Assembly (NCBI GenBank): GCA_021324115.1 | Contig: JAJPJS010000008.1 | Span: 270,160 to 334,159 of the forward strand | DNA from: Nitrososphaerota archaeon | GTDB lineage: Archaea > Thermoproteota > Nitrososphaeria > Conexivisphaerales > DTJL01 | Reading direction: 5' to 3' | Length of the DNA stretch: 64,000 bases | Part shown: piece by piece, positions 1-64,000 of the stretch | Layout of the letters: every line of letters starts with the position of its first letter | Numbering within the stretch: position 1 is the stretch's first letter | Notes under the pieces: generated by a model | What the model was told of the DNA's origin: nothing | Seen by the model: the letters and a program-made list of their open reading frames with translations, nothing else | Databases searched by the model: none | Program-made: the position numbers and the translations under genes

Positions 1-482
1 GCAAGAATTATCAGAAAGGCAAGGGGCATCGCAGCCCAGATTCCCACTATCGTCAGAGAGTACAGCTGGAGCGATGGCCCTAACCAGTTCACCTGAGGAA
101 GGCCAACAGCCTGAAGAATCGGGTCGATGGGTCCGTATCCCGGGTTGAAAAGGGTGGCCCAGACGAGCGCACTGGCGGTAAACGGTATCATGTAGGGGAG
201 GTACGCGATGAGAGAAATCGCCCTCTTACCCCTCCTCCTGCTGTCCACGAGTATTGCAAACGCCATCCCGATCAGGACAGAAAACACCGCAGAGCCAACG
301 GAAAACACGAGCGTATTGTAAAGCACCCTCGCAAAGTCAGTCAGCTGGAAGAGCCTGACGTAGGAACCCAGGTCGCTGCTCGGCGCCGAGAGATATATCG
401 AAATCCCCAGTGGTACCAGCGCAAAGAATACCAGGTATACTACCGCGGGGATGTAGAATATCCTCCTGGAAAGACCTTCCAT
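1..482 (-). CDS. Carbohydrate ABC transporter permease (MalF/UgpA-like), cut by window edge
   Basis: Reading the minus strand from an ATG at 482 gives an open frame to the window edge. It begins MEGLSRRIFYIPAVV and contains hydrophobic helices typical of the first four or five transmembrane segments of a binding-protein-dependent sugar permease. The cytoplasmic EAA loop that contacts the ATPase would lie beyond the window, so it cannot be checked. It follows the solute-binding protein and ATPase genes on the same strand with about 30 nt of spacing, so it is the third gene of that operon; a second permease is expected outside the window. The substrate is inferred to be a sugar or polyol from the family, not shown. 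Confidence 0.85.
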   Translation of the reverse strand, partial: MEGLSRRIFYIPAVVYLVFFALVPLGISIYLSAPSSDLGSYVRLFQLTDFARVLYNTLVFSVGSAVFSVLIGMAFAILVDSRRRGKRAISLIAYLPYMIPFTASALVWATLFNPGYGPIDPILQAVGLPQVNWLGPSLQLYSLTIVGIWAAMPLAFLIIL

Positions 483-512
483 CAGGTTTGATTTAAACAA
501 ATCACTTCACTC

Positions 513-1571
513 TCAATCAAGTATGTGAACCCCGCCTTTCTGCACATCGAATGAAACCTTCTGTCCAGTCTTCAGACCCGACGCATCGAACACGATCGAC
601 CTGAGCTCAATATCACCCACCTTCAGGTAGACGATCGTTTCCCTTCCTGCATACTCGAAATCCGTGATCGTTGCCTCGTTCGGTCCGGAGCCTATCGATA
701 TGTTCTCTGGCCTTATCCCCACCCTATGTTCCCCTTCGGCCACTCCGTCCATATGGAGCTGAATCGGGGAGGAGGTACCGTTGCTGAACTTCATATTCAG
801 GACATTCAGCGGAGGGCTGCCTATGAAGGTCGCCGTGAATTCGTCCGCCGGAGAGGAGTATATCTCCTTGGGTGCACCCACCTGGTGTATCACACCATTG
901 CCCATCACGGCGACCCTGTCGGATATCGAGAGGGCTTCGGACTGGTCGTGGGTGACGTATATCGTGGTTATCCCGAACTCCCTCTGAACTTCCTTCAGGA
1001 ACTTCCTTGCCGAGAACCTGAGCTGTGCATCCAGGTTCGAAAAGGGTTCATCGAGCAGGAACACGTCGGGGTGCTTGATCAGCGCCCTGGCCAGGGCAAC
1101 CCTCTGCTGCTGTCCCCCTGAAATCTGCCCCGGCTTTCTGTCAAGCGTTTCACCTATGCCGAGCCTTTTCGCCATCTCCTCCGCCTCACTCATCGCTTCC
1201 TGCTTCTTCACCCCCTTGACGATGAGTGGGGACATTATGTTCTCTATCACGGTCTTGTTGGGATACAGGGCATAGTCCTGAAACACCATCCCGATGTTTC
1301 TTTTTGCAGGACCCAGCCTGTCAACCATGTTTGACCCGATGTACACGTGCCCGGAATCCTGCACCTCAAGGCCGGCTATTATTCTCAGCAGTGTGGTCTT
1401 TCCCGACCCTGAGGGCCCGACCAGCGAAAACAGCTCTCCGTCCTGGATTTTCAGGTTCACGTCGTTAAAAACGGTCAGCCTTCCGAACTTCTTTGAAACA
1501 TTCTCCAGTCTAACCCCGGTCGGCTGACCGCCGGTATCTGATGAATTAGAAAAAACTGATGAAGAGGACAC
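513..1571 (-). CDS. ABC transporter ATP-binding protein, sugar type (MalK/UgpC-like)
   Basis: A 352-residue ATPase that would energise the neighbouring sugar importer at the inner face of the membrane. Walker A GPSGSGKTT lies at about residues 52-60, the Q-loop at VFQDYALYP, the signature SGGQQQRVALARAL near 150, Walker B FLLDEP and the switch histidine in VTHDQSEAL. The last ~100 residues form the TOBE/OB region (HRVGIRPENI) that marks the MalK/UgpC branch. The start is a GTG at 1571, 7 nt after the stop of the solute-binding protein gene, so the genes are cotranscribed. The Ser-rich first 18 residues are not part of the domain and the start could be slightly different. Confidence 0.93.
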   Translation of the reverse strand: MSSSSVFSNSSDTGGQPTGVRLENVSKKFGRLTVFNDVNLKIQDGELFSLVGPSGSGKTTLLRIIAGLEVQDSGHVYIGSNMVDRLGPAKRNIGMVFQDYALYPNKTVIENIMSPLIVKGVKKQEAMSEAEEMAKRLGIGETLDRKPGQISGGQQQRVALARALIKHPDVFLLDEPFSNLDAQLRFSARKFLKEVQREFGITTIYVTHDQSEALSISDRVAVMGNGVIHQVGAPKEIYSSPADEFTATFIGSPPLNVLNMKFSNGTSSPIQLHMDGVAEGEHRVGIRPENISIGSGPNEATITDFEYAGRETIVYLKVGDIELRSIVFDASGLKTGQKVSFDVQKGGVHILD

Positions 1572-1578
1572 CCTTGAT

Positions 1579-2994
1579 TCAACCTACGGCTTTGATCCAT
1601 GCTGCCGCTGCCGTGTTGAGCACAGTCTGCGCCGCGGAAGTGCTGTTCGTGTTACCGGTCAGGAATCCATAGATCGGTACGTTAAAGGCAGGAATCAGTG
1701 TCGAGGAAGTTATCGGCAGGTTTGGAGGGTTCGCCCATCCTACACTGGCTGTGTTGAATACTTCCTGTATCACGTTCCTTGCAGACTGTGGAATAGAGGA
1801 GTTGGCTTCCAGCAGGGCAACCGCAGCCTTCGAAATCGGAAACTCACCCGCCTGGTAGTATATCTTTGCGTTTACGGATGGGGAGATCAGGTACTGGATG
1901 AATTCGGCTGCCAGAGCCTTGTTGTTCGAATACTGGTTTATTGCGTAGAAGTCTGTGCCAGTCTCCGCATAGCCTCCTGGGAGGGTGGTCACGCCTATCT
2001 GTGAAGATACATTTCTAGAGGTGAGAAGGGCCGTTGCATCTGCTGTGAACATCAGCGCACCTATCGCCTGTCCTGAAAGAAGAGGTGCGTACACGGTTCC
2101 GTAGTTCACCACCGTTCCCGCGGGCTGTGGGTCATACTGCATCAGATTATACATCATCTGAAGCGCCTGAACGCCTGAGGTTCCGTTGAATGATGGAGCG
2201 GGAATCCCGTTGGAACCGGCGAAACCGTTGAACATGATGTTCCAGTTGAGGAGACCGCCCTGCGGATGACCATCGCTTATGGATGGGTCGTTCTGATAGT
2301 AGTATCCGAATATTGCCGGGTAGGTGTCGATGATGTCGTGAGACTCCGAGCCGTCAACCACGATTCCATACTTTACGGTGTGTGTCTGAGTCACGAGGAA
2401 GTTGTCAACGTCAAGGACCTGCTGCCAGTTGCTCCATGGCGGGGCCATACTGAATCCGTATTCCCTCTGGAACGCGGCATTCAGTGTTGGGTCGTGCAGA
2501 AGCGTGGAGTTGTAGAATATCGTGAATGTGGAGGAGTCGTACGGAATACCGATAAGTTCATTCGTACCGTTCGGCTCCGCATAGTAACCTCCGAAGTTGA
2601 GCTGTGGCGCAGGAATATCAGAAGCATTGAGGTTGATCAGACCCTGCAGGTTTGTCACATATGGTGCAAACCCGAGTGCACTCGTGGAGGTGAATGTTAT
2701 GATGTCATACGTTGATGACTGGGCCTTCAGAGACGTCAGCTCGGTCGTTGTGTAGCTGCTGAAACCCTGAGCGATTATATTGATCTTGACATTTTTGTGA
2801 GTGGCTTCAAATGAATTGGCGGCAGACTGCAGCCATGCATTTGACGGGTCGGTGAAGGTGATTACGTTAAGAGTCACAGTGGGGGTAGGTTTGGTCAGAA
2901 GTGTGTATCCATATATGCCCAACGCCGCTACTACAATCACGACGACAACAATCAGCGCGACTGCCATTCTTCCAATAGCTCTTTTTCGTGTCAT
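1579..2994 (-). CDS. Extracellular solute-binding protein of sugar ABC transporter
   Basis: A 471-residue lipid- or membrane-anchored receptor expected outside the cell membrane. Basic MTRKRAIGR is followed by a long hydrophobic segment (about residues 10-34) and a Thr/Pro linker, the usual archaeal anchor. The body has family 1 features (FEATHKNVKINIIAQGF, late GVTTLPGGYAETGTDFYAINQYS) and several N-glycosylation sequons (NGT, NST). It is the first gene of the transporter operon. Upstream there is a TATA-like GTATTATACC about 35 nt before the ATG and a perfect 12-bp palindrome farther upstream. Family assignment is firm; ligand unknown. Confidence 0.9.
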   Translation of the reverse strand: MTRKRAIGRMAVALIVVVVIVVAALGIYGYTLLTKPTPTVTLNVITFTDPSNAWLQSAANSFEATHKNVKINIIAQGFSSYTTTELTSLKAQSSTYDIITFTSTSALGFAPYVTNLQGLINLNASDIPAPQLNFGGYYAEPNGTNELIGIPYDSSTFTIFYNSTLLHDPTLNAAFQREYGFSMAPPWSNWQQVLDVDNFLVTQTHTVKYGIVVDGSESHDIIDTYPAIFGYYYQNDPSISDGHPQGGLLNWNIMFNGFAGSNGIPAPSFNGTSGVQALQMMYNLMQYDPQPAGTVVNYGTVYAPLLSGQAIGALMFTADATALLTSRNVSSQIGVTTLPGGYAETGTDFYAINQYSNNKALAAEFIQYLISPSVNAKIYYQAGEFPISKAAVALLEANSSIPQSARNVIQEVFNTASVGWANPPNLPITSSTLIPAFNVPIYGFLTGNTNSTSAAQTVLNTAAAAWIKAVG

Positions 2995-3051
2995 ATCATG
3001 TCGTCCAACATACTAGCTTCGAATGGGGTATAATACATTATCTGTTCAGAC

Positions 3052-3063
3052 ATGAATATTCAT
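3052..3063. promoter_or_regulatory. 12-bp palindrome upstream of sugar transporter operon
   Basis: ATGAATATTCAT is a perfect palindrome. It lies about 16 nt upstream of the TATA-like sequence of the solute-binding protein gene (minus strand, box near 3027-3037). The position suits an activator or repressor site, but a 12-bp AT-rich palindrome can occur by chance. Confidence 0.3.
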
Positions 3064-3131
3064 CGCGTCGTGCCGTCAAATATCCCCGATCAAACGCTGT
3101 GAGACAGCCGAATTTGCAGAATTTTCTGGCC

Positions 3132-4301
3132 TCAGTACAACCTTTCGAATGCAAACTTCGTCTTTCTCTTCAAACTTTCGCTGTTCATCTTTCTTGCCAG
3201 GGCGATGCTCTTGATTTTGAGTGAATCTCTCTTTCCCTGATCATCCAGCAGATCTAGAATTGTGTAGGCGAATTTCTGCGGGTCAGAGGGGGTAACCATT
3301 AATGCTACTTCGCTGTAGAGTTCTCGAAGTGCGGGTATGTCTGATAGTACACATGGTAGGCCGGTTGCCATTGCCTGCAGGACTGCGTTACTGAATCCTT
3401 CTCTTCTTGATGGGAACACGAATATCTTTGAAGAACAAAGAAGTTCCCTCACCCTCTCCGGGTCATCGATGTACCCAGTGAATGTAACATTTTCCTCCAA
3501 CCCGAGTGCCTTTACCATGGTACGAATCTTCTCCCAGTAGTTTTCACTATCGTAGGATCCCACAACAGCCAGCGAAGCGTCATGCTTGGCCTCCGAGACA
3601 ATCTTCCATGCCTGAATCAGTGTCTCGATTCCTTTGTGTTTGTTAATACGCCCAACATATATCGCATCAAATGTCGGCGTGAGATTGTCACAGTCGAACC
3701 AGAACTCTTCAACAGCACGACCAACGACATACACTCTTGGCGTCCTCAGGATTGTTTGGGCATACTCAGCCACTGTGCGGCTCGATGTAATGCAGGCTCG
3801 TGAGGTCCTGCAGGCGAATCTTCTCAGAAAATGAAACACCATGAACCTGACAGTGGAGCGAAATTCCTTGCGTGCGACTATCCTGTCTCTTACCAATTCG
3901 ACCATCGTCCTGTTGTCAAATCGCCTCATCCAGTCATCGAGTACACCGATTGCTACCTTCCTACGGCTTATAGCTCCAGCAATGTAAGCCGGAATCAGGG
4001 ATTCTTCGAAATCCACGTTGAAGACGTAAATTGCGTCGGACCTTGTCTTTATCACGCTTAATAGAGTCGATGCGGTGAATCTCATCAATCGGAGACTACC
4101 ATCCCTCACCTTGGTTACGTTCAACCCTGGATAATCTGCATCAATAGTGGTGGAGGATTTAGCAAGCAAAGTGACTTTCAAACCCAAATCGCACAGCCCT
4201 TTTGCAAGGGACAGACACGAACGTTCCGCCCCGTACAATTCTGGAGATAGAGGGGAGAACATCACAAAGGTTATCCTTTGGATCTTGCTTGACAGACCCA
4301 T
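3132..4301 (-). CDS. Family 4 glycosyltransferase
   Basis: A 389-residue GT-B fold glycosyltransferase that would transfer a nucleotide-activated sugar in surface glycan synthesis at the cytoplasmic face. The N-terminal domain has the acceptor-side motif ELYGAERSCLSLAKGL; the C-terminal domain carries DAIYVGRINKHKGIETLI and the donor-binding E-x7-E stretch RREGFSNAVLQAMATGLPCV, both diagnostic of GT4. The ATG follows the TGA of the upstream GT2 gene with no gap, so the two are translationally coupled. Donor and acceptor cannot be inferred. Confidence 0.92.
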   Translation of the reverse strand: MGLSSKIQRITFVMFSPLSPELYGAERSCLSLAKGLCDLGLKVTLLAKSSTTIDADYPGLNVTKVRDGSLRLMRFTASTLLSVIKTRSDAIYVFNVDFEESLIPAYIAGAISRRKVAIGVLDDWMRRFDNRTMVELVRDRIVARKEFRSTVRFMVFHFLRRFACRTSRACITSSRTVAEYAQTILRTPRVYVVGRAVEEFWFDCDNLTPTFDAIYVGRINKHKGIETLIQAWKIVSEAKHDASLAVVGSYDSENYWEKIRTMVKALGLEENVTFTGYIDDPERVRELLCSSKIFVFPSRREGFSNAVLQAMATGLPCVLSDIPALRELYSEVALMVTPSDPQKFAYTILDLLDDQGKRDSLKIKSIALARKMNSESLKRKTKFAFERLY

Positions 4302-5291
4302 TCAACCCTTTTGCAGGTTGTCGTGTCGGCTAGGACTATCGCCGTGTTCATATGGAATATAGTAATCTTTCACATAAGGATCAAAATTTATATTGAATTT
4401 ATCGTGGTAACATTCATGAAAGCGGTATGATGCTTTGGCAAGCAGGTAAATCCCCAGCTGCTGGATATTCATTCCCGTATCGTCGAAAAACGACCTGCGG
4501 TCAAGTCTCAGCAGCTCCCTGTACCGTATGTACCTTAACTTGAGTTTTTGAATTGGTTGCTCCCTCTCTTGATGCTGGTTGGGCGATCGAAGAAGATTGA
4601 ATACTGTAAAGGAGTACGCGCCAATCTTTGCAGCGCGCGCCCATAAATCCCAGTCTTCGGCATACTGGAGGTTGCGCCAGCCTCCGAGCTCTATAACCAA
4701 TGAGCGGGGCACAATCGTGATATTCTGGAGTCCCCGTATGTCCTTCTCCATACCAGAGATAACCAGTAGCAACTTACCCTCGCATCGTGCATGGTAGAAG
4801 TGCAGAATTTCTTTTAAGCTATCCAGATATGTTTCATCCATATCAAGATTCGAAATGATGTAATCCCCCTGACTGTTTTCAAAAGAAATTTCCCGTCCTT
4901 TTCCTCTTGAGCTTTTCGCACGGATCAGTTTTATTTTTCCTGCCCGGGAGTACTCTGTAAGCACACCGAATGAGCCATCTTTGCTGAAATTATCAACAAC
5001 GACAACCTCGAAATTCTCGTCTATTTGGGAGAGTATGCTGTCCAGGGAGGCTCTGACCGTCTCCACATTGTTATAATGGGTAATGCAGATGCTGTATTTT
5101 TTCGTCTGATCTGTTGCTCGATTCGGCGAATCTGTCTTGTGTTCGTAGCTTGTGTTGATAGAATTTTTTACGGGGCCAACTGAGGTTTTGGCCTCTTCCA
5201 GCATCCCGGCTAATCTCAAACATAATTCAACCTGTGGTACTTTGCTCTTTGGGAAGCCAAAATAGACAACATTTAAAGCCTTTCCAGACAA
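4302..5291 (-). CDS. Family 2 glycosyltransferase
   Basis: A 329-residue GT-A glycosyltransferase. The domain starts at about residue 68 with YSICITHYNNVETVRASLDSI, followed by VVVVDNFSKDG, the metal-binding DxD as NLDMDETY and the acceptor/base motif YAEDWDLWARA. The first ~65 residues do not belong to the domain; the given start is a TTG at 5291, and an ATG about 30 codons in is an alternative. It shares a coupled junction with the downstream GT4, so the pair likely adds successive sugars to the same surface glycan. Confidence 0.85.
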   Translation of the reverse strand: MSGKALNVVYFGFPKSKVPQVELCLRLAGMLEEAKTSVGPVKNSINTSYEHKTDSPNRATDQTKKYSICITHYNNVETVRASLDSILSQIDENFEVVVVDNFSKDGSFGVLTEYSRAGKIKLIRAKSSRGKGREISFENSQGDYIISNLDMDETYLDSLKEILHFYHARCEGKLLLVISGMEKDIRGLQNITIVPRSLVIELGGWRNLQYAEDWDLWARAAKIGAYSFTVFNLLRSPNQHQEREQPIQKLKLRYIRYRELLRLDRRSFFDDTGMNIQQLGIYLLAKASYRFHECYHDKFNINFDPYVKDYYIPYEHGDSPSRHDNLQKG

Positions 5292-5343
5292 GTTGAATGT
5301 TATTACACAAACCTTGCCTTGGTCGGCATCAGCAGATAAAATA

Positions 5344-6318
5344 TCAGACCTTCACATCCAGTATTTCTTCGAGTATATCGGTCAGTGTTATCATTCCTGC
5401 CACATCTCCATCCTTCATCACCAGCGACATGGTTATCCCGGTCCTTTCCATGTCCTCCATCGCCTTTGACACATAATCATCGAAACTCACCCTGGGGGGC
5501 TCCAAGATGTACTCGGTTATCCTGTCAGAATACCTTCCAGCAGCCAGCGCAGGAGCTATGGAGTTGAATGTGATTGCACCCAGGAATGCATGATTCGTGG
5601 CATCGTAGACCGGCAGGTTTGCATGCAGCGACCTCCCCATTATTGCCACAGCTTCGCCGACGGTCGCATTGGGGTTCACCGTTACCAGCTTCTTTACCGG
5701 TGTCGCCACATACCCGACTTTGACCTTTGACGAGGAAAGTGCAGACTTCAAAAATCTCCTGGAACCAGGTGTCACATGCCCCGACCTTTCAAGAAGCATA
5801 AGAAATGCTTCGAATTCGCTGACAAGCTGAGAGTCTCTGTGTGCTGGCTTTCCAACCAGCCTGCTTGAAAGCCTGCTTGCAAGCGAAGCGAGTGGAGCCG
5901 TAATCGGGGAAAGTACCTTCAACAGGATATAGGAGCTGGGAGCCAGAAATATCGCCATCCTTGTTGCATGCTCCACACCGATGGCCTTGGGAAACAGGTA
6001 AAGAAAGATCATTATTCCGAGGGAGCCCAGTATTGCACTGTAAATCCATCCAATCACTCCAAAGTCGCCAGAGAATATCAGACCTGTGGTGCTTGCAAGC
6101 ACGACATTCGAGAAGGTGTCGACGAAGGTGGTTGCGCTTATGAGCCTTGTCCTGTCGCTGATTATCCTGAGTGCTCTGCTTGCACGCTGGTTGCCAGCAT
6201 TCAAGGCTGCCATCAGAGACGTAGAACGTGCCGTCAGGTAGGTCGCTTCCACGAGGGAAACCCAGAAAGAGAAGACAATGGATAGGCCAAGAAACAGGTA
6301 TACCAGCAGATAGTCCAA
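5344..6318 (-). CDS. DUF21 (CNNM/CorC-like) membrane protein with CBS pair
   Basis: A 324-residue protein of the CNNM/CorC (hemolysin C-related) family, often linked to divalent cation, particularly magnesium, transport. An N-terminal DUF21 module has three to four hydrophobic helices (residues 1-150, including LGLSIVFSFWVSLVEATYL and LYLFPKAIGVEHA). It is followed by two CBS domains (about 190-324; VTVNPNATVGEAVAIM and GDVAGMITLTDILEEIL). The C-terminal CorC_HlyC domain common in bacteria is absent, as in many archaeal members. Start TTG at 6318. It stands alone; the next gene upstream is about 350 nt away. Confidence 0.85.
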   Translation of the reverse strand: MDYLLVYLFLGLSIVFSFWVSLVEATYLTARSTSLMAALNAGNQRASRALRIISDRTRLISATTFVDTFSNVVLASTTGLIFSGDFGVIGWIYSAILGSLGIMIFLYLFPKAIGVEHATRMAIFLAPSSYILLKVLSPITAPLASLASRLSSRLVGKPAHRDSQLVSEFEAFLMLLERSGHVTPGSRRFLKSALSSSKVKVGYVATPVKKLVTVNPNATVGEAVAIMGRSLHANLPVYDATNHAFLGAITFNSIAPALAAGRYSDRITEYILEPPRVSFDDYVSKAMEDMERTGITMSLVMKDGDVAGMITLTDILEEILDVKV

Positions 6319-6666
6319 CTTTGATATACCTTTTACCAGCCCACTTTTAAATGAATCACCGCTCCGTCTCTTCTCGTTTTCCCCCGCACGACTTTATTCC
6401 AGCACGCCGAGTTTGCGGTAGGCAGGCAGCCTGATTCATGCAAAGAACTGGTAACTCGATATTTTCGGTGAAAGTCAGATGCAAACAAGTCAGTCTGAAA
6501 ACGGAGTTTGCATAATCAATCCAACGAGACATCCCCGGGTTACTTCGCAGCTCATCAGGTTAACAAAAGAGATCTTGAATATCACATGTTCCGCGATTAT
6601 ATCCACCGATTTGACGCAACCTACTGCTCGGTTCCGATTGCTGCTCAATATCCCAAGACTATGAAA
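6319..6666. other. Intergenic region without recognised gene
   Basis: Between the DUF21 gene and the HMA protein gene. The first ~60 nt must hold the DUF21 promoter. Open frames on the plus strand here run on antisense through copA and show no protein family features. I see no RNA gene or clear repeat. Confidence 0.5.
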
Positions 6667-6909
6667 TCAGCTCCTCTCTCTAATTGCCTTGTATCCTGTT
6701 CTTTTCACTTCGTCTTCGATCTTTTCGGGCCCCGTGACAGAGGGATCGAAATAGATGTAGATCTCGTTGAGTATCGGATTGGTCCTTACATCCTCAACTC
6801 CGTTCATCTTATCCAGCCTCTTTTTGATCGCCTTCGTACAGGTCACGCAGCTGAAATCGATTATCTTGTACTTCACCTTCTCAGTCCTTCTTTCTTCAGG
6901 TTGTGTCAT
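6667..6909 (-). CDS. Heavy-metal-associated (HMA) domain protein, copper chaperone-like
   Basis: An 80-residue single-domain ferredoxin-fold metal-binding protein. The CxxC site is FSCVTC at about residues 19-24, replacing the usual GMTCxxC, followed by [16 protein letters not shown] and the C-terminal KRTGYKA typical of CopZ-like chaperones. Its ATG overlaps the copA stop (ATGA), so it is translated from the copA transcript and probably delivers Cu(I) to CopA, which itself lacks an HMA domain. That role is inferred from context. Confidence 0.85.
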
Positions 6910-8969
6910 TGTATCACCACCCTGTTGAGCAGTAGAGAGTTGCCGACAACTGTCACCGAGCTGAGCGCCATCGCGACCCCGGCAAGTATTGGGTTGAGCA
7001 GCCCAAACGCCGCCACAGGTATGAGCACCGTGTTGTATGCAAATGCCCAGAATAAGTTTTGCCTGATCTTTCTCATCGTAGCCCGGCTCAAACGAATGGC
7101 CCCCAGCACATCTCTGAGGTCATCTTTTATCAGCACTATGCCAGCGGTTTCAATCGCTATGTCGGTTCCGCTCCCTATGGCGATACCGAGGTCCGCCTCA
7201 GCAAGTGCAGGAGCGTCATTTATTCCGTCACCCACCATCGCGACTCTGCGGCCGGATTCCTTCAATTTCTTCACCACCTCGGCCTTCTGTGCCGGCATGA
7301 CCTCTGCGATCACCTCTTCGATGCCGGCCTGCTTCGCGATGGCATTCGCGGTCGCCGGATTATCACCTGTAAGAAGCACCACCTTCATCCCAAGCTTCTT
7401 CAACTGGCTGACAACTTCTGAGGCATGCGGCTTCAGGGTGTCTGCGACCGCTATGACCCCTTCAACATTACCTTCAACGATGAGAAACATTGCGGTCTTC
7501 CCTTCAGACTCAAGCCTGGAAACCTGTTCTTCCACGGCCTCGATAGAAGCACCGGAATCCTGGGCCAGTCTTCTGTTCCCGAATATTATCTTTCGTGCCC
7601 CGACGATCGCCTTCACGCCTCTTCCCGGTATGGCTTCGAAATCATGGGGCTCTTCAACCGGAACATTCAGTTCCCCGGCTTTCCTGAGTAGGGCCCTGCT
7701 CAGCGGATGCTCCGACCCCTTTTCGGCAGATGCGGCGAGGCTGATCAGCTTCTTTTCGTCCAGATCTCCCAGGACCATCACGTCAGTCACGGACGGCTCA
7801 CCCACCGTCAGGGTTCCCGTCTTGTCAAAAACAACCGTGTCCACTTTGTACGCCCGCTCCAGGTTTTCCCCGCCCTTCACTAGGATCCCCTTCTGAGCAC
7901 CCTTTCCTGTTCCCACGACGATGGCCGCTGGCGTGGCCAGTCCAAGTGCGCACGGGCACGCTATTATCAGAACCGCTACGAAGGCGGTGAAGCCGAAAAG
8001 AAAAGGCCTCCCTCCAACCAGCCACCAGCCAAGAAGGCTGAGCACGGCCACCGAAACCACCAGCGGAACAAAGTATGAAGATATTCTGTCGGCCAGCCTT
8101 TCAACCGGTGCCTGGGCGGCCTGCGCCTCCTCCACCAGCTGTATTATCTGTGAAAGCGTCGTATCCGAACCAACCTTTGTGGCCCTGACCGTAAGAAGCC
8201 CGGTCTGATTGTAGGTTCCTCCGAACACCTCGCTTCCCACCCCCTTTTCAACAGGCATGCTCTCACCCGTGAGCATCTTTTCGTCCACGGTGGACGCCCC
8301 ATCTACAACCACACCATCCGTAGCTATCTTTTCCCCCGGACGGACCCTGAACAGGTCATTCACCTTCAGTTCCTCCACGCCCACCTCGATTTCCTTCCCA
8401 TCAGCCACTAGCCTCGCCGTGGATGGTTTCAGGCTGAGGAGTTTCCTGACGGAATCGGAAGCCCTTCCCCTCATCGTGTGCTCCAGAAGTTTGCCAAGGA
8501 GTATGAAGCCTATAATCAGCGTAGAAGCATCATAGTAGGTACCCTGAGGCAGAAGGCGGGGGGCAAACGTCACTATGGTGCTGTACAGCCACGCCGCGGA
8601 AGTACCTACAGCGATCAGCGAATCCATGTTGGCAGACCTGGCCTTGATCGAATGCCAAGTGCCCTTGTAGAACATCCAGCCAGCTCCAAACTGGACCGGG
8701 GTTGCCAGAATGAACAGTAGCAGGTCCTTCGGCAACACGACAAAAATCGGAGATGTCGATGCCAGAAACCAAGTGATCAAAAGTGTGGGAATCCCCAGGA
8801 CAAAGCTCAGCGCTGTCCTGATCCGGAGAAGTCTGATCTCCCTCGCGGGTGCGATGAATGTCTGAAGGCAGGTGTCGCTGCAGAAGTAGTACTTCACCCC
8901 TCTGACTTCTGCGGTAAGAGCATCAGGCCCTTCCTCAACGAACATTCCGCATACAGGATCCTTAGCCAT
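6906..8969 (-). CDS. copA: Copper-exporting P1B-type ATPase with N-terminal YHS/TRASH domain
   Basis: A 687-residue Cu(I) efflux pump of the cell membrane. Residues 1-40 form a YHS/TRASH-type metal domain (DPVCGM and FCSDTC) in place of HMA repeats. The ATPase core shows TGES at about 234, the transmembrane metal site CPC at 338-340, the phosphorylated Asp in DKTGT at about 382, the HP motif in SEHPLSRAL and the hinge [10 protein letters not shown]. The late-membrane motifs YN (AFAYNTVL) and SSVTVVGNS match the Cu(I)-specific P1B-1 class. It is followed by the overlapping HMA gene and preceded by the Lrp-TRASH regulator on the same strand. Confidence 0.95.
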
Positions 8970-9057
8970 GGCTCATCGCGCTCCCAGCATATCTATCCGC
9001 CCGGTAATGGCTGGTTTTCATATGCCGCCACCTTTTCGCATGATCGCCCTACTTCCT

Positions 9058-9070
9058 GATATATCATAAA
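9058..9070 (-). promoter_or_regulatory. TATA-like box upstream of copA
   Basis: On the minus strand this reads TTTATGATATATC. It lies directly downstream of the 9079-9092 operator-like sequence and about 90 nt before the copA ATG, which would leave a leader of some 65 nt. An alternative box near 9015-9025 (CATATGAAAA) is closer to the ATG. Assignment is tentative. Confidence 0.35.
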
Positions 9071-9078
9071 CTAGCGGC

Positions 9079-9092
9079 TTTACAAACGTTAA
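9079..9092 (-). promoter_or_regulatory. Operator-like sequence upstream of copA
   Basis: On the minus strand it reads TTAACGTTTGTAAA, overlapping the stop codon of the regulator gene. It matches the perfect inverted repeat TTAACGATTGTTAA at 9755-9768 at 12 of 14 positions. Both sites flank the regulator gene and precede copper-locus transcription units, so they are the best candidates for binding by the Lrp-TRASH protein. Function is inferred. Confidence 0.5.
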
Positions 9093-9721
9093 TGCATTTT
9101 TTCGTTTTTCAGCATTTCTATCCTCGTACCAAACTTGTTGATGAACTCCCTCCTGCATGTCTTGCAGCAGAAGTAGTGATACGAGGGCCCCACCTTCAGA
9201 TTGTATGGCTTCTCCGATGTTATATCCCCCTTGCAGTAATCACACTTCATCCTGATGGGAATCCCCACAGGCACCTTCGGCAGAGAGATTTCATCCTTTA
9301 CAATCTTCATTATGACCTGGGTATAGACAACGTCAACCCCCTCCATCTTTTCCAGCTTCTCCGAAATGAGGCTCTCCATATGGTTCGAATCTTCACATCT
9401 AATTCTGAGAACAAGGTTTTCTTTCCCGGTAGTGAAATACGCTCCTACAACTTCCTTCATCGAAGATATCTCTCTCATTGCCTCTTTCGTACCGGAACCC
9501 GAAAGTCTCAGCGCCACGAATGCGCTTACCTCATTGCCTCCGATTTCAGGGTTAAGCAGGGGAATGAATCCCCTTATTGTCCCTGACTTCAACATGCGCG
9601 CAATACGGTATGAGACGGTTGGAGTGCTCAAGCCGGTTTCCTTGGCTATCTCCCTCATGGATTTTCTTCCATCCTTGTAGAGCGCCTTCAGGATCTTCAC
9701 ATCCATCGCATCGATTTTCAA
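9089..9721 (-). CDS. Lrp/AsnC-type regulator with C-terminal TRASH metal-sensing domain
   Basis: A 210-residue one-component regulator. Residues 1-60 are an AsnC-type winged helix (MDVKILKALYKDGRKSMREIA, LSTPTVSYRIARMLKSG); residues 65-145 are an Lrp ligand-binding-like ferredoxin fold; residues about 157-205 are a TRASH domain with Cys pairs CDYC and CCKTC. This architecture is known for the copper-responsive regulator of the Sulfolobales cop locus, and position next to copA supports the same role. The given start is TTG at 9721 with an ATG five codons in; a box-like CTTTTAG about 26 nt upstream agrees with leaderless initiation at the TTG. Confidence 0.9.
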   Translation of the reverse strand: MKIDAMDVKILKALYKDGRKSMREIAKETGLSTPTVSYRIARMLKSGTIRGFIPLLNPEIGGNEVSAFVALRLSGSGTKEAMREISSMKEVVGAYFTTGKENLVLRIRCEDSNHMESLISEKLEKMEGVDVVYTQVIMKIVKDEISLPKVPVGIPIRMKCDYCKGDITSEKPYNLKVGPSYHYFCCKTCRREFINKFGTRIEMLKNEKMH

Positions 9722-9754
9722 CCTGGCCCGAGCGGGAACAGGACACTAAAAGAC

Positions 9755-9768
9755 TTAACGATTGTTAA
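9755..9768. promoter_or_regulatory. Perfect inverted repeat between regulator and YHS gene
   Basis: TTAACGATTGTTAA, arms TTAAC/GTTAA with a 4-nt centre, lies in the 75-nt divergent region between the Lrp-TRASH gene and the small YHS gene. A near copy precedes copA (9079-9092). It is placed where binding could control both divergent genes. Confidence 0.5.
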
Positions 9769-9796
9769 TGACGATATAGATATAGCGGAGGAACGC

Positions 9797-9964
9797 ATGA
9801 TCGGCGATCGGAAATTGGCCAAAGATCCCATATGCGGAATGCAGGTGGATGAAAAGAAGGCGAAGTTCAGGTCCGAGCATGGAGGACAGACATTCTATTT
9901 CTGTTCTGCCCAGTGCAAGAACACATTCGACAAAGACCCTCACAAATATGCCCACTCACACTGA
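9797..9964 (+). CDS. Small YHS-domain metal-binding protein
   Basis: A 55-residue protein too short for usual gene finders, starting ATG at 9797 after a strong ribosome binding site GGAGGA 4 nt upstream. The sequence is MIGDRKLAKDPICGMQVDE... with DPxCGM, YFCSAQCKNTF and a His-rich end (HKYAHSH). The spacing and residues match the N-terminal YHS domain of the nearby CopA ([14 protein letters not shown]). Small TRASH/YHS proteins of archaeal cop loci act as copper chaperones, which is the likely role. It is divergent from the regulator. Confidence 0.85.
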   Translation: MIGDRKLAKDPICGMQVDEKKAKFRSEHGGQTFYFCSAQCKNTFDKDPHKYAHSH

Positions 9965-10007
9965 CCGCCGAACCCCGATTTTTTCGAAACCTCAGTTATT
10001 GCCTTAT

Positions 10008-10788
10008 TCATCCGGATATTGTTTCATACAGGATTTCAATGGTGTGACCCGTTCCGTACGGATAATTTTCACCAAACCAGTAGGGTGCACCCTGAGCCGT
10101 CGCGTAACAGGGTGAGTTTGGAGAAACAGAGTTATTCGCATCGCAGTAGTCAAGCGTGTTAAGAACGAGTGAACCGTACTGGCTGGATGGAACTCCATCG
10201 ACCAGGAGCAGTAACTGATGGGACGAATCCGCCTTGTAGCCCAGTATATCTGTAGAATTGAATACGACAGGGTGCTGTGTCCCGTTGAACTGCACCGTGC
10301 CATACGTGTCCTTCCAGATCTGGAAGAAGTCTCCCAGTGTGTAGGTCGTATTCGTGGGAGATTCAACATGTATTATTCCGGAACTGTCATGTGTATGCAT
10401 CGGTTCCGTGCACGTCGAAGTCAGGCCGATATCGGCCGGTATCGTCACACTCTGATTGTTTATGAAGATCTGAAGGTAAGGATGTATGTGTATCACCAGC
10501 GGGGTCGAGCCGGTGCATGGAAATGGAAACTTGCCGAATTTTCCAGCCTGCTGTGAATTCAGACCATAGTTCGCAAGGAATCCGAATCCAATGATAAGAA
10601 CAAGTGCCACACCTGCTATGGTTATCCACCTTACTCTTCTCCTTCCAGATTTTGCAACCCTGGAGCGCGGGTGCTTTGCGGCCCTGTGCTGCCTGAGGCC
10701 TTCCATCGAGTTGAACTCTCTTCCGCAGATCTCGCAGGTATAGCCTTCAGGGGGCTCGGACTTCTTGCCCAGCCGTAGTCACTTCCAT
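10008..10788 (-). CDS. C2H2 zinc-finger membrane-anchored His-rich protein, probable frameshift near start
   Basis: From the ATG at 10706 the frame gives 232 residues: basic N-terminus, one TM helix (WITIAGVALVLIIGFGFLA) and an outside domain with metal-ligand-like motifs HIHPYLQIF, CTEPMHTHDSSGIIH and LGDFFQIW. The same frame is open upstream of 10706 back to a TGA at 10779-10781 and encodes a textbook C2H2 finger (C-x2-C-x12-H-x4-H; YTCEICGREF..., ending HRAAKHP). No ATG/GTG/TTG precedes it in that frame; only a CTG at 10772. An ATG at 10788, about 26 nt after a TATA box, opens the adjacent frame, and removing one G from the GGG at 10768-10770 joins both into MEVTTAGKKSEPPEG. The extracellular domain belongs to an uncharacterised family; I infer metal binding. 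Confidence 0.7.
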
Positions 10789-10809
10789 CGTCTTGGTTCG
10801 GGTGGGCTG

Positions 10810-10821
10810 GGATAAATATGG
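10810..10821 (-). promoter_or_regulatory. TATA box for zinc-finger protein gene
   Basis: On the minus strand CATATTTATCCC. Its centre is about 26 nt upstream of the ATG at 10788, the spacing expected for a leaderless archaeal transcript. This supports initiation at 10788 rather than 10706. Confidence 0.5.
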
Positions 10822-10924
10822 TTGCATGAAAAAATAGCGCGATGTGACGATGTCCATCCCTATTTTCATCCTGTTCGCCCTGCCACTTACTAAGCAACAG
10901 GCATATCTCATGTGGTTCGCCAAA

Positions 10925-10931
10925 CATATAT
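10925..10931 (+). promoter_or_regulatory. TATA box for tag
   Basis: CATATAT, centred about 27 nt before the ATG at 10955, matching a leaderless promoter and indicating that the second in-frame ATG, not the one at 10943, starts the gene. Confidence 0.5.
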
Positions 10932-10954
10932 CGTCTTGGTAGATGAGGACTCGC

Positions 10955-11560
10955 ATGGATGAGCCGAAACGATGCGGCTGGGCTTCACTCGACGACCCGT
11001 TATACAGGGCGTATCACGACAAGGAGTGGGGCGTTCCATTGCATGATGACATGAAGATCTTCGAATACCTGGTTCTTGAAGGATTCCAGGCGGGACTCAG
11101 CTGGTACACGGTGCTGAGAAAGAGAGAAAATTTCAGAAAAGTCTTCAATGGTTTTAACCCTGAAACCGTCTCAGGATACGATTCGGGGAAGATAAAGCAG
11201 ATACTGTCCGACCCAGGCGTCATAAGGAACCGTCTGAAGGTCGTTTCCGCAGTGACAAACGCGAAAAGCTTTCTGAAGGTCCAGAAGGAGTTCGGGAGCT
11301 TCGACGAATACATCTGGAGCTTCGTTGGGCACACCCCCGTCGTAAACCATTGGAAGTCAGTAAGGCAGATTCCATCCACCTCCGAAATCTCCGACCGCCT
11401 CAGCAAAGATCTAATTTCGAAGGGATTTCGCTTTGTGGGATCCACGATATGCTATGCACACATGCAGGCGACCGGCATGGTGAATGACCATGTCGTGAGC
11501 TGCTTCAGGTACAGGGAGATAATCAAATCGTTAAACCCAGGAGAAGAGGTACGGCGATAA
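10955..11560 (+). CDS. tag: DNA-3-methyladenine glycosylase I
   Basis: A base-excision repair enzyme that removes 3-methyladenine from alkylated DNA. Motifs of the Tag family are complete: N-terminal RCGWASLDDPLYRAYHDKEWG with the zinc Cys and His, the catalytic Glu in FEYLVLEGFQAGLSWYTVLRKR, GFRFVGSTICYAHMQATGMVNDH with the C-terminal zinc ligands. The frame is open from 10943, but the ATG at 10955 (MDEPKRCGW) fits the promoter and family length (about 200 residues) better. Monocistronic. Confidence 0.95.
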   Translation: MDEPKRCGWASLDDPLYRAYHDKEWGVPLHDDMKIFEYLVLEGFQAGLSWYTVLRKRENFRKVFNGFNPETVSGYDSGKIKQILSDPGVIRNRLKVVSAVTNAKSFLKVQKEFGSFDEYIWSFVGHTPVVNHWKSVRQIPSTSEISDRLSKDLISKGFRFVGSTICYAHMQATGMVNDHVVSCFRYREIIKSLNPGEEVRR

Positions 11561-11657
11561 GATAGAATCTACTTTCAAGTTTCTGGAACTGCGACACCAA
11601 ATTGGGATTAATACTTTCTTCCTTAAGATTATCAACCGGTTTGCCTCGGTCGGTGCC

Positions 11658-12836
11658 GTGAACAGTTCGGACGCACAGTCCGGTGCCCATCATACACTCT
11701 GGATACTCTCCTTCTACCAGCTCTTCTCCAACAACAGGTCCAGCCTTTTCACGGTATACTTCGTCCTTTTCGTGGTTGTAAGAGACCATGTTTCGGTAGC
11801 CGAAGGGCTGGCCGTATTTTCGATAGCGTACGTCTCCTCCAGCCTGATCAGCCCCGTTGCGGGAAGATTATCAGATAAACTCGGCAGGAGACGGCTGCTT
11901 CTTCTGATAGCCGAAGCCTCTTCGCTTCCCTTCTTTGTCCTCATACCGATCGTCTCGAATTTCCTTCTGGTCAGCATCTTCTTCGTAGTCGCTGAATCTT
12001 TGCTGTCATTCGGGTCAACCGCGCTGCAGGCATTCGTCGCCGACATAACACCACCGGAAGAGAGAGGAGCAAGCTACGGACTAGTGAGTGCTGTGGGGGC
12101 GGCCGGCTCGATCGCGGGAACTCTGGCCGCAGGTGTGGTTGCTCAGGTCTTCGGGCTCGACGCGATATTCTACATGGTTGGATTCATAATGGTGGGCACT
12201 ATCCTTCTGATAATCTTCGCGATTCCTGAAATCAACCTACCATCATCCTCATCCAGGAAGCCTCTCAGAGAAATGAAGGATGTCGCAATCTTTTCCCTTT
12301 CGACTTCGGTTCGGACACTCGGTACCGGTGCGGTGACCGCATTTTTCGCAACATATGCATACTCACTCGGTGCCAATCCATTTGATGTGAGCCTGGTTGC
12401 GATAGCCGGTCTTGGAACGACGGCTCTGCTGGGCGCCAGACTGGGGAAGGCGGTGGACAGGGTTGGCGAAATACAGGGATATGTGTACGGCACTCTGGTT
12501 GTCGTGGTTTCTTTATTCGTGTATGCTATATCGAGCAGCTGGCTGGACATCATCCCCGCCAGAATAATTTACTCGACAGGCTTCGCCCTTCTCAGCCCCG
12601 CGATGCTCAGCTGGATCACAAAGGTCGCGCCGGCGAACAGGAAGGCGGAGTACCTTGGGTTCTTCTCCCTCATAAATTCGACTCTGTGGAGCCTGGGCCC
12701 CCTGCCAGGTGGCGCCGTGGAAGCCCTCTGGGGTCCATTGGGACTATTCGTCTTCGCCACAGTAATGTCTGCCGTTTCTGTGCTGGCGGTGCTCATCCTT
12801 TACCCCACTTCGAAGAGCAGATTACTTCCAACATGA
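11658..12836 (+). CDS. Major facilitator superfamily transporter
   Basis: A 392-residue polytopic membrane protein with about 12 hydrophobic segments. The MFS loop 2-3 motif appears as GRLSDKLGRRRLL near residue 72, and a second partial copy follows the central loop (GARLGKAVDRVGE). The central loop around residue 195 (SSSSRKPLREMK) divides two six-helix halves. Drug or metabolite efflux is typical for this length, but the substrate is not determinable. Start GTG at 11658. No operon partner. Confidence 0.9.
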   Translation: MNSSDAQSGAHHTLWILSFYQLFSNNRSSLFTVYFVLFVVVRDHVSVAEGLAVFSIAYVSSSLISPVAGRLSDKLGRRRLLLLIAEASSLPFFVLIPIVSNFLLVSIFFVVAESLLSFGSTALQAFVADITPPEERGASYGLVSAVGAAGSIAGTLAAGVVAQVFGLDAIFYMVGFIMVGTILLIIFAIPEINLPSSSSRKPLREMKDVAIFSLSTSVRTLGTGAVTAFFATYAYSLGANPFDVSLVAIAGLGTTALLGARLGKAVDRVGEIQGYVYGTLVVVVSLFVYAISSSWLDIIPARIIYSTGFALLSPAMLSWITKVAPANRKAEYLGFFSLINSTLWSLGPLPGGAVEALWGPLGLFVFATVMSAVSVLAVLILYPTSKSRLLPT

Positions 12837-13042
12837 TTATCAGGTTGGCATTAAGATAAGAATCGACTCTCGGAGCAAGCTATCAGGGAAATAAAAAAGT
12901 CAAACCACACAGATATTGGAGTATCTCAGAAAGAACATCAGGTCAAAATCACCTTTGGAGAGGATGGACCTGTGTGTCGAACGCATGCTTACCTTCACCA
13001 TCAGGACTTTGCTAAAGGTCATAAACCGCCTTCGATTATGTC

Positions 13043-14662
13043 GTGCGGATGTCCTCCACTAGCTCATCTCCCGTGCTGTCCACAGATCAGGATAATGAAT
13101 CGGCTGCCATTCAGGAAATCATACGCCTAATGTACGCGGGAGGACTTTCAAACAGGAAGGAGTTAGAAGTCGCAAAGAGAGATGTTGCCGTCAGATTCGG
13201 ACTGAAAAGATATCTTCCGACATCAGAGATCATACGTAAAGCACCTGAGGAAGTGAAGGAGAGGTTCAGGTCACTTCTCAGCGTCAGGCCACAGAGGAGT
13301 GGCTCCGGCATCGTGGTGATAACACTGTTTTCTGCACCCTTCCTCTGTCCTCATGGTACATGCATCTTCTGCCCGGGCGGCCCCAAAGACGGCACCCCAC
13401 AAAGCTACCTGCCTGACGGTCCCGGGATGAGAGTGGCCCTTGATGCCAATTTTGACTCATATCTTCAGGCAAGAAGAGGGATCAAAAAGTTCAGGGACAG
13501 GGGACATTCAGTAAGCAAGGTCGAACTCATTCTTGAGGGTGGAACCTTCATAGCCACCCCACCCGATTACCAGTACAGCTTCGTTAAGGGGGCATACGAG
13601 GGACTCAACGGCACTCGCTCCAAAGACCTGGAGGAGGCCCAGATGGTAAACGAAACAGCTCTCAGCAGGGCGGTGGGCCTCACCATAGAGTCCAAACCCG
13701 ATTGGTGCAGACCGAATGATATAGACCTGATGCTGAGTTACGGGGTCACCAGACTCGAAATAGGGGTTCAGAGCCTCAGAAACGACATTCTCAAGCGGAG
13801 CAACAGGGGGCACACAGTTGAGGATACAATAAACGCCTTTCAGGTATCAAGGGACGCAGGTCTCAAGGTGGGTGCTCACATGATGCCCGGATTACCTGCG
13901 TCAGATTACGATCGTGACCTTGAAGACCTTCGCAGATTGTTCGAGGATGAAGCGTTCAAACCGGATATGTTGAAGATATACCCGACCGTGGTTGTAAAGG
14001 GTACCGCATTGGCGAAAATGTACTTGGCGGGAAGGTACGAGCCATACGAAAGGGATACGGTCGTAGAACTGCTCAGCGAAATGAAAAGGAACGTTCCCCG
14101 GTGGGTCAGGATAATGAGGATACAGAGGGAGATTCCGAAACATGAGCTTGTGGCGGACAGTTGCGGGGAAAGCCTGAGGGAAAGCGTAAGAAAGAGGGCG
14201 CTGGAAAAGGGAATCAGATGCAGGTGCATAAGGTGCAGGGAGGTGGCGCTTAGCGAACCGGAAAGCATACCCGAAAATTTCCTGTTCAGGCAGGAGGAGT
14301 ACACGGCATCAGGGGGGAGCGAAGTTTTCTGCTCGTACGAATCAGAAACCACCGAAAGGATAGCCGGTTTCATCAGGATGAGATACCCATCAGAGAATGC
14401 TCACAGAACGGAGGTGAAGGGGGCCTGCATCATAAGAGAGCTAAGGGTTTACGGCCGCTCGGTTCCGGTCGGTGTCAGGAACGATCAGGCGTGGCAGCAC
14501 AAAGGCATCGGCTCCCGGCTTCTGACCCTTATGGAAGAAGTGGCCGTCTCGAAATTCGGTGTCAATAAGATGGTGATAACCAGCGCTGTGGGAACCAGGG
14601 AGTACTATAGACGGCTCGGTTACGGCCGTGAAGGACCGTACATGTCAAAGAGGCTGGATTAG
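13043..14662 (+). CDS. elp3: tRNA uridine(34) acetyltransferase Elp3
   Basis: A 539-residue radical-SAM/acetyltransferase that installs the carboxymethyl group on wobble uridine of tRNAs; in archaea it works without the other Elongator subunits. The iron-sulfur cysteines are C102, C107 and C110 in LCPHGTCIFCPGG. ELILEGGTF and RLEIGVQSL belong to the radical-SAM barrel; zinc ligands CRCIRC are near 395. The GNAT domain covers the last ~150 residues (acetyl-CoA loop near QAWQHKGIGSRLL and YYRRLGYGREGPYMSK). GTG at 13043 or ATG at 13049 could start it. Confidence 0.96.
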   Translation: MRMSSTSSSPVLSTDQDNESAAIQEIIRLMYAGGLSNRKELEVAKRDVAVRFGLKRYLPTSEIIRKAPEEVKERFRSLLSVRPQRSGSGIVVITLFSAPFLCPHGTCIFCPGGPKDGTPQSYLPDGPGMRVALDANFDSYLQARRGIKKFRDRGHSVSKVELILEGGTFIATPPDYQYSFVKGAYEGLNGTRSKDLEEAQMVNETALSRAVGLTIESKPDWCRPNDIDLMLSYGVTRLEIGVQSLRNDILKRSNRGHTVEDTINAFQVSRDAGLKVGAHMMPGLPASDYDRDLEDLRRLFEDEAFKPDMLKIYPTVVVKGTALAKMYLAGRYEPYERDTVVELLSEMKRNVPRWVRIMRIQREIPKHELVADSCGESLRESVRKRALEKGIRCRCIRCREVALSEPESIPENFLFRQEEYTASGGSEVFCSYESETTERIAGFIRMRYPSENAHRTEVKGACIIRELRVYGRSVPVGVRNDQAWQHKGIGSRLLTLMEEVAVSKFGVNKMVITSAVGTREYYRRLGYGREGPYMSKRLD

Positions 14663-14913
14663 CCGGGACAGTCGACCGTCATTCTACAAGCTGCCCATTC
14701 AATATTTGAATAAAAAGAGAGAGCACTTCAATCCCACGTCACACAGGTGCAGCTCATTCCATACAACAAGCATCTCTGACAATGTCCTAGTGATACCAGA
14801 GGCCAACAATACTGTTTGCGGTGATGTTTAAACACTTGATTATTATAGGAACGCCCACCCTTTTGAGTACGCCTTTCTTTGAATCAGGATTAGCAAATCA
14901 TTCAGGATTGAAG

Positions 14914-16289
14914 CTATACTCTTTCCGCTTCTTTGTTGAGCACATCATTAACGTCTATGGCAATATAACCCTCTGAGCGCAATCGATCCTTGTCCGCATT
15001 TCTGATCCTTTTTGCAATTACTGCGAAATAGTCTGACCTGTTCCCGGTCTGCCAGTCGAACCCCCCTGATTTCCTCTTCAAATCATCAAGTATCAAAAGA
15101 GCTTCCCTGTACCCTAGATCCTTCCACTTAACCTCTATGAAACAGCATCTTCGCAAATTCGTGCCCAGTGCGATAAGGTCTATTTCTTCATCCCTCATCC
15201 ACCAGGATCCTATTCTGTCAACTTCGAATGGAAGGAGTTTGAAGTGATATATGAAATCGCTCACGACCTGTTCGAATGACCTTCCGAGATCGAATGCAGT
15301 TCAGGCTCATCAACCTTTATCCTTGGTACCATGTCACTCGTTCTTTTAAATGTAAGACCGAACCAGGAATGAAGCATATTGTCCTGTATGTAGTATCTGC
15401 CCGCTCTGTCATGTCCTCCCAATGGAACTTTTCTTCTGATTAGCTGAAGGGTTATCATCTGCTGAAGGTAAGGGAAGATCTTTCTCGTCTCTATCCCTAC
15501 ATAATTTGAGATAGAGATCGCGGTGGAGTTGCCCGATGCTATTGCTGAAAGGATGGAGAAATACGTCTTCGTTTCCCTGAGTTCTTGCGAAAGTAGAAAG
15601 TATGGTTCCCTATAGAAGTAGCCGTTTTGATCTAGGAATTCCGCCTGAACAAAACTCTTCGCGTCATGGTATCTTGATGCTATCGAAAGATATGGTGGCA
15701 CACCACCTACCAACATGAAAGCTTCGAGCCCATACACCCCTTCAGGGAAGAAAAGCATCGAGTCCCAAGGTTTTAATGGTTGAAGGAGCAAGTCTCTTGT
15801 CCTTCTTCCGTACAGAGGCGAGGCTGAAGAGAGTACTTCTTCAGACATAAGGCTCAGCATTGATCCACAAACAATCAACATCACCTTCTTCTTCGAAAGC
15901 GATTCGTCCCATGCTCTTTGAAGGTCGCTTGTTATTTTTGGGTCGGATTTTATGGCGTATGAAAATTCGTCCAGCACTATCAAAACATCATCGTCAATTT
16001 GGCCTGCCAGTTATGAGAAGACATCATACCATGATTCTGTCCCCAGCATGCTGATGTATTTGTCTTCAAAATGCGTGGCCGCTTTCTCCTTGAACTCCTG
16101 CATCTGAACCTTCTTTAAGGCGTCAGGGAAGACATACGCAAACACATTTTTCCCAGCGGAGAATTCTTCTATCAGCCTAGATTTTCCTATACGTCTTCGT
16201 CCATACAGGATCACAAATGAAGGAAGGCGCCTGTATTCTTCATTTAAGATTCTGGTTTCTTCTTCCCTGTCTATAAAGCGACTAATCAC
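14914..16289 (-). pseudogene. Broken archaeal ATPase of the DUF234 family (one stop, one frameshift)
   Basis: Three consecutive open pieces read as one protein of about 455 residues. The first (16289-16011) has the P-loop GRRRIGKSRLIEEF at about 30-43. An in-frame TAA (16011-16013) interrupts it; reading through gives DDDVLIVLDEFSYAI, the Walker B segment. The second piece ends in a wrong frame near 15261, whereas the neighbouring frame reads AFDLGRSFEQVVSDFIYHF, joining smoothly to the third piece (GSWWMRDEEIDLIALGTN, CFIEVKWKDL), the DUF234 nuclease-like end. So one nonsense codon and one 1-nt shift near 15300 inactivate it, unless they are sequencing errors. Tandem palindromes overlap its GTG start. 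Confidence 0.8.
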
Positions 16290-16311
16290 AATTAGTACTA
16301 ATCATGATTAG
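16282..16311. promoter_or_regulatory. Tandem 14-bp palindromes over the start of the broken ATPase gene
   Basis: CTAATCATGATTAG (16298-16311) is a perfect palindrome and CTAATCACAATTAG (16282-16295) an imperfect copy; centres are 16 bp apart. They cover the GTG start (16287-16289), so a bound protein would block transcription or translation start. The binding protein is unknown. Confidence 0.5.
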
Positions 16312-16558
16312 TATGAAAGCCTTTCCGCCGGATGGCGAATCTACATACGTGCATCTAGGCCACTTCTCACTTTGCGAAGCTACAATCCCGATAGGTTCGC
16401 AGTTGACATGATATGGCTTTTTTAATTCGAATACAAGATTCGTCAGTCACCAAACTTACTGGAAGCAATACGCCAAGCCAAGCCGATACAGGCCAACCTA
16501 TTCGGGTTCAATGCCTCGCCGTGCTGATCAGACACTCACTCCCGTCGAGTCCGCCGAA

Positions 16559-16963
16559 CTAGCTGTGGTTTTCCACTATATCATCCCTCATCGTTTCCAT
16601 GAGCTCGAGAAACTCTTTCCTTTCTGCTTCCCGAATGCCACATTTGACCATCGCTTCTTCCATATACTTCACACTCGCAGCCCATTCCTCGTTGTTGATA
16701 TTTAATCCCATATGTGCTTGCTTCAGGTCCCTCCCCATATAGTAGTTAGAGCCTCCCGTGGCCTGGCAGAAGGCGTCGATGTTCAACTGAACATCCCTCA
16801 TCTTCTTGTCTGTTCCTCTTCCTCCAGAAAATCGTGCGAATCTTGGGTCTGCCCTCTGCAGGGCCACCCACTCCACAACGAATGCAGCTATACTATCATA
16901 TCCTCCTAGCCTCTCGTATAGCGACTTCCGTCTTTGCACTCCAACTATGTTGAGCGTAAACAA
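16559..16963 (-). CDS. Group I truncated hemoglobin
   Basis: A 134-residue 2-over-2 globin. It begins with SLYERLGGYDSIAAFVVEWV (A/B helices), has a tyrosine-rich distal region less clearly placed, then FCQATGGSNYYMGRDLKQAHMGLNI, which is the E-F region with proximal histidine in QAHMGL, typical of the trHbN group. Such proteins bind O2 and NO and often detoxify NO. Frame starts at ATG 16963; a box-like AGTTTATC near 16966-16976 would favour a leaderless GTG at 16939 (MQRRKSLYERLGG). It is divergent from the PadR-methyltransferase gene across an inverted repeat. Confidence 0.88.
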   Translation of the reverse strand: MFTLNIVGVQRRKSLYERLGGYDSIAAFVVEWVALQRADPRFARFSGGRGTDKKMRDVQLNIDAFCQATGGSNYYMGRDLKQAHMGLNINNEEWAASVKYMEEAMVKCGIREAERKEFLELMETMRDDIVENHS

Positions 16964-16990
16964 GATAAACTAGTCAGTCAGTATAACATA

Positions 16991-17005
16991 GTCAGGAGTC
17001 CTGAC
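16991..17005. promoter_or_regulatory. Perfect 7-1-7 inverted repeat between hemoglobin and PadR-fusion genes
   Basis: GTCAGGA-G-TCCTGAC lies 8 nt upstream of the TTG start of the PadR-type gene and 28 nt upstream of the hemoglobin ATG. It overlaps the probable transcription start of the regulator, suited to autorepression and co-control of the globin. Confidence 0.5.
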
Positions 17006-17013
17006 ATATCGGG

Positions 17014-17919
17014 TTGCAATCCATAAAGGTGCAGAGACTGGCATTACGCATGCTTCTCCGCGGTGAGCTTTCGGGCTATGACATCTGGAAGGAAATGTCC
17101 ATGAAGGGGTTGAAGATCAAGACGAATTATCTCTACATGATACTGACGGACATGCGTAGAAAAGGGCTCCTGTCTGCAAGGTGGTTGGAAAATTCGAAGG
17201 GTCCCAGGAAACGGCTGTATTCGCTGAGCGATGCGGGAAGGGAAGAGTTCGAAAGGATTCTGAGGGAATCTGTGGAGTTTGTAGTAGACGCTTTTGTGCA
17301 ATCGAATGCTGCGGTCCGCAACAACATGACAGACCATGTAAGGTCTGTCCGGAACACATTCAGGCTGCTGGGCATCCCCACACCGCAGGGAGGCTCCAAC
17401 CTTGTTATCACTGCCCCTTCTTTTGACCCATTGCTGTGCCACCCAATCTCTTATTATGTGATAAGCCAGGCATTTCCGGAAGCCAGTGTTTCAGTGGTCA
17501 GACCACCTGAACATGCATCATACTTTGAAGGGCGGCCTAACCTCACCTTCCTCGACGGTCGCAGGCAGGACATCCCTCTGAAGAACAACTTTGCCGACTA
17601 CCTCATGCTAGAAGGCTTTCCTAGGAGCGTACCGTTGGAAGCTACGCTCAACGAGTGCGTTAGGGTTCTCAAACCGCGGGGTCATCTGATAATAAGGTTG
17701 CCCGCTGTTATGCTCGAAGAAAAGAAACCAAACTATTCAAATCTGGCAGAGTATGCATACAGGCTGTACTATGACTACATCGGTGAAGACATGGAGATAA
17801 GTTCCAAACATCTGAAATCTCTACTAGAGAAACGCGCCATCGAGCTCCGGGACGCCCAGGATCGGTCGAATTACATGGTGTACGTCCAGATATCGAAGCG
17901 CAGAAACATTTCGGGTTAA
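17014..17919 (+). CDS. PadR-type winged-helix protein fused to methyltransferase-like domain
   Basis: A 301-residue protein. Residues 6-85 form a PadR-like winged helix (LRMLLRGELSGYDIWKEM, YLYMILTDMRRKGLLSARW, LYSLSDAGREEFERIL). Residues about 125-295 resemble the second half of a class I SAM-dependent methyltransferase: FADYLMLEGFPRSVPLEATLNECVRVLKPRGHLIIRLP. The glycine-rich SAM motif I expected near 128-150 is degenerate, so this may bind a ligand rather than methylate. Start TTG at 17014. The gene faces the hemoglobin gene; a NO/O2-linked or metabolite-sensing regulator is inferred from context only. Confidence 0.75.
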   Translation: MQSIKVQRLALRMLLRGELSGYDIWKEMSMKGLKIKTNYLYMILTDMRRKGLLSARWLENSKGPRKRLYSLSDAGREEFERILRESVEFVVDAFVQSNAAVRNNMTDHVRSVRNTFRLLGIPTPQGGSNLVITAPSFDPLLCHPISYYVISQAFPEASVSVVRPPEHASYFEGRPNLTFLDGRRQDIPLKNNFADYLMLEGFPRSVPLEATLNECVRVLKPRGHLIIRLPAVMLEEKKPNYSNLAEYAYRLYYDYIGEDMEISSKHLKSLLEKRAIELRDAQDRSNYMVYVQISKRRNISG

Positions 17920-17946
17920 TTCTTAGTTCGCTTGGCCATATTTAAG

Positions 17947-17956
17947 CTTATATATG
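17947..17956 (+). promoter_or_regulatory. TATA box for APC permease gene
   Basis: CTTATATATG, centred about 30 nt upstream of the ATG at 17982, a strong archaeal TATA-type sequence giving a leaderless or nearly leaderless transcript. Confidence 0.55.
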
Positions 17957-17981
17957 CGGCATTCTTGAAAGTGCCCAAGGC

Positions 17982-19595
17982 ATGACTTCGGTAACGTCTG
18001 AAGAGAAACCTTCAGGTTACTACGTCAGAAATGCAACTGGCCTTGTCAGAGAGCTCGGACCTTGGGCTGCCCTTTTCGTAGTGTTCAATTGGACAGTGGG
18101 TATAGGCATTCAGTACTTCGCCGTTACAATGATCGGCCAATATCCAGGAGCCAACCCAATCTTGGCTTATTTAATTTCCGCAATAATGGTGTTCGGTAGC
18201 GCCGTCGCAACATACCTTCTTTCGGTTGCCATGCCTCGCTCAGGTGGCCCTTATATCCATGTAAGCAGAGTGTTGAGTCCTATACTCGGATACATTACAG
18301 GCTGGGCGTATTTCCTCTACATTATTTTCGGGGGAGTCGCCCTGAACGCTTATGTCGCTCCTACACTTCTTTCAGCCGGATTAACAGCAGCTGGTTATGC
18401 TTCGGGTAATGCAGGTCTTATATCTGTGGCAAAATCTCTGGTAAACCCCTACATTGATGTCGCAATCGGAATTACCATTCTCGTGGTTTACATGATAATA
18501 ATGTCTCTGGGATACAGGGCGTTCAAATATCTCATTTATGCGACTTTCATCATACCATTTCTTGGCTCAATCGCTACCTTCATCTCTTTTGCGTTGATAT
18601 CCCCCGCACAGGCCCAGTCGGTCTGGAACAATGTCTTTGGCTCAGGCGCCTTTGCGCAGCTCACCCAAGCTGCGGTAAAGGCAGGATGGAACCCCTCTTA
18701 TCTGAACTTCTCACTTGGTGCGACATTTGCAGGTCTCATACCGGCAATCTACTCCTGGACTGGTCCGGCCATAGCTGGTAGTTTCATTGCTGGAGAAGTA
18801 AGGCGACCAAAGAGATCAATGTTCTTCGCAACGGTTGGGTCAGCACTATTTGTACTGGTATTTCAGTTGCTATACATCGGTGGAGCACTGCACGCCTTTG
18901 GATACCAATTTGTTCAAATCCTCGATCTTGGGGGTCCCTCCCTTAAACTCACACCAAGCATACCTCTTCTATCAGCCGTCGCGTGGTCTTCTGTGTCGCT
19001 GGTGGGAGTTTTCATCGTTGTAATTGGATCACTGTCTGCGATACACACTCAGCCTGCAGGTCTTTTCCTCGCTTCAAGGATCTTGTTTTCTATGTCTTTC
19101 GACAGAACAATGCCAGCTAAAATGTCTGAAGTGAGCAAAAGATTCACCGCTCCAACATGGAATTACGTCGTAATTACTATTGTTTCGATCGTCCTCTTGT
19201 ATCTTTCAAGTCCGCTATCAGGTATAAGCATATTTCTAACCCTTGGATGGCTAACCTTCATGGGCATTCTCGCTCTCGTTTTCACCAACCTTGCAGCAGT
19301 CGTTCTCCCGTTCACAAGAAGAGAGATCTTCAAGTCAGCTGACTCGTTAGTGCAAAAAACGATTGGCGGTATTCCTATCATAACGATAGCCGGCTTGGTG
19401 GGACTCGCGGGTTATCTGTTCGCCCTTCTGGTTGACGCCTCTGTCATAGCAAGTAGCAAGTTAGGCCAGTCGGCGCTTCTACTCCCCACATTCGCCGTAG
19501 TGTTAGGAATCATCATTTACGCATATTATGCTTCTAAGGCTCAGAAGTCTGGCGTGGATATGGACATGCTGTACAAAGAAATACCCCCTGAATAA
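17982..19595 (+). CDS. APC-family amino acid permease
   Basis: A 537-residue transporter with about 12-14 hydrophobic helices. The first-helix signature FNWTVGIGIQYFAVTMIG and the glycine-rich SVAMPRSGGPYIHVSRVL match the amino acid-polyamine-organocation superfamily. The large extracytoplasmic loop near residues 205-235 and IPAIYSWTGPAIAGSFIAGEVRRP are typical of archaeal amino acid permeases. It heads the catabolic region and is a candidate importer for its substrate. Confidence 0.88.
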   Translation: MTSVTSEEKPSGYYVRNATGLVRELGPWAALFVVFNWTVGIGIQYFAVTMIGQYPGANPILAYLISAIMVFGSAVATYLLSVAMPRSGGPYIHVSRVLSPILGYITGWAYFLYIIFGGVALNAYVAPTLLSAGLTAAGYASGNAGLISVAKSLVNPYIDVAIGITILVVYMIIMSLGYRAFKYLIYATFIIPFLGSIATFISFALISPAQAQSVWNNVFGSGAFAQLTQAAVKAGWNPSYLNFSLGATFAGLIPAIYSWTGPAIAGSFIAGEVRRPKRSMFFATVGSALFVLVFQLLYIGGALHAFGYQFVQILDLGGPSLKLTPSIPLLSAVAWSSVSLVGVFIVVIGSLSAIHTQPAGLFLASRILFSMSFDRTMPAKMSEVSKRFTAPTWNYVVITIVSIVLLYLSSPLSGISIFLTLGWLTFMGILALVFTNLAAVVLPFTRREIFKSADSLVQKTIGGIPIITIAGLVGLAGYLFALLVDASVIASSKLGQSALLLPTFAVVLGIIIYAYYASKAQKSGVDMDMLYKEIPPE

Positions 19596-19756
19596 AGGGC
19601 TTTGTACTTCATCACCTTTATTTATTTCCACACTCTATTATATCTCCTGGATTTTAGTTCAGTTTTGTCCATAATTCCTGCTCGATATGCAGACCGCTTG
19701 GTTGAGGCTACGTAGCTAGCGTGAATTCAAATAAGAGGCGATAATACCCAAATGTC

Positions 19757-20857
19757 ATGAGGATAGATTCCTTTGAGACGCATAAAATAACCATAAAAAT
19801 GAAGCCAGAGAATCTTTCATTCGGCAAGGTGGATAGAGTCCAGTATGTTCTTGTACGAATACAAGCAGGAGAGTATCAAGGCTGGGGTGAGGCGGCCACC
19901 TTGGCTGGACCGTCATGGTCAGAGGAAAGCCAAGAGTCGATAAAATCTGTAATAGATAACTATCTGTCCGGAACCTTTCTAAGAAAGGACACGAAAGATT
20001 ATTACAAAATTTCGAAATTGATGGATGAAAGGGTTCGAGGTAACAACTTTGCGAAGGCAGCTGTAGAAATGGCTTTGATTGACGCGTATTGCAGAGAGCT
20101 CGGCGTTCCAGTATTCGCCCTTTGGGGAAATTATGCCACTTCAATACCGTTGAGCTGGACCATTGCGAACAATGATGAAGACCTGGACGCCGAAGAGGCT
20201 TCACTCATGATAAAGAGAGGTTGGAAGATACTCAAAGTCAAGGTGGGTTCGCTTCCTGTTGAGGCTGATCTCAGAAGGCTAAGGAGAATAAGGGAGGCAG
20301 CGGGTGACCAGGTAAGCATTAGGATAGATGCAAATCAAGGGTGGCGTTATGATCAGGTTGTTTCAACTTTAAGTGAGCTGAAGAGACTCAGGATCCATTT
20401 CCTGGAACAACCACTCCCAAAGCAGGATCTGATGGGGCTTTCGAGACTTGCCTCACTATCCGAGGTTCCCATTATGGCTGACGAGTCACTGACTGACCTG
20501 AGAGATGCCGTCAATCTGATCACGAACAGAGCTGCAAGCATATTCTCATACAAACTTACAAAGATGGGTGGCTTGGTCAAAGCAAGGGCGATATACGAGG
20601 TTGCAAATGCACATGGTGTGGCCAGCTATATCGGATGCATGATTGAAACTTCAGTTGGTACAGCTGCCTACCTGCATTTTGCATCGGCCCTACCTGAACT
20701 TGAATTTGGATGTGAATTGTTCGGGCCTTTGAGATTGCAAGGGGATATTACAAATCGAGGTGTTGAGTACGGAAGAGGCGAAGTGTTCGTCCCCAAAGGC
20801 GAGGGGCTTGGCATCGAAGTAGATCAAAACAGGCTCTCAAAGTTCAAAGAGGCATAA
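19757..20857 (+). CDS. Enolase-superfamily enzyme, muconate lactonizing/epimerase subgroup
   Basis: A 366-residue (beta/alpha)7-barrel enzyme of the mandelate racemase/muconate cycloisomerase superfamily, abstracting a proton alpha to a carboxylate. Visible residues: KxK in LKVKVG (about 158), metal ligands in IDANQGW, LEQPLP and MADESL, and the second base Lys in SYKLTKMGG. This Lys/Lys arrangement defines the MLE subgroup, which includes dipeptide epimerases, N-acylamino acid racemases and cycloisomerases; which one is not determinable. The next gene encodes a second superfamily member. Confidence 0.9.
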   Translation: MRIDSFETHKITIKMKPENLSFGKVDRVQYVLVRIQAGEYQGWGEAATLAGPSWSEESQESIKSVIDNYLSGTFLRKDTKDYYKISKLMDERVRGNNFAKAAVEMALIDAYCRELGVPVFALWGNYATSIPLSWTIANNDEDLDAEEASLMIKRGWKILKVKVGSLPVEADLRRLRRIREAAGDQVSIRIDANQGWRYDQVVSTLSELKRLRIHFLEQPLPKQDLMGLSRLASLSEVPIMADESLTDLRDAVNLITNRAASIFSYKLTKMGGLVKARAIYEVANAHGVASYIGCMIETSVGTAAYLHFASALPELEFGCELFGPLRLQGDITNRGVEYGRGEVFVPKGEGLGIEVDQNRLSKFKEA

Positions 20858-20923
20858 ACTGATTACCTCCGCTTTAGCTATCAATATAAATGTGGATTCA
20901 TATGCTTCTGGCCGAAACCTCGC

Positions 20924-22054
20924 TTGAAGATAGCATCGGTCAGACCTATTCCTCTGAAAATCCCCGTTTCAAAAAGTTATGTGTGGTCACACGGCATAGT
21001 TGATTTTTTTACAAACGTGCTCATAGAGGTGAAATCAGATGAAGGTTTGATCGGTTACGGTGAGTCTGACATCATATTCGGCGTGTCTCAGGAATCACCG
21101 GAAACAATAGTCCAGGTAGTGCACAAGTACATTACACCCGCTATCTTGGGCAAAGATCCATTCAACATCGAAGAAATTCTGGAATCGATGGATGATAAAA
21201 TCGACGGCCACTATTCTGCGAAGAGTGGCGTCGAGTTTGCTTTGTGGGACCTCAAGGGGAAATATCTAAGGCAGCCAGCTTACAACTTGCTCGGAGGCAA
21301 GGTAAGAGAGAAGATCGAGGTCGATTTTACCATAGGCATAGACACTCCTGAGGCGATGGCCCAAACGGCTAAAAAAATGCTCGACTTCGGTTACAGAACT
21401 TTCGTAGTTAAGGTGGGCCGCGATAATGAACTCGATCTTGAGCGTGTAAGAAAGGTAAGGGAAGCAGTGGGGCCCTCGGTGAAGATCCGGGTTGACGTTA
21501 ATGAAGGGTATACGGTTGAGAAGGCGATCAAGATGATAAGACTTTTCGAGAAGTACGATATTCAGCTTGTTGAACAGCCAGTCGCTCGATGGGACACAAA
21601 AGGTATGTCAAAAGTAGCTCGAGCAGTTGACACTCCTATCAGTGCCGATGAAAGTAACTCCAGTCCGCAGGCTGCATACCAGTTGATTGAAAACGACGCG
21701 GTCGATATACTCAATATCAAGTTGCCCTACCATGGGGGTATATGGAATTCGATAAAGGTGGCTTCAGTGGCCGAATCCGCCGGCATTCCCGTTATTGTTG
21801 GGGGTATGAACCACTATGAAGTCGGAAGACAGGCAAACAGGCACTTCGCGATTACTACACCGACGGCCTATTCTGGGTATGCGCATGAAGGACCGGGTCC
21901 TGCTTCCCAATCCCTAACAGACAACATCACCAAAGATGTGATCACATACGAAGATGTCAAGTCTGACGGCGGATTCGTAAAGCCCGGTGATGGATACGGC
22001 CTTTCATTTGTTTTGGATGAATCGAAGGTTCGGCAGTATGCATACGAGGTTTGA
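20924..22054 (+). CDS. Enolase-superfamily enzyme, second copy
   Basis: A 376-residue protein: N-terminal capping domain (about 1-125; GLIGYGESDIIFGVSQESPETI), then the barrel with FVVKVG (KxK position as VVK-V, so the first Lys is replaced by Val), metal ligands VDVNEGY, LVEQPV and SADESN, and NIKLPYHGG as the later Lys region. It differs from its neighbour at the base positions, suggesting a different reaction on a related carboxylate. Start is TTG at 20924; ATGs just upstream are out of frame. It is 3 nt from the following metallophosphoesterase gene. Confidence 0.88.
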   Translation: MKIASVRPIPLKIPVSKSYVWSHGIVDFFTNVLIEVKSDEGLIGYGESDIIFGVSQESPETIVQVVHKYITPAILGKDPFNIEEILESMDDKIDGHYSAKSGVEFALWDLKGKYLRQPAYNLLGGKVREKIEVDFTIGIDTPEAMAQTAKKMLDFGYRTFVVKVGRDNELDLERVRKVREAVGPSVKIRVDVNEGYTVEKAIKMIRLFEKYDIQLVEQPVARWDTKGMSKVARAVDTPISADESNSSPQAAYQLIENDAVDILNIKLPYHGGIWNSIKVASVAESAGIPVIVGGMNHYEVGRQANRHFAITTPTAYSGYAHEGPGPASQSLTDNITKDVITYEDVKSDGGFVKPGDGYGLSFVLDESKVRQYAYEV

Positions 22055-22057
22055 AAT

Positions 22058-23008
22058 TTGACTTTCAACATATTCCTTGCTAGCGACATTCACGGTTCCG
22101 ATAAGTGTTACAAGAAATTTCTGAACGCGCCATCATTTTATCATGCCCAGGTGTTGGTGCTTTGCGGTGATCTGACCGGCAAGGCGCTAGTTTTTCTTAT
22201 CCAAGAACGTGATGGAAGCTATTGGTGCGATTTTTTCGGCGAAGAATTGAGGCTAGAGAATAAGGATAAGATGATGGAACTCAAAAAGAAAATAGATGAC
22301 TCTGGCTACTACAGTTATGTTTGTGAGAGGAGCGAATTCGAGGCCGAGCTGGGGCATAATAAAATCGCTCAAGACAGACTACTTCACGAGCTTATTAAAA
22401 ATAGAATGGCAGAATGGGTCGAGATGGCCGATAAGAGGCTTTCTGGCAAAGATGTGGAGCTCTACATGCTTCCTGGCAACGATGACCCATTCAACGTTGA
22501 CGAAGTGTTCGAAGGCAACCATGTTGCAAAGAATCCTGAAGGGGCCGTCCTGGAAATTCGGGAAGGTCATGAAATGCTGGCTACCGGTTATGTCAACATG
22601 ACTCCTTGGAAGGCGCCAAGGGATATACCTGATGAGGAACTGATGGTCAAATTACAGGGGATGGCGTCACAGCTGAGGCATCCAGCTAGAGCCATATTCA
22701 CGCTCCACCCGCCCCCGTACAACACGAATTTGGACTTGGCTCCAGCACTTGAAGACTTCAAACCCAAAACTGTACTCGGTCAGATGGAGTTCGAGCATGT
22801 CGGTAGTAGATCGGTCAGAAAGATAATAGAGGAGTACCAACCTTTGACCAGTTTGCACGGTCATGTGCACGAATCAAAGGCAATGTCCAAAATCGGACGC
22901 ACACTTTGCTTCAATGCAGGGAGCGAATACGAGAACGGAATACTGCGAGGAGTACTTCTAACAGTCTCTGAAAATAAGGTGGAAAATTACTTTTTTACGG
23001 CAGGATAG
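22058..23008 (+). CDS. Calcineurin-like metallophosphoesterase
   Basis: A 316-residue hydrolase with a binuclear metal site. All motif blocks are present: ASDIHG (Asp and His), LCGDLTG, LPGNDDPF (the GNHD/E block as GNDD), the late His in FTLHPPPYNT and LHGHVHES. The insert of about 90 residues after GDLTG, containing many charged residues, is unusual. Start TTG at 22058, immediately after the enolase-family gene, so the two are cotranscribed. Substrate unknown. Confidence 0.88.
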   Translation: MTFNIFLASDIHGSDKCYKKFLNAPSFYHAQVLVLCGDLTGKALVFLIQERDGSYWCDFFGEELRLENKDKMMELKKKIDDSGYYSYVCERSEFEAELGHNKIAQDRLLHELIKNRMAEWVEMADKRLSGKDVELYMLPGNDDPFNVDEVFEGNHVAKNPEGAVLEIREGHEMLATGYVNMTPWKAPRDIPDEELMVKLQGMASQLRHPARAIFTLHPPPYNTNLDLAPALEDFKPKTVLGQMEFEHVGSRSVRKIIEEYQPLTSLHGHVHESKAMSKIGRTLCFNAGSEYENGILRGVLLTVSENKVENYFFTAG

Positions 23009-23035
23009 CTTGTACGTATCCGAAGGATCTACTCA

Positions 23036-23932
23036 TCATCTTACAACTTCTTCAACGTCGTTATACCACTGTTTTCTGGTGCCTATTGCCTCCCTCATTC
23101 TGAACGATAGTGACTTTGGTATGCTATCAAGGTAAAGTGTGATCCTCCTTGTCCTTTCGTTCACTGTATCTTTCTCTGCGGTAGTCAGCTCAGACGCATT
23201 AAGGACGAATTCTTCGATTCTGCATAAATTCCTGTTTGCTGTGTACCAAAATCCCCATTCTGAGCAGAGTACCTTGCCCAGGTAGGAGAGGTCTATTGTG
23301 TCTGCTCTTTCATCCAAGACAGCGTCGTGTTCTAACAGAAGAATGACCATATCCTGAATATCCTTTTTGTTCAGGTTGACCACTTGAAGTTTAGTCAGAA
23401 GCAGGTCTGCGGGGGTCACGGTTGGGAAATCCAATTTCAATCTATCTCTGAAATCCACTCTGTGGTTCATCTCAAGAACATCAAATATAATGTCTATCTG
23501 ATGAGTTTTTGCATACCAGAGTTGCCTCTTGTGACCGTGGTAAGTGTTAAATCTCTCAGCCGGAGAATATCCGAATGATTTCATTATGTTACCGATCTGG
23601 TCGGAATGATTTTTCCTGCTCACTAAATCTATGTCCCCCGGAGAACGTCCTAATCTTTCGAACAACTCTGCATACTTTCTCGTGTGGAGACGAACCCCGA
23701 CTCCACCAATCAATCTCGCATTAACCTCTGACTTGGAGGCAGAGTCTACGATCCTTACAGCTTCGTCGCAGATCTTTTGCAGCCTATCATCCAACGCCCA
23801 GTTTATCACAGTCGAGTTATTAAACAATGATGGATTTTCTATCATAATCAAGGCGCGTATGTCATTAAAGGTTCGATCCAGCATAACGTGCAGAACAAGG
23901 TCCAGGTGGAAATTTAAGACTGATTTTGACAC
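23036..23932 (-). CDS. Nucleotidyltransferase-fold protein (AbiEii-like)
   Basis: A 298-residue protein with the polymerase-beta-type nucleotidyltransferase pattern: RLIGGVGVRLHTR (the GG...R block) at about 74-86, then GDIDLVSR with two Asp at about 98-103, and QIDIIFDVLEM as the third carboxylate block. LTKLQVVNLNKKDIQDMVILL continues like the helical part of AbiEii/MNT relatives. No partner antitoxin gene is next to it. The start is a GTG at 23932; an ATG at about residue 17 is possible. Convergent with the metallophosphoesterase gene. Toxin function is not shown. Confidence 0.6.
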   Translation of the reverse strand: MSKSVLNFHLDLVLHVMLDRTFNDIRALIMIENPSLFNNSTVINWALDDRLQKICDEAVRIVDSASKSEVNARLIGGVGVRLHTRKYAELFERLGRSPGDIDLVSRKNHSDQIGNIMKSFGYSPAERFNTYHGHKRQLWYAKTHQIDIIFDVLEMNHRVDFRDRLKLDFPTVTPADLLLTKLQVVNLNKKDIQDMVILLLEHDAVLDERADTIDLSYLGKVLCSEWGFWYTANRNLCRIEEFVLNASELTTAEKDTVNERTRRITLYLDSIPKSLSFRMREAIGTRKQWYNDVEEVVR

Positions 23933-24074
23933 AAACGCATTAACTGGTCATACCGGTTGTTCTGCAGCGCCATGCAAATGGACAAAGTAATTCCAAGCAA
24001 AGGTCTTTGCGTCATCTCTTGGACTTATACATTTGCGAGGCCGAAACCCAGTTTCCGACATCGTTCTTGCTATT

Positions 24075-25439
24075 TTATGCTATCTTCCACTTAAATTCAA
24101 ATTTGTGACCTGACCGCTTCGCCAGGTCAGAGGAGATTCTTTTCACCTGTACCTCAACGTCTTCGGCATCAAAAGATAGCAAGTTACCATCTCTTACGAC
24201 GATATTACCATCCACTATCACGGTCTCAATACACGACTTGTCTGCAGCGTAAACCATATGATAGGGTGGATACAGATTCGGCGTCCACTCAGCACCACTG
24301 GCACGGATTACGATGAGGTCTGCCCTTTTCCCTACTTCGATAGAGCCGGCTTCTGCTTCCAATCCTACGGCCCTTGCTGCGCGAATTGTGGCCATTTCTA
24401 ATACGGTTTCTGGAGGCATTATCGACCTGTCATGTCTTCCATCTTGGAACATGACAGAGCAGAGGTACATTACTCTGAATGGATCCTGATAATATGAAGA
24501 GCTCGCGGAATCTGTTCCGAGTCCAACATCGATTCCTCTCTGAACCAGATCCGGCAATCTGGAATTTGCACCGGCTCCCGATCCTCTCACGGACGAAGAT
24601 GGGCAGAAAGCCACTTTAGAATTAGAAGAGATCAGATTATCGATCTCTTCATCAGATACAAATAACGCATGTGCAAGCAATGTCTGTGGTCCTAGGACAC
24701 CAATTTCTGATAGATAGTGGATGGGCCTCTTACCAATCGCATTCGTGAATGTTTTTACGGAGCGCTGGTCTTCAGCGACATGCATTGTTAGAATGGCTTT
24801 GTATGAAGCAGAGATGGCCTTAAGTGATTGGAGCAAATCCTTCGAACAATACGTGGGCGAAAATGTGGCAAGGCAAGGTCTAATCCTTTTGTTTTCAAGC
24901 GAAAGTATTCTCCTTACTGAATACTCGGCTTCCTTACGAGCATCGGTTGTAGTGGAAAAAGTCACTCCCAACGGATTCTCCTTGTCCAATACCTGCCTTC
25001 CGCAAACCAAACGGATTCCTGTCTTCAGCGCTGCCGTAACCAAACTTCTCGTATGTTTGGCGGTCCCGGGTTCAAGGAGAGAGGTGTAACCAGACTTCAA
25101 AAGGTCGCCCATAGCAAAGAGAGAAACAATTTCCTCCTCTTCTTCGTCCATGTTCTGCTGGATTCCGAACAGGCGTCGAAGATAGTCTTCTCTTGAAATG
25201 CCTTCCGGTAATAATCCTCTCAATGCATGACCGTAACTTGCGTGGCAGTGACAATTAATGAAGCCAGGCATAATGACTTTGTCCTTACAGTCAAGCGTCA
25301 CATCTGCACTCTCGGTTATTTTCTTGGCGATCTTCTTGATCATCCCTTTCTCGATCAAAACACTATAATTCCTCAAGATCCTTCGTTTTTCATCCATTGT
25401 GACTATCCATGAAGCGTCCTTGAGGAGTAGAGTGGCCAA
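24075..25439 (-). CDS. Amidohydrolase of the TRZ/ATZ (chlorohydrolase/deaminase) family
   Basis: A 454-residue TIM-barrel metal hydrolase that would deaminate or hydrolyse a nitrogen heterocycle. The metal ligands are in INCHCHASYGHALRGLLP (HxH at about 66-68), MHVAED, LAHALFV and LGTDSASSS. C-terminal KRADLIVIRASGAEWTPNLYPPYHMVYAAD and VDGNIVVRDG are the usual small beta domain. Relatives include S-adenosylhomocysteine, guanine and creatinine/atrazine-type deaminases. Start TTG at 25439. It belongs to the catabolic island; about 110 nt separate it from the ThDP enzyme gene upstream. Confidence 0.9.
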   Translation of the reverse strand: MATLLLKDASWIVTMDEKRRILRNYSVLIEKGMIKKIAKKITESADVTLDCKDKVIMPGFINCHCHASYGHALRGLLPEGISREDYLRRLFGIQQNMDEEEEEIVSLFAMGDLLKSGYTSLLEPGTAKHTRSLVTAALKTGIRLVCGRQVLDKENPLGVTFSTTTDARKEAEYSVRRILSLENKRIRPCLATFSPTYCSKDLLQSLKAISASYKAILTMHVAEDQRSVKTFTNAIGKRPIHYLSEIGVLGPQTLLAHALFVSDEEIDNLISSNSKVAFCPSSSVRGSGAGANSRLPDLVQRGIDVGLGTDSASSSYYQDPFRVMYLCSVMFQDGRHDRSIMPPETVLEMATIRAARAVGLEAEAGSIEVGKRADLIVIRASGAEWTPNLYPPYHMVYAADKSCIETVIVDGNIVVRDGNLLSFDAEDVEVQVKRISSDLAKRSGHKFEFKWKIA

Positions 25440-25549
25440 CGTACTGATGGTGGCTTACATGTTTGGCTATATTGGTTTTTACACTTTGATTTCGCCGACA
25501 TTAGCTGCTTGCATTATTCTTAAGAACTGCGTAGGAGCACAAGTCTGAT

Positions 25550-27178
25550 CTAAAACGTTGGCGTCTCCATCGAATCGACTATCACGTCCAAGACTACCGG
25601 CTTATCACTCTTGAGGGCTTCAACGAGTGAGGGCTTGATATCCTGCGGTCTGTCGATTCTGATCCCCTTTGCGCCAAACGCCTCGGCTACTCTTGCGAGA
25701 TTGACGTCAACATTAAATTCTGTTCCGAAGACATTCTGATATCTTCTCAGCTGCGAGTTTCGTATGGAGCCAAGGCTTCGATCATTTATCACAATTGAAA
25801 TCGTATTGACTTGGCTTTCTACCGCTGTTGCTAGTTCCTGGCAATGCATTTGGAATGATGCGTCACCTCCTATGGAGATCACATTCTTTTCAGGGTGGAC
25901 TAGCTTACATGCTATGGCTGCTGGTAATTCGTACCCCATTACTGCGTATCCGCCGGAATGTATCCAAGTTCTGGGTGAATGAATCGGAAGCACAGAAGCA
26001 GCCCACATCTTTGCCCTGCCCGCTCCCGACGTAATGATGGAGTTTGTTCCCGCAACTTCCGAAATCTCCTTGATCAACCTTTGCGGTTTAATTGGAATCG
26101 CAGAAGAGTTCTCTAGGGAGTTGTATGATTCGGACCAGGCCCTTTTCTCATCTTTAACGTGGTCAATCCATTCCCTACGTTTACCGGGTTCGGAGCGGAC
26201 AAACTCGGAAAGAGAAAGAAGAGTTTCACGAATGTCACCTGCAAGCCCAATGTCCACCGGTATATTTTTCCCCAGTTCTGTCGGATCTATGTCAATCTGA
26301 ATAACTTTGGAATCATTTGATATTTTCCATCCTTCCATGGAAACATCCGTAAATCTGAATCCCAATGCTATCAAAAGGTCGGCAGACTCGGCTAGCTTCA
26401 AGCGAAATCCTGGCACATACTCCCCTATCCGTCCCACGCAAAGCGGACTGTTTTCAGGGACAACGCCCCTACCGTTATAGCTAGTGGCGATCGGTATTCC
26501 GAACTCATCAGAGAATTTGGCTAGTACTTCAGAAGCTTCTGATGCGATAACACCCCCGCCTGCCAGTACGATCGGTCTTTCAGAATCGGAAATCATGCGT
26601 GCGGCTTCTTTTACTTGCTCCTGCGAAGCAGGTCCACTACGTGTCCTTGGAAGATAATCTGGCCGCCTGTAATCATATTGAAACGAAGATACGTCAGACG
26701 GAATATCCAAGTGAACCGGTCCAGGCCTGCCAGTTATTGCCGTTCTGTAGGTACTTATGAAAACGTCGGATGCACTCTTCCCTTCTTTCAGCTGCACGCT
26801 CTTCTTTGTAATTCCTCTGAAGAGCGAAAGATGATCGGTTTCCTGTTGATACCCCTTCCCCTGGACACCAAGAGGTAACTGTCCTGTAATGGCGATCAGG
26901 GGTGTAGAATCGGACATGGCAGTGGCTACTCCGATGGTCATATTTGCAGCGCCAGGACCCATCGTTGAAATGCAGACACCGGTCTTTCCGGTAACCTTGG
27001 AGTAGGCATCCGCCATAAAAGACCCTGCACCTTCGTGTCTGACTAGAACATGTTTTACCCCAGTATTCTTCCTCATGGCTTCGTAAAGTGGCAGTACCGG
27101 TCCGCCCGGGTGACCGAAGACGAAGTCTATCTTCTGTTTCTCAAGGAATTCTATTACCCAGTCAGCGAAAGTTCCCAA
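25550..27178 (-). CDS. Thiamine-diphosphate-dependent enzyme, acetolactate-synthase-like
   Basis: A 542-residue three-domain ThDP enzyme. The catalytic Glu is in VRHEGAGSFMADAY (about 48), FGHPGG precedes it, the middle domain has RRPIVLAGGGV-like EERPIVLAGGGVI, and the ThDP/Mg motif is GGDASFQMHCQELATAVE ... INDRSLG. It resembles acetolactate synthase large subunits, glyoxylate carboligase and benzoylformate decarboxylase, and no small regulatory subunit gene is next to it. A catabolic 2-oxo-acid decarboxylase or carboligase role is likely from context. Start TTG at 27178. Confidence 0.85.
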   Translation of the reverse strand: MGTFADWVIEFLEKQKIDFVFGHPGGPVLPLYEAMRKNTGVKHVLVRHEGAGSFMADAYSKVTGKTGVCISTMGPGAANMTIGVATAMSDSTPLIAITGQLPLGVQGKGYQQETDHLSLFRGITKKSVQLKEGKSASDVFISTYRTAITGRPGPVHLDIPSDVSSFQYDYRRPDYLPRTRSGPASQEQVKEAARMISDSERPIVLAGGGVIASEASEVLAKFSDEFGIPIATSYNGRGVVPENSPLCVGRIGEYVPGFRLKLAESADLLIALGFRFTDVSMEGWKISNDSKVIQIDIDPTELGKNIPVDIGLAGDIRETLLSLSEFVRSEPGKRREWIDHVKDEKRAWSESYNSLENSSAIPIKPQRLIKEISEVAGTNSIITSGAGRAKMWAASVLPIHSPRTWIHSGGYAVMGYELPAAIACKLVHPEKNVISIGGDASFQMHCQELATAVESQVNTISIVINDRSLGSIRNSQLRRYQNVFGTEFNVDVNLARVAEAFGAKGIRIDRPQDIKPSLVEALKSDKPVVLDVIVDSMETPTF

Positions 27179-27277
27179 ATCTTCGCCCTGATGCTTCCAT
27201 GGCTTTTCATTAAAGGATTTTCCTATCTAGTGATCCAAGCAAGGAATCTGATACATCCGGCGAATTGAGGTTCCGTT

Positions 27278-28438
27278 TCAGGCTATCTTTCTTCCGGCTA
27301 CAAGTGGTTCCACTATGGGCTTTCCTTCCGCAAACCTGCTCAACCTGAAAGGTTCAAGCAGTTTTGGCTTTTTGCCCGATATAAGATAATCAGCATATAG
27401 ACGACCCAATGCAGGAGCAACCATGAGGCCATGCCCAGTGAATCCTGACGCAAAGTACAGCCCAGAAACTTCATCGGACTCTCCTAGGATTGGGGAACCA
27501 TCGGGCGTCACATCATACGTGCCCGACCATTGTCTAAGAACATGGAGTTCTCCAAGTGCAGGAAAGAGTTCACATACTTCTCTAGCGAGCTTCTTCAGAA
27601 AGCTCAGGCTAACGCCTGTGTCACGCGATTCTTCGTTCCCGGGATCTCTAGTGTCACAAAGAACTTCACCACGTAATGTTTGACTAAGCAAGAGGCCCAG
27701 AGTCAGGTCCCAGAAAACGGGTTTGAGGAAGTGCTTGTAAGCTTCGGTTACAAGAGCCTCCCTCCTAAATGATCTGATGGGAAGGTCGATACCAACCGTC
27801 AGCGCGAGGTCTCGGGAGAATACACCTGTTGCGTTTATGACCTTCTGTGTAGATATGGTTCCCGCAGTTGTTTCCACGGCATTTATTCGGCCAGACGTTG
27901 TGCAGAGTTTTGTCGCCTCAACATTTTCAATAATCTCCACACCGTGTCTGCGGGCTGCCCTTTCCAATCCCCAAAGCACGGCATCATGATGAACGGCTCC
28001 ATCCCTTTTATTGAAGGATGCACATTTTACGCCATCCATTTTGAGTTGTGGTAACATTTCCGCAACATCGTCCCTTTCAAGCACTACGCTATTGACGCCT
28101 ATGCTGTTCTGGAGCCGAACATTCTGCTTGACCTGTTCGGCCTGGGACTCGGTTCTTGCCAGCATAAGGTATCCTTTTTGATCAAAAAGTACATTCCATC
28201 GGAGTTCCTTCGAGAGTCCCTCCCATACATCGATACTGTATTTCATGAGTCGAATCATGGGCTCGTTGCTGAACTGTTCTCGCACGCCACCGAGATTCCT
28301 GCTCGAAGCACCTCTGCCTATTCTCCCCCTGTCCAACAATGTTATTTTGCCTAATCCCCGCTTTGCACAGTTGTAAGCAACAGATAGCCCAACCACGCCT
28401 CCCCCCACAATCAGCAGGTCTGCCGACCTTGTGCTCAT
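27278..28438 (-). CDS. FAD-dependent oxidoreductase of the DAO family (SoxB-like subunit)
   Basis: A 386-residue flavoenzyme. From the ATG at 28438 (overlapping the upstream stop as ATGA) it starts MSTRSADLLIVGGGVVGLSVAY, the dinucleotide-binding fold. It continues with RGASSRNLGGVREQF (flavin-contact region of sarcosine/glycine oxidases), and ends with YDVTPDGSPILGESDEVSGLYFASGFTGHGLMVAP, the C-terminal FAD motif. The overlap with a SoxA-like gene indicates a two-subunit secondary-amine or opine/hydroxyproline-type oxidase at the membrane or cytosol. The frame is open farther upstream, but that part is antisense-like sequence inside the upstream gene. Confidence 0.88.
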   Translation of the reverse strand: MSTRSADLLIVGGGVVGLSVAYNCAKRGLGKITLLDRGRIGRGASSRNLGGVREQFSNEPMIRLMKYSIDVWEGLSKELRWNVLFDQKGYLMLARTESQAEQVKQNVRLQNSIGVNSVVLERDDVAEMLPQLKMDGVKCASFNKRDGAVHHDAVLWGLERAARRHGVEIIENVEATKLCTTSGRINAVETTAGTISTQKVINATGVFSRDLALTVGIDLPIRSFRREALVTEAYKHFLKPVFWDLTLGLLLSQTLRGEVLCDTRDPGNEESRDTGVSLSFLKKLAREVCELFPALGELHVLRQWSGTYDVTPDGSPILGESDEVSGLYFASGFTGHGLMVAPALGRLYADYLISGKKPKLLEPFRLSRFAEGKPIVEPLVAGRKIA

Positions 28439-30069
28439 TCGGAAGCCACACTCCAGAGGGGCAAGGGGTAGAGCGGCTGTCTCGGGGTAGTCAACAGACC
28501 AGACGTCTTTGGATTCATCATGTTCAACATAGAAGCCGTATTCAGTGCACACTGTTTCCCCTGACAAGGTCCCGTTAGGCATCCCGTGTATCTCTTTAGA
28601 GACTCGACATAATCATACCCCATTTCTATTGAATCATACATATCTTTAGCCGTCACATCTTCACATAAGCAGACATAGGAGTCGGATGACTTCGCGAAGT
28701 GTCTCATGTATTCATCAGTGGTTATATCGAAAATGATTTGTCCACTTTCTTCTGGGCTTGAGCTTCCAAGGCCATATGACCCATTCACTAGGCTCCCAAC
28801 CGCTGTCGCAGAAACGGCATTAACTCCTGCTGCACCCTGTAAAATACGCACCTCAGCCGTGCCGGTTACCAGACGCAGATTTATTCCGAGTTGTAGCGCC
28901 AATTCAAAATTCGGCTGATACCTTCCACATACAACTACCAGACCTGCATCGTATTTTTTCTGATCTTCTTCTTTGAGGGACTTGATGTAGACGGAACCAG
29001 AGTTTTTCACATTACTGACTATCGATTTAGGAAGGATTTCGATTGATCGCTGATTACATAGGTCTATTTCTTCTGTCGAGAATCCCTCTGTTCTTGTCAG
29101 CTTGACCGAGCTCATTTTTCCGCGTTCGACGAGGTCGGCGGCCACCAAGGGACCGAGACCATTAAGGTCCAATACAACAGCACTCTGCGGCAAGCGGGCT
29201 CTCTGATTCATAAGTATCTGAGCTCCAAGGCTCAGCATCACCCTTGGGGAGTCGTTGTTGGGAAAGAGAGGCAATACCTCATGTCCGCCTGAAGCAACAA
29301 AGACATTTTTGGCCCTGATTTCGAACGTCGATCTTTCGGATATGGCAAGAAAAGTGTTTTCATCTTTATAATATCCAACAACTCTTGTGTTCATAAGACA
29401 CTTTATTCTTTCATTGGCAATCACCTTCGAGATAACTGCTTGCACCTCTTCTATCTTCGTTCTCAGTAGTTCCGAGTATCCCATTGTAGTTTGCCATCTT
29501 TGAACGATATCACCACCAAGCGCCCCATAGGTGTCTACAAGGAGAACACTTCCTTGTCTGCTTCCATTTGGGGACACTTTGGTGTTCGATGCTTTCAGTG
29601 CAGCATTCATACCAGAAACTCCGCCCCCTATCACGAGATTGTCCACTTCGAGCCTTTCCGTACTGCGTTTTAATTTGGATGTGGTTGCAACCCTTCCCAA
29701 GCCTGTAAATCTCTTTAGGAAGCCATAAAACAGATTGCTCATTCCTCTTGAGTCATTGAAATGTGTATACTGAAAACCAGGCTTCAGCAGACCTGAAAAT
29801 TTCTGGGTAAGGCGAAACGTGTCAAGTAAGCGTATATGATTTTGAATTTCAAGTCTTGGTTTTTTGTTGCCCACCAGTGTACAAACACGCACGTTTGGGA
29901 CTCCATCAACTCTCATCATGCAATTGGGGCACATTCCGGTTCCACATAGGTACCCTCTTGGTCTGTGAAGCTTCGAGCTTCGAGATATTGTCAGTTTTTC
30001 TGGGTCGAACATTTCGGACAACTGCCAGATTTCGTTATCTTCTTCAGATGTCAATGGTGTCCCTCTCAC
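28435..30069 (-). CDS. SoxA/OoxA-like oxidase subunit: 2Fe-2S, FAD and BFD-type domains
   Basis: A 544-residue subunit. An N-terminal ferredoxin-like part has HRPRGYLCGTGMCPNCMMRVDG with the cluster cysteines; the FAD domain starts at about 140 (LVIGGGVSGMNAALKA); the end carries a BFD-like [2Fe-2S] block CLCEDVTAKDMYDSIEMGYDYVESL then TGPCQGKQC. This is the layout of sarcosine/opine oxidase alpha subunits, whose partner is the DAO-like protein encoded next. The frame begins at GTG 30069, but promoter evidence points to an ATG at 30100 in another frame (see findings). The first ~45 residues lack the usual ferredoxin strands. Confidence 0.82.
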   Translation of the reverse strand: MRGTPLTSEEDNEIWQLSEMFDPEKLTISRSSKLHRPRGYLCGTGMCPNCMMRVDGVPNVRVCTLVGNKKPRLEIQNHIRLLDTFRLTQKFSGLLKPGFQYTHFNDSRGMSNLFYGFLKRFTGLGRVATTSKLKRSTERLEVDNLVIGGGVSGMNAALKASNTKVSPNGSRQGSVLLVDTYGALGGDIVQRWQTTMGYSELLRTKIEEVQAVISKVIANERIKCLMNTRVVGYYKDENTFLAISERSTFEIRAKNVFVASGGHEVLPLFPNNDSPRVMLSLGAQILMNQRARLPQSAVVLDLNGLGPLVAADLVERGKMSSVKLTRTEGFSTEEIDLCNQRSIEILPKSIVSNVKNSGSVYIKSLKEEDQKKYDAGLVVVCGRYQPNFELALQLGINLRLVTGTAEVRILQGAAGVNAVSATAVGSLVNGSYGLGSSSPEESGQIIFDITTDEYMRHFAKSSDSYVCLCEDVTAKDMYDSIEMGYDYVESLKRYTGCLTGPCQGKQCALNTASMLNMMNPKTSGLLTTPRQPLYPLPLWSVASE

Positions 30070-30120
30070 CGAAAATTACGCGACGTTCTTCGGGTTTCAT
30101 ATAGCCGGAGGTATGCAGCA

Positions 30121-30129
30121 ACTTTATGT
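30121..30129 (-). promoter_or_regulatory. TATA-like box upstream of the SoxA-like gene
   Basis: On the minus strand ACATAAAGT, centred about 26 nt before an ATG at 30100 and about 56 nt before the GTG at 30069. If used, the transcript starts at or near the ATG at 30100. Confidence 0.4.
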
Positions 30130-30152
30130 TCACATTGTGGTGAGCTCAACCC

Positions 30153-30160
30153 TATAAATC
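30153..30160 (+). promoter_or_regulatory. TATA box for Asp/Glu racemase-like gene
   Basis: TATAAATC, centred about 20 nt before the ATG at 30176 and about 26 nt before the in-frame ATG at 30182. The spacing favours the second ATG as a leaderless start. Confidence 0.45.
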
Positions 30161-30175
30161 ACTAACTATACCATC

Positions 30176-30907
30176 ATGGGTATGAAGGTTCATGGTGGTC
30201 GGCATCATTACGGTCAGGCGATTGGGATTCTGACTCTCGATACAAGGTTCCCCAGAATCCCTGGTGATGTTGGTAATGCTTCTTCGTACGGCTTTCCAGT
30301 CAAGCTTAGGGTGGTAAAGGGTGCTACCATACCACGCGTTGTGAAGGAAACAGACAAAAACCTGCTAATTCCTTTCATAGAAGCAGCAAAGGAGCTTGAG
30401 GCAGAGGGCGTCAAGGCCATTAGCACAAGCTGTGGGTTTCTCAGCATTTTTCAAGAAGCTATGGCCAGCAAACTGAATGTCCCTGTCCTGACGTCTGCTT
30501 TACTTCTTGTTCCGCTGATTCAGAAGATGCTTGGCGGGGATGAAAAAGTGGGCGTTCTGACGGCGGATTCAAAGTCGCTCACGAAGGAGCATCTTCGCGG
30601 TGCAGGCATCGACCCACGAACGGTAAAGATAGTCGGTCTACAGGAGAGAGACGAATTCTCAAAGATAGACAGAAATGAATTAGAATTTGACCCCAAGACT
30701 GTGGAGAAGGAAGTGGTGGAGGCAGCCCAGCTCCTCACCAAAGGAAACGGAGTTGGAGCAATCGTATTCGAATGCGCAAACCTACCACCCTATGCACTCG
30801 CTGTACACAAAGCAACCGGTTTACCTGTCTTCGACATCGTGCACCTCATACAACTTGTGTACGAAGGCGTTATTCTTAGGGATAGATTTACGCATGGGTT
30901 CATGTAA
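30176..30907 (+). CDS. Aspartate/glutamate racemase-family protein
   Basis: A 243-residue two-lobed enzyme of the Asp/Glu/hydantoin racemase superfamily. The paired catalytic cysteines are in ISTSCGFLSIF and VFECANLPPYA; EKVGVLTAD marks the second lobe. The family includes racemases, maleate isomerase and arylmalonate decarboxylase, so the reaction is a cofactor-independent proton transfer or decarboxylation. Starts at ATG 30176 or ATG 30182. Divergent from the SoxA-like oxidase gene and near the MmgE/PrpD gene, consistent with one catabolic set. Confidence 0.85.
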   Translation: MGMKVHGGRHHYGQAIGILTLDTRFPRIPGDVGNASSYGFPVKLRVVKGATIPRVVKETDKNLLIPFIEAAKELEAEGVKAISTSCGFLSIFQEAMASKLNVPVLTSALLLVPLIQKMLGGDEKVGVLTADSKSLTKEHLRGAGIDPRTVKIVGLQERDEFSKIDRNELEFDPKTVEKEVVEAAQLLTKGNGVGAIVFECANLPPYALAVHKATGLPVFDIVHLIQLVYEGVILRDRFTHGFM

Positions 30908-31029
30908 TCAATCATTGGAACTTTTTATTCATTGCTCATTAGGATTCAGATTTGGCCACAACCGGGAGTGTCTTAATATGGCGGGTGCAAAATCGAAAGG
31001 TTAAATTCCAATCATAAAATGGAGTAGGC

Positions 31030-32415
31030 ATGGCAGTATCGATGTCCGAAGGACGCGGAAAGGTCAGAACGATATCAGAGTACGTTTCTCAAGCGTCATT
31101 TGAAGATATTCCGGCCGATGTTGTTACGCATGCCAAGATGCTTCTCCTAGACACTCTAGGTGCCATGTTGAGGGCCTCTTCGAAGCGTTATCCGGCCGGG
31201 GACGTAATGATGAGGCTGATAGATGAGTTGGGTGGAGAGAGACAGGCTACGATAATTGGACGCAACAGAAAAACTAATGTTGTGAATGCGGCACTTGTGA
31301 ACGGTACATTCGGATACTACTGCGATGTCGAAAGTCATCATGCCGAAGCTATCGCTCACGTCGCTGCCGTGATCGTGCCGACCGCTCTTGCCCTGGCGGA
31401 AGCGTATAACCTCTCCGGCAAGGATCTGGTAAAATCCCTGGTGGTGGGGTATGACGTGGAAACTAGGGTCAGCAATGCGCTTGATCCGAATGCACTTTAC
31501 GCGCGCGGTTTTCATCCTTCGGCGGTTGCGGGCTGTTTTGGCTCGGCGGCCACCGCCGGCTCTCTTCTCCAACTTGGAACAGAGAAACAGGAGAGGGCGT
31601 TCGGACTCGCAGGTTGCCAGGCGTCAGGACTATTGGCCTGGGTAACTGATTTCACAGAAAATTCGAGGCCATTCCAGATGGGCGTTGCAGCCAGAAACGG
31701 CGTAACCTCTGCCCTGCTTGCGAGGCATGGCTTTGGTGCTCCGCCTGACATATTTGAGGGGAAGAACGGAATATTTGGAGCATTCACAGACGCCCCGAAG
31801 CCAGACAGGCTGGTGGAGGACCTGGGCAGAAGATACACGATAATGGAGGCTGCCTTCAAACTATATTCGTGCTGTGCATTTATACACCCTGGAGCGGACG
31901 CACTCCTCGCAATAATCAGTAAAAATGGACTCAAGCACGACAACATCGAAAGCATAGAACTCAGGTTTCCGAAGCCTGGCGCCGGTATAATTGACAACAA
32001 TCAGCTGAAGTCCCATAACGCACAATACATACTTCCCATACTTGCAGTTCAAGGCGAAGTGAACATCGAAGATATATTGCAGGAGAGAAGAAATGAAGCC
32101 GAAATAGCAAGACTGTCTAAAAACACCAAGCTGGTTTACGACGAAGAACTGGCTCCTTTGTTTCCTGCAAAGTATACCAGTATTGTCACAGTGAGAACCC
32201 TAGACGGTAAATCCTACGTAGAAAGGGTAGACCACGCAAAGGGTACGCCTGAGAATCCAATTAGCTACGAAGAGGTTGAAACCAAGTTCCGGAGACTCAC
32301 TTCACCTGTCCTGAGCCAAGATCAGGCTGAAAATATAATTCGCGAAGTCAGAAATATAACTTCTGCTGACTCGATATCAGGTCTTATCAAGCTGGTTTCT
32401 ACGCAAAGAAGTTGA
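31030..32415 (+). CDS. MmgE/PrpD family protein
   Basis: A 461-residue member of the 2-methylcitrate dehydratase / cis-aconitate decarboxylase / iminodisuccinate epimerase fold. Visible family blocks: LLLDTLGAMLRAS, NAALVNGTFGYYCDVESHH (expected active-site region), GYDVETRVSNAL, RGFHPSAVAGCFGSAATAG and KLYSCCAFIHPGADALL. Archaeal members are used in catabolic pathways. The substrate is unknown. It ends with a 17-bp convergent overlap with the ornithine cyclodeaminase-like gene. Confidence 0.88.
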   Translation: MAVSMSEGRGKVRTISEYVSQASFEDIPADVVTHAKMLLLDTLGAMLRASSKRYPAGDVMMRLIDELGGERQATIIGRNRKTNVVNAALVNGTFGYYCDVESHHAEAIAHVAAVIVPTALALAEAYNLSGKDLVKSLVVGYDVETRVSNALDPNALYARGFHPSAVAGCFGSAATAGSLLQLGTEKQERAFGLAGCQASGLLAWVTDFTENSRPFQMGVAARNGVTSALLARHGFGAPPDIFEGKNGIFGAFTDAPKPDRLVEDLGRRYTIMEAAFKLYSCCAFIHPGADALLAIISKNGLKHDNIESIELRFPKPGAGIIDNNQLKSHNAQYILPILAVQGEVNIEDILQERRNEAEIARLSKNTKLVYDEELAPLFPAKYTSIVTVRTLDGKSYVERVDHAKGTPENPISYEEVETKFRRLTSPVLSQDQAENIIREVRNITSADSISGLIKLVSTQRS

Positions 32416-33391
32416 ATTTTCTTCCAACGTTCCTCTTAACTGCATTTTGGTATACCACCGAAGCTACTGCCACATCCTGAATGGCCATCCCCGCCGACAC
32501 AAATATCGTAATTTCATCACCCGTTCTGCCCTTTTTACTGCCGCATACCAGTTCTCCCAATGTACCATAGATATCGGAGTCCGTCAGCACCCCCGTTTTG
32601 AAAGCCTCGCTGAGTGAGTCGGCTTTGGCAACTTCCAGGTCGTCCACTATGGTCTTTGATTCTTTTATGAGCATGTAGTCCACCTCCTTCTTTCCGAGTC
32701 CCGCGCCAACGCCTACAGAGGTCACGTGAGTGCCTTCGGAAACCACTTTCCTCGTAACTATCGGTAATTTGGCAGGAGTCGCAGCTGCCACGATATCGCA
32801 ATTCTTGACCCCTTCCGGTGTATCTACTGTTTCCGCCTCAACTCCAAATTTGGAGGCCTCCTTTGCAAATTTCCTCGATGACTCAATCGAAACATCATAC
32901 ACCTTTACTTTCTTTATGTTCCTTACCTCCGTAATGCCCCACAATTGTCCTCTTCCCTGGACTCCGGCTCCGATGATACCCACTGTTTCGGAATCCTTCT
33001 TCGAAAGGTATTCCGCCGCCAGTGCACCTACTGCGCCCGTCCTTAACATTGTAAGAAAATTGCCGTCCATAATAGCAACCGGCAAACCATCATTGATCCT
33101 GTTCAGTGTAATAATAGCGATTATTCTTGGCAAACCCTTCTTTGGATTCTCGTGGTAGAGGGAAGCTATCTTGGACACTGAGCTTTCCAGAGAGTCAACG
33201 GCCGCTTCCATGTATCCTATCGAACCATTGTACTGGTCAAATGGTATGTGCACCCGGGGGTAGGATTTTGTTCTACCCTCCTGATGCTGAGCAAACACCT
33301 TTTTCATCACTTCGATCGCATCTTTCATCTGTATGAGACTTTCAACCTCACCTCTAGTGAGTAGCAGTGTTTCCGTATTCAAATTACTCAA
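32399..33391 (-). CDS. Ornithine cyclodeaminase / mu-crystallin family enzyme
   Basis: A 330-residue NAD(P)-dependent enzyme. The N-terminal substrate domain includes RVHIPFDQYNGSIGYMEAAV and MDGNFLTMLRTGAVGALAAEYLS; the Rossmann motif is VGIIGAGVQGRGQLW at about 137-151, and TSVGVGAGLGKKEVD follows. Family members cyclise ornithine, reduce ketimines or dehydrogenate alanine. Start TTG at 33391. A role in amino-acid turnover fits the neighbouring racemase and oxidase genes. Confidence 0.88.
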   Translation of the reverse strand: MSNLNTETLLLTRGEVESLIQMKDAIEVMKKVFAQHQEGRTKSYPRVHIPFDQYNGSIGYMEAAVDSLESSVSKIASLYHENPKKGLPRIIAIITLNRINDGLPVAIMDGNFLTMLRTGAVGALAAEYLSKKDSETVGIIGAGVQGRGQLWGITEVRNIKKVKVYDVSIESSRKFAKEASKFGVEAETVDTPEGVKNCDIVAAATPAKLPIVTRKVVSEGTHVTSVGVGAGLGKKEVDYMLIKESKTIVDDLEVAKADSLSEAFKTGVLTDSDIYGTLGELVCGSKKGRTGDEITIFVSAGMAIQDVAVASVVYQNAVKRNVGRKFNFFA

Positions 33392-33737
33392 CTTCGCATT
33401 CTCCTTATATCTCTAACACCGAAATTAGCTCTTTTATAATTATACCAAGATTACGCCTCAGTAGGTTCGGCCGAATTTCGGATCACCCAGTATGGGGAGG
33501 ATCAAAGAATATACTGCATCTTGGTCCTTAAACAAGGTTCCACACGAGATAGTCAAACTTGTAGGCCGGGGGGTGCAAAATGGTTGTTGTTAGGAAGTAC
33601 AGCCCCCAGATACCGTTGAACATCTTCGATTAATCTCCCCCAGCTCTTCAAAATATCAACACAATGTCTTGGAGGATTATCCGGCTTATTCTCTGTTTAT
33701 AAGGGGGGGCTTTCATACATATAGCTGGTAATTTAAC
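33392..33737. other. Intergenic region between divergent genes
   Basis: Contains the promoters of the ornithine cyclodeaminase-like gene and of the FAD oxidoreductase. AT-rich CTTTTATAATTATACC near 33429-33446 is a possible promoter on either strand. A G-rich run lies at 33702-33709. No gene or repeat family recognised. Confidence 0.4.
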
Positions 33738-35099
33738 ATGGAAGAGTCTCAACTGCGCTCAACACTCAAGGGAGAGGTTATTGTTTCAAGTGACAGGGGT
33801 TATGACGAAGCGAGAAAGGTCTGGAATGGCATGATAGACCGGCACCCGTCGGCGGTGCTCAGGTGTACCAACACTAACGACATTATTACAGCCCTCAGAT
33901 TTGCAAGGGAAAGGGGTGTCAGTGTCGCAGTAAGGGGAGGTGGCCACAACGTTGCCGGCTTCGGAACCTGTGACGATGGAATAGTGATCGACCTTTCAAG
34001 GATGAAGAGGATCGAAGTCGACCCGAAGGCAAAGCTTGTCAGAGCCCAGCCCGGTCTCACATGGGGGGATTTTGACAGGGCCACACAGGAGCATGGCCTC
34101 GCCACAACGGGGGGTCTGGTCAGCACCACAGGAATTGCCGGTTTTACGCTGGGCGGAGGTATAGGGTGGCTCGTAAGGCAGCACGGACTCACGATTGACA
34201 ACCTCGTGTCGGTTGAAATGGTTACTGCCGACGGAAGTGTGGTGAGAGCAAGCGACACCGAAAACCCTGAGCTTTTGTGGGGCGTTAAAGGCGGGGGCGG
34301 CAATTTCGGTATAATCACATCGTTCGAGTACAGACTTCATGCGGTCGGTCCGCTGGTGTACGGTGGAGCCTTCTTCTTTCCGGTGGACAGGGCCGAGGAG
34401 GTACTGCGGACCTACTCATCCATTGCACATGGCTTCCCTGACGAGCTCACCACGCTTGTTGCCTTCCTCACGGCGCCTCCCGCTCCTTTCATACCACAAC
34501 CAATTCAGGGGACAAAGATGATTGCAATAGCACTGTGCTATAACGGGCCCGCAGAAACCGGTGCGGAGGTTGTGTCACCTCTCCGTATGCTGAAGCCTTC
34601 TGTTGACCTCGTGGGACCCATTCCATACCTTGAACTGCAGAAGATGTTCGACGCAGGTTCTCCCTTTGGAATACGAGCCTACTGGAAAACATCCTATTTG
34701 AAGGAGCTGAGCGATGGCGCGATAAGAACCCTGGTTTCTCATGCTTCAAAGATGGTTTCTCCACTCTCACAGCTGCACATCCATCATCTCGGAGGTGCGG
34801 TTTCTCGTACGTCGGGCGGCGGCTGCTTTGCACATAGAGATACTCCCTTTGTCCTCAACTTCGTTGGGGAATGGGTTAGTCCGGCCGAAGATGCAAGCAA
34901 CATCACATGGGTCAGGGATGCCTGGGAGGGAATGAAACCATACTCAACCGGAACTCCCTACGTGAACTTCCTCGGTTCCGAAGGAGGCGACCAGGTGCGG
35001 GCGGCATATGGTGAAAACTATGCCAGACTTGCCGAGCTCAAAAGGAAGTATGACCCTGAAAACTTCTTCAAAATCAACCAGAATATCAAACCGTCCTGA
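33738..35099 (+). CDS. FAD-linked oxidase, berberine-bridge-enzyme-like
   Basis: A 453-residue flavoprotein of the FAD_binding_4/BBE class. VAVRGGGHNVAGFGTCDDGIVIDLS carries the His expected to be linked to the flavin 8-alpha position; STTGIAGFTLGGGIGWLVRQHGLTIDNL is the second FAD block, in which the Cys of bicovalent enzymes is absent. The C-terminal BBE motif is RLAELKRKYDPENFFKINQNI. Enzymes of this group oxidise sugars or aromatic alcohols. ATG at 33738. A strong hairpin follows the stop. Confidence 0.92.
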   Translation: MEESQLRSTLKGEVIVSSDRGYDEARKVWNGMIDRHPSAVLRCTNTNDIITALRFARERGVSVAVRGGGHNVAGFGTCDDGIVIDLSRMKRIEVDPKAKLVRAQPGLTWGDFDRATQEHGLATTGGLVSTTGIAGFTLGGGIGWLVRQHGLTIDNLVSVEMVTADGSVVRASDTENPELLWGVKGGGGNFGIITSFEYRLHAVGPLVYGGAFFFPVDRAEEVLRTYSSIAHGFPDELTTLVAFLTAPPAPFIPQPIQGTKMIAIALCYNGPAETGAEVVSPLRMLKPSVDLVGPIPYLELQKMFDAGSPFGIRAYWKTSYLKELSDGAIRTLVSHASKMVSPLSQLHIHHLGGAVSRTSGGGCFAHRDTPFVLNFVGEWVSPAEDASNITWVRDAWEGMKPYSTGTPYVNFLGSEGGDQVRAAYGENYARLAELKRKYDPENFFKINQNIKPS

Positions 35100-35129
35100 T
35101 CTTTGAGCACGCCCCAACCATCTGTAACG

Positions 35130-35152
35130 TGATTGGCCTGATCGGCCAATCA
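35130..35152. terminator. Perfect 9-bp hairpin downstream of FAD oxidase gene
   Basis: TGATTGGCC-TGATC-GGCCAATCA, 30 nt after the stop at 35099. It lacks a following T run on the plus strand, so it may be an RNA-stabilising hairpin or a DNA operator rather than a classic terminator. Confidence 0.4.
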
Positions 35153-35172
35153 ATTGCGTATCTCATACAGGC

Positions 35173-35188
35173 AAGTAAGTAAGTAAGT
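35173..35188. repeat. Tetranucleotide repeat (AAGT)x4
   Basis: Four exact AAGT units followed by AAGA, between two convergent genes. Short simple repeat; no function suggested. Confidence 0.8.
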
Positions 35189-35207
35189 AAGAAAGAACTG
35201 TTCCTGC

Positions 35208-35672
35208 CTAGTAGCTGTAATCCAGCATCCCGAAGCTTGCGTATTTTTCGGCAGCCGTACTGAATGCTCTCGCTCTGGCCATACGGATTGCTTCTGAAAA
35301 GGAATCAGGCTCACCTTCGATTCCGAATCTTGAGCCGATTTCCCTGATTACAGCCTTTTCCAGAACCTCACCCGCAGGACCAAACAGCAGTCGGGAAACT
35401 GTGGACAGCTCTTCAGGATTCTTGGCCAGGTCTTCCTCGATCATGTCCCTCCTCAAGAGGCAGGAGTAAAACGCAATTCTTCCGGTGTTGCCGAGCGTCT
35501 TTATTACCCTGTCTACGCACATCACCACACCATCTCTGAAATTCTCCTCCACCCTTCTAACCGCATCTGATTCCGGACCATCCCGGACATGACCCAGGCC
35601 TTCATCTTCCCTGTCCATCCACTTCCATTCCCTGCGGGTGTGCATGTTGCGGTCCTCCTCTATTCCAATCAT
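35208..35672 (-). CDS. Hypothetical archaeal protein, possibly NitrOD5-like
   Basis: A 154-residue soluble protein. After a charged N-terminus it has GRIAFYSCLLRRDMIEEDLAKNPEELSTVSRLLFGPAGEVLEKAVIREIGSRFG and ends with SFSEAIRMARARAF. The pattern of a helix ending in ..LFGPGA..LEK.I.REI..FG resembles thaumarchaeal NitrOD5-type output domains as I remember them; a profile search is needed. A 27-bp promoter element at 35701-35727 is shared with the 36713-38587 gene, suggesting co-regulation. First ATG at 35672; a second at about residue 10. Confidence 0.6.
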   Translation of the reverse strand: MIGIEEDRNMHTRREWKWMDREDEGLGHVRDGPESDAVRRVEENFRDGVVMCVDRVIKTLGNTGRIAFYSCLLRRDMIEEDLAKNPEELSTVSRLLFGPAGEVLEKAVIREIGSRFGIEGEPDSFSEAIRMARARAFSTAAEKYASFGMLDYSY

Positions 35673-35700
35673 CCTACACAGTAGTAGACTGGTGATGACA

Positions 35701-35727
35701 TAAGGAACCCCATGGAACGACCGTTCC
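35701..35727 (-). promoter_or_regulatory. Shared promoter element with GGAACG-GTCGTTCC palindrome, copy 1
   Basis: On the minus strand it reads GGAACGGTCGTTCC, then ATGGGGTTCCTTA. It ends 29 nt before the start of the 154-residue gene. The copy at 38614-38640 matches at 25 of 27 positions and sits 27 nt before another minus-strand gene. Each copy has an inverted GGAAC/GTTCC pair plus a third GTTCC in direct repeat 10 nt on. Confidence 0.7.
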
Positions 35728-35823
35728 TAATTGATTTGGGACTCTTTTCGCCTTTGATGCAGCATGCACTCATCGGGTTTATATGACTCCCACGTGCCAC
35801 AGCCTCACCCAACGGTGTTTTGA

Positions 35824-36723
35824 TTGAGGCTGGCACAGCACCTCGCCATCTCCCTACCACTTCTGCTGCTAGTTCTGATCTACCCCATGACCGGCCAATT
35901 TGTTCATGCTGCAGTCCCGACTTCGACTACTTTGACGGTGTACGCGGATGGCCTGACTGTTGTGACCCAGACCTTAGGGCTGAATTCAAACCAAACCATA
36001 GTGTCGGCAACCCTAATTTCATCTGTTTTGTCGGATATCGTGGTTACGGACCAGGCTGGATCCGCACTTTACTACCAGATTTCAGGCAACAACATAACCG
36101 TTTACACGCTGGGGGCATCTGAAGCGGTCATCCACTATGAAACACAGAGCCTAACGAGCAAAGTCGGAACGGTGTGGTCCCTGCAATTCAGCACCGAGTA
36201 CAACACCACCGCGACCCTTCCAGTAGGTTCGACGCTGATTAACATCTCATCTGCCCCCGTTTCCATGACTACGATAAATCAAAGCCCGGTGCTCGTTCTT
36301 CTCCCCGGCCAGTACACCATCAGCTACGGCCTGCCCATCACCAACTCAACGGGCGGTGGCGGGACAGGGGGCGGGAATGGGACCAAGTCGGCAAACACGC
36401 CCTGGTATTCGTCATACGTTCTTGATTCTTCTGTAACCATTCTGGTGATTGCCGGCGCCGGTACGGGCCTCTTCTTTCTGCTGAGAAGACGCGGGAGCGG
36501 TGCCATAAATCTTGAAACAGACAACGAGCTTAGGCCTGATGACCTTAATGTTCTCCAATTTATCCAGGAGAAGGGTGGAAAGGTTCTGGAGCCTGAGATA
36601 AGGATTCGATTCGCGCTGCCGAAGACGTCTGCCTGGAGACAGATAAAGAGACTGGAGAGAATGGGGTACGTAAAGGTAACGAAAATAGGTTCACAGAATC
36701 AGGTTGAGCTTGTCAAGAAGTAG
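35824..36723 (+). CDS. Membrane-anchored winged-helix regulator-like protein
   Basis: A 299-residue protein with a signal peptide (RLAQHLAISLPLLLLVLIYP), an outside beta-rich domain of about 150 residues with many N-glycosylation sequons, a Gly/Asn linker, one TM helix (about 195-220, SSVTILVIAGAGTGLFFLLRRR) and a cytoplasmic winged helix (about 235-299; DDLNVLQFIQEKGGKVLEPEIRIRF, SAWRQIKRLERMGYVKVTKIG). It looks like a one-component sensor reading an external cue. TTG start at 35824, about 40 nt after TTTATATGAC. Flanking genes carry the shared element, so it is the obvious candidate binder. Confidence 0.8.
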   Translation: MRLAQHLAISLPLLLLVLIYPMTGQFVHAAVPTSTTLTVYADGLTVVTQTLGLNSNQTIVSATLISSVLSDIVVTDQAGSALYYQISGNNITVYTLGASEAVIHYETQSLTSKVGTVWSLQFSTEYNTTATLPVGSTLINISSAPVSMTTINQSPVLVLLPGQYTISYGLPITNSTGGGGTGGGNGTKSANTPWYSSYVLDSSVTILVIAGAGTGLFFLLRRRGSGAINLETDNELRPDDLNVLQFIQEKGGKVLEPEIRIRFALPKTSAWRQIKRLERMGYVKVTKIGSQNQVELVKK

Positions 36724-38587
36724 AGGAAGAAGCAGACATCTCTGCGGCGACATTCAGCTGAACGGACGCCTGTGCAAGTAGACTTGTGCCCTGCTGTATT
36801 TCACCCTCTTCAAACAGTTGCACCGACTGGGTGAGGCTGAGCTGGGCTGTTGCGAAGGCCGAGCTCAATGAAGATACATGATATGAAACCGAACCTACCG
36901 AGTCGGATACCGCGGTCACTGTCTCTGATGTCGTCGACTTCATCGAAGACTCCTGGGAAGAGAGTTTAGAATACTGAGTGCCAACCGCGGAATACGTGCT
37001 GTAAATGAGCGCCTGTGCGCCGGTGCTGAATTCGGCTGCGAGCGATGAAGTGGCTTCGGCTGAGAGCAGGGCCGACGAAAGAGTGGTCTGGACTGTGCTG
37101 TTCACGTATGTGCTTTCAGAGGAGTTGATCTGTGAGAGCGTGGAAACCAGTTGTGCGGTTGAGTTCACGGTTGCGACGACACCGGGAAGCTGGCCAGAGT
37201 AGGTGGATACGTCACCCTGCAGCTGAAGCAGCACGGACTGCTGGGCAAGAATGGTCGAAGAAGTGGCACTCCAGTCAGCCTTCGTGGTTGAAAGGAGGCC
37301 GTTCAAGGTCGTAAGCCAGGTGTTGAGCCATCCCGTGACGAGGCTCAGGATCGGCAGGCTCAGCAGGTAATTCAGTGTCGAGACCAGGTTGTTCATGGAG
37401 ACCAAAAATGCCTGAGCCGAGCTGTTTACAGAAGCCGAAGCGGCTTGAAATTCCAGATAGTACCCGGAGGTGCCGTTGAGCTGGGTGCTCGAAAATGAGC
37501 CGATCACCCCTCTCAGGTTGCTGAGTGAATTGTTGTATGCGACCAGGCTTGACTGAGTGGCGGTTATGTTTCCCAGCAGGATCTGGAGCAGGGAACCCGT
37601 CAGGTATGAACCCGCCTGGGAGTAAAGTGCCGTGAGATTGGCCGATACTTCGCCAAGGACGGACATGTCCACCCCTATCTGGGAGTTAAGTGAAGAGGAC
37701 AGAAACGCCCCTGCTTCGGTGTTTATGCCATTCGCAGTGGAAAGAAGACCGTCGGCGGCCGACGCCTGGGCCGCAGCGTAGGACTTCATCTTTGAGTATG
37801 TCTGGTTCAGCTGGAGAAGAAGATTCTCCTGAGCCGTAACCGAGGCGTTCACCGCGGATATCTCACCATTCAAGTTCTGCATTATGTAGGCCTCCACTCT
37901 GTCATAGTATGTAAATGAAGAAATCTGGGCGAGGAGTCCGCTCGCGAACTGCAGGTCCATCCTGGCCTTCGTTATCAAGGTAGAAAAGCCTGAAGAGTTC
38001 TCTGGAGATTTCACCAGAAGATTCTCCGCTTCAGATGCCTGAAGCCTGGCGTTAGAAATATACTGAGCCGCCTGCTGACAGTCTGCACTGAATGAAGCAT
38101 TTGATACGTTCTGCGCGGAGCAGGACGAGGATACATACCCAGACAGCAGCTGGGCAGTTTCATTGATTGAGAACAGAGACGATTGAGATATGCTCAGAGC
38201 TGCATATGATGAGACACCATTTTCCTCTATCAGTCTTCCTATCAATTCGGAGGCTGCGGTGAAATCACTCATCGCCGCCTTGGCGGCTGCAATGCCACCC
38301 GAAACATTGGTGCCGGTCTGAAGGCTGGACTGCGCCATAAGCAGAGAAGAGTTCCCCTCAACTATCAGATTATTAGCGGAGCTCACGTCTATACCATGTG
38401 AAAAAGCGAGTGAGGCAAGCGTCTTGACGTAGAGCTGCCCCTGGGTGGCGACCTGCACGTAAGCATCCAGCTGGGATTCTGCCTGCAGGTTCATTGAATG
38501 AACCGCCTCGGCCGGCGGCAGCATTACGCTCAGTACAAGAACCCCGATTATTGTCAAGCCGAAAATTGCGCCTTTTCTTCCTAGCAT
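36713..38587 (-). CDS. Large secreted Ser/Ala/Gln-rich helical protein
   Basis: A 624-residue protein with a signal peptide (MLGRKGAIFGLTIIGVLVLSVMLPPAEA) and no clear second TM helix. The mature part is rich in Ser, Ala, Thr, Leu and Gln with long amphipathic helices and many NxS/T sequons, suggesting an exported helical-bundle or coiled-coil surface protein. No known family recognised. The gene end overlaps the convergent winged-helix gene by 11 bp. Its promoter region holds the second copy of the GGAAC element 27 nt before the ATG. Confidence 0.75.
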   Translation of the reverse strand: MLGRKGAIFGLTIIGVLVLSVMLPPAEAVHSMNLQAESQLDAYVQVATQGQLYVKTLASLAFSHGIDVSSANNLIVEGNSSLLMAQSSLQTGTNVSGGIAAAKAAMSDFTAASELIGRLIEENGVSSYAALSISQSSLFSINETAQLLSGYVSSSCSAQNVSNASFSADCQQAAQYISNARLQASEAENLLVKSPENSSGFSTLITKARMDLQFASGLLAQISSFTYYDRVEAYIMQNLNGEISAVNASVTAQENLLLQLNQTYSKMKSYAAAQASAADGLLSTANGINTEAGAFLSSSLNSQIGVDMSVLGEVSANLTALYSQAGSYLTGSLLQILLGNITATQSSLVAYNNSLSNLRGVIGSFSSTQLNGTSGYYLEFQAASASVNSSAQAFLVSMNNLVSTLNYLLSLPILSLVTGWLNTWLTTLNGLLSTTKADWSATSSTILAQQSVLLQLQGDVSTYSGQLPGVVATVNSTAQLVSTLSQINSSESTYVNSTVQTTLSSALLSAEATSSLAAEFSTGAQALIYSTYSAVGTQYSKLSSQESSMKSTTSETVTAVSDSVGSVSYHVSSLSSAFATAQLSLTQSVQLFEEGEIQQGTSLLAQASVQLNVAAEMSASSSTS

Positions 38588-38613
38588 GGCTTATGGTATC
38601 CATGCAGATAAGA

Positions 38614-38640
38614 TAAGGAACCTCATGGAACGATCGTTCC
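38614..38640 (-). promoter_or_regulatory. Shared promoter element with GGAACGATCGTTCC palindrome, copy 2
   Basis: On the minus strand GGAACGATCGTTCC (perfect 14-bp palindrome), then ATGAGGTTCCTTA. It lies 27 nt upstream of the ATG at 38587, overlapping where an archaeal TATA/BRE would be, so binding would block or recruit the polymerase. Confidence 0.7.
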
Positions 38641-38691
38641 AACCCATGTACATCGGTCATCGCAGCCCCAGGTGCCTTTTGGGAGGATAGT

Positions 38692-38709
38692 CACCTCATA
38701 AATGAGGTG
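38692..38709. repeat. Inverted repeat CACCTCAT-AA-ATGAGGTG
   Basis: Perfect 8-bp arms with a 2-nt centre, 105 nt upstream of the large secreted protein gene and about 260 nt downstream of the tandem AsnC-type regulator gene. Could be a DNA-binding site; no second copy was noticed. Confidence 0.4.
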
Positions 38710-38970
38710 TTGTCCTCGGTGCTGTCCGGAAAGAACTTGGGAAAAGAATCGAAATCGGGACTCTAAACGAGATAAATGTTGTGATGGTAGTAAACGAAGG
38801 CATTCGGTTTTTGCCCACCCGACCTGTACGGAAGGGGGGATTCCAGCATCGGATTCGGGTCTGGCGGCAAGGCTTTGGTAGACTGGTGCGGAGCGCTGAG
38901 ACCTTCAGGAGCGAATACAGAAAGGTCGCTTTTTCGAATGGGAAAGTTCTGTCTCGAGGGCAAAACCTTT

Positions 38971-39915
38971 CTACATAATCGGGATGGCTAGAGTGTTATC
39001 AAGGGTTTCCGAAGAGTATGCCACCCCTACCTCCTTGACGAGTCCGGACTTCGAAAGTACCTCATGCAGGCTGGTCAGTTCTTGGTTTGATTCGAATGTG
39101 CAGAAGTAAGTGGAGCTGCCAACAACGTTACGGTAGAGCTGAAAGCATCTGTCGTTCAAAAGTGAATCGAGCCTGGCATCGATCCTGGCGCGGTCACTCT
39201 CGTTGAAAATTGCAGCGATTATCGCGACAAGCGAGCCGGTTATTGCGCCTGTGTTGATGACAGGTTCTATCTGAAAGATCTTCAGAGAGGCCAACGTTTT
39301 CAGCCTGTTCCGAACTCTTCTCCTGCTGCAGCCGAGCATCTCAGCGATACTTGTGATCTTCATGAACGGGTCACTTCTAAGCAGGTCAAGGATTCTCAGG
39401 TCGAATACATTCAGCGACCGTACTGAAGTCTGACAGCGTGCCTGAAGTGTACGAACAACTGTAAAATCTCCACACACCTCTTTCACAAGCTCCAGTTCAC
39501 GTTTGAGGTCACCCTCTCCTCTATGGAATAAATGCAGGACAGCATACTTGTCCAAAGCTGAACCCCCCGCCGGCAAATCGGAGCTCGACTTTCCCAGGAA
39601 GGTGTACGGAAGAGGCTGGACAAGGTGGACCGTTTCTATGAAATCGAACAGTGAAATCTTCGAGGCGAGCTTATCCTGAAAGGTGTTTGTGCATTGCACC
39701 GAAATGATAGATTCTTTCAACCCCAGACAGGATGGCTCGATTACGATCCTGAATTTTTTTACCACACCGCGTGGAACAAGAAGGTCAAGCCTTGCCTTCA
39801 CCGCCCTTGGGCTAACTCCGAGGCCCTTCGCCATGGCCCAGTACGTCGGCCTTTCATTCAAACCGCTCTGTGGCCACTGTAAATACCTCAGAACCATGCG
39901 GGTAAGGTCGTCCAT
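38971..39915 (-). CDS. Transcriptional regulator with two AsnC-type winged helices
   Basis: A 314-residue protein built as two halves. Half 1: winged helix at about 1-55 (LTRMVLRYLQWP, YWAMAKGLGVSPRAVKARLDLLVPRGVVKKF) followed by about 100 residues of alpha/beta fold. Half 2: winged helix at about 170-225 (NVFDLRILDLLRSDPFMKITSIAEMLGCSRRRVRNRLKTL) followed by LVAIIAAIF and FCTFESNQELTSL, which resemble a RAM-like effector domain. Tandem Lrp-like proteins occur in archaea; the target and ligand are unknown. A TATA-like GGTTAAAAAT lies about 28 nt upstream of the ATG. Confidence 0.8.
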   Translation of the reverse strand: MDDLTRMVLRYLQWPQSGLNERPTYWAMAKGLGVSPRAVKARLDLLVPRGVVKKFRIVIEPSCLGLKESIISVQCTNTFQDKLASKISLFDFIETVHLVQPLPYTFLGKSSSDLPAGGSALDKYAVLHLFHRGEGDLKRELELVKEVCGDFTVVRTLQARCQTSVRSLNVFDLRILDLLRSDPFMKITSIAEMLGCSRRRVRNRLKTLASLKIFQIEPVINTGAITGSLVAIIAAIFNESDRARIDARLDSLLNDRCFQLYRNVVGSSTYFCTFESNQELTSLHEVLSKSGLVKEVGVAYSSETLDNTLAIPIM

Positions 39916-40028
39916 GTTCAGCCTGTACCATCAGTTCTGAGTCATTTTTAACCATATTGTGCCAAAACTATACCAACCGTGCAAGCACAATTTAACTACT
40001 CGCTGAAAGAGGAAAAATCGATCCGAAA

Positions 40029-40760
40029 GTGGATGTAATTGCCGGTGAGGCGAAGAAGGAAGGGAGACCAGGTTCAACTTCAGGTAGGGACCTGCCGGAG
40101 CGGGAAACAACCTCACAATCAACTGCAACAGATACCGGGAAGTTGTCAAACAGCCAGAATGGTGATAAAGCAGGGACAGAAAAAGACTCAACATATGTAG
40201 CCTGGCTGACGGGTGTTCCGGTGGCCTCCATCATTCTTTCTGGGTTCGGGGCCTGGTGGATTGCCGGTGCTTTTCAATCTATCATTTTGCGTCAAGGTGT
40301 GTACTTCGCACTGGTGGTGGGGGTCACACTGATCGCAATGAGCATTTACAGTTTCATCACGGGCAGACGCTTGCTGAAATCCATCGGGCTGGACGTAGGT
40401 CGTCTCTGGACGGGAAGTTTGAGGCGCAACTTCGCCATCACCAGCTTTGCGGAATTCTTTCTGATATTCATCGTCGTATTGGTTTTCCCCCGGCTTCACC
40501 TGCAGGATTTTATCTTCGCAGCCGTATCCGTCATAGTGGGCATTCACTTCTTCCCCCTCGGAAGAATATTCAGGGTCCAGAGGTACTACGCCACAGGGGC
40601 AATAATGGTCATCTGGACCGCCTGGGCGGTCCTATCACTCTCCAAATTTGAGGACATATTGGCAGTAGGGCTGGTGAACGGTTCGATTCTTTGGGCGAAC
40701 GCTGTGGCCGGCCTGTACACCTCTGCCATGAAGAGGCGAAACTTCATGCCTGCGCAGTGA
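40029..40760 (+). CDS. Six-TM membrane protein of unknown function
   Basis: A 243-residue protein. The first ~55 residues are polar and disordered-looking (Ser/Thr/Gly/Glu rich); the rest has about six hydrophobic helices, for example VASIILSGFGAWWIAGAF, FALVVGVTLIAMSIYSFI, FFLIFIVVLVF and AIMVIWTAWAVLSL. Charged loops contain TGRRLLKSIGLDVGRLW. No family recognised with certainty. The GTG at 40029 is the first start; a shorter version is possible. Single gene between the AsnC-type regulator (divergent) and the glycosidase. Confidence 0.7.
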   Translation: MDVIAGEAKKEGRPGSTSGRDLPERETTSQSTATDTGKLSNSQNGDKAGTEKDSTYVAWLTGVPVASIILSGFGAWWIAGAFQSIILRQGVYFALVVGVTLIAMSIYSFITGRRLLKSIGLDVGRLWTGSLRRNFAITSFAEFFLIFIVVLVFPRLHLQDFIFAAVSVIVGIHFFPLGRIFRVQRYYATGAIMVIWTAWAVLSLSKFEDILAVGLVNGSILWANAVAGLYTSAMKRRNFMPAQ

Positions 40761-40817
40761 TCTCATTCCCTTTTACAGAGGGCATGATATAAGAAAAAAG
40801 GTCGAGGGCTCTGGAAC

Positions 40818-43049
40818 TTGATTCGAAGAGGGCTGGGAAAAGGGGCGTCCATAGGTGCTGTTCTTGTAGCTGCAATCCTCGTCATAAGCATATTTTTTGT
40901 CGTAACGACATTTCGCACCACACACGTCCAGGAGCCGGTCTGCACATCGTCCGATCCAAGGGTGGCAGACCCTAAGGCTCCCCATGGCCTTTTCGTCAAT
41001 GCGGCGAACAGCCCCCAATCGCTGAGCAATGAAAGCGAGATCCTGAAGTACATTCTACCCGACTCCACAGTGTGCGGCGCGAACCTGATCATACCTTGGA
41101 GCAGCATCGATATGGGACCTGGCGCAAACCCCAGGTACAACTGGGCGTTTGTGGATCAGTCCGCAGAACCCTGGATAAAGGCGGGCAAGATTGTCAATTT
41201 CATCGTCTGGGGTGCGGCGGAGCAGACATCACAGGAGTACAACGGAACCTCAATGACACCTTCATACGTCCTTAAACAGGTTGATACCGTGAAATGTGGC
41301 CCTGACCCCATCACTCCTGTATACTGGGAGGCTGGCTACCTTGACAATTACGAAGCTTTCATCCAGGCCCTTGTCCAGCATTACGGCAACGCGCCCTGGC
41401 TCGGGTACATCCGCTTTGGAATCGGGACCGGGGGAGAGGACTACCCGGAAAACGGATTCGACCTGTCTCCCTGCCTTTCACTCTGGCAATCCCATGGTTA
41501 TTCGATGGAGCTCTGGCAGAACTACTCGCTTCAGCTCATGAAATTCGAATACAGCCTGGGTTCGCCCAAGACGATACTAGTTGGTCTGAATCAGATACAG
41601 GGTCAGAACGGGGTGGCGGATGCGGTCGCAACTGCCGCGGTGAGGTATGGGTTCGGCTTTGGAATCCAGGGCTTTTCAATTAATCAGGAAAAAGTCAACT
41701 CTTCGGGCTCTCCATGTTACGCGGACTGGTGCGCCCTTTTCAAAGAATACGCAGGTAAGGTACCACTTGAGCTTCAAACCACAACACACACGTATCCAGA
41801 CGGCACGGGCGTCGGCTCGCTGGTCCAGCTGGCTCCCTTTGGTCTCGCCTCAGGCGCCCAGATCTTCGAGCTTTACCCACAGGAATGGCTCATCGCAGAT
41901 GATCCATCATTTCCTGGATACACCCAGTATCATGCGGCATACTCAGAGGCGCTTGACCAGATGGCCTCCGTAGTTGGATATTCTGCATCGAATGGAACTT
42001 CTTTTTCACTTGGATACTCGGTCCCTCCTTACACCGTGGTTGGCAACAGAATACTGGACGGCTGGAACAGAACCTTCGTTCCATATGGCGTCGAGCTTCC
42101 CAGCCTCTGGATTCCCAACTGGCACAACAATCAGCTCATGCAGCTCGATGCCAGCATACTCGAGAATCAGACTGTTTACTCGGATGCCAGATATTTCTGG
42201 CACTCGAATACTGTGGTTGTCAAGGTGGCTTCTGAGGACCTGTTCGACCAGTCTCCATATGATGCTTCCTACCTTCATATCATAGATACCATCGTGAGCG
42301 AGACGCATGATTATGATCTTAACCTTATAATCGCCCTCCAGTATGAATCGACCACAAAACAGCCCCTGCCGACTCAGGATAGTGAAAGCTTCTGGAAGCT
42401 TCTGTCATCAAGATATTATAACGATTCATGGGTGTTCTTCGACCTGTTCAACGAACCTCGGAGTCCGTTTGGTGTGGACAACTCGACAGCGTGGAACATG
42501 TGGAGGGATGGAGGGACATATGCGGGAACAAACTACATCGGAATGCAGAACCTCGTGGACATCGTCCGTTCAAACCATGCACAGAACCTTGTGTTCGTAG
42601 ACGGCCTTGCAGCGGGAGAAGACCTCAATGGAGTTCCGGGGCACATGCTGAGCGGTCAAAACATAATCTATGCGGTTCATCCTTACTTTGGTCCTTTACA
42701 TGATAATGAGAGTGAATGGAACTTCTGGTTTGGTGACGCGGCCAAATCCATCGACGCGCCGGTCGTCGCCGATGAATGGGGAGAGTATCAGTCATCGACG
42801 CATGGGGAATGTATTGCATCTGCCCCGGTTCTGGTCCCTCAATTTCTGCAGTACTTGAAAGATCTTAACATTGGTGTGATTGGATATGGGCTCTACCCCG
42901 GGATACTGATCAGGGGCTGGAATTTTACGGCCCCCACTTCGTTTGACCAATCGCCATATACCTGTCCGGACACCACCTTCCCGAATCTGAACACGGATGC
43001 TCAGGGGGTGGGCGTGCTTCTTGTATCATACTTCAGCGCAAACGACTGA
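40818..43049 (+). CDS. Membrane-anchored extracellular glycosidase with two barrel domains (C-terminal GH5-like)
   Basis: A 743-residue protein with an N-terminal signal-anchor (about 9-29, ASIGAVLVAAILVISIFFVVT). Residues about 45-400 look like a first barrel with LGYIRFGIGTGGEDYPENGF, whose Glu near 207 could be an acid/base. Residues about 440-730 are a GH5-like barrel: acid/base Glu in VFFDLFNEPRSPF (about 544) and nucleophile Glu in VVADEWGEY (about 652), with YAVHPYFGP between. Many sequons support extracellular location. It probably cleaves a beta-glucan or similar polysaccharide outside the cell. Start TTG at 40818. Confidence 0.8.
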   Translation: MIRRGLGKGASIGAVLVAAILVISIFFVVTTFRTTHVQEPVCTSSDPRVADPKAPHGLFVNAANSPQSLSNESEILKYILPDSTVCGANLIIPWSSIDMGPGANPRYNWAFVDQSAEPWIKAGKIVNFIVWGAAEQTSQEYNGTSMTPSYVLKQVDTVKCGPDPITPVYWEAGYLDNYEAFIQALVQHYGNAPWLGYIRFGIGTGGEDYPENGFDLSPCLSLWQSHGYSMELWQNYSLQLMKFEYSLGSPKTILVGLNQIQGQNGVADAVATAAVRYGFGFGIQGFSINQEKVNSSGSPCYADWCALFKEYAGKVPLELQTTTHTYPDGTGVGSLVQLAPFGLASGAQIFELYPQEWLIADDPSFPGYTQYHAAYSEALDQMASVVGYSASNGTSFSLGYSVPPYTVVGNRILDGWNRTFVPYGVELPSLWIPNWHNNQLMQLDASILENQTVYSDARYFWHSNTVVVKVASEDLFDQSPYDASYLHIIDTIVSETHDYDLNLIIALQYESTTKQPLPTQDSESFWKLLSSRYYNDSWVFFDLFNEPRSPFGVDNSTAWNMWRDGGTYAGTNYIGMQNLVDIVRSNHAQNLVFVDGLAAGEDLNGVPGHMLSGQNIIYAVHPYFGPLHDNESEWNFWFGDAAKSIDAPVVADEWGEYQSSTHGECIASAPVLVPQFLQYLKDLNIGVIGYGLYPGILIRGWNFTAPTSFDQSPYTCPDTTFPNLNTDAQGVGVLLVSYFSAND

Positions 43050-43097
43050 GATAAGTAGAAAGGAGGGAAATAACTAAAAGGAGTACGGGAATGCAAG

Positions 43098-43955
43098 ATG
43101 CGAACTACAGGAAAAAGTCGAAGTAGAGGGCGGGACACAAGGAAAACCTCCCCGAATTTCATAATAAACGATTTCAGGCTGTTCGTTCGGGCCAAGCTGG
43201 ATTCGATATCGGGATACGCCCAGATCGACACCGGAGCCGTATCAACGATGATTGCATCCTCTGTCGCAGATCCATTCAAAAAGATCGGAGCTTCGACGCT
43301 GCGGGGCGCATTTGGAGAGTTAAGAACGGAGTTGGTCGCCGTCGGATGTGTGAAACTTCTGGGTTCGACATTCCGCAACATCAGAGCACGGGTACAGCCG
43401 GACGAGCATGCGGGATTCACGAAGTTACCGTTTAAAGCCATAATGACTGCAGGAGTCGACCTTCTTTTTGCAAGTGAAAGAATACTGCGGCTGGATTTCA
43501 GACGAAGCTCCGCGTTTTATGTGTCAGACTCTGCAGAGAAACCTTCTGCGCATTGGGAAAACTCCGTTCCCTTTCATTTTATGACTCCTTATCGACTTGT
43601 TGTCTTACGGTCGGAAATGGGAAACACAGAACTCGGAAGCACTCTCTTCGATACCGGTGCAGGATTTTCTGTTCTGAATTCAGATAGGTTCGATGAGCTC
43701 GCCCCTCACCTGAAAAAGGAGGAATCCATCGAAACCACTGACCCGACAGGAGGAAAGGCAAAGATCCCGGTGTTCAGACACGACGGCTTTCAAATCGGCG
43801 GTGTCCAGTTTGGCACCGTGCGATTCTTGGTAATAGACCTTGCATCCGTCGAAAAGGTGCTGCATGGAAAAGTGGATTTCATACTTGGCCTTGACACAAT
43901 GCTAGATCATACTTGGACGATAAACCTCTCCTTGCAGAAGCTCTGGTGGTGGTGA
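43098..43955 (+). CDS. Single-chain double retropepsin-like aspartic protease
   Basis: A 285-residue protein with two retropepsin-like halves. Half 1 has AQIDTGAVSTMI (D44) and half 2 TLFDTGAGFSVL (D185); each is followed by a beta-rich stretch, and half 2 ends with VDFILGLDTMLD, the usual ILG-D block. Two DTG motifs in one chain would form a complete active site without dimerisation. There is no signal peptide and the basic N-terminus (KSRSRGRDTRK) suggests a cytosolic protein. Bacterial-type retropepsins usually have one DTG per chain. ATG at 43098. Single gene. Confidence 0.75.
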   Translation: MRTTGKSRSRGRDTRKTSPNFIINDFRLFVRAKLDSISGYAQIDTGAVSTMIASSVADPFKKIGASTLRGAFGELRTELVAVGCVKLLGSTFRNIRARVQPDEHAGFTKLPFKAIMTAGVDLLFASERILRLDFRRSSAFYVSDSAEKPSAHWENSVPFHFMTPYRLVVLRSEMGNTELGSTLFDTGAGFSVLNSDRFDELAPHLKKEESIETTDPTGGKAKIPVFRHDGFQIGGVQFGTVRFLVIDLASVEKVLHGKVDFILGLDTMLDHTWTINLSLQKLWWW

Positions 43956-44176
43956 CTATTGAGATTGTTGAGTATCCTAAATCTGAAAGAAGTTCAAGAC
44001 TTGATGTAGTGAGGCATACAGTCGCACAGGAAACGAAGTAACCATGTTTACATTCGGCGTCCAAAGCGCCGTGCATAAGCCTCGCCTCGTTTTGCCATGA
44101 TGCAGGGTGAGAGAGATCAAGGAAACATTTGTACACACAAGAAGGAAACGTCGCTGATCCTCGTGTTCGATGCATA

Positions 44177-44704
44177 TCAGAGTCCGATCTTCTGTTTTAT
44201 CATGGATACGTCCCTCTCTATCCTGTCAAGTCTTTCATTCATCCATGATTTGAGATCGTTTCTTAGGCTTCTTATTTCAGTGAGAGTTTCCTCCTGCTTC
44301 CCTATAATCGTCTTTATATCGCCCTTCATTTCTTTGATATCGCCCTTCATCTCTTTAATGTCACCCTTCATTTCTTTGACGTCACCCTTCATCTCCACAC
44401 CTGTAACTGCGATTTTGACAAGTTGTTCTGAATTGAATTGTTCTCTGAACTCTCTCAATCGCATCACAGTTCCGTCATAGGGTTCAGATTTAACTCCCGA
44501 TACTGAGGCGGAAGGTGGAATCTCCTTTTTCACAGAATCCAAGAACCTGTTGACCGAATCGCCGTCTCCTTCGATCAAGACAACAAGGCCATTTCCTTCG
44601 TTGTATGCTTCGAATCCTTCGAGTTCTCTGGCCTTGGTCATCAGGAATAGTCTGTACCCAACCTCTTGGACGTTGGTTCCCTCGATTGCTATCCTGACCT
44701 TCAT
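44177..44704 (-). CDS. Acylphosphatase domain fused to coiled coil (copy 1)
   Basis: A 175-residue protein from the ATG at 44704. Residues 1-90 form an acylphosphatase-like domain: IEGTNVQEVGYRLFL with the phosphate-binding Arg, then EGFEAYNEGNGLVVLIEGD with the expected Asn. Residues about 100-175 are a coiled coil with four EMKGDIK heptads (21-bp DNA repeats) and ERLDRIERDVSMIKQKI. The frame opens at a TTG four codons earlier, but a palindromic TATA box at 44728-44737 favours a leaderless ATG. A similar fusion occurs at 51311-52234. Confidence 0.8.
   Translation of the reverse strand: MKVRIAIEGTNVQEVGYRLFLMTKARELEGFEAYNEGNGLVVLIEGDGDSVNRFLDSVKKEIPPSASVSGVKSEPYDGTVMRLREFREQFNSEQLVKIAVTGVEMKGDVKEMKGDIKEMKGDIKEMKGDIKTIIGKQEETLTEIRSLRNDLKSWMNERLDRIERDVSMIKQKIGL
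44320..44403. repeat. Tandem 21-bp coding repeats (heptad EMKGDIK)
   Basis: Four units of 21 bp (TCGCCCTTCATTTCTTTGATA-type on the plus strand) starting at 44320, 44341, 44362 and 44383, each encoding one coiled-coil heptad on the minus strand. Such repeats can change copy number and so coil length. Confidence 0.85.
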
Positions 44705-45197
44705 TTTCCGAGACAATAAAATCGTGACTTATATAAGAACCTCCCGTTAGCCCTCTTCAGAGGAACCTTCAGAGTTAATGATCGAAAAGATTTGTTATTT
44801 TCTCCAGGCGCAGGGAAAGTTGTGGATTCCATGCTCTGAATACGTCTCTTGACAACGCTAAACCACGGTCTTGCCTTCCTCTTTCCCACTAATTCTCCCC
44901 CTATTGCTCTGCTCTCATTCAGATGGGCATCGGTCACCTCAGGTGAAGGTAAAACTGAATTATTTTATCCGGCTTCAGATTAAACAAAACCTGGGCTTGT
45001 TTTAATCTGTACAGGTCCGTGCTATACTGCCTCCATACAGATACCATGAACAGAACCTTCATCTCCAAGCACTGGAAAACTCACTTTTGAAACCCGCAGT
45101 ATAAAGCAATGCTTATCTCACCACAAAGTTATTCGGCAAAACCGCTGCTACAAAATGCATAAATACACTCGATTCTTTCCACGCAAACACTAACAGA
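44705..45197. other. Intergenic region between divergent genes
   Basis: About 490 nt. It holds the promoter of the acylphosphatase gene (44728-44737) and a TATA-like GCATAAATAC near 45155-45165 for the plus-strand hypothetical gene. A 78-codon minus-strand frame (44701-44937) overlaps that promoter and has no domain features. No RNA gene recognised. Confidence 0.45.
44728..44737 (-). promoter_or_regulatory. TATA box for acylphosphatase/coiled-coil gene 1
   Basis: CTTATATAAG, centred about 28 nt before the ATG at 44704, consistent with a leaderless transcript. Confidence 0.55.
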
Positions 45198-45593
45198 TTG
45201 CAGCCCAGCCTCAAAGTCTCAAATGAAAGGACTAAAGCAAAATCCCTGCTGGGTGTTCTCGAATCTGTCAAGAAGAGATTGATAAGGCAGCACGTCTATC
45301 ACAGGGCTCTCAGCCCCAGCGAACGAGGGATAATTCACCTTGTTGAAAGGCTCTCCGTGAATCCACAGGGTTACCCAATCATAAAGGCACTCGTGGGCAT
45401 AATATCGAAGGCCCGGGCCTGGCTAAGGCCATCAAAATATCAGAGAGCGATGGTTGCCGGAAGAGAGCTTGCAAGGAAGAATTCCCTAGCTGCAGTTGGG
45501 TGGGGGCTAGAAGAAGCGGAATCCTGGGCGCTGGACAGGTCCTACATTCTTTTCCTTGGCTGGAATAGCCTTGCTTCGGCATGGCACGGGTAG
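45198..45593 (+). CDS. Hypothetical protein
   Basis: A 131-residue basic protein starting at TTG 45198, about 37 nt after a TATA-like box. It contains LLGVLESVKKRLIRQHVYHRALSPSERGIIHLVERL and ends with ARKNSLAAVGWGLEEAESWALDRSYILFLGWNSL. It appears helical; no TM segment or known family is evident. The frame has normal composition for the region and a promoter in the right place, which supports a real gene. Confidence 0.55.
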   Translation: MQPSLKVSNERTKAKSLLGVLESVKKRLIRQHVYHRALSPSERGIIHLVERLSVNPQGYPIIKALVGIISKARAWLRPSKYQRAMVAGRELARKNSLAAVGWGLEEAESWALDRSYILFLGWNSLASAWHG

Positions 45594-45690
45594 CGGATGG
45601 GATGGTAAGAAAAGAAACTGATACCCGTGTTCCATCCAGCTGTCCCGACTTTTACCGAACATTAACTAAGAGGAACAATCCAACTGATGA

Positions 45691-46161
45691 ATGATGAAGT
45701 CTGCTCCGCTCCTGATTCTTCTATTTTTACTGGTCTCAGGTACGCCCCTAGTTGTATTTGCGGCCTCCACATCGGATGGTGCCGCACTCTCATCTATACA
45801 GAACGCATTCGCGCAGGTGAGCCTGGCCGAGTCCAAGGGCGCAAACATCACCCTTCAGGTGCAGGAGCTGAATCAGGCTCTGCAGCTCGTGAGCCAGGGG
45901 GAAGCGATTCAGCAGTCGAACGTTACCCTGGCTTCCCAGTATTACTCACAGGCGGAGTCAATAGCCGCGCAGGTGCAGCAGCAGATTCCCCAGTCAATCG
46001 CACAGGGGCAGGCTGCCGCCACACTGAGCCTGCAAGAACTGTCGGCATTTCTCGGGGTCCTGGCGCTGGCGGGCGTTCTGGTCTATCTTTTCACGGGGAG
46101 GGTGCTCTGGAGGCTGTGGCTTCGTCAGCACAGGGACTGGACTGTAAAGAGGGGGGAGTAA
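45691..46161 (+). CDS. Small exported helical protein with C-terminal TM anchor
   Basis: A 156-residue protein: signal peptide (LLILLFLLVSGTPLVVFAA), a Gln/Ala-rich helical outside part (LQVQELNQALQLVSQGEAIQQ) and a C-terminal TM helix (FLGVLALAGVLVYLFTGRVLW) with a basic tail. It begins the MoxR/DUF58 surface operon, 3 nt ahead of the next gene. No family recognised, but small Gln-rich exported proteins of this layout accompany such clusters here (compare 36713-38587 and 48312-50210). Confidence 0.75.
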   Translation: MMKSAPLLILLFLLVSGTPLVVFAASTSDGAALSSIQNAFAQVSLAESKGANITLQVQELNQALQLVSQGEAIQQSNVTLASQYYSQAESIAAQVQQQIPQSIAQGQAAATLSLQELSAFLGVLALAGVLVYLFTGRVLWRLWLRQHRDWTVKRGE

Positions 46162-46164
46162 GCA

Positions 46165-46650
46165 ATGATAGAAGACCAGATAAAGGGAGTGCTTCTCGCC
46201 GTCATTCTGCTTCTCGGACTCATAGGGGCGGCCCAGTATTACTACAGCCACACCACCTCCGAACCATTTCCGGAGCTGGGCATACTCGGGCCGAACCAGA
46301 AGATAGGTGACTACCCCACGAATGTTCTTGCCGGTCAGAACTTTACCCTATACCTTTACGTTGGAAATCATGAAGGGCATGTCGAATACTTCAACGTCCT
46401 GGTGAAGCTAGGAAACAACGACTCGGTTGTGAATGGAACAAATGGCATGAACGCACCAGTTCTAGCCACCTACAGAATCATCCTGGAGAACAACCAGACA
46501 TACCTGGAACCCATAACCCTCAGCCTTCCCAACCCGGGGCAGAACATCAGGATGGTGTTCGAGCTGTGGACCTACAACACTTCAACCAATACCTTCACCT
46601 ATGACTACATCTACAACCAGCTCTGGGTCAACGTGACGGGCGTGGTCTGA
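46165..46650 (+). CDS. DUF1616-type exported domain protein
   Basis: A 161-residue protein with one N-terminal TM helix (VLLAVILLLGLIGAAQYYY) and an outside beta domain: FPELGILGPNQKIGDYPTNVLAGQNFTLYLYVGNHEGHVEYFNVLVKLG, with many sequons. The FxELxILGPxxxxxxYP...V.aGe pattern is that of the DUF1616 extracellular part. In relatives it is fused to the multi-TM part, here encoded by the following gene, so the family appears split in two. Confidence 0.75.
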   Translation: MIEDQIKGVLLAVILLLGLIGAAQYYYSHTTSEPFPELGILGPNQKIGDYPTNVLAGQNFTLYLYVGNHEGHVEYFNVLVKLGNNDSVVNGTNGMNAPVLATYRIILENNQTYLEPITLSLPNPGQNIRMVFELWTYNTSTNTFTYDYIYNQLWVNVTGVV

Positions 46651-46654
46651 AAAT

Positions 46655-47239
46655 ATGTCTCTTTCAAAATCTGTTCTTTCACAGCTCAAGACAACCAGCA
46701 GGGTGGAGGACATCGTCCAATCCGTATCCGAGCAGACCGGCGAGAAGCCCGAAGAGGTTGCGAAGGAGCTATACCAGCTTGCGGAGATGAAGAAGGTGAT
46801 ACTTGTGGAACCCACGCCGCCGGCGGGGCTGATCGACTACCTTAAGAGGCCATACGGAGCCTGGGTCTCTGTCATTCTTCTTTTCATGGCCCTCACTCTG
46901 GCATCGATCTACCTTATACCCCAGTACCCTCCATTCATATACTTGAGGTACATTTCGGGGGCACTCTTTGTGCTTTATGTTCCCGGCTATTCACTCATAG
47001 AGGCGCTTTACTCGAAGGCTGATGAACTGGACCAGCTCGAAAGGCTGGCACTTTCCATCGGCCTCAGTCTCGCGCTCGTCCCACTCGTCGGCCTGGTGCT
47101 GAACTACACCCCCTGGGGGATAAGGCTGGTCCCGATACTGGTTTCGCTGATCCTGCTTACCTTTGTCCTGACGTTGGTGGCCGCTTACAGGAAGCTGGGC
47201 TACGTCAAGCTCTCTTCAAGGGCGCTTGCATCAAAGTAA
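46655..47239 (+). CDS. DUF1616-type membrane protein with N-terminal helical domain
   Basis: A 194-residue protein. Residues 1-60 look like a small winged-helix-like or helical domain (QLKTTSRVEDIVQSVSEQTGEKPEEVAKELYQLAEMKKVIL); the rest has four TM helices with RYISGALFVLYVPGYSLIEALY and LDQLERLALSIGLSLALVPLVGLVLNYTPWGI, the DUF1616 membrane core. It is 4 nt after the exported partner gene. Function unknown; the family clusters with surface polymer genes in archaea. Confidence 0.78.
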   Translation: MSLSKSVLSQLKTTSRVEDIVQSVSEQTGEKPEEVAKELYQLAEMKKVILVEPTPPAGLIDYLKRPYGAWVSVILLFMALTLASIYLIPQYPPFIYLRYISGALFVLYVPGYSLIEALYSKADELDQLERLALSIGLSLALVPLVGLVLNYTPWGIRLVPILVSLILLTFVLTLVAAYRKLGYVKLSSRALASK

Positions 47240-47260
47240 AGGGAATTAGCGTCTTCCTGC

Positions 47261-48010
47261 TTGCAAGGAAATTATCAGTCCGCTGGCGCCATTCTGCTGG
47301 GCTTTGGAGCGGTCCTTTCCATTGTTTCGTACAGCCTGCTGCAGAATATCCCCCTTACAGCACTCGGACTGGGTTCTGTAATCGTGGGGATCGCCTCACT
47401 CATGCTTCCCCCGAACCCAATTCCAAGCAGCCTGGTGAGGGAGATGCTCCAGAATTCTGCGACGAACATCGAGGCGGTGCTCGAAGAATTCGGCGTAAAG
47501 GGAAAGGCGATGTACCTTCCTCCCAGGGAAGGCAGGGTTACAGCATTCATCACACTGGAGGAAAGACCCGTGGTTGAAATCGCTTCGTCGGCAGGCGAGG
47601 TGCCGCTGCGTGTGCTGAGCATGGCATCCGGCTCAAGAGGTGTAACGATATTTCCGCCCGGTTCCGAGCTTCCGAAGTCTCAGGAAGCCCACTCAGAGGG
47701 AAGCAACGAAGACTTCCTAAGGACGGTGCTGGTCGACACATCAGAGCTTGTAAGGTCTGTGAAGAGCAATACTCTGGGGGACACAGAAGTGGTGGAGATA
47801 AAGGGCGCAAAGAGCATCCCAAACCTCCCCAGGTTCAACCACTGCTTGGGCTCACTGCCGTCAAGCATCGCTGCATCCGCGCTGGCATACAAAACGGGCA
47901 GAAGGGTGGTGATCGACTCGGAGGATGTGAACGGCACAGACATTCTCCTGATACTCAGGACGTTCGGCCAGTCAGCCGACCGACCAAAGACGGAGGGAAT
48001 GATCGACTGA
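47261..48010 (+). CDS. Conserved archaeal membrane-anchored protein of MoxR cluster
   Basis: A 249-residue protein with two N-terminal TM helices (AGAILLGFGAVLSIVSYSLL, LGLGSVIVGIASLMLPP) and a cytoplasmic domain with KAMYLPPREGRVTAFITLEER and VTIFPPGSEL. The sequence fits uncharacterised archaeal proteins found near MoxR/DUF58 genes; I cannot name the family with confidence. TTG start at 47261. Confidence 0.65.
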   Translation: MQGNYQSAGAILLGFGAVLSIVSYSLLQNIPLTALGLGSVIVGIASLMLPPNPIPSSLVREMLQNSATNIEAVLEEFGVKGKAMYLPPREGRVTAFITLEERPVVEIASSAGEVPLRVLSMASGSRGVTIFPPGSELPKSQEAHSEGSNEDFLRTVLVDTSELVRSVKSNTLGDTEVVEIKGAKSIPNLPRFNHCLGSLPSSIAASALAYKTGRRVVIDSEDVNGTDILLILRTFGQSADRPKTEGMID

Positions 48011-48072
48011 ATAAACGAACAGAGCGCCTAATCGAATTGAGAATGGCAAGGATATAGCAGGGACACATTGTA

Positions 48073-48315
48073 TTGGAAAGGAATAACCTGTATCTTCTCA
48101 CACTCTCTGGACTGATGGCCCTGAGCACGGTCTCGATGGCGGCGCTGGGCCAGCAGGACCTTGATGTTTACGTGAGCCTTTTTGTTATATCCTACTTTGC
48201 CACTTCCGCGATATTCTCACCCAGAAGAAGAACCTTCGACTTCCTCGGAGCGGGCCTTTTCGTTGTGTTCTCGATCATAGTCGCCCTCAGGGTAATAGCA
48301 ATACTTGGTGTGTGA
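48073..48315 (+). CDS. Small three-helix membrane protein
   Basis: An 80-residue protein with hydrophobic helices at about 6-24, 30-47 and 57-78 and an SPRRRTFDFLG loop. TTG start at 48073; its stop overlaps the GTG of the next gene (GTGA), showing cotranslation. No family recognised. Confidence 0.65.
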   Translation: MERNNLYLLTLSGLMALSTVSMAALGQQDLDVYVSLFVISYFATSAIFSPRRRTFDFLGAGLFVVFSIIVALRVIAILGV

Positions 48316-50210
48316 TCCTGAGGAGGCCGCTCGCCCTGGTTCTTGCGGTTTCTGTGATTGTCGTAGCAACAGTTTCGGCCGTCTACGCAAATTCACCCCC
48401 CAGGCAGGTGGACCCCAGCACAGTGCAGCAGCAGAATCCTTACCCTCCCGACCTGCTTTCCTTTTACGCAAATTTAGTCCGTTCACTTGGGGCTGGCAAC
48501 TTCAGTCTGGCACTGTCGGAGCTTAACAGCACGGGTCTCATACAGGTCCCTGCCCAGCTCCAGTTCGTCTACTCGAGGTTCAATTCCCTGCTGTCCCAGG
48601 CGACCCGACAGCTGCAGCAGGTCAACTCTTCGATTCAGTCGGCCAACTCCTACCTTTCCTATGCCGACTTTTCGTCCGCCAACTCCTCGATATTAGCCGG
48701 ATACGTTGAACTGTCGGAAGCGAACCTCTCTGTCGTCTCCCTTCAGACAGCCGCCCCTCAGATGGAGAGCAGCTTTGGCCTTCCCACAGGCCAGCTTCAG
48801 GGGCAGGTGAACGACCTGTCGAAACTGATATCATCTTACAAGATATCGCTGGACACACTTTCCCTCAGGCTCGACTCGCTGGAATCCCAGATACAGTCGG
48901 GCGCACTTCACTTCACACGAATTTCGCTGTCATCTTCTTCCACATCCGTGAAGCTCGGGAGCCCAGTGACATTGACCGGAACCCTTTCACTTGACAACGG
49001 TACGCCACTTTCCGGCAAAAGCATATCCCTGCTTTCCTCCCTGGGATCGGTGTCAACCGTGACCACAGGCCCGGGTGGCTCATTCAGCTACAACACATCC
49101 ATCCCGTTTGTGTATTCCAGGTCCGTGACGTTCCAGGCCAGATATTCACCATCCGGAAATGACGTATCATTTTACCTTCCCTCTCAGTCCGATGTTGTCT
49201 ATCTTAACCTCGTCTTCTATCAGCCGGTACTCTCCCTGAACGGGCCCCGCACCCTGCTTCCGGGCGGTACCTACAACTTCTCGGGATCCTACGAAAACGG
49301 CTCCTCACAATCCAGCGTCGTCATAACCGCGTTTGGAAGGACTTACTCCGAGAATACATCAAACGGAGGCCATTTCTCGATCAATCTTACGGTGCCGACC
49401 TCGGTCCCGGACGGGGCATATTCAATTCAGGCTCAAACTCCTTCTCATGGCCTATTCGCGCCCGCATCCCAACAGATATCTGTCAACGTTCAGAGGCTCA
49501 AGGCGTCTGTAACCGTCTCGGTTCCACCATTCGTTGTGGGTGGTGAAACGATAGCAGTCTACGGAAGCGTGGCTTCGTCCAACGGCACATACCTTGCCGG
49601 CTCCGAAGTGTCCGTCTCCTTCTCAGGTGTAACTGCAAATACAAACACTTCAAAGAGTGGAAACTTCGTCGTTTCCATCCCCGTCCCCCTGCTGGTGGGC
49701 TCGGGTTCCAACCACCTTACCGTAGTCGCGGCGCCAACGCAGCCATGGGTTTCTGCGGCTTCCACTTCGGTCAGCACATTTGCCATTGACCCGCTGACGG
49801 TTGTGGTGCCGGTCATTCTCCTGCTCGCAGCCGCCGTCGTCTACAGGCAGCGTCGTGCCATCGTGCCGCCATCAGAAGAAGGGGTGGAATCAGCCAAGTC
49901 GGCAGGTCCGATTCAATCCCCAATCTCCACGGAACATGAAATAAAGGCGGAGGCGAAGGCGAGGTCAGAGCTCACCCAATCCTACTTCGATGTCGTAGGA
50001 CTTCTCTCGGTCAAAGGATTTCGCATGAAGCCTTCCATGACACCTTCCGAGTTCTCGGATATCGTATCGTCCGGGCTGCCAGTAATATCAAACGAGTTCA
50101 GGACGCTAACAACTGCGTTCGAGGATGAAGTATACGGATTCGGAGCGAGCGAAGACGCGACGCATGAATCCCTAGCCCTAGCCAGATACATAATGGAGAA
50201 GCTGCGGTAG
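48312..50210 (+). CDS. Surface protein with Ig-like repeats and C-terminal DUF4129-like domain
   Basis: A 632-residue protein with a signal peptide (PLALVLAVSVIVVATVSAVYA), a helical outside region (about 30-200), two to three beta-sandwich repeats (about 205-490; VKLGSPVTLTGTLSLDNGTPLSGKSI, LLPGGTYNFSGSYENGSSQSSVVI, VGGETIAVYGSVASSNGTYLAGSEV), a TM helix (about 497-515) and a cytoplasmic DUF4129-like tail (SYFDVVGLLSVKGFRMKPSMTPSEFSDIV). DUF4129 tails usually occur with transglutaminase or MoxR/DUF58 genes, as here. GTG start overlaps the preceding stop. Confidence 0.8.
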   Translation: MILRRPLALVLAVSVIVVATVSAVYANSPPRQVDPSTVQQQNPYPPDLLSFYANLVRSLGAGNFSLALSELNSTGLIQVPAQLQFVYSRFNSLLSQATRQLQQVNSSIQSANSYLSYADFSSANSSILAGYVELSEANLSVVSLQTAAPQMESSFGLPTGQLQGQVNDLSKLISSYKISLDTLSLRLDSLESQIQSGALHFTRISLSSSSTSVKLGSPVTLTGTLSLDNGTPLSGKSISLLSSLGSVSTVTTGPGGSFSYNTSIPFVYSRSVTFQARYSPSGNDVSFYLPSQSDVVYLNLVFYQPVLSLNGPRTLLPGGTYNFSGSYENGSSQSSVVITAFGRTYSENTSNGGHFSINLTVPTSVPDGAYSIQAQTPSHGLFAPASQQISVNVQRLKASVTVSVPPFVVGGETIAVYGSVASSNGTYLAGSEVSVSFSGVTANTNTSKSGNFVVSIPVPLLVGSGSNHLTVVAAPTQPWVSAASTSVSTFAIDPLTVVVPVILLLAAAVVYRQRRAIVPPSEEGVESAKSAGPIQSPISTEHEIKAEAKARSELTQSYFDVVGLLSVKGFRMKPSMTPSEFSDIVSSGLPVISNEFRTLTTAFEDEVYGFGASEDATHESLALARYIMEKLR

Positions 50211-51197
50211 TTGAACATCTGGAAGGCCTCCGCACTGGGCGTGGCTGTCGGAATAATTGTTTCCATGGGATTGATCGTTCTGATTCCGGCATCCGACAAC
50301 TACGACCTGCAGAATCCATACTGGAACGGAATGACCACACTTCGAAGCGAATTCAGAATCACTCCTCTCACGAATCTTTCTTCACTGGCCGAGCAACTAC
50401 CGTTTGCGAGCAACGATGCCCTTCTGGTCATAGGCCCAACCCTGACATACTCCCAGTCAGATGCAAACCTGATTCGGAGCTTTGCAAATGCAGGAGGGCT
50501 CGTGGTCATAGCGGACGACTTCGGAAGCGGCAACCAGCTTCTTGGTCTGATTGGGTTGAAATCCAGGTTCGCAGGCCCGTTGCTCGTCGACCCTCTTTAC
50601 AACATAAAGGCCGAGCAGTTACCTATAATCACACAGGTTTACCTCCCCGGTGTGCACCAGTTGGCCTTCGACTACGCCACATACCTTAACGTGTCTGACC
50701 CATCTTCGCAAGTACTCGCCTATTCCTCCCCGTTCAGCTTTGCCGACCTTCAGCAGACCGGCAGATATGTGAACACCGACCCACTTGGTCCCTTTCCCGT
50801 GGTTGCATCGATTCACCTTGGCAGGGGCAGGATTGTCCTGATATCGGATTCGAGTCTTTACCTGAACGCGATGATAGACCAGACAGACAACCTGGCATCA
50901 TTCGCCACGATACTGGGGGGGAGGCAGCCCTTCATCGACACGTCACACTGGGCGTACAGCGGCACCACGCAGGCAAAACAGCTTCTTGTTTACGCGTACG
51001 ATGTGGCATCTTCGCTGGACCTGAAGTATGCCATAATCGTGGCTGCGGGCCTGTTTGTTACACTGATCAAGGTTGGGACCAAATCTGCGTCCCTTCCTGT
51101 CGAATCTGCGGAAAAGCTATCCCGGCTGCATCCTGACTGGGACGGCAGAGAGCTGCAGCGGCTGGCGAAGGAAAGGTCTCTGCGGCCAACTAGTTGA
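50211..51197 (+). CDS. DUF4350-domain membrane protein
   Basis: A 328-residue protein with an N-terminal TM helix (SALGVAVGIIVSMGLIVLI), a GATase-like outside domain (LLVIGPTLTYSQSDANLIRSFANAGGLVVIADDFGSGNQLL, then GRGRIVLISDSSLYLNAMI), and a C-terminal TM helix (YAIIVAAGLFVTLI). This matches DUF4350 proteins that accompany MoxR and DUF58 genes. TTG start directly after the TAG of the DUF4129 gene. Confidence 0.85.
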   Translation: MNIWKASALGVAVGIIVSMGLIVLIPASDNYDLQNPYWNGMTTLRSEFRITPLTNLSSLAEQLPFASNDALLVIGPTLTYSQSDANLIRSFANAGGLVVIADDFGSGNQLLGLIGLKSRFAGPLLVDPLYNIKAEQLPIITQVYLPGVHQLAFDYATYLNVSDPSSQVLAYSSPFSFADLQQTGRYVNTDPLGPFPVVASIHLGRGRIVLISDSSLYLNAMIDQTDNLASFATILGGRQPFIDTSHWAYSGTTQAKQLLVYAYDVASSLDLKYAIIVAAGLFVTLIKVGTKSASLPVESAEKLSRLHPDWDGRELQRLAKERSLRPTS

Positions 51198-51265
51198 AAT
51201 ACTCATGAACAAACCCAAACGACCAATCCCCTCTTTTGGCTGATTTCGTTCCGATAAATAACGGG

Positions 51266-51275
51266 TTTATATATA
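51266..51275 (+). promoter_or_regulatory. TATA box for acylphosphatase/coiled-coil gene 2
   Basis: TTTATATATA about 36 nt before the ATG at 51311. It indicates that the gene has its own promoter within the MoxR cluster and supports the ATG at 51311 over the TTG at 51236. Confidence 0.5.
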
Positions 51276-51310
51276 CCGGCCAACTGTATTATCAGGAAGG
51301 TCTGCTCCGG

Positions 51311-52234
51311 ATGGGTGTGGTTTCGAAAAAACTAATCATAACCGGAAGGGTTCAGAGGGTGGGATACCGTAGATTCATTCTTGAAACTGGCCAGGCCACC
51401 GGTGTGGGCGGATATGCGAAGAATGAACCTGACGGATCAGTATCAGTTGTTGTTCAGGGTGAGGAGGAGAATGTGAAGGAGTTTATCGAAAAGATCAAAG
51501 TCCCTCCCGAGCCACCACTGGTTTCAAAGGTCACGGAGCAGGAATCCAAACCTGTTCCCAATCTGAAATACTTTAGGATAAAGTTCGGGAGTTACGCCGA
51601 GGAACTACAGGAGGGATTGGGGGCCATGGAATCGCAGTTCATGGACTATCGTCACGAATTCAGGGGCTTCCATGATGAATTTAGAGACTTTCGCCAGGAA
51701 TTCAGGGATTACCGCCAAGAATTCAAGGGTTTTGCCTCGCGCACAGATGCAAACTTCGATAAGCTTGGTAACAAGATAGACACACTCTCAGAACAAACGA
51801 AATCTGGTTTCGATATACTAGGTAACAAGATAGACACACTCTCAGAACAAACGAAATCTGGTTTCGAAATGTTAGGTAACAAGATAGACAAATCTTCCGA
51901 GCAAACAGGCGCGGGGCTTAAAGCTGTAAGTGACAAGATAGATGCTTTCTCCGAACAAACCAACTCGAACTTCAAGAACTTGGATGCCAGGTATGGCGAA
52001 ATATCCGCGAAACTGGCTCAGATTCTGGACGCCCTGCAGAGGCAGCAGGAAAATTATCAGAAAGAATCTCAGGAAAGCCGCGTCGAACTGAGGCGTTCAG
52101 TGGATAACCTTTCAAGACTTGTGGACAAACTGATTGAAAAGTTGGATAGTGGTGGAACGGCTCGTTTTCCTCCTGGACAGTCTGACCAGAACTCGCACGG
52201 GACGACTCCTCCTGTGGCACCATCCACTCCGTAG
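51311..52234 (+). CDS. Acylphosphatase domain fused to long coiled coil (copy 2)
   Basis: A 307-residue protein. Residues 1-95 are an acylphosphatase domain with complete signature: IITGRVQRVGYRRFI (catalytic Arg) and GVGGYAKNEPDGSVSVVVQG (catalytic Asn). Then come heptads HEFRGFHDEFRDFRQEFRD, four 18-residue units of the LGNKIDTLSEQTKSGF type and a further coiled coil (LRRSVDNLSRLVDKLIEKL), ending in a Pro/Gly tail. The coil probably mediates oligomerisation. It lies between DUF4350 and MoxR genes. Confidence 0.82.
   Translation: MGVVSKKLIITGRVQRVGYRRFILETGQATGVGGYAKNEPDGSVSVVVQGEEENVKEFIEKIKVPPEPPLVSKVTEQESKPVPNLKYFRIKFGSYAEELQEGLGAMESQFMDYRHEFRGFHDEFRDFRQEFRDYRQEFKGFASRTDANFDKLGNKIDTLSEQTKSGFDILGNKIDTLSEQTKSGFEMLGNKIDKSSEQTGAGLKAVSDKIDAFSEQTNSNFKNLDARYGEISAKLAQILDALQRQQENYQKESQESRVELRRSVDNLSRLVDKLIEKLDSGGTARFPPGQSDQNSHGTTPPVAPSTP
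51767..51874. repeat. Tandem 54-bp coding repeat (18 residues)
   Basis: Two units starting at 51767 and 51821 are identical over the first 47 bp; diverged units follow from 51875 and about 51929. The near identity points to a recent duplication lengthening the coiled coil by 18 residues. Confidence 0.85.
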
Positions 52235-52274
52235 CACTTTGCAACACCTACTTCATACAGTAATTCCCCGGTAG

Positions 52275-53249
52275 ATGGAAGGTAAATTGCCCGACCGAAC
52301 GATCAGCGCAATGGCCACCCGTGTCAGGGAAAGGGTTCAGGCCCGGGTCGTGGGAAGAACCCAGGTGATCGACCTGATGCTTGCATCATTGATCGCGGGA
52401 GGTCATGTCCTTCTTGAGGGTCCGCCTGGTGTCGGAAAGACCACTCTTGCCAAGTCGTTCGCATCTGCAATAGGCGGATCATTCAAAAGAATACAGCTTA
52501 CCCCCGACCTGCTCCCTGCCGACATAACCGGTACCGCAATATACGACAGCTCCAAGAAGGAGTTCATCCCCAGAAAGGGTCCGATATTTGCGAACGTCGT
52601 GATGGCGGACGAAATGAACAGGGCGAGCCCCAGGACCCAGTCTGCATTTCTTGAGGCGATGCAGGAAAGGCAGGTCACGATAGACGTGAACACGTATTCA
52701 CTTCCGGCACCATTCATGGTGATAGGTACCCAGATTCCTGAGGACACTGGAGGGCTGTACCCCCTGACGCGCACTCAGATAGACAGGTTCGCGCTTAAAC
52801 TAGACCTCGGGTTGCCAACGCCTGAGGAGGAAGACGAAATACTCTCCAAATCAGACGAATCGGAAGGGGCCGAGAAGGACCCGCCTTCAAGCGGGTCTTC
52901 CCAGGTGCTCGAGGAGGTGACCAGGCTTTCGAACGAATCCACCAACATGATGGTTTCAGAGGGGGTCAGGAGGTACATCTTAGACCTGGTTGCAGGGGCG
53001 CGAAAGGTATCCATAACTCCCGGAATGCCTGGCCCCAGAGCCTCGATTTGGCTCTACAGGATATCCAGGTCAATCGCCATGCTCAGGGGCAGGAATTATG
53101 TGCTCCCTGACGACGTAAAATATGTGGCAGTACCTGTTCTGGTGCACAGGCTTTCTCCCCTGTATGCGGAGGGGGGTGCCGCTTCGGTGGAGCGTGCAGT
53201 CGCAAGCGTAACAAAGCTGGTCGAAGAAACGCCGGTACCGAAGGAGTGA
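52275..53249 (+). CDS. MoxR-family AAA+ ATPase
   Basis: A 324-residue AAA+ chaperone-like ATPase. Walker A LEGPPGVGKTTLAKSF at about 50-60, Walker B VVMADEMNRASPRTQSAFLEAMQERQV, sensor 1 MVIGTQIPED and the arginine-finger region LTRTQIDRFALKLDL. GPRASIWLYRISRSIAMLRGRNYVLPDDV is the C-terminal lid. MoxR proteins assist maturation of a partner complex; the DUF58 gene overlaps its stop by 4 nt. Confidence 0.95.
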   Translation: MEGKLPDRTISAMATRVRERVQARVVGRTQVIDLMLASLIAGGHVLLEGPPGVGKTTLAKSFASAIGGSFKRIQLTPDLLPADITGTAIYDSSKKEFIPRKGPIFANVVMADEMNRASPRTQSAFLEAMQERQVTIDVNTYSLPAPFMVIGTQIPEDTGGLYPLTRTQIDRFALKLDLGLPTPEEEDEILSKSDESEGAEKDPPSSGSSQVLEEVTRLSNESTNMMVSEGVRRYILDLVAGARKVSITPGMPGPRASIWLYRISRSIAMLRGRNYVLPDDVKYVAVPVLVHRLSPLYAEGGAASVERAVASVTKLVEETPVPKE

Positions 53250-54493
53250 CGGCAGTGGCAAAGATCGGCTTCACGGAAAGGGGCAAAAAATTTATCCTTA
53301 TTTCATGCTCAATCGTCGCAGTTGGCACCTTCTTCATAGACTATATCATAATAGCCTTGGGAATCGCCCTTCTTGCATTTGCTTCATACTCCCTGTTCGA
53401 CGCGCGCAGGCTTTTGAACGAACATGCGGTTGCAGGTTTAGGTTCTGCTCGATACATCACCACGGCCGGAACTCCTGTCGAACTTGAATTATACACAAAC
53501 GGATTATCCAGATGGAAAGGTTCCATAAAGGAAGCGCCGGAGTTCGGGGAGTTCATGCTTAACGGGGATTCGCTGAAGATTTCCGGCACAATCCCCCTAG
53601 CTTCTCTTCGTCAACTCAGAAACCTCACCGTAACAAGAAGGAGCTACTATGAACTCTACGAAGCCAGGAAGATGGTAGCTCTTGAACCTCCAGCAGAGGT
53701 TCTCGTATACCCACGCTTTGTGGTGCCTCTGTACAGACTGTTTGGTTATGAAGAGCTGGGTGAATTCAACGAGCCCTCGGTGGCCAGGATAGCCGTGGCC
53801 AGCACCGGGGAGTACGCGGGCACAAGGAACTACTACGCGGGAGACGAGCTGCGCTTCATAGACTGGAAGGCAACCGCAAGGTCACAGGAACTCAAGCTGA
53901 AAGAGTTCACATCCGAAAATGCCGGTTCATTCAACATGGTGCTCGACACAACATCCACGGACGCGGTCTCCGCGGACCTCCTCGCAACGCAGTTCCTGAG
54001 TTCATTGGTCGACCTTCTTGACAGGGGTGCCCGTGTGAAGGTCACATTTTATGATGGATTTAAATACCAGCTGGTGAAACCGAGACATATCTACAGCGAG
54101 ACGGCCGAAGCCGTGCTTTCCATGACAGGCAAGTACTTCCCAGAGATAGGCAGGATAATCGACCTTCCTGTACGGAGATGGAGCATGCCTGAACTGGAAA
54201 ATGAACCAACGAAGGAGCCGGTACAAGGGATTCCCGAGTCCGGCAGGACGATCGTGGTTTCCCAGCTGCTGAGCGACATCCCGGACGACCTGGCCAGGAA
54301 TCCGGATACCGTTGAGGTCGTTTTGCAGCCGACACGGCCCTGGCTTTACATCGAGAGCCTGGAGGATGCCTACCTGGCGAAGAATCGCGTGACCAGGAAC
54401 GTAGAGTCGCTCAGACGCGCCGGTGTTAAGGTAATGGAAGCTGGCTCTCCGGTCGAACCCCCTCCGGCTTCGGTTGCTCCGTTGAATCGGTGA
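53246..54493 (+). CDS. DUF58-family protein
   Basis: A 415-residue protein with two N-terminal TM helices (FILISCSIVAVGTFFIDYIIIALGIALLAFASYSLF) and the DUF58 signature TRNYYAGDELRFIDWKATARSQELKLKEF at about 193, then a VWA-like domain (FNMVLDTTSTDAVSADLLATQFLSSLVDLLDRGARVKVTFYDG). GTG start overlaps the MoxR stop. MoxR/DUF58 pairs are thought to act on surface or membrane complexes; the neighbouring exported proteins are likely clients. Confidence 0.93.
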   Translation: MTAVAKIGFTERGKKFILISCSIVAVGTFFIDYIIIALGIALLAFASYSLFDARRLLNEHAVAGLGSARYITTAGTPVELELYTNGLSRWKGSIKEAPEFGEFMLNGDSLKISGTIPLASLRQLRNLTVTRRSYYELYEARKMVALEPPAEVLVYPRFVVPLYRLFGYEELGEFNEPSVARIAVASTGEYAGTRNYYAGDELRFIDWKATARSQELKLKEFTSENAGSFNMVLDTTSTDAVSADLLATQFLSSLVDLLDRGARVKVTFYDGFKYQLVKPRHIYSETAEAVLSMTGKYFPEIGRIIDLPVRRWSMPELENEPTKEPVQGIPESGRTIVVSQLLSDIPDDLARNPDTVEVVLQPTRPWLYIESLEDAYLAKNRVTRNVESLRRAGVKVMEAGSPVEPPPASVAPLNR

Positions 54494-54499
54494 GGTTGG

Positions 54500-55126
54500 T
54501 TGTCAGCCGAAGAGCTATCGGGTATTTCCGGCTATCTTTCCGAGTCAAAGTCAGTGATAGACAGGATCGACCGGGGCTCCATCAGGGCTGCCACCGACCT
54601 GCTTGTGGACGCCTGGAGGAGAAATGCGCAGGTGTTCATCGCGGGCAACGGAGGCTCTGCCTCCACCGCCACACACTTTGCGTGCGACCTCAACAAGTGG
54701 GCGTCCCAAGATGCTGAGCGAAGGTTCAGGGCGTTCGCTCTTGTCGACAACATCCCTCTCGTCTCGGCCCTGACGAACGACAACGGGTTCAACAACGTAT
54801 ACTCGGAGCAGCTTGAAAACTTCTTCCGGAAGGGGGACGTGTTCATAGCGATATCGGTTCACGGAGGGTCGGGGAAGGACAGTGCCGACCTCTGGAGCCA
54901 GAACCTCCTCAAGGCCGTCGACTTCGCCAAGAGCAAGGGAGGCTTCACGATCGCACTGGTAGGGTTCGATGGAGGAGTGCTCAAGGGGATTGTGGATGCC
55001 TGCGTTCTCGTGCCGGCAAATTCAACCCCGCAGGTGGAGGGTCTTCATCTGGTGCTCACACATCTCATATGCGACGAGATAAGGAAGAAGATCGTACCCC
55101 CCGAGAAAATTGATAAAAGAAGATGA
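54500..55126 (+). CDS. gmhA: Sedoheptulose-7-phosphate isomerase (phosphoheptose isomerase)
   Basis: A 208-residue SIS-domain enzyme converting sedoheptulose 7-phosphate to D-glycero-D-manno-heptose 7-phosphate. GNGGSASTATHFACDL is the phosphate loop, ALTNDNGFNNVYSEQLE and ISVHGGSGKDSADL are conserved SIS blocks, and PQVEGLHLVLTHLICDEI holds the GmhA Glu/His pair. TTG start 6 nt after the DUF58 gene. It is the first step of the heptose route encoded in the next 7 kb. Confidence 0.9.
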   Translation: MSAEELSGISGYLSESKSVIDRIDRGSIRAATDLLVDAWRRNAQVFIAGNGGSASTATHFACDLNKWASQDAERRFRAFALVDNIPLVSALTNDNGFNNVYSEQLENFFRKGDVFIAISVHGGSGKDSADLWSQNLLKAVDFAKSKGGFTIALVGFDGGVLKGIVDACVLVPANSTPQVEGLHLVLTHLICDEIRKKIVPPEKIDKRR

Positions 55127-55212
55127 AATCTGAACATCGTCCACGCATCCTCTGTAAAATCCCCTCACCTCATTCGATAAACTAAATATTCCCACCCCTC
55201 CTGATATTAAAC

Positions 55213-56385
55213 ATGATAAAAACAACCATGACGGGGAGCTGGTTCAGGCCCAAGGAGATTCTAGAACTCCTTGACCCCGGAAAGACACCCACAGGAGAGA
55301 TATCCGAAAAATATGCTTCTGTGGTGGAAGCGGCCGAAAGACGGGCGATCAGGGACCAGCTTCACCCTCTAGGTTCTCCGAAAGGGCTGAACTGGGTGAG
55401 CAACGGAGAGCAGAGGAAGGCTGGGTACACATTCTTCATACCAAACAGGTTTCATGGCTTCTCTTCGAAGGAAAGGGTCACGATGGAGTTTCCTGCCACC
55501 CTGGTTGAGGAATGGATGGAATCCAATCCATCCGTGCTTCAGCTGAGGCAATCGGCTGCCTCCTTCTCCGTCCCGAAGATAGAGTCGAAACTCGAGTACC
55601 ACGGAGAAGCGTTTGCAAGAAAGGAGGCACAGGATACCCTCAGGCTCGCAAAGGAGGAAGGGGCAGAAAGAGTGTTCGTAAACACACCATCACCGGGCGT
55701 CATAACGATATTCTTCCCCCGAAGCGAGGTGTATCGGGACCACTACGACTATCTCTTTGGTCTTGCGAAAGAACTGAGGAAGGAGTATCAGGCGCTGCTA
55801 TCTGTAGATGGAATTGACATCCAGATAGATGCTCCCGATCTGGCTATGGGGAAGCAGACGGGGAGCTGGGGCGTGGACTTCTATGAAGCGCTGCCTCATC
55901 ATGTGGACGCGCTGAACGAAGCCATAGAGGGGCTTCCTCAGGAAAGGATCCGGGTTCATTACTGCTACGGAAACTGGAACGGCTCACACAGGTTCGACGC
56001 GGATTACAGAAGGGTCCTCGAACAGGTTCTCAGGCTCAAGGCGGGCACGATCGTGGGCGAAATGGCCAACCCGAAGCACCAGGGTGACGCGCTCATACTT
56101 GAGGATTACCTGAAGGAGCATGACTGGCCCAGAAATATGAAGCTCGCCGCAGGTGTCATAGACGTGAAGAGCCCCATAGTCGAGTCGCCCGAAACGGTGG
56201 CTGCCAGGCTCGAAAGGCTCGCCAAATTGGACAAGCTTGGGCCGGATAGGCTGCTGGGCGGCACCGACTGTGGGTTTGAAACATTCGCCTCGATGGGCAA
56301 TGTCACGTACCAGGTGGGCCTGCAGAAGCTCAAAAGCCTCTCCGAGGGCGCCGCGCTACTTTCCGAGAGACTGCATCTGAACTAG
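55213..56385 (+). CDS. MetE-like (cobalamin-independent methionine synthase C-terminal family) protein
   Basis: A 390-residue barrel protein of the UROD/MetE superfamily. MTGSWFRPKEIL starts the barrel; VDGIDIQIDAPDLAMGK, IRVHYCYGNWNGSH (His and Cys zinc ligands), TIVGEMANPKHQGD (Glu) and LGGTDCGFETF (Cys) complete the zinc/homocysteine site. It is longer than the ~310-340-residue archaeal MetE cores and lacks the N-terminal half of bacterial MetE. Methyl transfer to homocysteine is the family reaction; a different thiol acceptor is possible. It lies between gmhA and gmhB without evident metabolic link. Confidence 0.82.
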   Translation: MIKTTMTGSWFRPKEILELLDPGKTPTGEISEKYASVVEAAERRAIRDQLHPLGSPKGLNWVSNGEQRKAGYTFFIPNRFHGFSSKERVTMEFPATLVEEWMESNPSVLQLRQSAASFSVPKIESKLEYHGEAFARKEAQDTLRLAKEEGAERVFVNTPSPGVITIFFPRSEVYRDHYDYLFGLAKELRKEYQALLSVDGIDIQIDAPDLAMGKQTGSWGVDFYEALPHHVDALNEAIEGLPQERIRVHYCYGNWNGSHRFDADYRRVLEQVLRLKAGTIVGEMANPKHQGDALILEDYLKEHDWPRNMKLAAGVIDVKSPIVESPETVAARLERLAKLDKLGPDRLLGGTDCGFETFASMGNVTYQVGLQKLKSLSEGAALLSERLHLN

Positions 56386-56402
56386 CCACCCCATTACTAC
56401 AA

Positions 56403-57029
56403 TTGAACGACTCAAAGGCCGTTTTTCTGGACAGGGACGGCACGGTGGTGGAGCTGCTTTACGATGAAGAAAGCGGATACATTGACAGTGCAGTGAGGGC
56501 CGAGCAGATAAGGCTCATACCCGGGGCCGCAGAGGCGCTGAGAAGGCTCAAATCCGCCGGATACAAACTGATAATCGTGTCAAACCAGCCGGGGGTTGCA
56601 AAGGGAAGGATGTCCATTGAAGAGTTTGAAGAAACAAGGAGGAAGATGAAGAACCTTTTGGCGGCAAAAGGCGTAACAATTGACGGCGAATACTACTGCC
56701 TCCATCACCCGAACGCGCTCATCGCTGAATACCGAAAGGTATGCGACTGCAGGAAGCCGAGGTCTGGTCTTATTCTGAAGGCGGTACATGAGCATGGTTT
56801 GAAGCCGGAGGAGTGTTATATGGTCGGTGATGACCTGCTCGACATCAAGGCCGGAAAGGCGGCGGGCTGCAAAACAATCTTACTTTCCCATATAACGGGT
56901 ATGCTGATGGATATCCTAGACAAGGAAGGGTTGCACCCAGATTCCTTTGCAAGGAATCTAGACCAGGTTTCCAATGTGATCTTGCAAGCTCCTTTCATGC
57001 ACTCAGAAAAGAGGCAGGACCGCGACTGA
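56403..57029 (+). CDS. gmhB: D-glycero-D-manno-heptose 1,7-bisphosphate 7-phosphatase
   Basis: A 208-residue HAD phosphatase. Nucleophile motif FLDRDGTVVEL, SNQPGVAKG (motif II), CRKPRSGLI (motif III Lys) and MVGDDLLDIKAGKAAG (motif IV). The zinc loop CLHHPNALIAEYRKVCDC is characteristic of GmhB and related histidinol-phosphate phosphatases. With hddA and hddC nearby, GmhB activity is the best reading. TTG start 17 nt after the MetE-like gene. Confidence 0.9.
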   Translation: MNDSKAVFLDRDGTVVELLYDEESGYIDSAVRAEQIRLIPGAAEALRRLKSAGYKLIIVSNQPGVAKGRMSIEEFEETRRKMKNLLAAKGVTIDGEYYCLHHPNALIAEYRKVCDCRKPRSGLILKAVHEHGLKPEECYMVGDDLLDIKAGKAAGCKTILLSHITGMLMDILDKEGLHPDSFARNLDQVSNVILQAPFMHSEKRQDRD

Positions 57030-57066
57030 ATGAACATTAATAAATAGGAGACATTGTTCGATTATC

Positions 57067-57264
57067 ATGCAAAGAGAGAAGAAGATATACATAATTCAGG
57101 CATTGCTCGATTTGCAATTCGCTGTGGTCGCGCCTGATGATGATGAAGCAAAGAGAGAGGCTCGCAAACTCGTGAAAAATGCCATGGAAACGGGGGCTCT
57201 GGGTTCGGTAGGATATACCCTAACGGTCAAGAACGTCCGTGAGGCCAAACCCGATACTCGGTAA
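57067..57264 (+). CDS. Small hypothetical protein overlapping HEPN-like gene
   Basis: A 65-residue protein, ATG at 57067: IYIIQALLDLQFAVVAPDDDEAKREARKLVKNAMETGALG. Alpha/beta pattern, no family recognised. Its end overlaps the following gene by 26 nt in another frame, which implies coupled translation and a functional pair. Confidence 0.55.
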   Translation: MQREKKIYIIQALLDLQFAVVAPDDDEAKREARKLVKNAMETGALGSVGYTLTVKNVREAKPDTR

Positions 57265-57643
57265 TGACCGAAAATACTTGAGAAATCGGCTCGATATTGC
57301 GGAAGGGTTTTTGAAAGAAGCTGAATCTGAATTGGAAGAGTACGAGAGGTCTAGGGACGAAGTTAAGCTTAGGCTCGTTTGCGAAAAGGGATGGGGAGCA
57401 ATCACTCAAGCTTTGATGTATGCAGGTGGAGAGGATGTGACCACGCATAAGGATTTTGACAAGCTTGCGAATAAATTGAAGATTCAGTTTGAAGGCATAA
57501 TCGAGGCGTATCTCGCTGGCGACAAGCTGCACAGTGCCGGCTTCTACCATGGTCTCCTACGCTTTGAAACGGTTAAAGATAGTTTGGGATTAATAAAACA
57601 GGCTATCACGGGCATTCGTGATAAAAACGGACGTATGCGATAA
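57239..57643 (+). CDS. HEPN/PaREP1-like helical protein
   Basis: A 134-residue all-helical protein: YLRNRLDIAEGFLKEAESELEE, then VCEKGWGAITQALMYAG, which resembles the core helix of PaREP1/HEPN-like archaeal proteins, then FYHGLLRFETVKDSLGLI. The RNase R-x4-6-H motif of toxic HEPN proteins is not seen. GTG at 57239 overlaps the small upstream gene. Function unknown; a toxin-antitoxin relation is only a possibility. Confidence 0.6.
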   Translation: MRPNPILGNDRKYLRNRLDIAEGFLKEAESELEEYERSRDEVKLRLVCEKGWGAITQALMYAGGEDVTTHKDFDKLANKLKIQFEGIIEAYLAGDKLHSAGFYHGLLRFETVKDSLGLIKQAITGIRDKNGRMR

Positions 57644-57680
57644 TACTTAATTATTTGAAAACTCAAAGGGTAAGAACAGA

Positions 57681-58379
57681 GTGACAAAGATATTTCTGGA
57701 CACCGCAAGCGCCAGTGAGATCAGGGAGTTTCTTTCCTGGGGGATTGGGGATGGGGTAACGACGAATCAGAAGATATTTCTCAGCGAAGGGAATGTTGAT
57801 TTCAAGCAGAGGGTTCTGGAGATATGCAACATGAAGAAGGAGTGGCCGGTCAGCGTTGAAACCACAACGCATACATACGAAGAGCTCGTCGAAGAGGCAA
57901 GGGAATATTCGTCATGGCACAAAAACGTAGTCGTAAAGGTTGCCATGATGAAGGATGGAACGGGCCTAAAGGTCGTGAAGAAGCTTCATGACGAAGGAAT
58001 CAAGACAAACATGACGGTCATGGTTACTTTCAACCAGCTCTACCTTGCCGCCAAGGCGGGTGCAACATACGTAAGCCTCTTCTTCAACAGGGCCAGGGAT
58101 GCAGGGCTCGACCCCGTGAAAACCATTCATGAAATAATGCCGTTTCTGGAGAAAGAGACAGAATCGGAGCTGATCGTGGGAAGCATAAGGAAACCGGAGG
58201 ACGTCGAGGAGGTGGCGTCTGCAGGTGCCCACATAATCACGATAACTCCGAAGGTCATCCAGCAGATGCCCTTCCACCAGAAGACTGAGGATACGATAAA
58301 GGAGTTTGATGATGCGTGGAACCAATTCGTCACGACCAATAAGGCCCCTCCCCTTACACAGGCAGGCCGGAACACTTGA
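57681..58379 (+). CDS. Transaldolase-like / fructose-6-phosphate aldolase family enzyme
   Basis: A 232-residue small-type transaldolase barrel: KIFLDTASASEIREFLSWGIGDGVTTNQ, Schiff-base Lys in NVVVKVAMMKDG (about 85), NMTVMVTFNQLYLAAKAGATYVSLFFNR, and ITITPKVIQQM. TalB3/FSA-type enzymes of this size handle sedoheptulose 7-phosphate or dihydroxyacetone transfer. Inside a heptose cluster it could supply sedoheptulose 7-phosphate to GmhA (inference). GTG at 57681. Confidence 0.88.
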   Translation: MTKIFLDTASASEIREFLSWGIGDGVTTNQKIFLSEGNVDFKQRVLEICNMKKEWPVSVETTTHTYEELVEEAREYSSWHKNVVVKVAMMKDGTGLKVVKKLHDEGIKTNMTVMVTFNQLYLAAKAGATYVSLFFNRARDAGLDPVKTIHEIMPFLEKETESELIVGSIRKPEDVEEVASAGAHIITITPKVIQQMPFHQKTEDTIKEFDDAWNQFVTTNKAPPLTQAGRNT

Positions 58380-58546
58380 AGTTGTCTATGATCTCGACAC
58401 CGCCTAATAAGTTCGCTAGTGCCTTATTGTGGCAAAATTTCATTGTGCATCAATTCTGGATAAGTCATTCGTACGCTTAGAGTAAGTATCCTAAGCTACA
58501 TGGACCAGGAAGGTTCTGAAGATTACTTAATTAATTGTGAGAATGT

Positions 58547-59209
58547 TTGGAGGATAGCAAGCATGCCATGCATGATACAAAGACGAATCGTCCTTTTGCA
58601 GAAGTTGTTCGGGGTTTTAAATTTCAAGCTTCTCCAAGCGCCTGCTATACGGTGTCAATCCATAATATATTGGAAGAGCTGGCCTCAAGACATGAAAGGA
58701 ACGATATTCGTCTTTCCGAAAAAAGGATTAACGAGATAACCAAATTTAGGGACCTAATCGGCCCGAGGCTTGAGGTAGTGGTCAGTAATCTGAGATCCGT
58801 AATTTCGAAATATGGTTACTTCCCATACGAAAAATTCAACGCCAAGTATGACAATGTTTTGAAGGTTCTTAAAGATCAAGAATGCTCATATCCTTTGGTT
58901 GGGTTGGCCTACTCATATCTTCGTAGAGAAAGGGGTATGTTTACGAACGATGTACCACCGGAAAATCCGCCTGACCATGTGGTAATCCTTTTATTACTGA
59001 ACAAGGATGACGCTGTATTATATGACCCCTATGGAAAGTTTTCAAGGACACGCTCTAACGATGGTACTCTCCCCGAAGGTGTATTTCGCCTGCCCACGTC
59101 AAGGTTTCTTGATGTTTACTGGCATGGAGCCTCGGAGCCTAGCTGGTTCTTTTATATAGAGAGAAAAGGTGGGCACAGAGAAGGTTTGGATACGTATATT
59201 AACAATTAG
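58547..59209 (+). CDS. C39-like cysteine peptidase-fold protein
   Basis: A 220-residue protein with a papain-like/C39-type catalytic pattern: Cys33 in SPSACYTVSIHNILEEL at the start of a helix, His near 143 in NPPDHVVILLLLNKDD and Asp near 159 in VLYDPYGKF. There is no signal peptide or ABC transporter part, so it is not a bacteriocin exporter. TTG at 58547. The next gene starts 15 nt downstream behind AGGAGG, indicating a two-gene unit. The region is more AT-rich than its neighbours. Confidence 0.6.
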   Translation: MEDSKHAMHDTKTNRPFAEVVRGFKFQASPSACYTVSIHNILEELASRHERNDIRLSEKRINEITKFRDLIGPRLEVVVSNLRSVISKYGYFPYEKFNAKYDNVLKVLKDQECSYPLVGLAYSYLRRERGMFTNDVPPENPPDHVVILLLLNKDDAVLYDPYGKFSRTRSNDGTLPEGVFRLPTSRFLDVYWHGASEPSWFFYIERKGGHREGLDTYINN

Positions 59210-59224
59210 GAGGACAATATACCT

Positions 59225-60142
59225 ATGGAAGCATCAGATACGGGCGATTCAGAGAAACTTCAATTGCTGAAGTATGCCAGGCGACACTTTAGCCCTTATG
59301 TCTACTTCTCCGAGTGGGACAGGTCACATTCTTCAGCCGTAATGGGAATGCAGATACAGGAGCCCATACTTGACAATGGGGATTACGGACCTACGATGAG
59401 GTCTATTCTGCTTAAGAATGTGGGGGCTGTCAGCCTAGATAGAAAGGGGAAGCTCAAAGGACCGACTAGGTCTGAATTCGCAAAGAGCGTAATACGGCAG
59501 CATTCTCGTCTCATCGATCGCTCGCACTCTATTCTTCTTCCTACCATATACAACAGATTGGTTCGAGTACCCGAAGTTAGTATTGCGATGGCTCCTTTCA
59601 GAAGAGTAATTATATCTTTAGAGGAGCTTGGGGAACTCGATATCAATCAATTTCAGAAAGGTATGGCAAAGGGAAAAGATATCACAAGATACATACGCCT
59701 CCTGCAGGACCTTAGCTATGTGGCGCAGGAGGGGGACAAGATTTACCCCGGAGCCAAGATGAAAGGGTTGAAGGCTCAGAATATCAACCCTCCTGAGCTG
59801 TATGAGAAGATACTAAGCACCGTAATGCAGGAGAGAAATAAATATTTGACGGAAGTATTGCATTTAACTATGATGGTCCCATATCTGAGGTGGAGCAATA
59901 CTTACTATCTTCCTTCCTATGAAGCAGGACGATTAATAAAGCTGGCAAGGGAGGAATTCTTCAGTTATTATGTTTGGTATTACAGGAAGCCGGAGAAACA
60001 GTACATTTTCATAGACCAAAGCCAGAAGGTAATAGATACGGGAATTTTGAAGCGAGAGGACAACCTTTACGTCGGACTGGAAGATATATTCGAAACATAC
60101 TCCAAGGCTGCGGACAAAGAGAAGCTTCTTCAGCTAGTTTAA
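59225..60142 (+). CDS. Protein of unknown function, partner of the C39-like gene
   Basis: A 305-residue soluble protein, ATG 59225 with a clear AGGAGG ribosome site at 59210-59215. The middle (LGELDINQFQKGMAKGKDITRYIRLLQDLSYVAQEGDKIYPG) reads like a winged helix; the rest has WDRSHSSAVMGMQIQEP near the start and EEFFSYYVWYYRKPEKQYIFIDQSQKV near the end. No family recognised. It may be the substrate or regulator of the preceding peptidase-like protein. Confidence 0.6.
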   Translation: MEASDTGDSEKLQLLKYARRHFSPYVYFSEWDRSHSSAVMGMQIQEPILDNGDYGPTMRSILLKNVGAVSLDRKGKLKGPTRSEFAKSVIRQHSRLIDRSHSILLPTIYNRLVRVPEVSIAMAPFRRVIISLEELGELDINQFQKGMAKGKDITRYIRLLQDLSYVAQEGDKIYPGAKMKGLKAQNINPPELYEKILSTVMQERNKYLTEVLHLTMMVPYLRWSNTYYLPSYEAGRLIKLAREEFFSYYVWYYRKPEKQYIFIDQSQKVIDTGILKREDNLYVGLEDIFETYSKAADKEKLLQLV

Positions 60143-60188
60143 ACCCAACTCCACAATCATAGCTGTACAATTTTCTTCGATCTCTGTT

Positions 60189-61184
60189 TTGATAATATCC
60201 CGAACTCCTTTCAGGCTTCCCCTTGGTGGAGGGGGGACAGACCTCCCGGCCTACTACTCAAAGTATGGAGGGTATGTGATCTCGGCCGCGATCGACAAGT
60301 ATATGCACATCGCCGTCAATAAAATGTTCGAGGACAAGATAAGGGTCAGCTACTCTTCGACGGAAATAGTGGACTCCCCTGACAAGATAAGGCATCGTGT
60401 CGTAAGGGAAGCGCTCAGGTGCACTGGTATAGACAGGCATATCGAAATTGTTTCCATTGCCGATGCTCCAGCCTCAACCGGCCTGGGCTCCTCCGGCAGT
60501 TTCGCCGTGGGGCTTCTCAATGCGCTGTATGGCTACAAAGGTCTGCACAAGACGGCAAAGGAGTTAGCAGAGGAAGCGTGCGATATAGCGATGAATAAGC
60601 TGGTGGAGCCGTCAGGCAAGCAGGATGAATACATAGCAGCCCATGGCGGGATAAGGGTTCTTGAGATTGATAGAAGTGGCTCCGTTTCTGTAAGGGATCT
60701 GAAGCTTGACCAGGAAGTCGTTTCGGAGCTTGAGCATAATATCCTTATGTTCTACACTGGGATAAAGAGGGATGCATCCGAAGTGCTGAGAGAACAGCAG
60801 GGCAGGATAGAGCAGAAGGATAGAGGAGGGGATGGCGATGCCGTTAAGAGGATGCATAAGATCAAGAGCATAGGGATAGAGATCGGAAAGGCTTTGGAGA
60901 GGGGTGAGGTGAACAGGTTTGGTGAGCTGCTTCATGAGCACTGGCTCGCAAAGAGAGGCGTAACCCAGAAGATGAGCAATGATAGAATAGATAGATGGTT
61001 AGAGATTGCGAGAAAGAACGGGGCGATGGGGGAGAAGCTGATAGGTGCGGGGGGTGGAGGATTTCTGATGTTCTATTGCGAAAATGGAAAGCATGAACTG
61101 AGGAAGGCTCTTGCAGCTGAGGGGCTGCAGGAGCACAGGTTCAGGTTCGACTTCACAGGAAGCAAGATAATATACGATGTGTGA
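60189..61184 (+). CDS. hddA: D-glycero-D-manno-heptose 7-phosphate kinase
   Basis: A 331-residue GHMP kinase. PFRLPLGGGGTDLPAYYSKYGGYVI is the substrate/start motif of the HddA branch, PASTGLGSSGSFAVGLLNAL the ATP-binding loop, EPSGKQDEYIAAHGG and GAGGGGFLMFY the later blocks. It makes the 1,7-bisphosphate for GmhB. TTG at 60189; ends 3 nt before hddC. Confidence 0.92.
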   Translation: MIISRTPFRLPLGGGGTDLPAYYSKYGGYVISAAIDKYMHIAVNKMFEDKIRVSYSSTEIVDSPDKIRHRVVREALRCTGIDRHIEIVSIADAPASTGLGSSGSFAVGLLNALYGYKGLHKTAKELAEEACDIAMNKLVEPSGKQDEYIAAHGGIRVLEIDRSGSVSVRDLKLDQEVVSELEHNILMFYTGIKRDASEVLREQQGRIEQKDRGGDGDAVKRMHKIKSIGIEIGKALERGEVNRFGELLHEHWLAKRGVTQKMSNDRIDRWLEIARKNGAMGEKLIGAGGGGFLMFYCENGKHELRKALAAEGLQEHRFRFDFTGSKIIYDV

Positions 61185-61187
61185 GTC

Positions 61188-61889
61188 ATGCAGGCAGTGA
61201 TTCTTGCTGGCGGTTTGGGTACAAGGCTGAGGCCTCTTACGCTGAAAATTCCCAAGCCCATGATTGATATCAATGGAAGGCCATTCCTCGAGATAAAGCT
61301 CATAGAGATGATAGGCAGGGGGATAAAGGATTACGTTTTCTGTGTAGGGTACCTTGGTAAAGTTATAGAGAATTATTTTGGTGATGGTGGAAAATTTGGA
61401 GCAAGATTAAGGTACTCTTACGATGGAGAAGAATTACTTGGGCCCATCGGTGCTCTTAAGAAAGCAGAAGAAATGCTGAACGAGGGGTTTCTTGTAACAT
61501 ATGCGGATAACTATGCTACGATGGATTACTTTGGCCTGATGGAAAGATTGAAGAGTTCAAAAGCTCTTGGAGTAATGGCAGTTCTGCATAATCGCAACAG
61601 ATGGGGCAAGAGTGATGTTGATGTCAGAGATGGATTCGTGACGAAGTATTCGAAGGGGAGCAGTAATAAATTTGAATGGATAAACTACGGCGTGACTGCG
61701 TTGAAGAGAGAGGCACTGGGGCTCGTGGAGTCAGGTCGTACCTGTAACGAAGAGGAGTTTTACAATTTGCTTATCAAAATGAAACAGTTGCTTGCTTACG
61801 AGGTTGGAGGCAGATTCTACGAAATCGGTACTCCTGAGGGTCTGAAGGAATTTGAAAAGCTTGTTTCTGAGGGGCTTGTCGCTGCATGA
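61188..61889 (+). CDS. hddC: D-glycero-D-manno-heptose 1-phosphate nucleotidyltransferase
   Basis: A 233-residue NTP-sugar transferase: AVILAGGLGTRLRPLTLKIPKPMIDINGRPF carries the nucleotide loop and catalytic Lys, VTYADNYATMDY the metal Asp, WINYGVTALKREAL follows. In the HddC branch GTP is used, giving GDP-heptose. Its place behind hddA fixes the assignment; the base specificity is inferred. Confidence 0.88.
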   Translation: MQAVILAGGLGTRLRPLTLKIPKPMIDINGRPFLEIKLIEMIGRGIKDYVFCVGYLGKVIENYFGDGGKFGARLRYSYDGEELLGPIGALKKAEEMLNEGFLVTYADNYATMDYFGLMERLKSSKALGVMAVLHNRNRWGKSDVDVRDGFVTKYSKGSSNKFEWINYGVTALKREALGLVESGRTCNEEEFYNLLIKMKQLLAYEVGGRFYEIGTPEGLKEFEKLVSEGLVAA

Positions 61890-61984
61890 TGGTAGATGAC
61901 CAGAAGTCCTCTCTGAAAGAAGGGGCAAGATATGAGTCGTGAAGAAGGGAAACGACTGATTCCAGACGCGAAAAGCAGGCCCAA

Positions 61985-62935
61985 TTGACTGAAGAAACAA
62001 GTTCCACATTGAAGCCAATGGCGCGGGCTGAAGAGAACGTCATGCCTTCTGATACAATAGCTAAACTTAGGGAGCAGGTCACTGTGGTGATTCCAACACT
62101 GAACGAGGAAGAAGCGATAGGACCGCTGATAGATGAAGTGAAGGCAGCCGGGTACAACAACATTCTTGTTGTAGACGGCTATTCGAAGGACCGCACTGTT
62201 GAAGTAGCTAAAGCTCGTGGAGTAATGGTAATTGGACAGCACGGAAAGGGGAAGACTGGGGCTGTGCTTGTTGCGCGGGATGTTGTCAACACTCCATACT
62301 TCCTCCTGATGGACGGCGACTATTCCTATGATCCTAAGGATATCGACAGATTCATAGTGCACGCTAATGGATATGACCACATCATCGGTTTCAGGCCCAG
62401 AGACAGTCCGCATATCTCGAGGACGCACAAGGTAGGGAACAAGATACTGACGGTAGCTTTCAACCTCCTGATGGGCAGCAATGTTCCTGACGTGGCCTGT
62501 GGTATGTATCTTATGAGGACGGAGAAGGTAAAGCAGCTGGTGCTGACGAGGTTCGGTTTTGAGATAGACCAAGAGATTGCAGCGCAGATGCTGACAGATG
62601 GCAAGGTAACCTACGTTCCAATAAACTATAGGCAGAGGCTTGGTAAGGTGAAGGCCCCTACATGGAGGCAGGGTTTCAGGGCTCTTCTTTTCATAATCGG
62701 GTTAGGACTGAGGTACAACCCCATACTGTTGTTCTCAGTTGCCGCTTCACTGGTTCTTATTCCTGCATTCGGCCTGCTGCTTTATGCATCATATCTTCTG
62801 CTGATGTTACATCAGTACCATGGTGGTTACTTCCTTGCTGGTTTGACACTGCTTGTCCTTGGCGCGCAGGGGTTCACCGTAGCAACGATTGCATCAATGC
62901 TTGGAAGAATAGAGAGAAAACTCTCAAAGATGTGA
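61985..62935 (+). CDS. Polyprenyl-phosphate sugar glycosyltransferase (DPM1/AglJ-like GT2)
   Basis: A 316-residue GT2: VTVVIPTLNEEEAIGPLI, VVDGYSKDRTVEVA, the DxD as LLMDGDYSYDP and YVPINYRQRLGKVKAPTWRQG. Two C-terminal TM helices (about 245-305). This resembles dolichyl-phosphate-sugar synthases of archaeal N-glycosylation. TTG at 61985 is the first start; an 18-codon upstream frame (ATG 61932) ends over it and an internal ATG (MARAEEN, residue 12) is possible. Its stop overlaps the SDR start. Confidence 0.85.
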   Translation: MTEETSSTLKPMARAEENVMPSDTIAKLREQVTVVIPTLNEEEAIGPLIDEVKAAGYNNILVVDGYSKDRTVEVAKARGVMVIGQHGKGKTGAVLVARDVVNTPYFLLMDGDYSYDPKDIDRFIVHANGYDHIIGFRPRDSPHISRTHKVGNKILTVAFNLLMGSNVPDVACGMYLMRTEKVKQLVLTRFGFEIDQEIAAQMLTDGKVTYVPINYRQRLGKVKAPTWRQGFRALLFIIGLGLRYNPILLFSVAASLVLIPAFGLLLYASYLLLMLHQYHGGYFLAGLTLLVLGAQGFTVATIASMLGRIERKLSKM

Positions 62936-63831
62936 CTCTCTTGGATCGTGTATCATTACCAAAGCCCGAGAGATTGAAAAACAAGGTGGTTGTAATTACT
63001 GGTGCTGGAAGAGGAATCGGTCGTGCCATAGCCATGGGCCTCGCTAAGAATGGAGCCCGACTTGCTATAACCTCCCGAACCGAAGCAGAGCTACACCGCA
63101 CAGAAGAAGAGTTGAACGAGCACGGTGCAGAAGTCTTGGCTGTAGCCGGGGATGTTTCCAACCCTCTACATGTAAATAGATTCATAAACAAGGTTACTGA
63201 TGTATATGGTAGAATCGACGTGCTTGTTAACAATGCGGGCGTGCTCGGACCGATAGGTCCCATTGAAGAAAATCGGGCAGATATGTGGAGGTATGCGATT
63301 GAAGTTAATCTGTTCGGGGTATTCCTGCTTTGTAAATATGTGATACCACATATGAAGAGGCAACGGAGCGGCAAGATAATCAATATCTCTGGCGCAGGTG
63401 CCCCTTCTCCATACCCAAGGTTCACAGCGTATTCTGCATCAAAGACTGGTGTGCTGGGGTTAACACAGACCCTCGCTGAAGAACTAAAGGATTTCAACAT
63501 TCAGGTCAATGCTGTAGCACCAGGTATAGCGGACACCAGAATGCAAGATGAGATCTTGGCTGCTGGAGAATCAGCAGGAGCAGCCTTTACCAAAGCCAAA
63601 GAGGTAAAGGAGGGAAAGGGTGTGGAGCTCTCCAAGGTTGCGGAACTGGTTGCCTTTCTGGCCTCGGACATGTCTAACGGAATAACTGGAAAATACGTTA
63701 GTGCGCGCTGGGATGACTGGCGAAGTTTCTCAAAAAGGTCCAACATGAAAAAATTACTTGCCAGTAACATCTACACAATCCAGCGGATTGATAATGTGTT
63801 CTACGGGGAGACTAAGGTGCGAAGTAAATGA
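62932..63831 (+). CDS. Short-chain dehydrogenase/reductase
   Basis: A 299-residue NAD(P)-dependent oxidoreductase from GTG 62932, which overlaps the glycosyltransferase stop (GTGA). ITGAGRGIGRAIAMGLAKNGARLAI binds the cofactor, NNAGVLGPIGPIEEN and INISGAGAPSPYPRFTAYSASKTGV give the Ser-Tyr-Lys triad. The C-terminus (VSARWDDWRSF) resembles sugar-active SDRs that end in an active-site-covering loop. Longer upstream extension of the frame is only antisense to structure of the GT gene and is rejected. Confidence 0.88.
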   Translation: MTLLDRVSLPKPERLKNKVVVITGAGRGIGRAIAMGLAKNGARLAITSRTEAELHRTEEELNEHGAEVLAVAGDVSNPLHVNRFINKVTDVYGRIDVLVNNAGVLGPIGPIEENRADMWRYAIEVNLFGVFLLCKYVIPHMKRQRSGKIINISGAGAPSPYPRFTAYSASKTGVLGLTQTLAEELKDFNIQVNAVAPGIADTRMQDEILAAGESAGAAFTKAKEVKEGKGVELSKVAELVAFLASDMSNGITGKYVSARWDDWRSFSKRSNMKKLLASNIYTIQRIDNVFYGETKVRSK

Positions 63832-64000
63832 GAGTTCTTGTCACAGGTGCTGCGGGCTTCATAGGCGGCTGGACTGTAAAGGAGCTGAGAAAGAAAGGAT
63901 TTGATGTAATAGGTACTGACAGGGTCGCAGGGAGCAGCATAATCAGTGCAGATATAACGGACCTTGCCCAAGTTCTAAAAGTTTTCAGCGCATCGAGACC
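63828..64000 (+). CDS. NAD-dependent sugar epimerase/dehydratase, cut by window edge
   Basis: ATG at 63828 overlaps the SDR stop (ATGA). The visible 57 residues start MRVLVTGAAGFIGGWTVKELRKKGFDVIGTD, the GxxGxxG Rossmann motif of extended SDR sugar epimerases, and end ADITDLAQVLKVFSASR. It probably modifies a nucleotide-activated sugar of the same surface glycan pathway. Confidence 0.85.
   Translation, partial: MRVLVTGAAGFIGGWTVKELRKKGFDVIGTDRVAGSSIISADITDLAQVLKVFSASR

Follow-up and report, generated by a model that had tools for sequence, protein, structure and literature searches.

Does a membrane-anchored winged-helix protein control the genes that flank it in an uncultivated archaeon, and if so, through which DNA sites? 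The question arises from a 64,000-nucleotide stretch of a Nitrososphaerota genome (hereafter, the window), where an initial annotation had noted a short element repeated before two minus-strand genes and, between these, a plus-strand gene for a putative membrane-bound regulator. To our knowledge, little is known about cell-surface regulation in Nitrososphaeria, including the abundant marine and soil ammonia oxidisers.

A repeated element of three half-sites at two promoters

The two copies of the element, at 35701–35727 and 38614–38640, are identical at 25 of 27 positions, and comparison within the window extends the likeness to 34 nt at 88%. On the coding strand, the 34-nt element reads GGAACGnTCGTTCC-ATGRG-GTTCC-TTAT, the TATA-like TTAT following directly in both copies. 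Copy A (35694..35727, minus strand; GGAACGGTCGTTCC-ATGGG-GTTCC-TTATGTCATC), a candidate operator whose palindrome is followed on the plus strand by TAAT, lies upstream of the gene for a 154-aa protein (35208..35672, minus strand). Copy B (38607..38640, minus strand; GGAACGATCGTTCC-ATGAG-GTTCC-TTATCTTATC), whose orthologous positions are kept in relatives, lies upstream of the gene for a secreted, all-helical and rod-like protein of 624 aa, here termed S624 (36713..38587, minus strand). The 27-nt copies end 26 nt before the S624 start codon and 28 nt before that of the 154-aa gene.

With three mismatches allowed, the pattern GGAACGNTCGTTCCATGRGGTTCC has two matches in the window and none in 100 of 100 shuffled sequences, and a search of the 2.14-Mb window genome with a 28-nt pattern at the same tolerance returned these two places only, confirming the near-identical pair as unique in the genome. 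The third GTTCC reported by the initial annotation is present in both copies; its layout, however, is better read not as a palindrome with a stray GTTCC but as three GTTCC half-sites, two of them forming an inverted pair and the third repeated directly 10 bp further along, with the group abutting the TATA box. All 10 promoters measured (nine of the S624 type and that of the 154-aa gene) have the last GTTCC ending 29–31 nt ahead of the start codon. Base composition of the window ORFs was so noisy that it contributed little on the TATA position. Chance or a dispersed repeat as the source of the element was considered and ruled out by its uniqueness in the genome, the zero shuffle matches and its restriction to particular gene types. 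Because the palindromes of relatives are confined to promoters (see below) and the distance to the start codon is fixed, the element is, judged from sequence, a real operator-like site.

A single-pass membrane protein with a C-terminal winged helix

The gene between the two element-bearing genes (35824..36723, plus strand), convergent with S624, starts with TTG and encodes 299 aa; homology searches recovered homologues in 27 of the 41 genomes searched, its own included. Its probable TATA box, TTTATATG, would lie at 35778..35785 (plus strand), ~50 bp beyond element A. An AF2 model agrees with the architecture first proposed: an N-terminal hydrophobic helix, an outer beta-rich domain (residues 31–169, pLDDT ~90), a single transmembrane helix (205–222) and a C-terminal winged helix (238–296, pLDDT ~90). 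The model and profile comparison delimit the outer part as an extracytoplasmic beta-sandwich domain of about residues 28–172 (35905..36339, plus strand), which hhalign (E 6e-35) shows to be homologous to its counterpart in the Nitrososphaeraceae forms. Against PDB structures, its best matches were OST subunits and M1-aminopeptidases, which at E 6e-7 and worse and TM-scores below 0.4 are too weak for a ligand to be named; a PDB sequence search gave no match. The transmembrane helix (36436..36489, plus strand), modelled at low pLDDT, is strongly hydrophobic and followed by RRRG, so that by the positive-inside rule the C-terminus is predicted to be cytoplasmic.

The predicted cytoplasmic winged helix (36529..36720, plus strand) combines a recognition helix, KTSAWRQIKRLER, with a wing, GSQNQ, both nearly invariant among close orthologues. 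Its Pfam matches, HTH_24 and DUF7343, are both below the cut-offs; the DUF7343 winged helix (PF24034) nevertheless ranks with the best matches that the C-terminus has at domain level, where the window protein scores 18.6 against a gathering cut-off of 27.6, which a homologue (L009) passes with 30.4. The idea that a single specificity residue (Q273, in WRQIKRLER) lies behind the motif was dropped, as same-order genomes with WRAIKRLER also carry GTTCC half-sites.

Conservation of element and linkage in close relatives

A profile scan of genome contigs identified 14 loci with clear regulator orthologues in Thaumarchaeota/Nitrososphaerales MAGs; in the soil I.1c-like relatives, these are 43–53% identical over most of the protein, with higher values across short fragments. 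Such named relatives place the window in the class Nitrososphaeria; its order is probably Conexivisphaerales. In the I.1c-like loci, an S624 orthologue lies convergent with and directly after the regulator gene and, wherever the contig extends that far, the gene for a DUF4382 secreted protein lies upstream of S624 (PF14321, cut-off 25; L040, 39.4; L047, 33.0; L045, 25.4, all passing). The S624 genes are preceded by the element and the DUF4382 genes by a GTTCC-rich variant of it; the regulator's own promoter in these close relatives is without the element. All 21 GGAAC-N3-6-GTTCC palindromes in 97.6 kb of I.1c-like loci fall at S624 or DUF4382 promoters, with none elsewhere and none for a control pattern, and the exact element was found in 12 of 400 genomes of the class, its reversed control in none. 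The expectation of the initial annotation that the element would recur before orthologous genes, and would not be scattered over unrelated loci, is thus borne out. The fold of S624 found no PDB match at E ≤ 0.001, the weaker hits being for the most part proteins of coiled-coil and rod-like type.

Across family f11, the regulator and the element occur together in 15 genomes, the element alone in none, the regulator alone in five, in which no element was found, and neither in 26 (Fisher P = 3e-8); a count of mismatch-search matches only gives 14, 1, 6 and 25 (Fisher P = 2e-6), both P values being only indicative, as most of our Fisher counts draw on related, non-independent genomes. The first count includes G310, whose spacer is longer, and omits G406, where a two-mismatch relative of the element, GGAGCGTACGATCCTGAGGGTTCC (G406:C74:5777), recurs at G399:C7:89267 and G199:C31:27585 and was taken as unrelated. 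Even where the gene order has changed (G310, G348 and G401), a helical gene still adjoins the regulator, and the linkage is also seen in families f4 and f2.

The 154-aa gene appears as a second local target in the window genome only: a search upstream of its homologues found no element. The protein itself has no NitrOD5 match and is weakly NitrOD5-like through homologues, one of which (L024) scores 19.6 against the NitrOD5 (PF11537) cut-off of 27.

Half-sites at DUF4382 genes away from the regulator

A DUF4382 gene on another contig of the window genome has GGAACAATCGTTCCTATGTTCC upstream, and where genomes of the same order have the regulator, their DUF4382 promoters bear GTTCC/GTTTC half-sites at a ~10-bp period beside the TATA box; in G004, these are still present although regulator and DUF4382 gene lie more than 300 kb apart. 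Half-sites occur at 10 of 11 DUF4382 promoters in genomes with the membrane winged-helix protein and at 0 of 9 in genomes without it (Fisher P = 1e-4), the latter figure leaving out G011, a 55% complete genome with an array and no regulator found. No GTTCC half-sites were found at the DUF4382 promoters of the regulator-less genomes G001, G002, G003 and five of family f5, and one DUF4382 gene of G006 is without them despite the regulator. This pattern links regulator and motif in trans, although the genomes are related and the P value is only indicative. The compact regulon of neighbours proposed at first is too narrow, since half-sites are also present at DUF4382 genes a long way from the regulator.

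As a separate observation, DUF4382 promoters of regulator-less genomes carry GTTCAAAAA or TTGAAC-like motifs rather than GTTCC arrays (upstream regions of L218, L219, L220, L223 and L225–L227; L239, G000:C2:64137-65192), and the second DUF4382 gene of the window genome shows a mixture of both motif kinds. These motifs possibly belong to a sister regulator with shifted specificity.

Arrays in Nitrosopumilales and Nitrososphaeraceae

Among 66 loci, mostly of Nitrosopumilales, a GTTYC array precedes the regulator operon in 61, against 0–11 loci for control motifs. The usual Nitrosopumilales array is GTTCC-n7-GTTCC-n8-GTTYC-n5-(GTTCC or GTCCC)-TCATWAA, and it is only in this order that half-sites lie upstream of the regulator's own operon. 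The operon opens with a small soluble winged-helix gene, followed by that of the membrane winged-helix protein and, in 58 of the 66 loci, by a gene for a protein of 197–489 aa, those inspected being secreted and helical. Together with the I.1c-like relatives and the altered gene orders, this upholds the conserved linkage of regulator and secreted protein anticipated by the initial annotation. The small (95–99 aa) and membrane winged-helix proteins are related (30% identity, E 1e-10).

The Nitrososphaeraceae regulator has a helical segment between its beta domain, homologous to that of the window protein, and the transmembrane helix. Three Nitrososphaeraceae elements do not adjoin the membrane regulator; by the high end of minus-strand matches, they are L181 9617, L183 422 and L182 9601. 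Two of them precede the gene for a secreted helical protein of 440 aa, different from the others, and the third precedes that for a small soluble winged helix. Another membrane-anchored, ArsR-like winged helix is encoded nearby in L181. Profile comparison gave no support for homology between S624 and either the Nitrosopumilales helical protein or the helical insert of the Nitrososphaeraceae regulator; across the families, the helical proteins are not demonstrably homologous, and "the same kind" is meant here as description.

Relation to known membrane-bound and surface-gene regulators

With a DNA-binding domain (238–296) and a transmembrane region (205–222) in one polypeptide, the window protein has the combination that defines transmembrane transcription regulators (TTRs); it differs from ToxR and CadC, whose DNA-binding domain is N-terminal, in that its own is C-terminal. 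A TTR census describes ToxR/CadC-like proteins with both parts in one chain as 56% single-pass and widespread in archaea (PMC10269533); we found in it no operator or regulon for their Nitrososphaeria forms.

The closest analogue is ArnR of Sulfolobus acidocaldarius, like ArnR1 a membrane-bound one-component HTH regulator of surface-structure genes; the flaB promoter carries its operator as inverted-repeat boxes of the form TCGAC-N5-GTCGA, and binding needs two boxes (PMC6396743). The likeness thus spans a membrane-bound archaeal HTH regulator, surface genes and inverted-repeat boxes, binding by the window regulator being predicted. The order of parts, however, is reversed: in ArnR, the HTH is N-terminal and the chain continues with a HAMP/sensing domain and ends in two transmembrane helices, whereas the window protein has an outer beta domain and one transmembrane helix after its signal helix, a C-terminal winged helix and, as its putative operator, GTTCC half-sites. 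Operator and targets differ as well, and ArnR is without a described secreted helical partner. A further parallel is EarA of Methanococcus, an activator of winged-helix type for which several short repeats lie upstream of a surface-appendage operon's promoter and mediate its action (PMC6396743, PMC13286277), although its repeat, TACATA, is different; EarA is not homologous to ArnR (PMC6396743). The initial annotation knew of no described system with these parts, which was too broad, as membrane-anchored archaeal surface-gene regulators with inverted-repeat boxes have been described (ArnR, PMC6396743); it stands insofar as the literature searched yielded no account of a regulator so built, with such an operator and regulon. 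TTRs as a kind are already known and ArnR is a functional precedent; what seems new is the architecture, the operator and the regulon.

Proposed mechanism and alternatives

The plus-strand gene would thus encode a single-pass transmembrane one-component transcription regulator, and we consider it probable that it controls surface-protein genes, more likely by activation, from phased GTTCC half-sites next to the TATA box. Its extracytoplasmic beta-sandwich domain would sense the state of the cell envelope, and we infer that the half-sites, spaced by roughly one turn of the helix immediately upstream of the TATA box and at the place of the BRE, are bound by the cytoplasmic winged helix. Its targets would be the adjacent helical S624, DUF4382 proteins and, in the window genome, the 154-aa NitrOD5-like gene. 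Owing to the linkage, and to the helical segment in the regulator ectodomain of some lineages, the adjacent helical protein is probably also the signal partner, and might therefore be output and signal partner at once, in a feedback arrangement. More tentatively, this could be an ancestral envelope-sensing regulon of Nitrososphaeria, marine ammonia oxidisers included, in which the transmembrane winged-helix regulator would sense how much of its own secreted helical partner is present outside the cytoplasm, or in what state, and would feed back via phased GTTCC half-sites on the partner and other surface-protein genes; we regard this extension as plausible without counting it as the likelier outcome.

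The alternative that survives best keeps regulator and operator and reverses the sign: the half-site abutting the TATA box would block TFB/TBP until an envelope signal releases the repressor. The last GTTCC sits at the BRE position, a classic site for archaeal repressors, and we hold repression to be a real though lesser possibility. Against it, the phased half-sites reach 30–60 bp upstream, the usual territory of activators, and the nearest functional analogues, ArnR and EarA, are activators (PMC6396743, PMC13286277). Activation is modestly favoured by this upstream reach and by the likeness to ArnR and EarA; that EarA is bypassed by BRE mutations (PMC13286277) offers a parallel for an activator acting at such promoters.

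The chief competing candidate for the binder is a soluble winged-helix protein of small size: the GTTCC arrays would be bound by another, soluble regulator, most plausibly the 95–99-aa protein, with the membrane protein co-regulated or acting as a modulator. This protein heads the array-bearing Nitrosopumilales operon, adjoins a Nitrososphaeraceae element and is related to the membrane winged helix. It has, however, no match in the window or in the fetched I.1c-family and same-order loci, where only the membrane winged-helix protein is linked to an element-bearing gene, and within the order and f11 the presence of the element follows the membrane protein; we judge the soluble binder unlikely. 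A reading of the repeats as a variant of the core promoter, or as a dispersed or mobile repeat, which their place directly beside the TATA box and the two near-identical copies in one locus might suggest, is excluded in practice by the count of only two genomic copies, the recurrence at the same gene types across deep divergence and the phased multi-site structure.

Binding by the membrane protein itself, if true, would provide a case in which a protein gains access to DNA while anchored in the membrane, at a defined operator beside the core promoter, and the system looks like a widespread, so far undescribed route by which the cell surface controls its own genes. The half-site array is conserved enough for target genes to be predicted across the class; the regulon can therefore be listed and tested in cultivated Nitrosopumilus and Nitrososphaera.

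Other genes at the locus

NitrOD5-like proteins of ~105 aa (L024–L035) are widespread, one of them (L026) beside a KaiC-like ATPase, and may serve commonly in Nitrososphaeria as a small output module. Adjoining S624 in the window is a gene for a 314-aa protein with tandem Lrp/AsnC-type domains (38971–39915, minus strand); it was not found near S624 in relatives. Further along, at 40818–43049 (plus strand), the window encodes a secreted protein of 743 aa, archaeal in this case, in which Pfam identifies a GH5 cellulase domain (E 2e-17).

Follow-up and report, generated by a model that had tools for sequence, protein, structure and literature searches.

The physiological role of acylphosphatases (AcPs) is poorly understood, and the locus described here raises a question of architecture as well: what does an AcP domain do when it is joined to a long helix made of tandem repeats? 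In the window—by which we mean the whole 64,000-nucleotide stretch of DNA that was analyzed—two such genes occur. The fusion had been predicted for both, and it was borne out by open frames, by matches to the Pfam profile Acylphosphatase (PF00708; cut-off 22.5 bits) of 41.3 bits in P0001 (residues 4-78) and 76.4 bits in P0002 (residues 7-90), and by tandem arrays found with TRF. At 175 and 307 aa, the proteins exceed the ~90-residue size of stand-alone AcPs, the extra length being long predicted C-terminal helices.

44177..44704, minus strand: AcP-coil gene 1 (P0001, type B), 175 aa; open frame and translation, PF00708
44471..44695, minus strand: gene 1 AcP domain (residues 4-78); Arg is R18, the phosphate loop has E14, and N35 is shifted by one position
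44311..44392, minus strand: 21-bp x4.0 tandem array of gene 1; KGDIKEM heptads, Ile/Met core; TRF
44730..44736, minus strand: TATA-like element of gene 1, 26-32 nt 5' of the ATG
51311..52234, plus strand: AcP-coil gene 2 (P0002, type A), 307 aa; open frame and translation, PF00708
51329..51580, plus strand: gene 2 AcP domain (residues 7-90); R20 and N38 canonical, R16 in place of the loop Gly
51617..51742, plus strand: aromatic-core heptads of gene 2, residues 103-144; Phe/Tyr at a and d
51755..51890, plus strand: 54-bp x2.5 tandem array of gene 2; 18-residue units; TRF
51267..51273, plus strand: TATA-like element of gene 2, 38-44 nt 5' of the ATG

The reading that we favor, with slightly less than even confidence, is that these genes belong to a family, widespread in archaea, whose members carry an AcP-fold head on a long helical, self-associating stalk of a length that changes by heptad steps. 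An AcP fixed to an oligomerizing stalk of variable length, with recurrent neighbors, would offer a handle on where at least one branch of the family acts. How Phe/Tyr-core helices pack could be studied on the extended aromatic heptads, a natural test case, and in the 21-bp arrays a minisatellite within coding sequence is held to the repeat length of a protein fold.

Comparison with known proteins

The heads resemble the stand-alone AcPs of E. coli, P. horikoshii, and S. solfataricus in fold, in the active-site Arg, in the Asn (type A), in the position of the VQxVGYR loop, and in domain length; the P0002 domain aligns with P. horikoshii AcP (2w4d) with a VIA-align Z of 17.5 and an rmsd of 1.2 over 90 residues. 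Unlike those enzymes, the fusions have a C-terminus extended by a heptad stalk of 70-200 residues and occur in multiple copies per genome, and in both window genes the loop Gly is replaced. In HypF, too, an AcP domain stands at the N-terminus and is followed by others—zinc-finger, YrdC, and Kae1-like—but no HypF-type or other further enzymatic domain was matched by Pfam in P0001 or P0002 (for P0002, among the best 25 of 56 weak matches). AcP frames of ~750-800 aa in the genomes searched are, by their size, presumably HypF.

In archaea AcP has other partners as well; PMC4210487 describes a SelD-like protein of Thermoproteales fused to an AcP-like domain, the partner in that case being a SelD-like enzyme in place of a heptad stalk. 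A 7-residue tandem repeat (KLVEGQN, an aaTR) is joined to PF00708, again with a frame-keeping DNA unit, in the Borg acylphosphatase subfam0779, listed in one table line of PMC9879509, which counts 214 repeat regions, mostly disordered, in the Borg element. Unlike subfam0779, which belongs to one element, the fusions form a chromosomal, multi-phylum family with several heptad types, and the repeats are likened by description. That table line is one precedent for the architecture; the accessible literature otherwise yielded no description of a family of AcPs with a heptad stalk.

Distribution and maintenance of the family

Relatives were sought in one genome per species; 316 were found and 79 loci kept, 70 of which carry the fusion. 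They come from several archaeal phyla, with members in Nitrososphaeria, Bathyarchaeota, Brockarchaeota, Methanomicrobia, and other archaea, and gene 1 and gene 2 belong to different subfamilies, each also present in other classes of the phylum. The suggestion that the family is lineage-specific must therefore be abandoned. Whether the fusion arose once is neither rejected nor demonstrated by a test that held the fusions together (p-AU 0.106, 89 columns). Among viral contigs, which were scanned with types A, B, and C', no relative turned up. One candidate fusion, a 345-aa frame in G009 (L041), was rejected as a stand-alone AcP whose frame overruns another coding frame.

Fusions are often present in several copies per genome, beside a normal stand-alone AcP. 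Such a stand-alone protein, of ~95-112 aa, is present in G000, and the majority of the 38 fusion genomes searched have one too. Linkage of different AcP-coil paralogues, considered for the window, G507, G550, G278, L083, L086, and L115, was set aside, as the copies lie apart in most genomes. In-gene stop codons are present in G001 (L040; TGA and TAA) and in some others (G066, G498, and G473), and a fusion copy can therefore be lost.

The coexisting stand-alone enzyme and the stop codons both fit an ordinary, redundant house-keeping AcP with a harmless in-frame charged tail that grows passively by slippage, as would the mostly disordered repeats of Borg proteins (PMC9879509). We consider this account rather unlikely. 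The head, by comparison of its coding sequences, is under purifying selection, with dN/dS of 0.05-0.41 among the pairs listed with finite dS (0.6-0.985 identical); the C-terminal coil is conserved in types B and C'; and the repeats themselves, to which we now turn, also speak against a passive tail.

The stalk

Recent repeat expansion at the DNA level, as originally predicted, is evident in both genes. TRF finds 21 bp x4.0 (87% matches) at 44311-44392 in gene 1, and 54 bp x2.5 (92%) at 51755-51890 and 21 bp x2.3 (78%) at 51677-51725 in gene 2. Every KGDIKEM heptad of gene 1 contains a Gly, a residue unfavorable to helix.

Across the family, 71 of 100 distinct fusion genes contain a tandem array with a repeat unit of 21 bp or a multiple of it (among gene entries, 73 of 102 before the two window duplicates, L002 and L003, are taken out), and none of 45 stand-alone AcP genes contains any tandem array. 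Among the 76 gene entries with arrays, the period in 73 is a multiple of 21 bp and not merely of 3, which is hard to reconcile with passive growth that only keeps the frame. That coil length would vary among relatives was also foreseen correctly; within genus g28, type A frames measure 216, 238, 270, and 281 aa, and the stand-alone AcPs are all 96 aa. Read at the level of codons and heptads, the stalk is thus shown to be made of heptads, its length changing in 21-bp DNA steps with the register kept.

The composition of the heptad core depends on the subfamily. In type A, Phe/Tyr make up 673 of 768 core letters (88%) in 49 proteins; in other types they account for 36 of 318 (11%), counted in the 40 of 47 proteins with at least three heptads, and the gene 1 subfamily has an Ile/Met core. 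Position g of type A heptads is Glu in 72% and position e Arg in 55%, a pattern that fits a bundle with g-e salt bridges. An aromatic core with charged g/e flanks, conserved within one subfamily, is likewise at odds with a passive tail.

In both window proteins the hydrophobic a/d pattern lies within a continuous predicted helix. AlphaFold places one long helix after the AcP domain in P0001 (105-172; mean pLDDT 82.9) and two in P0002 (95-195 and 202-280; mean pLDDT 85.1), in single-chain runs with a pTM of 0.45-0.46, and charged repeats tend to come out helical in such models. We infer from these models that the stalks may form oligomeric coils. A phmmer search for solved coil relatives with a type A stalk gave just weak matches to apolipoprotein A-I (E 0.01 and worse).

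Long aromatic helices need not bundle, and type A might instead lie along a polymer surface in the manner of haloarchaeal GvpC, a protein not known to carry an AcP head. Both have short amphipathic aromatic helical repeats; at E <= 0.01 the Pfam Halo_GVPC repeat (PF05465) matches 30 of 44 type A proteins, the best at 1.3e-8, and two of nine scanned singly (24.5 and 25.0 bits) exceed the cut-off of 22.4 bits. P0002, however, scores 17.9 bits, below that cut-off, with no single stretch passing; Gas_vesicle (PF00741) has no match in G000, though all 14 controls are silent as well; and the aromatic pattern is missing from the Ile/Met stalks of other types. We regard a GvpC-like arrangement as very improbable.

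The acylphosphatase head

Both window proteins were predicted to have an intact Arg and Asn. The Arg is present in both—R18 of P0001, within the VQGVXXR motif position, and R20 of P0002. The Asn is secure in gene 2, where N38 stands at the canonical +4 from the conserved Gly, and doubtful in gene 1, where N35 lies five residues past that Gly (stand-alone domains have +4 in 51/51). The phosphate-loop Gly (VQG) is replaced by Glu14 in P0001 and by Arg16 in P0002.

These changes invite the view that the head is a catalytically dead scaffold or anion sensor, in which the Gly-to-Arg (or Glu/Asp) loop change abolished hydrolysis and left phosphate or anion binding only. The loop residue is indeed Arg in 73 of 99 fusions (with 13 Gly, 6 Asp, 3 Lys, 2 Glu, and 2 gaps) and Gly in 46 of 51 stand-alone AcPs, the other five having Arg. 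The Arg count is inflated, the named loci having been retrieved with an Arg-requiring pattern; nine type A members retrieved by Pfam rather than by that pattern have Arg in 9/9. The Asn is displaced in type B and lost in all five members of subfamily F. Against this, loss of the catalytic residues in most homologues, which would have counted against the original prediction, is not what the alignment columns of distinct fusion domains contain: Asn is kept in 87/99, including 50/50 aligned type A domains, and Arg in 99/99. Type C' retains the loop Gly in 8/9, and the loop, according to PMC13044899, binds phosphate through backbone amides, a mode of binding that can survive a side-chain change. 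We think it unlikely that the heads are dead.

Returning to the head-and-stalk family that we favor, the gene 2 head would be an acyl-phosphate hydrolase held at a particular site. For the gene 1 head, with its acidic residue in the phosphate cradle and its displaced Asn, a modified enzyme or a module that binds anions is the likelier role. The C-terminal carboxylate locks the active-site Arg in the AcPs of E. coli and P. horikoshii (PMC13044899), and the stalk would depart from the head at the point where that carboxylate locks the Arg in stand-alone thermophilic AcPs. Stalks that self-associate into a bundle—with a Phe/Tyr core in the gene 2 subfamily and an Ile/Met core in that of gene 1—could present several AcP heads jointly and allow their distance or avidity to be adjusted.

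Genomic neighborhood

Where the gene 2 head might be held is suggested by its surroundings.

45198..45593, plus strand: ~130-aa helical gene; no Pfam match; helicity judged from sequence alone
46165..46650, plus strand: DUF1616, C-terminal half of the profile (PF07760, 63.3 bits)
46655..47239, plus strand: DUF1616, N-terminal part of the profile (PF07760, 98.4 bits)
48312..50210, plus strand: DUF4129 protein with Ig-like/carboxypeptidase-regulatory-like repeats (Pfam)
50211..51197, plus strand: DUF4350 protein (Pfam)
52275..53249, plus strand: MoxR-type AAA ATPase (PF07726, 183 bits)
53246..54493, plus strand: DUF58 protein (PF01882, 35.2 bits)
54500..55126, plus strand: SIS-domain sugar isomerase, which we take to be a heptose enzyme, gmhA-like (PF13580, 43.2 bits)

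Gene 2 is flanked by DUF4350 on one side and MoxR/DUF58 on the other, in agreement with its predicted place inside a MoxR/DUF58 cluster. The gene 2 subfamily shows linkage to DUF1616 and to genes for envelope glycans; of 11 genomes with DUF1616, 6 have their only DUF1616 locus no more than 8 kb from an AcP-coil gene. Most members of the family have no conserved neighborhood, as no neighbor cluster covers more than 8 of the 79 loci.

The helical ~130-aa gene is known in 15 distinct copies, every one upstream of an AcP gene. It occurs in 9 of 79 AcP-coil neighborhoods (0.26 expected), three of the nine having been spotted on visual inspection, ahead of profile construction, and outside the seed loci 1 of 17 helical genes lies near an AcP-coil gene (G365). 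Three members searched singly matched nothing in Pfam at the 0.01 level, all 14 against Pfam and NCBIfam gave scattered weak matches only, one member each, and the PDB returned weak matches to designed proteins.

Given the DUF1616, MoxR-DUF58, and heptose neighbors, it is plausible that the gene 2 head is held where the cell envelope or its glycans are assembled, and the helical neighbor is perhaps a partner of the gene 2 protein. A fuller version, doubtful as a whole, would have pan-archaeal AcP heads on stalks tuned by a 21-bp minisatellite, with the gene 2 subfamily using an aromatic zipper of 3-17 Phe/Tyr heptads and a helical ~130-residue partner in the envelope-glycan machinery of thermophilic archaea.

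Each AcP-coil gene has its own TATA-like element, as anticipated: TTATATA lies 26-32 nt before the ATG of gene 1 and 38-44 nt before that of gene 2. The motif has five matches in the window (2.64 expected), three of them at the two AcP-coil genes, and two of these three are one overlapping palindrome.

Two genes that join an acylphosphatase to a repeat-built helix

Both genes of interest fuse an acylphosphatase (AcP) head to a long helical stalk made of tandem repeats, as the original prediction held; open reading frames, Pfam, repeat finding and AlphaFold agree on this architecture.

44177-44704, minus strand: gene 1 (protein P0001, type B), 175 aa; AcP domain above the Pfam cut-off, then a long predicted helix
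51311-52234, plus strand: gene 2 (protein P0002, type A), 307 aa; AcP domain above the Pfam cut-off, then a long predicted helix

Four 21-bp units make up the repeat of gene 1, and 2.5 units of 54 bp plus a short 21-bp array that of gene 2. TTATATA elements lie upstream of both ATGs, bearing out the TATA box proposed for each. The AlphaFold models place an AcP fold before helix 105-172 in P0001 (mean pLDDT 82.9, pTM 0.46) and before helices 95-195 and 202-280 in P0002 (mean pLDDT 85.1, pTM 0.45); the P0002 head has the AcP fold with high confidence and superposes on P. horikoshii AcP over 90 residues at rmsd 1.2 (Z 17.5). The genome holds three AcP genes: both fusions and one stand-alone (open frame of 112 aa). 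Near gene 1, 40818-43049 encodes a cellulase-family (GH5) protein with a hydrophobic N-terminal stretch, and 43098-43955 a protein containing an aspartyl protease domain of retroviral type.

Stalk repeats and length

The stalk repeats follow the heptad at the DNA level. TRF arrays were present in 76 of 102 fusion gene entries, and at least one period was a multiple of 21 bp in 73 of the 102 (71 of 100 distinct genes once L002 and L003, duplicates of the window genes, are removed); 151 of 159 gene-period counts were multiples of 3. No arrays were found in 45 stand-alone AcP genes. Many fusion genes (e.g., L047, L059 and L144) carry arrays that are 100% identical in DNA, which points to recent expansion. 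Coil length does vary among relatives, as anticipated: type A frames of one genus span 216, 238, 270 and 281 aa, against a stand-alone AcP of 96 in all four.

Heptad cores are aromatic or aliphatic. In type A, position a is Phe (93%), d is Tyr (43%) or Phe (38%), g is Glu (72%) and e is Arg (55%). Aromatic core letters number 673/768 in type A (49 proteins) versus 36/318 in other types (40 of 47 proteins, those with at least three heptads) by one method throughout; because the register was chosen by a scan for hydrophobicity, only this between-type contrast is informative. The haloarchaeal GvpC repeat was matched by 30 of 44 type A stalks at E <= 0.01, but among those scanned singly the scores fell mostly under the cut-off; we take this as an aromatic helical pattern in common and do not assign them to GvpC.

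Distribution and subfamilies

A PF00708 search of 41 genomes found long-frame AcPs in several relatives, and those frames, when read, proved to be recurrent AcP-plus-heptad fusions with differing stalks. When an alignment of nine type A members was run against one genome per species, 549 stretches matched and 316 relatives were confirmed. The best 79 loci comprise 70 fusions, six stand-alone or cut AcPs (five bacterial, one cut at a contig end) and three that are neither; none of the five bacterial loci is a fusion. By record title the 79 cover Nitrososphaerota, Thermoproteota, Bathyarchaeota, Brockarchaeota, Culexarchaeota, Methanomicrobia and Thermoplasmata in addition to the five bacteria; the archaeal spread of the fusions contradicts a lineage-specific family. 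Within the phylum, type A matched 36 of 398 genomes at E <= 1e-28 and type B 25 of 398 at E <= 1e-15, some of these matches being to the coil alone. The viral contigs scanned yielded no relative.

At least nine subfamilies can be told apart by junction and stalk (A, B, C, C', D to H), and most carry a motif like EE[LM]xE[GR][FL] after the head. Type A has junction EELQEGFGAMQ and heptads EFRDYRQ; type B has QLxKI with KGDIKEM or KQDxMLE; type C has LGERSVE; and type C' has EEMVEGFSTGA with KQDQMLA. On a tree of 125 AcP domains (type A thinned to every second row), the stand-alone versus fusion split takes five changes, compared with 39.7 in shuffles. Constraining all 74 fusions together was not rejected (p-AU 0.106); with 89 alignment columns, a single origin is not demonstrated. 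In-frame stops in L040 (G001; one TGA, one TAA) and L146 (G066; two TAG) suggest copies being lost.

Searches of the open-licence literature turned up no account of AcP-heptad fusions as an archaeal family. Among the repeat proteins listed for Borgs, one, the Red Borg protein subfam0779, likewise pairs PF00708 with a seven-residue repeat (KLVEGQN), but in a giant archaeal element, and such repeats are interpreted there as mostly disordered (PMC9879509). The fusion described for Thermoproteales differs in its AcP partner, which is SelD-like (PMC4210487).

Active site of the head

Loss of catalytic residues in most homologues was not seen. Of the Arg and Asn predicted to be intact, Arg is conserved in 99 of 99 distinct fusion domains; Asn occupies its column in 87 of 99, and in type B it stands one residue off, within a conserved GF(Q/E)A(R/K/Y)N (16 type B-like sequences). 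The type B-like L044 has Asp in place of the shifted Asn, and L179, where the pattern matched no Gly, still retains an Asn in its sequence. Type F has lost Asn in 5/5. The loop Gly is present in 46 of 51 stand-alone AcPs, the other 5 having Arg; of 99 fusions, 73 have Arg at this position (too high a count, because named loci were fetched by an Arg-requiring pattern), 13 Gly, 6 Asp, 3 Lys and 2 Glu, and 2 have a gap. All nine type A members obtained from Pfam searches have Arg. Judged from codon comparisons, the heads are under purifying selection (dN/dS 0.05-0.41 among the listed close pairs with finite dS).

In E. coli AcP, loop backbone amides and the Arg hold the phosphate, and in the E. 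coli and P. horikoshii enzymes the C-terminal carboxylate salt-bridges this Arg, as described in PMC13044899. The fusion C-terminus runs on into the linker, so the stalk must exit beside the active site, where it might regulate the Arg. Stalks would oligomerise and display several heads together; the gene 2 head may be an active enzyme, and that of gene 1 may have an altered function.

Genomic neighbourhoods

In the window's family (G000, the window's genome, G001 and G002), a DUF1616/DUF4129/DUF4350/MoxR/DUF58 block either contains the type A gene or ends with it. After the block come genes for three enzymes (SIS isomerase, HAD phosphatase, GHMP kinase) that we take to be those of a heptose pathway. 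In the window, the block and sugar-phosphate genes span 46165-61889; G001 and G002 both retain the block, and in them the AcP-coil gene is shifted relative to MoxR/DUF58. DUF1616 occurs in 11 of 26 genomes searched, one locus each, and lies <= 8 kb from an AcP-coil gene in six of the 11 (G000, G001, G002, G270, G365, G483); the 26 are fusion carriers, some with the link already seen, and a single family accounts for three of the six. The fusions may have a role at the cell envelope.

A second neighbour was first spotted directly or nearly upstream in five AcP-coil loci.

45198-45593, plus strand: helical gene of ~130 aa, searched by profile (alignment A8)

The profile search gave 15 distinct helical genes at 14 sites (loci including L033, L040, L070, L072, L079, L086, L091, L106, L111 and L143), each of the 15 lying on the upstream side of its AcP gene; at two sites, the window and L143, the two genes are divergent. 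Members scanned singly had no Pfam match, and the family is undescribed. Across 46 genomes there are 27 copies (up to three per genome), 11 of them <= 3.5 kb from an AcP-coil gene with 0.24 expected, 10 of these 11 sites having supplied the profile; 79 AcP neighbourhoods hold nine copies with 0.26 expected, three of the nine previously noticed by eye. These counts are good evidence for genomic linkage; that the product may partner the AcP-coil protein is only a lead.

Two subfamilies have recurrent surroundings. Subfamily F, a short AcP-coil of Geocrenenecus and other Aigarchaeota/Nitrososphaerales records, sits between prolyl-tRNA synthetase and Mre11-Rad50-like genes in 5/5 loci (L117, L119, L121, L122, L123; Pfam run on one member of each neighbour). 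Subfamily G, of Methanomicrobiales and one Euryarchaeota record, directly follows a phenylalanyl-tRNA synthetase beta chain-like gene in 5/5 (L124, L127, L128, L133, L140; Pfam confirmation for L124 only).
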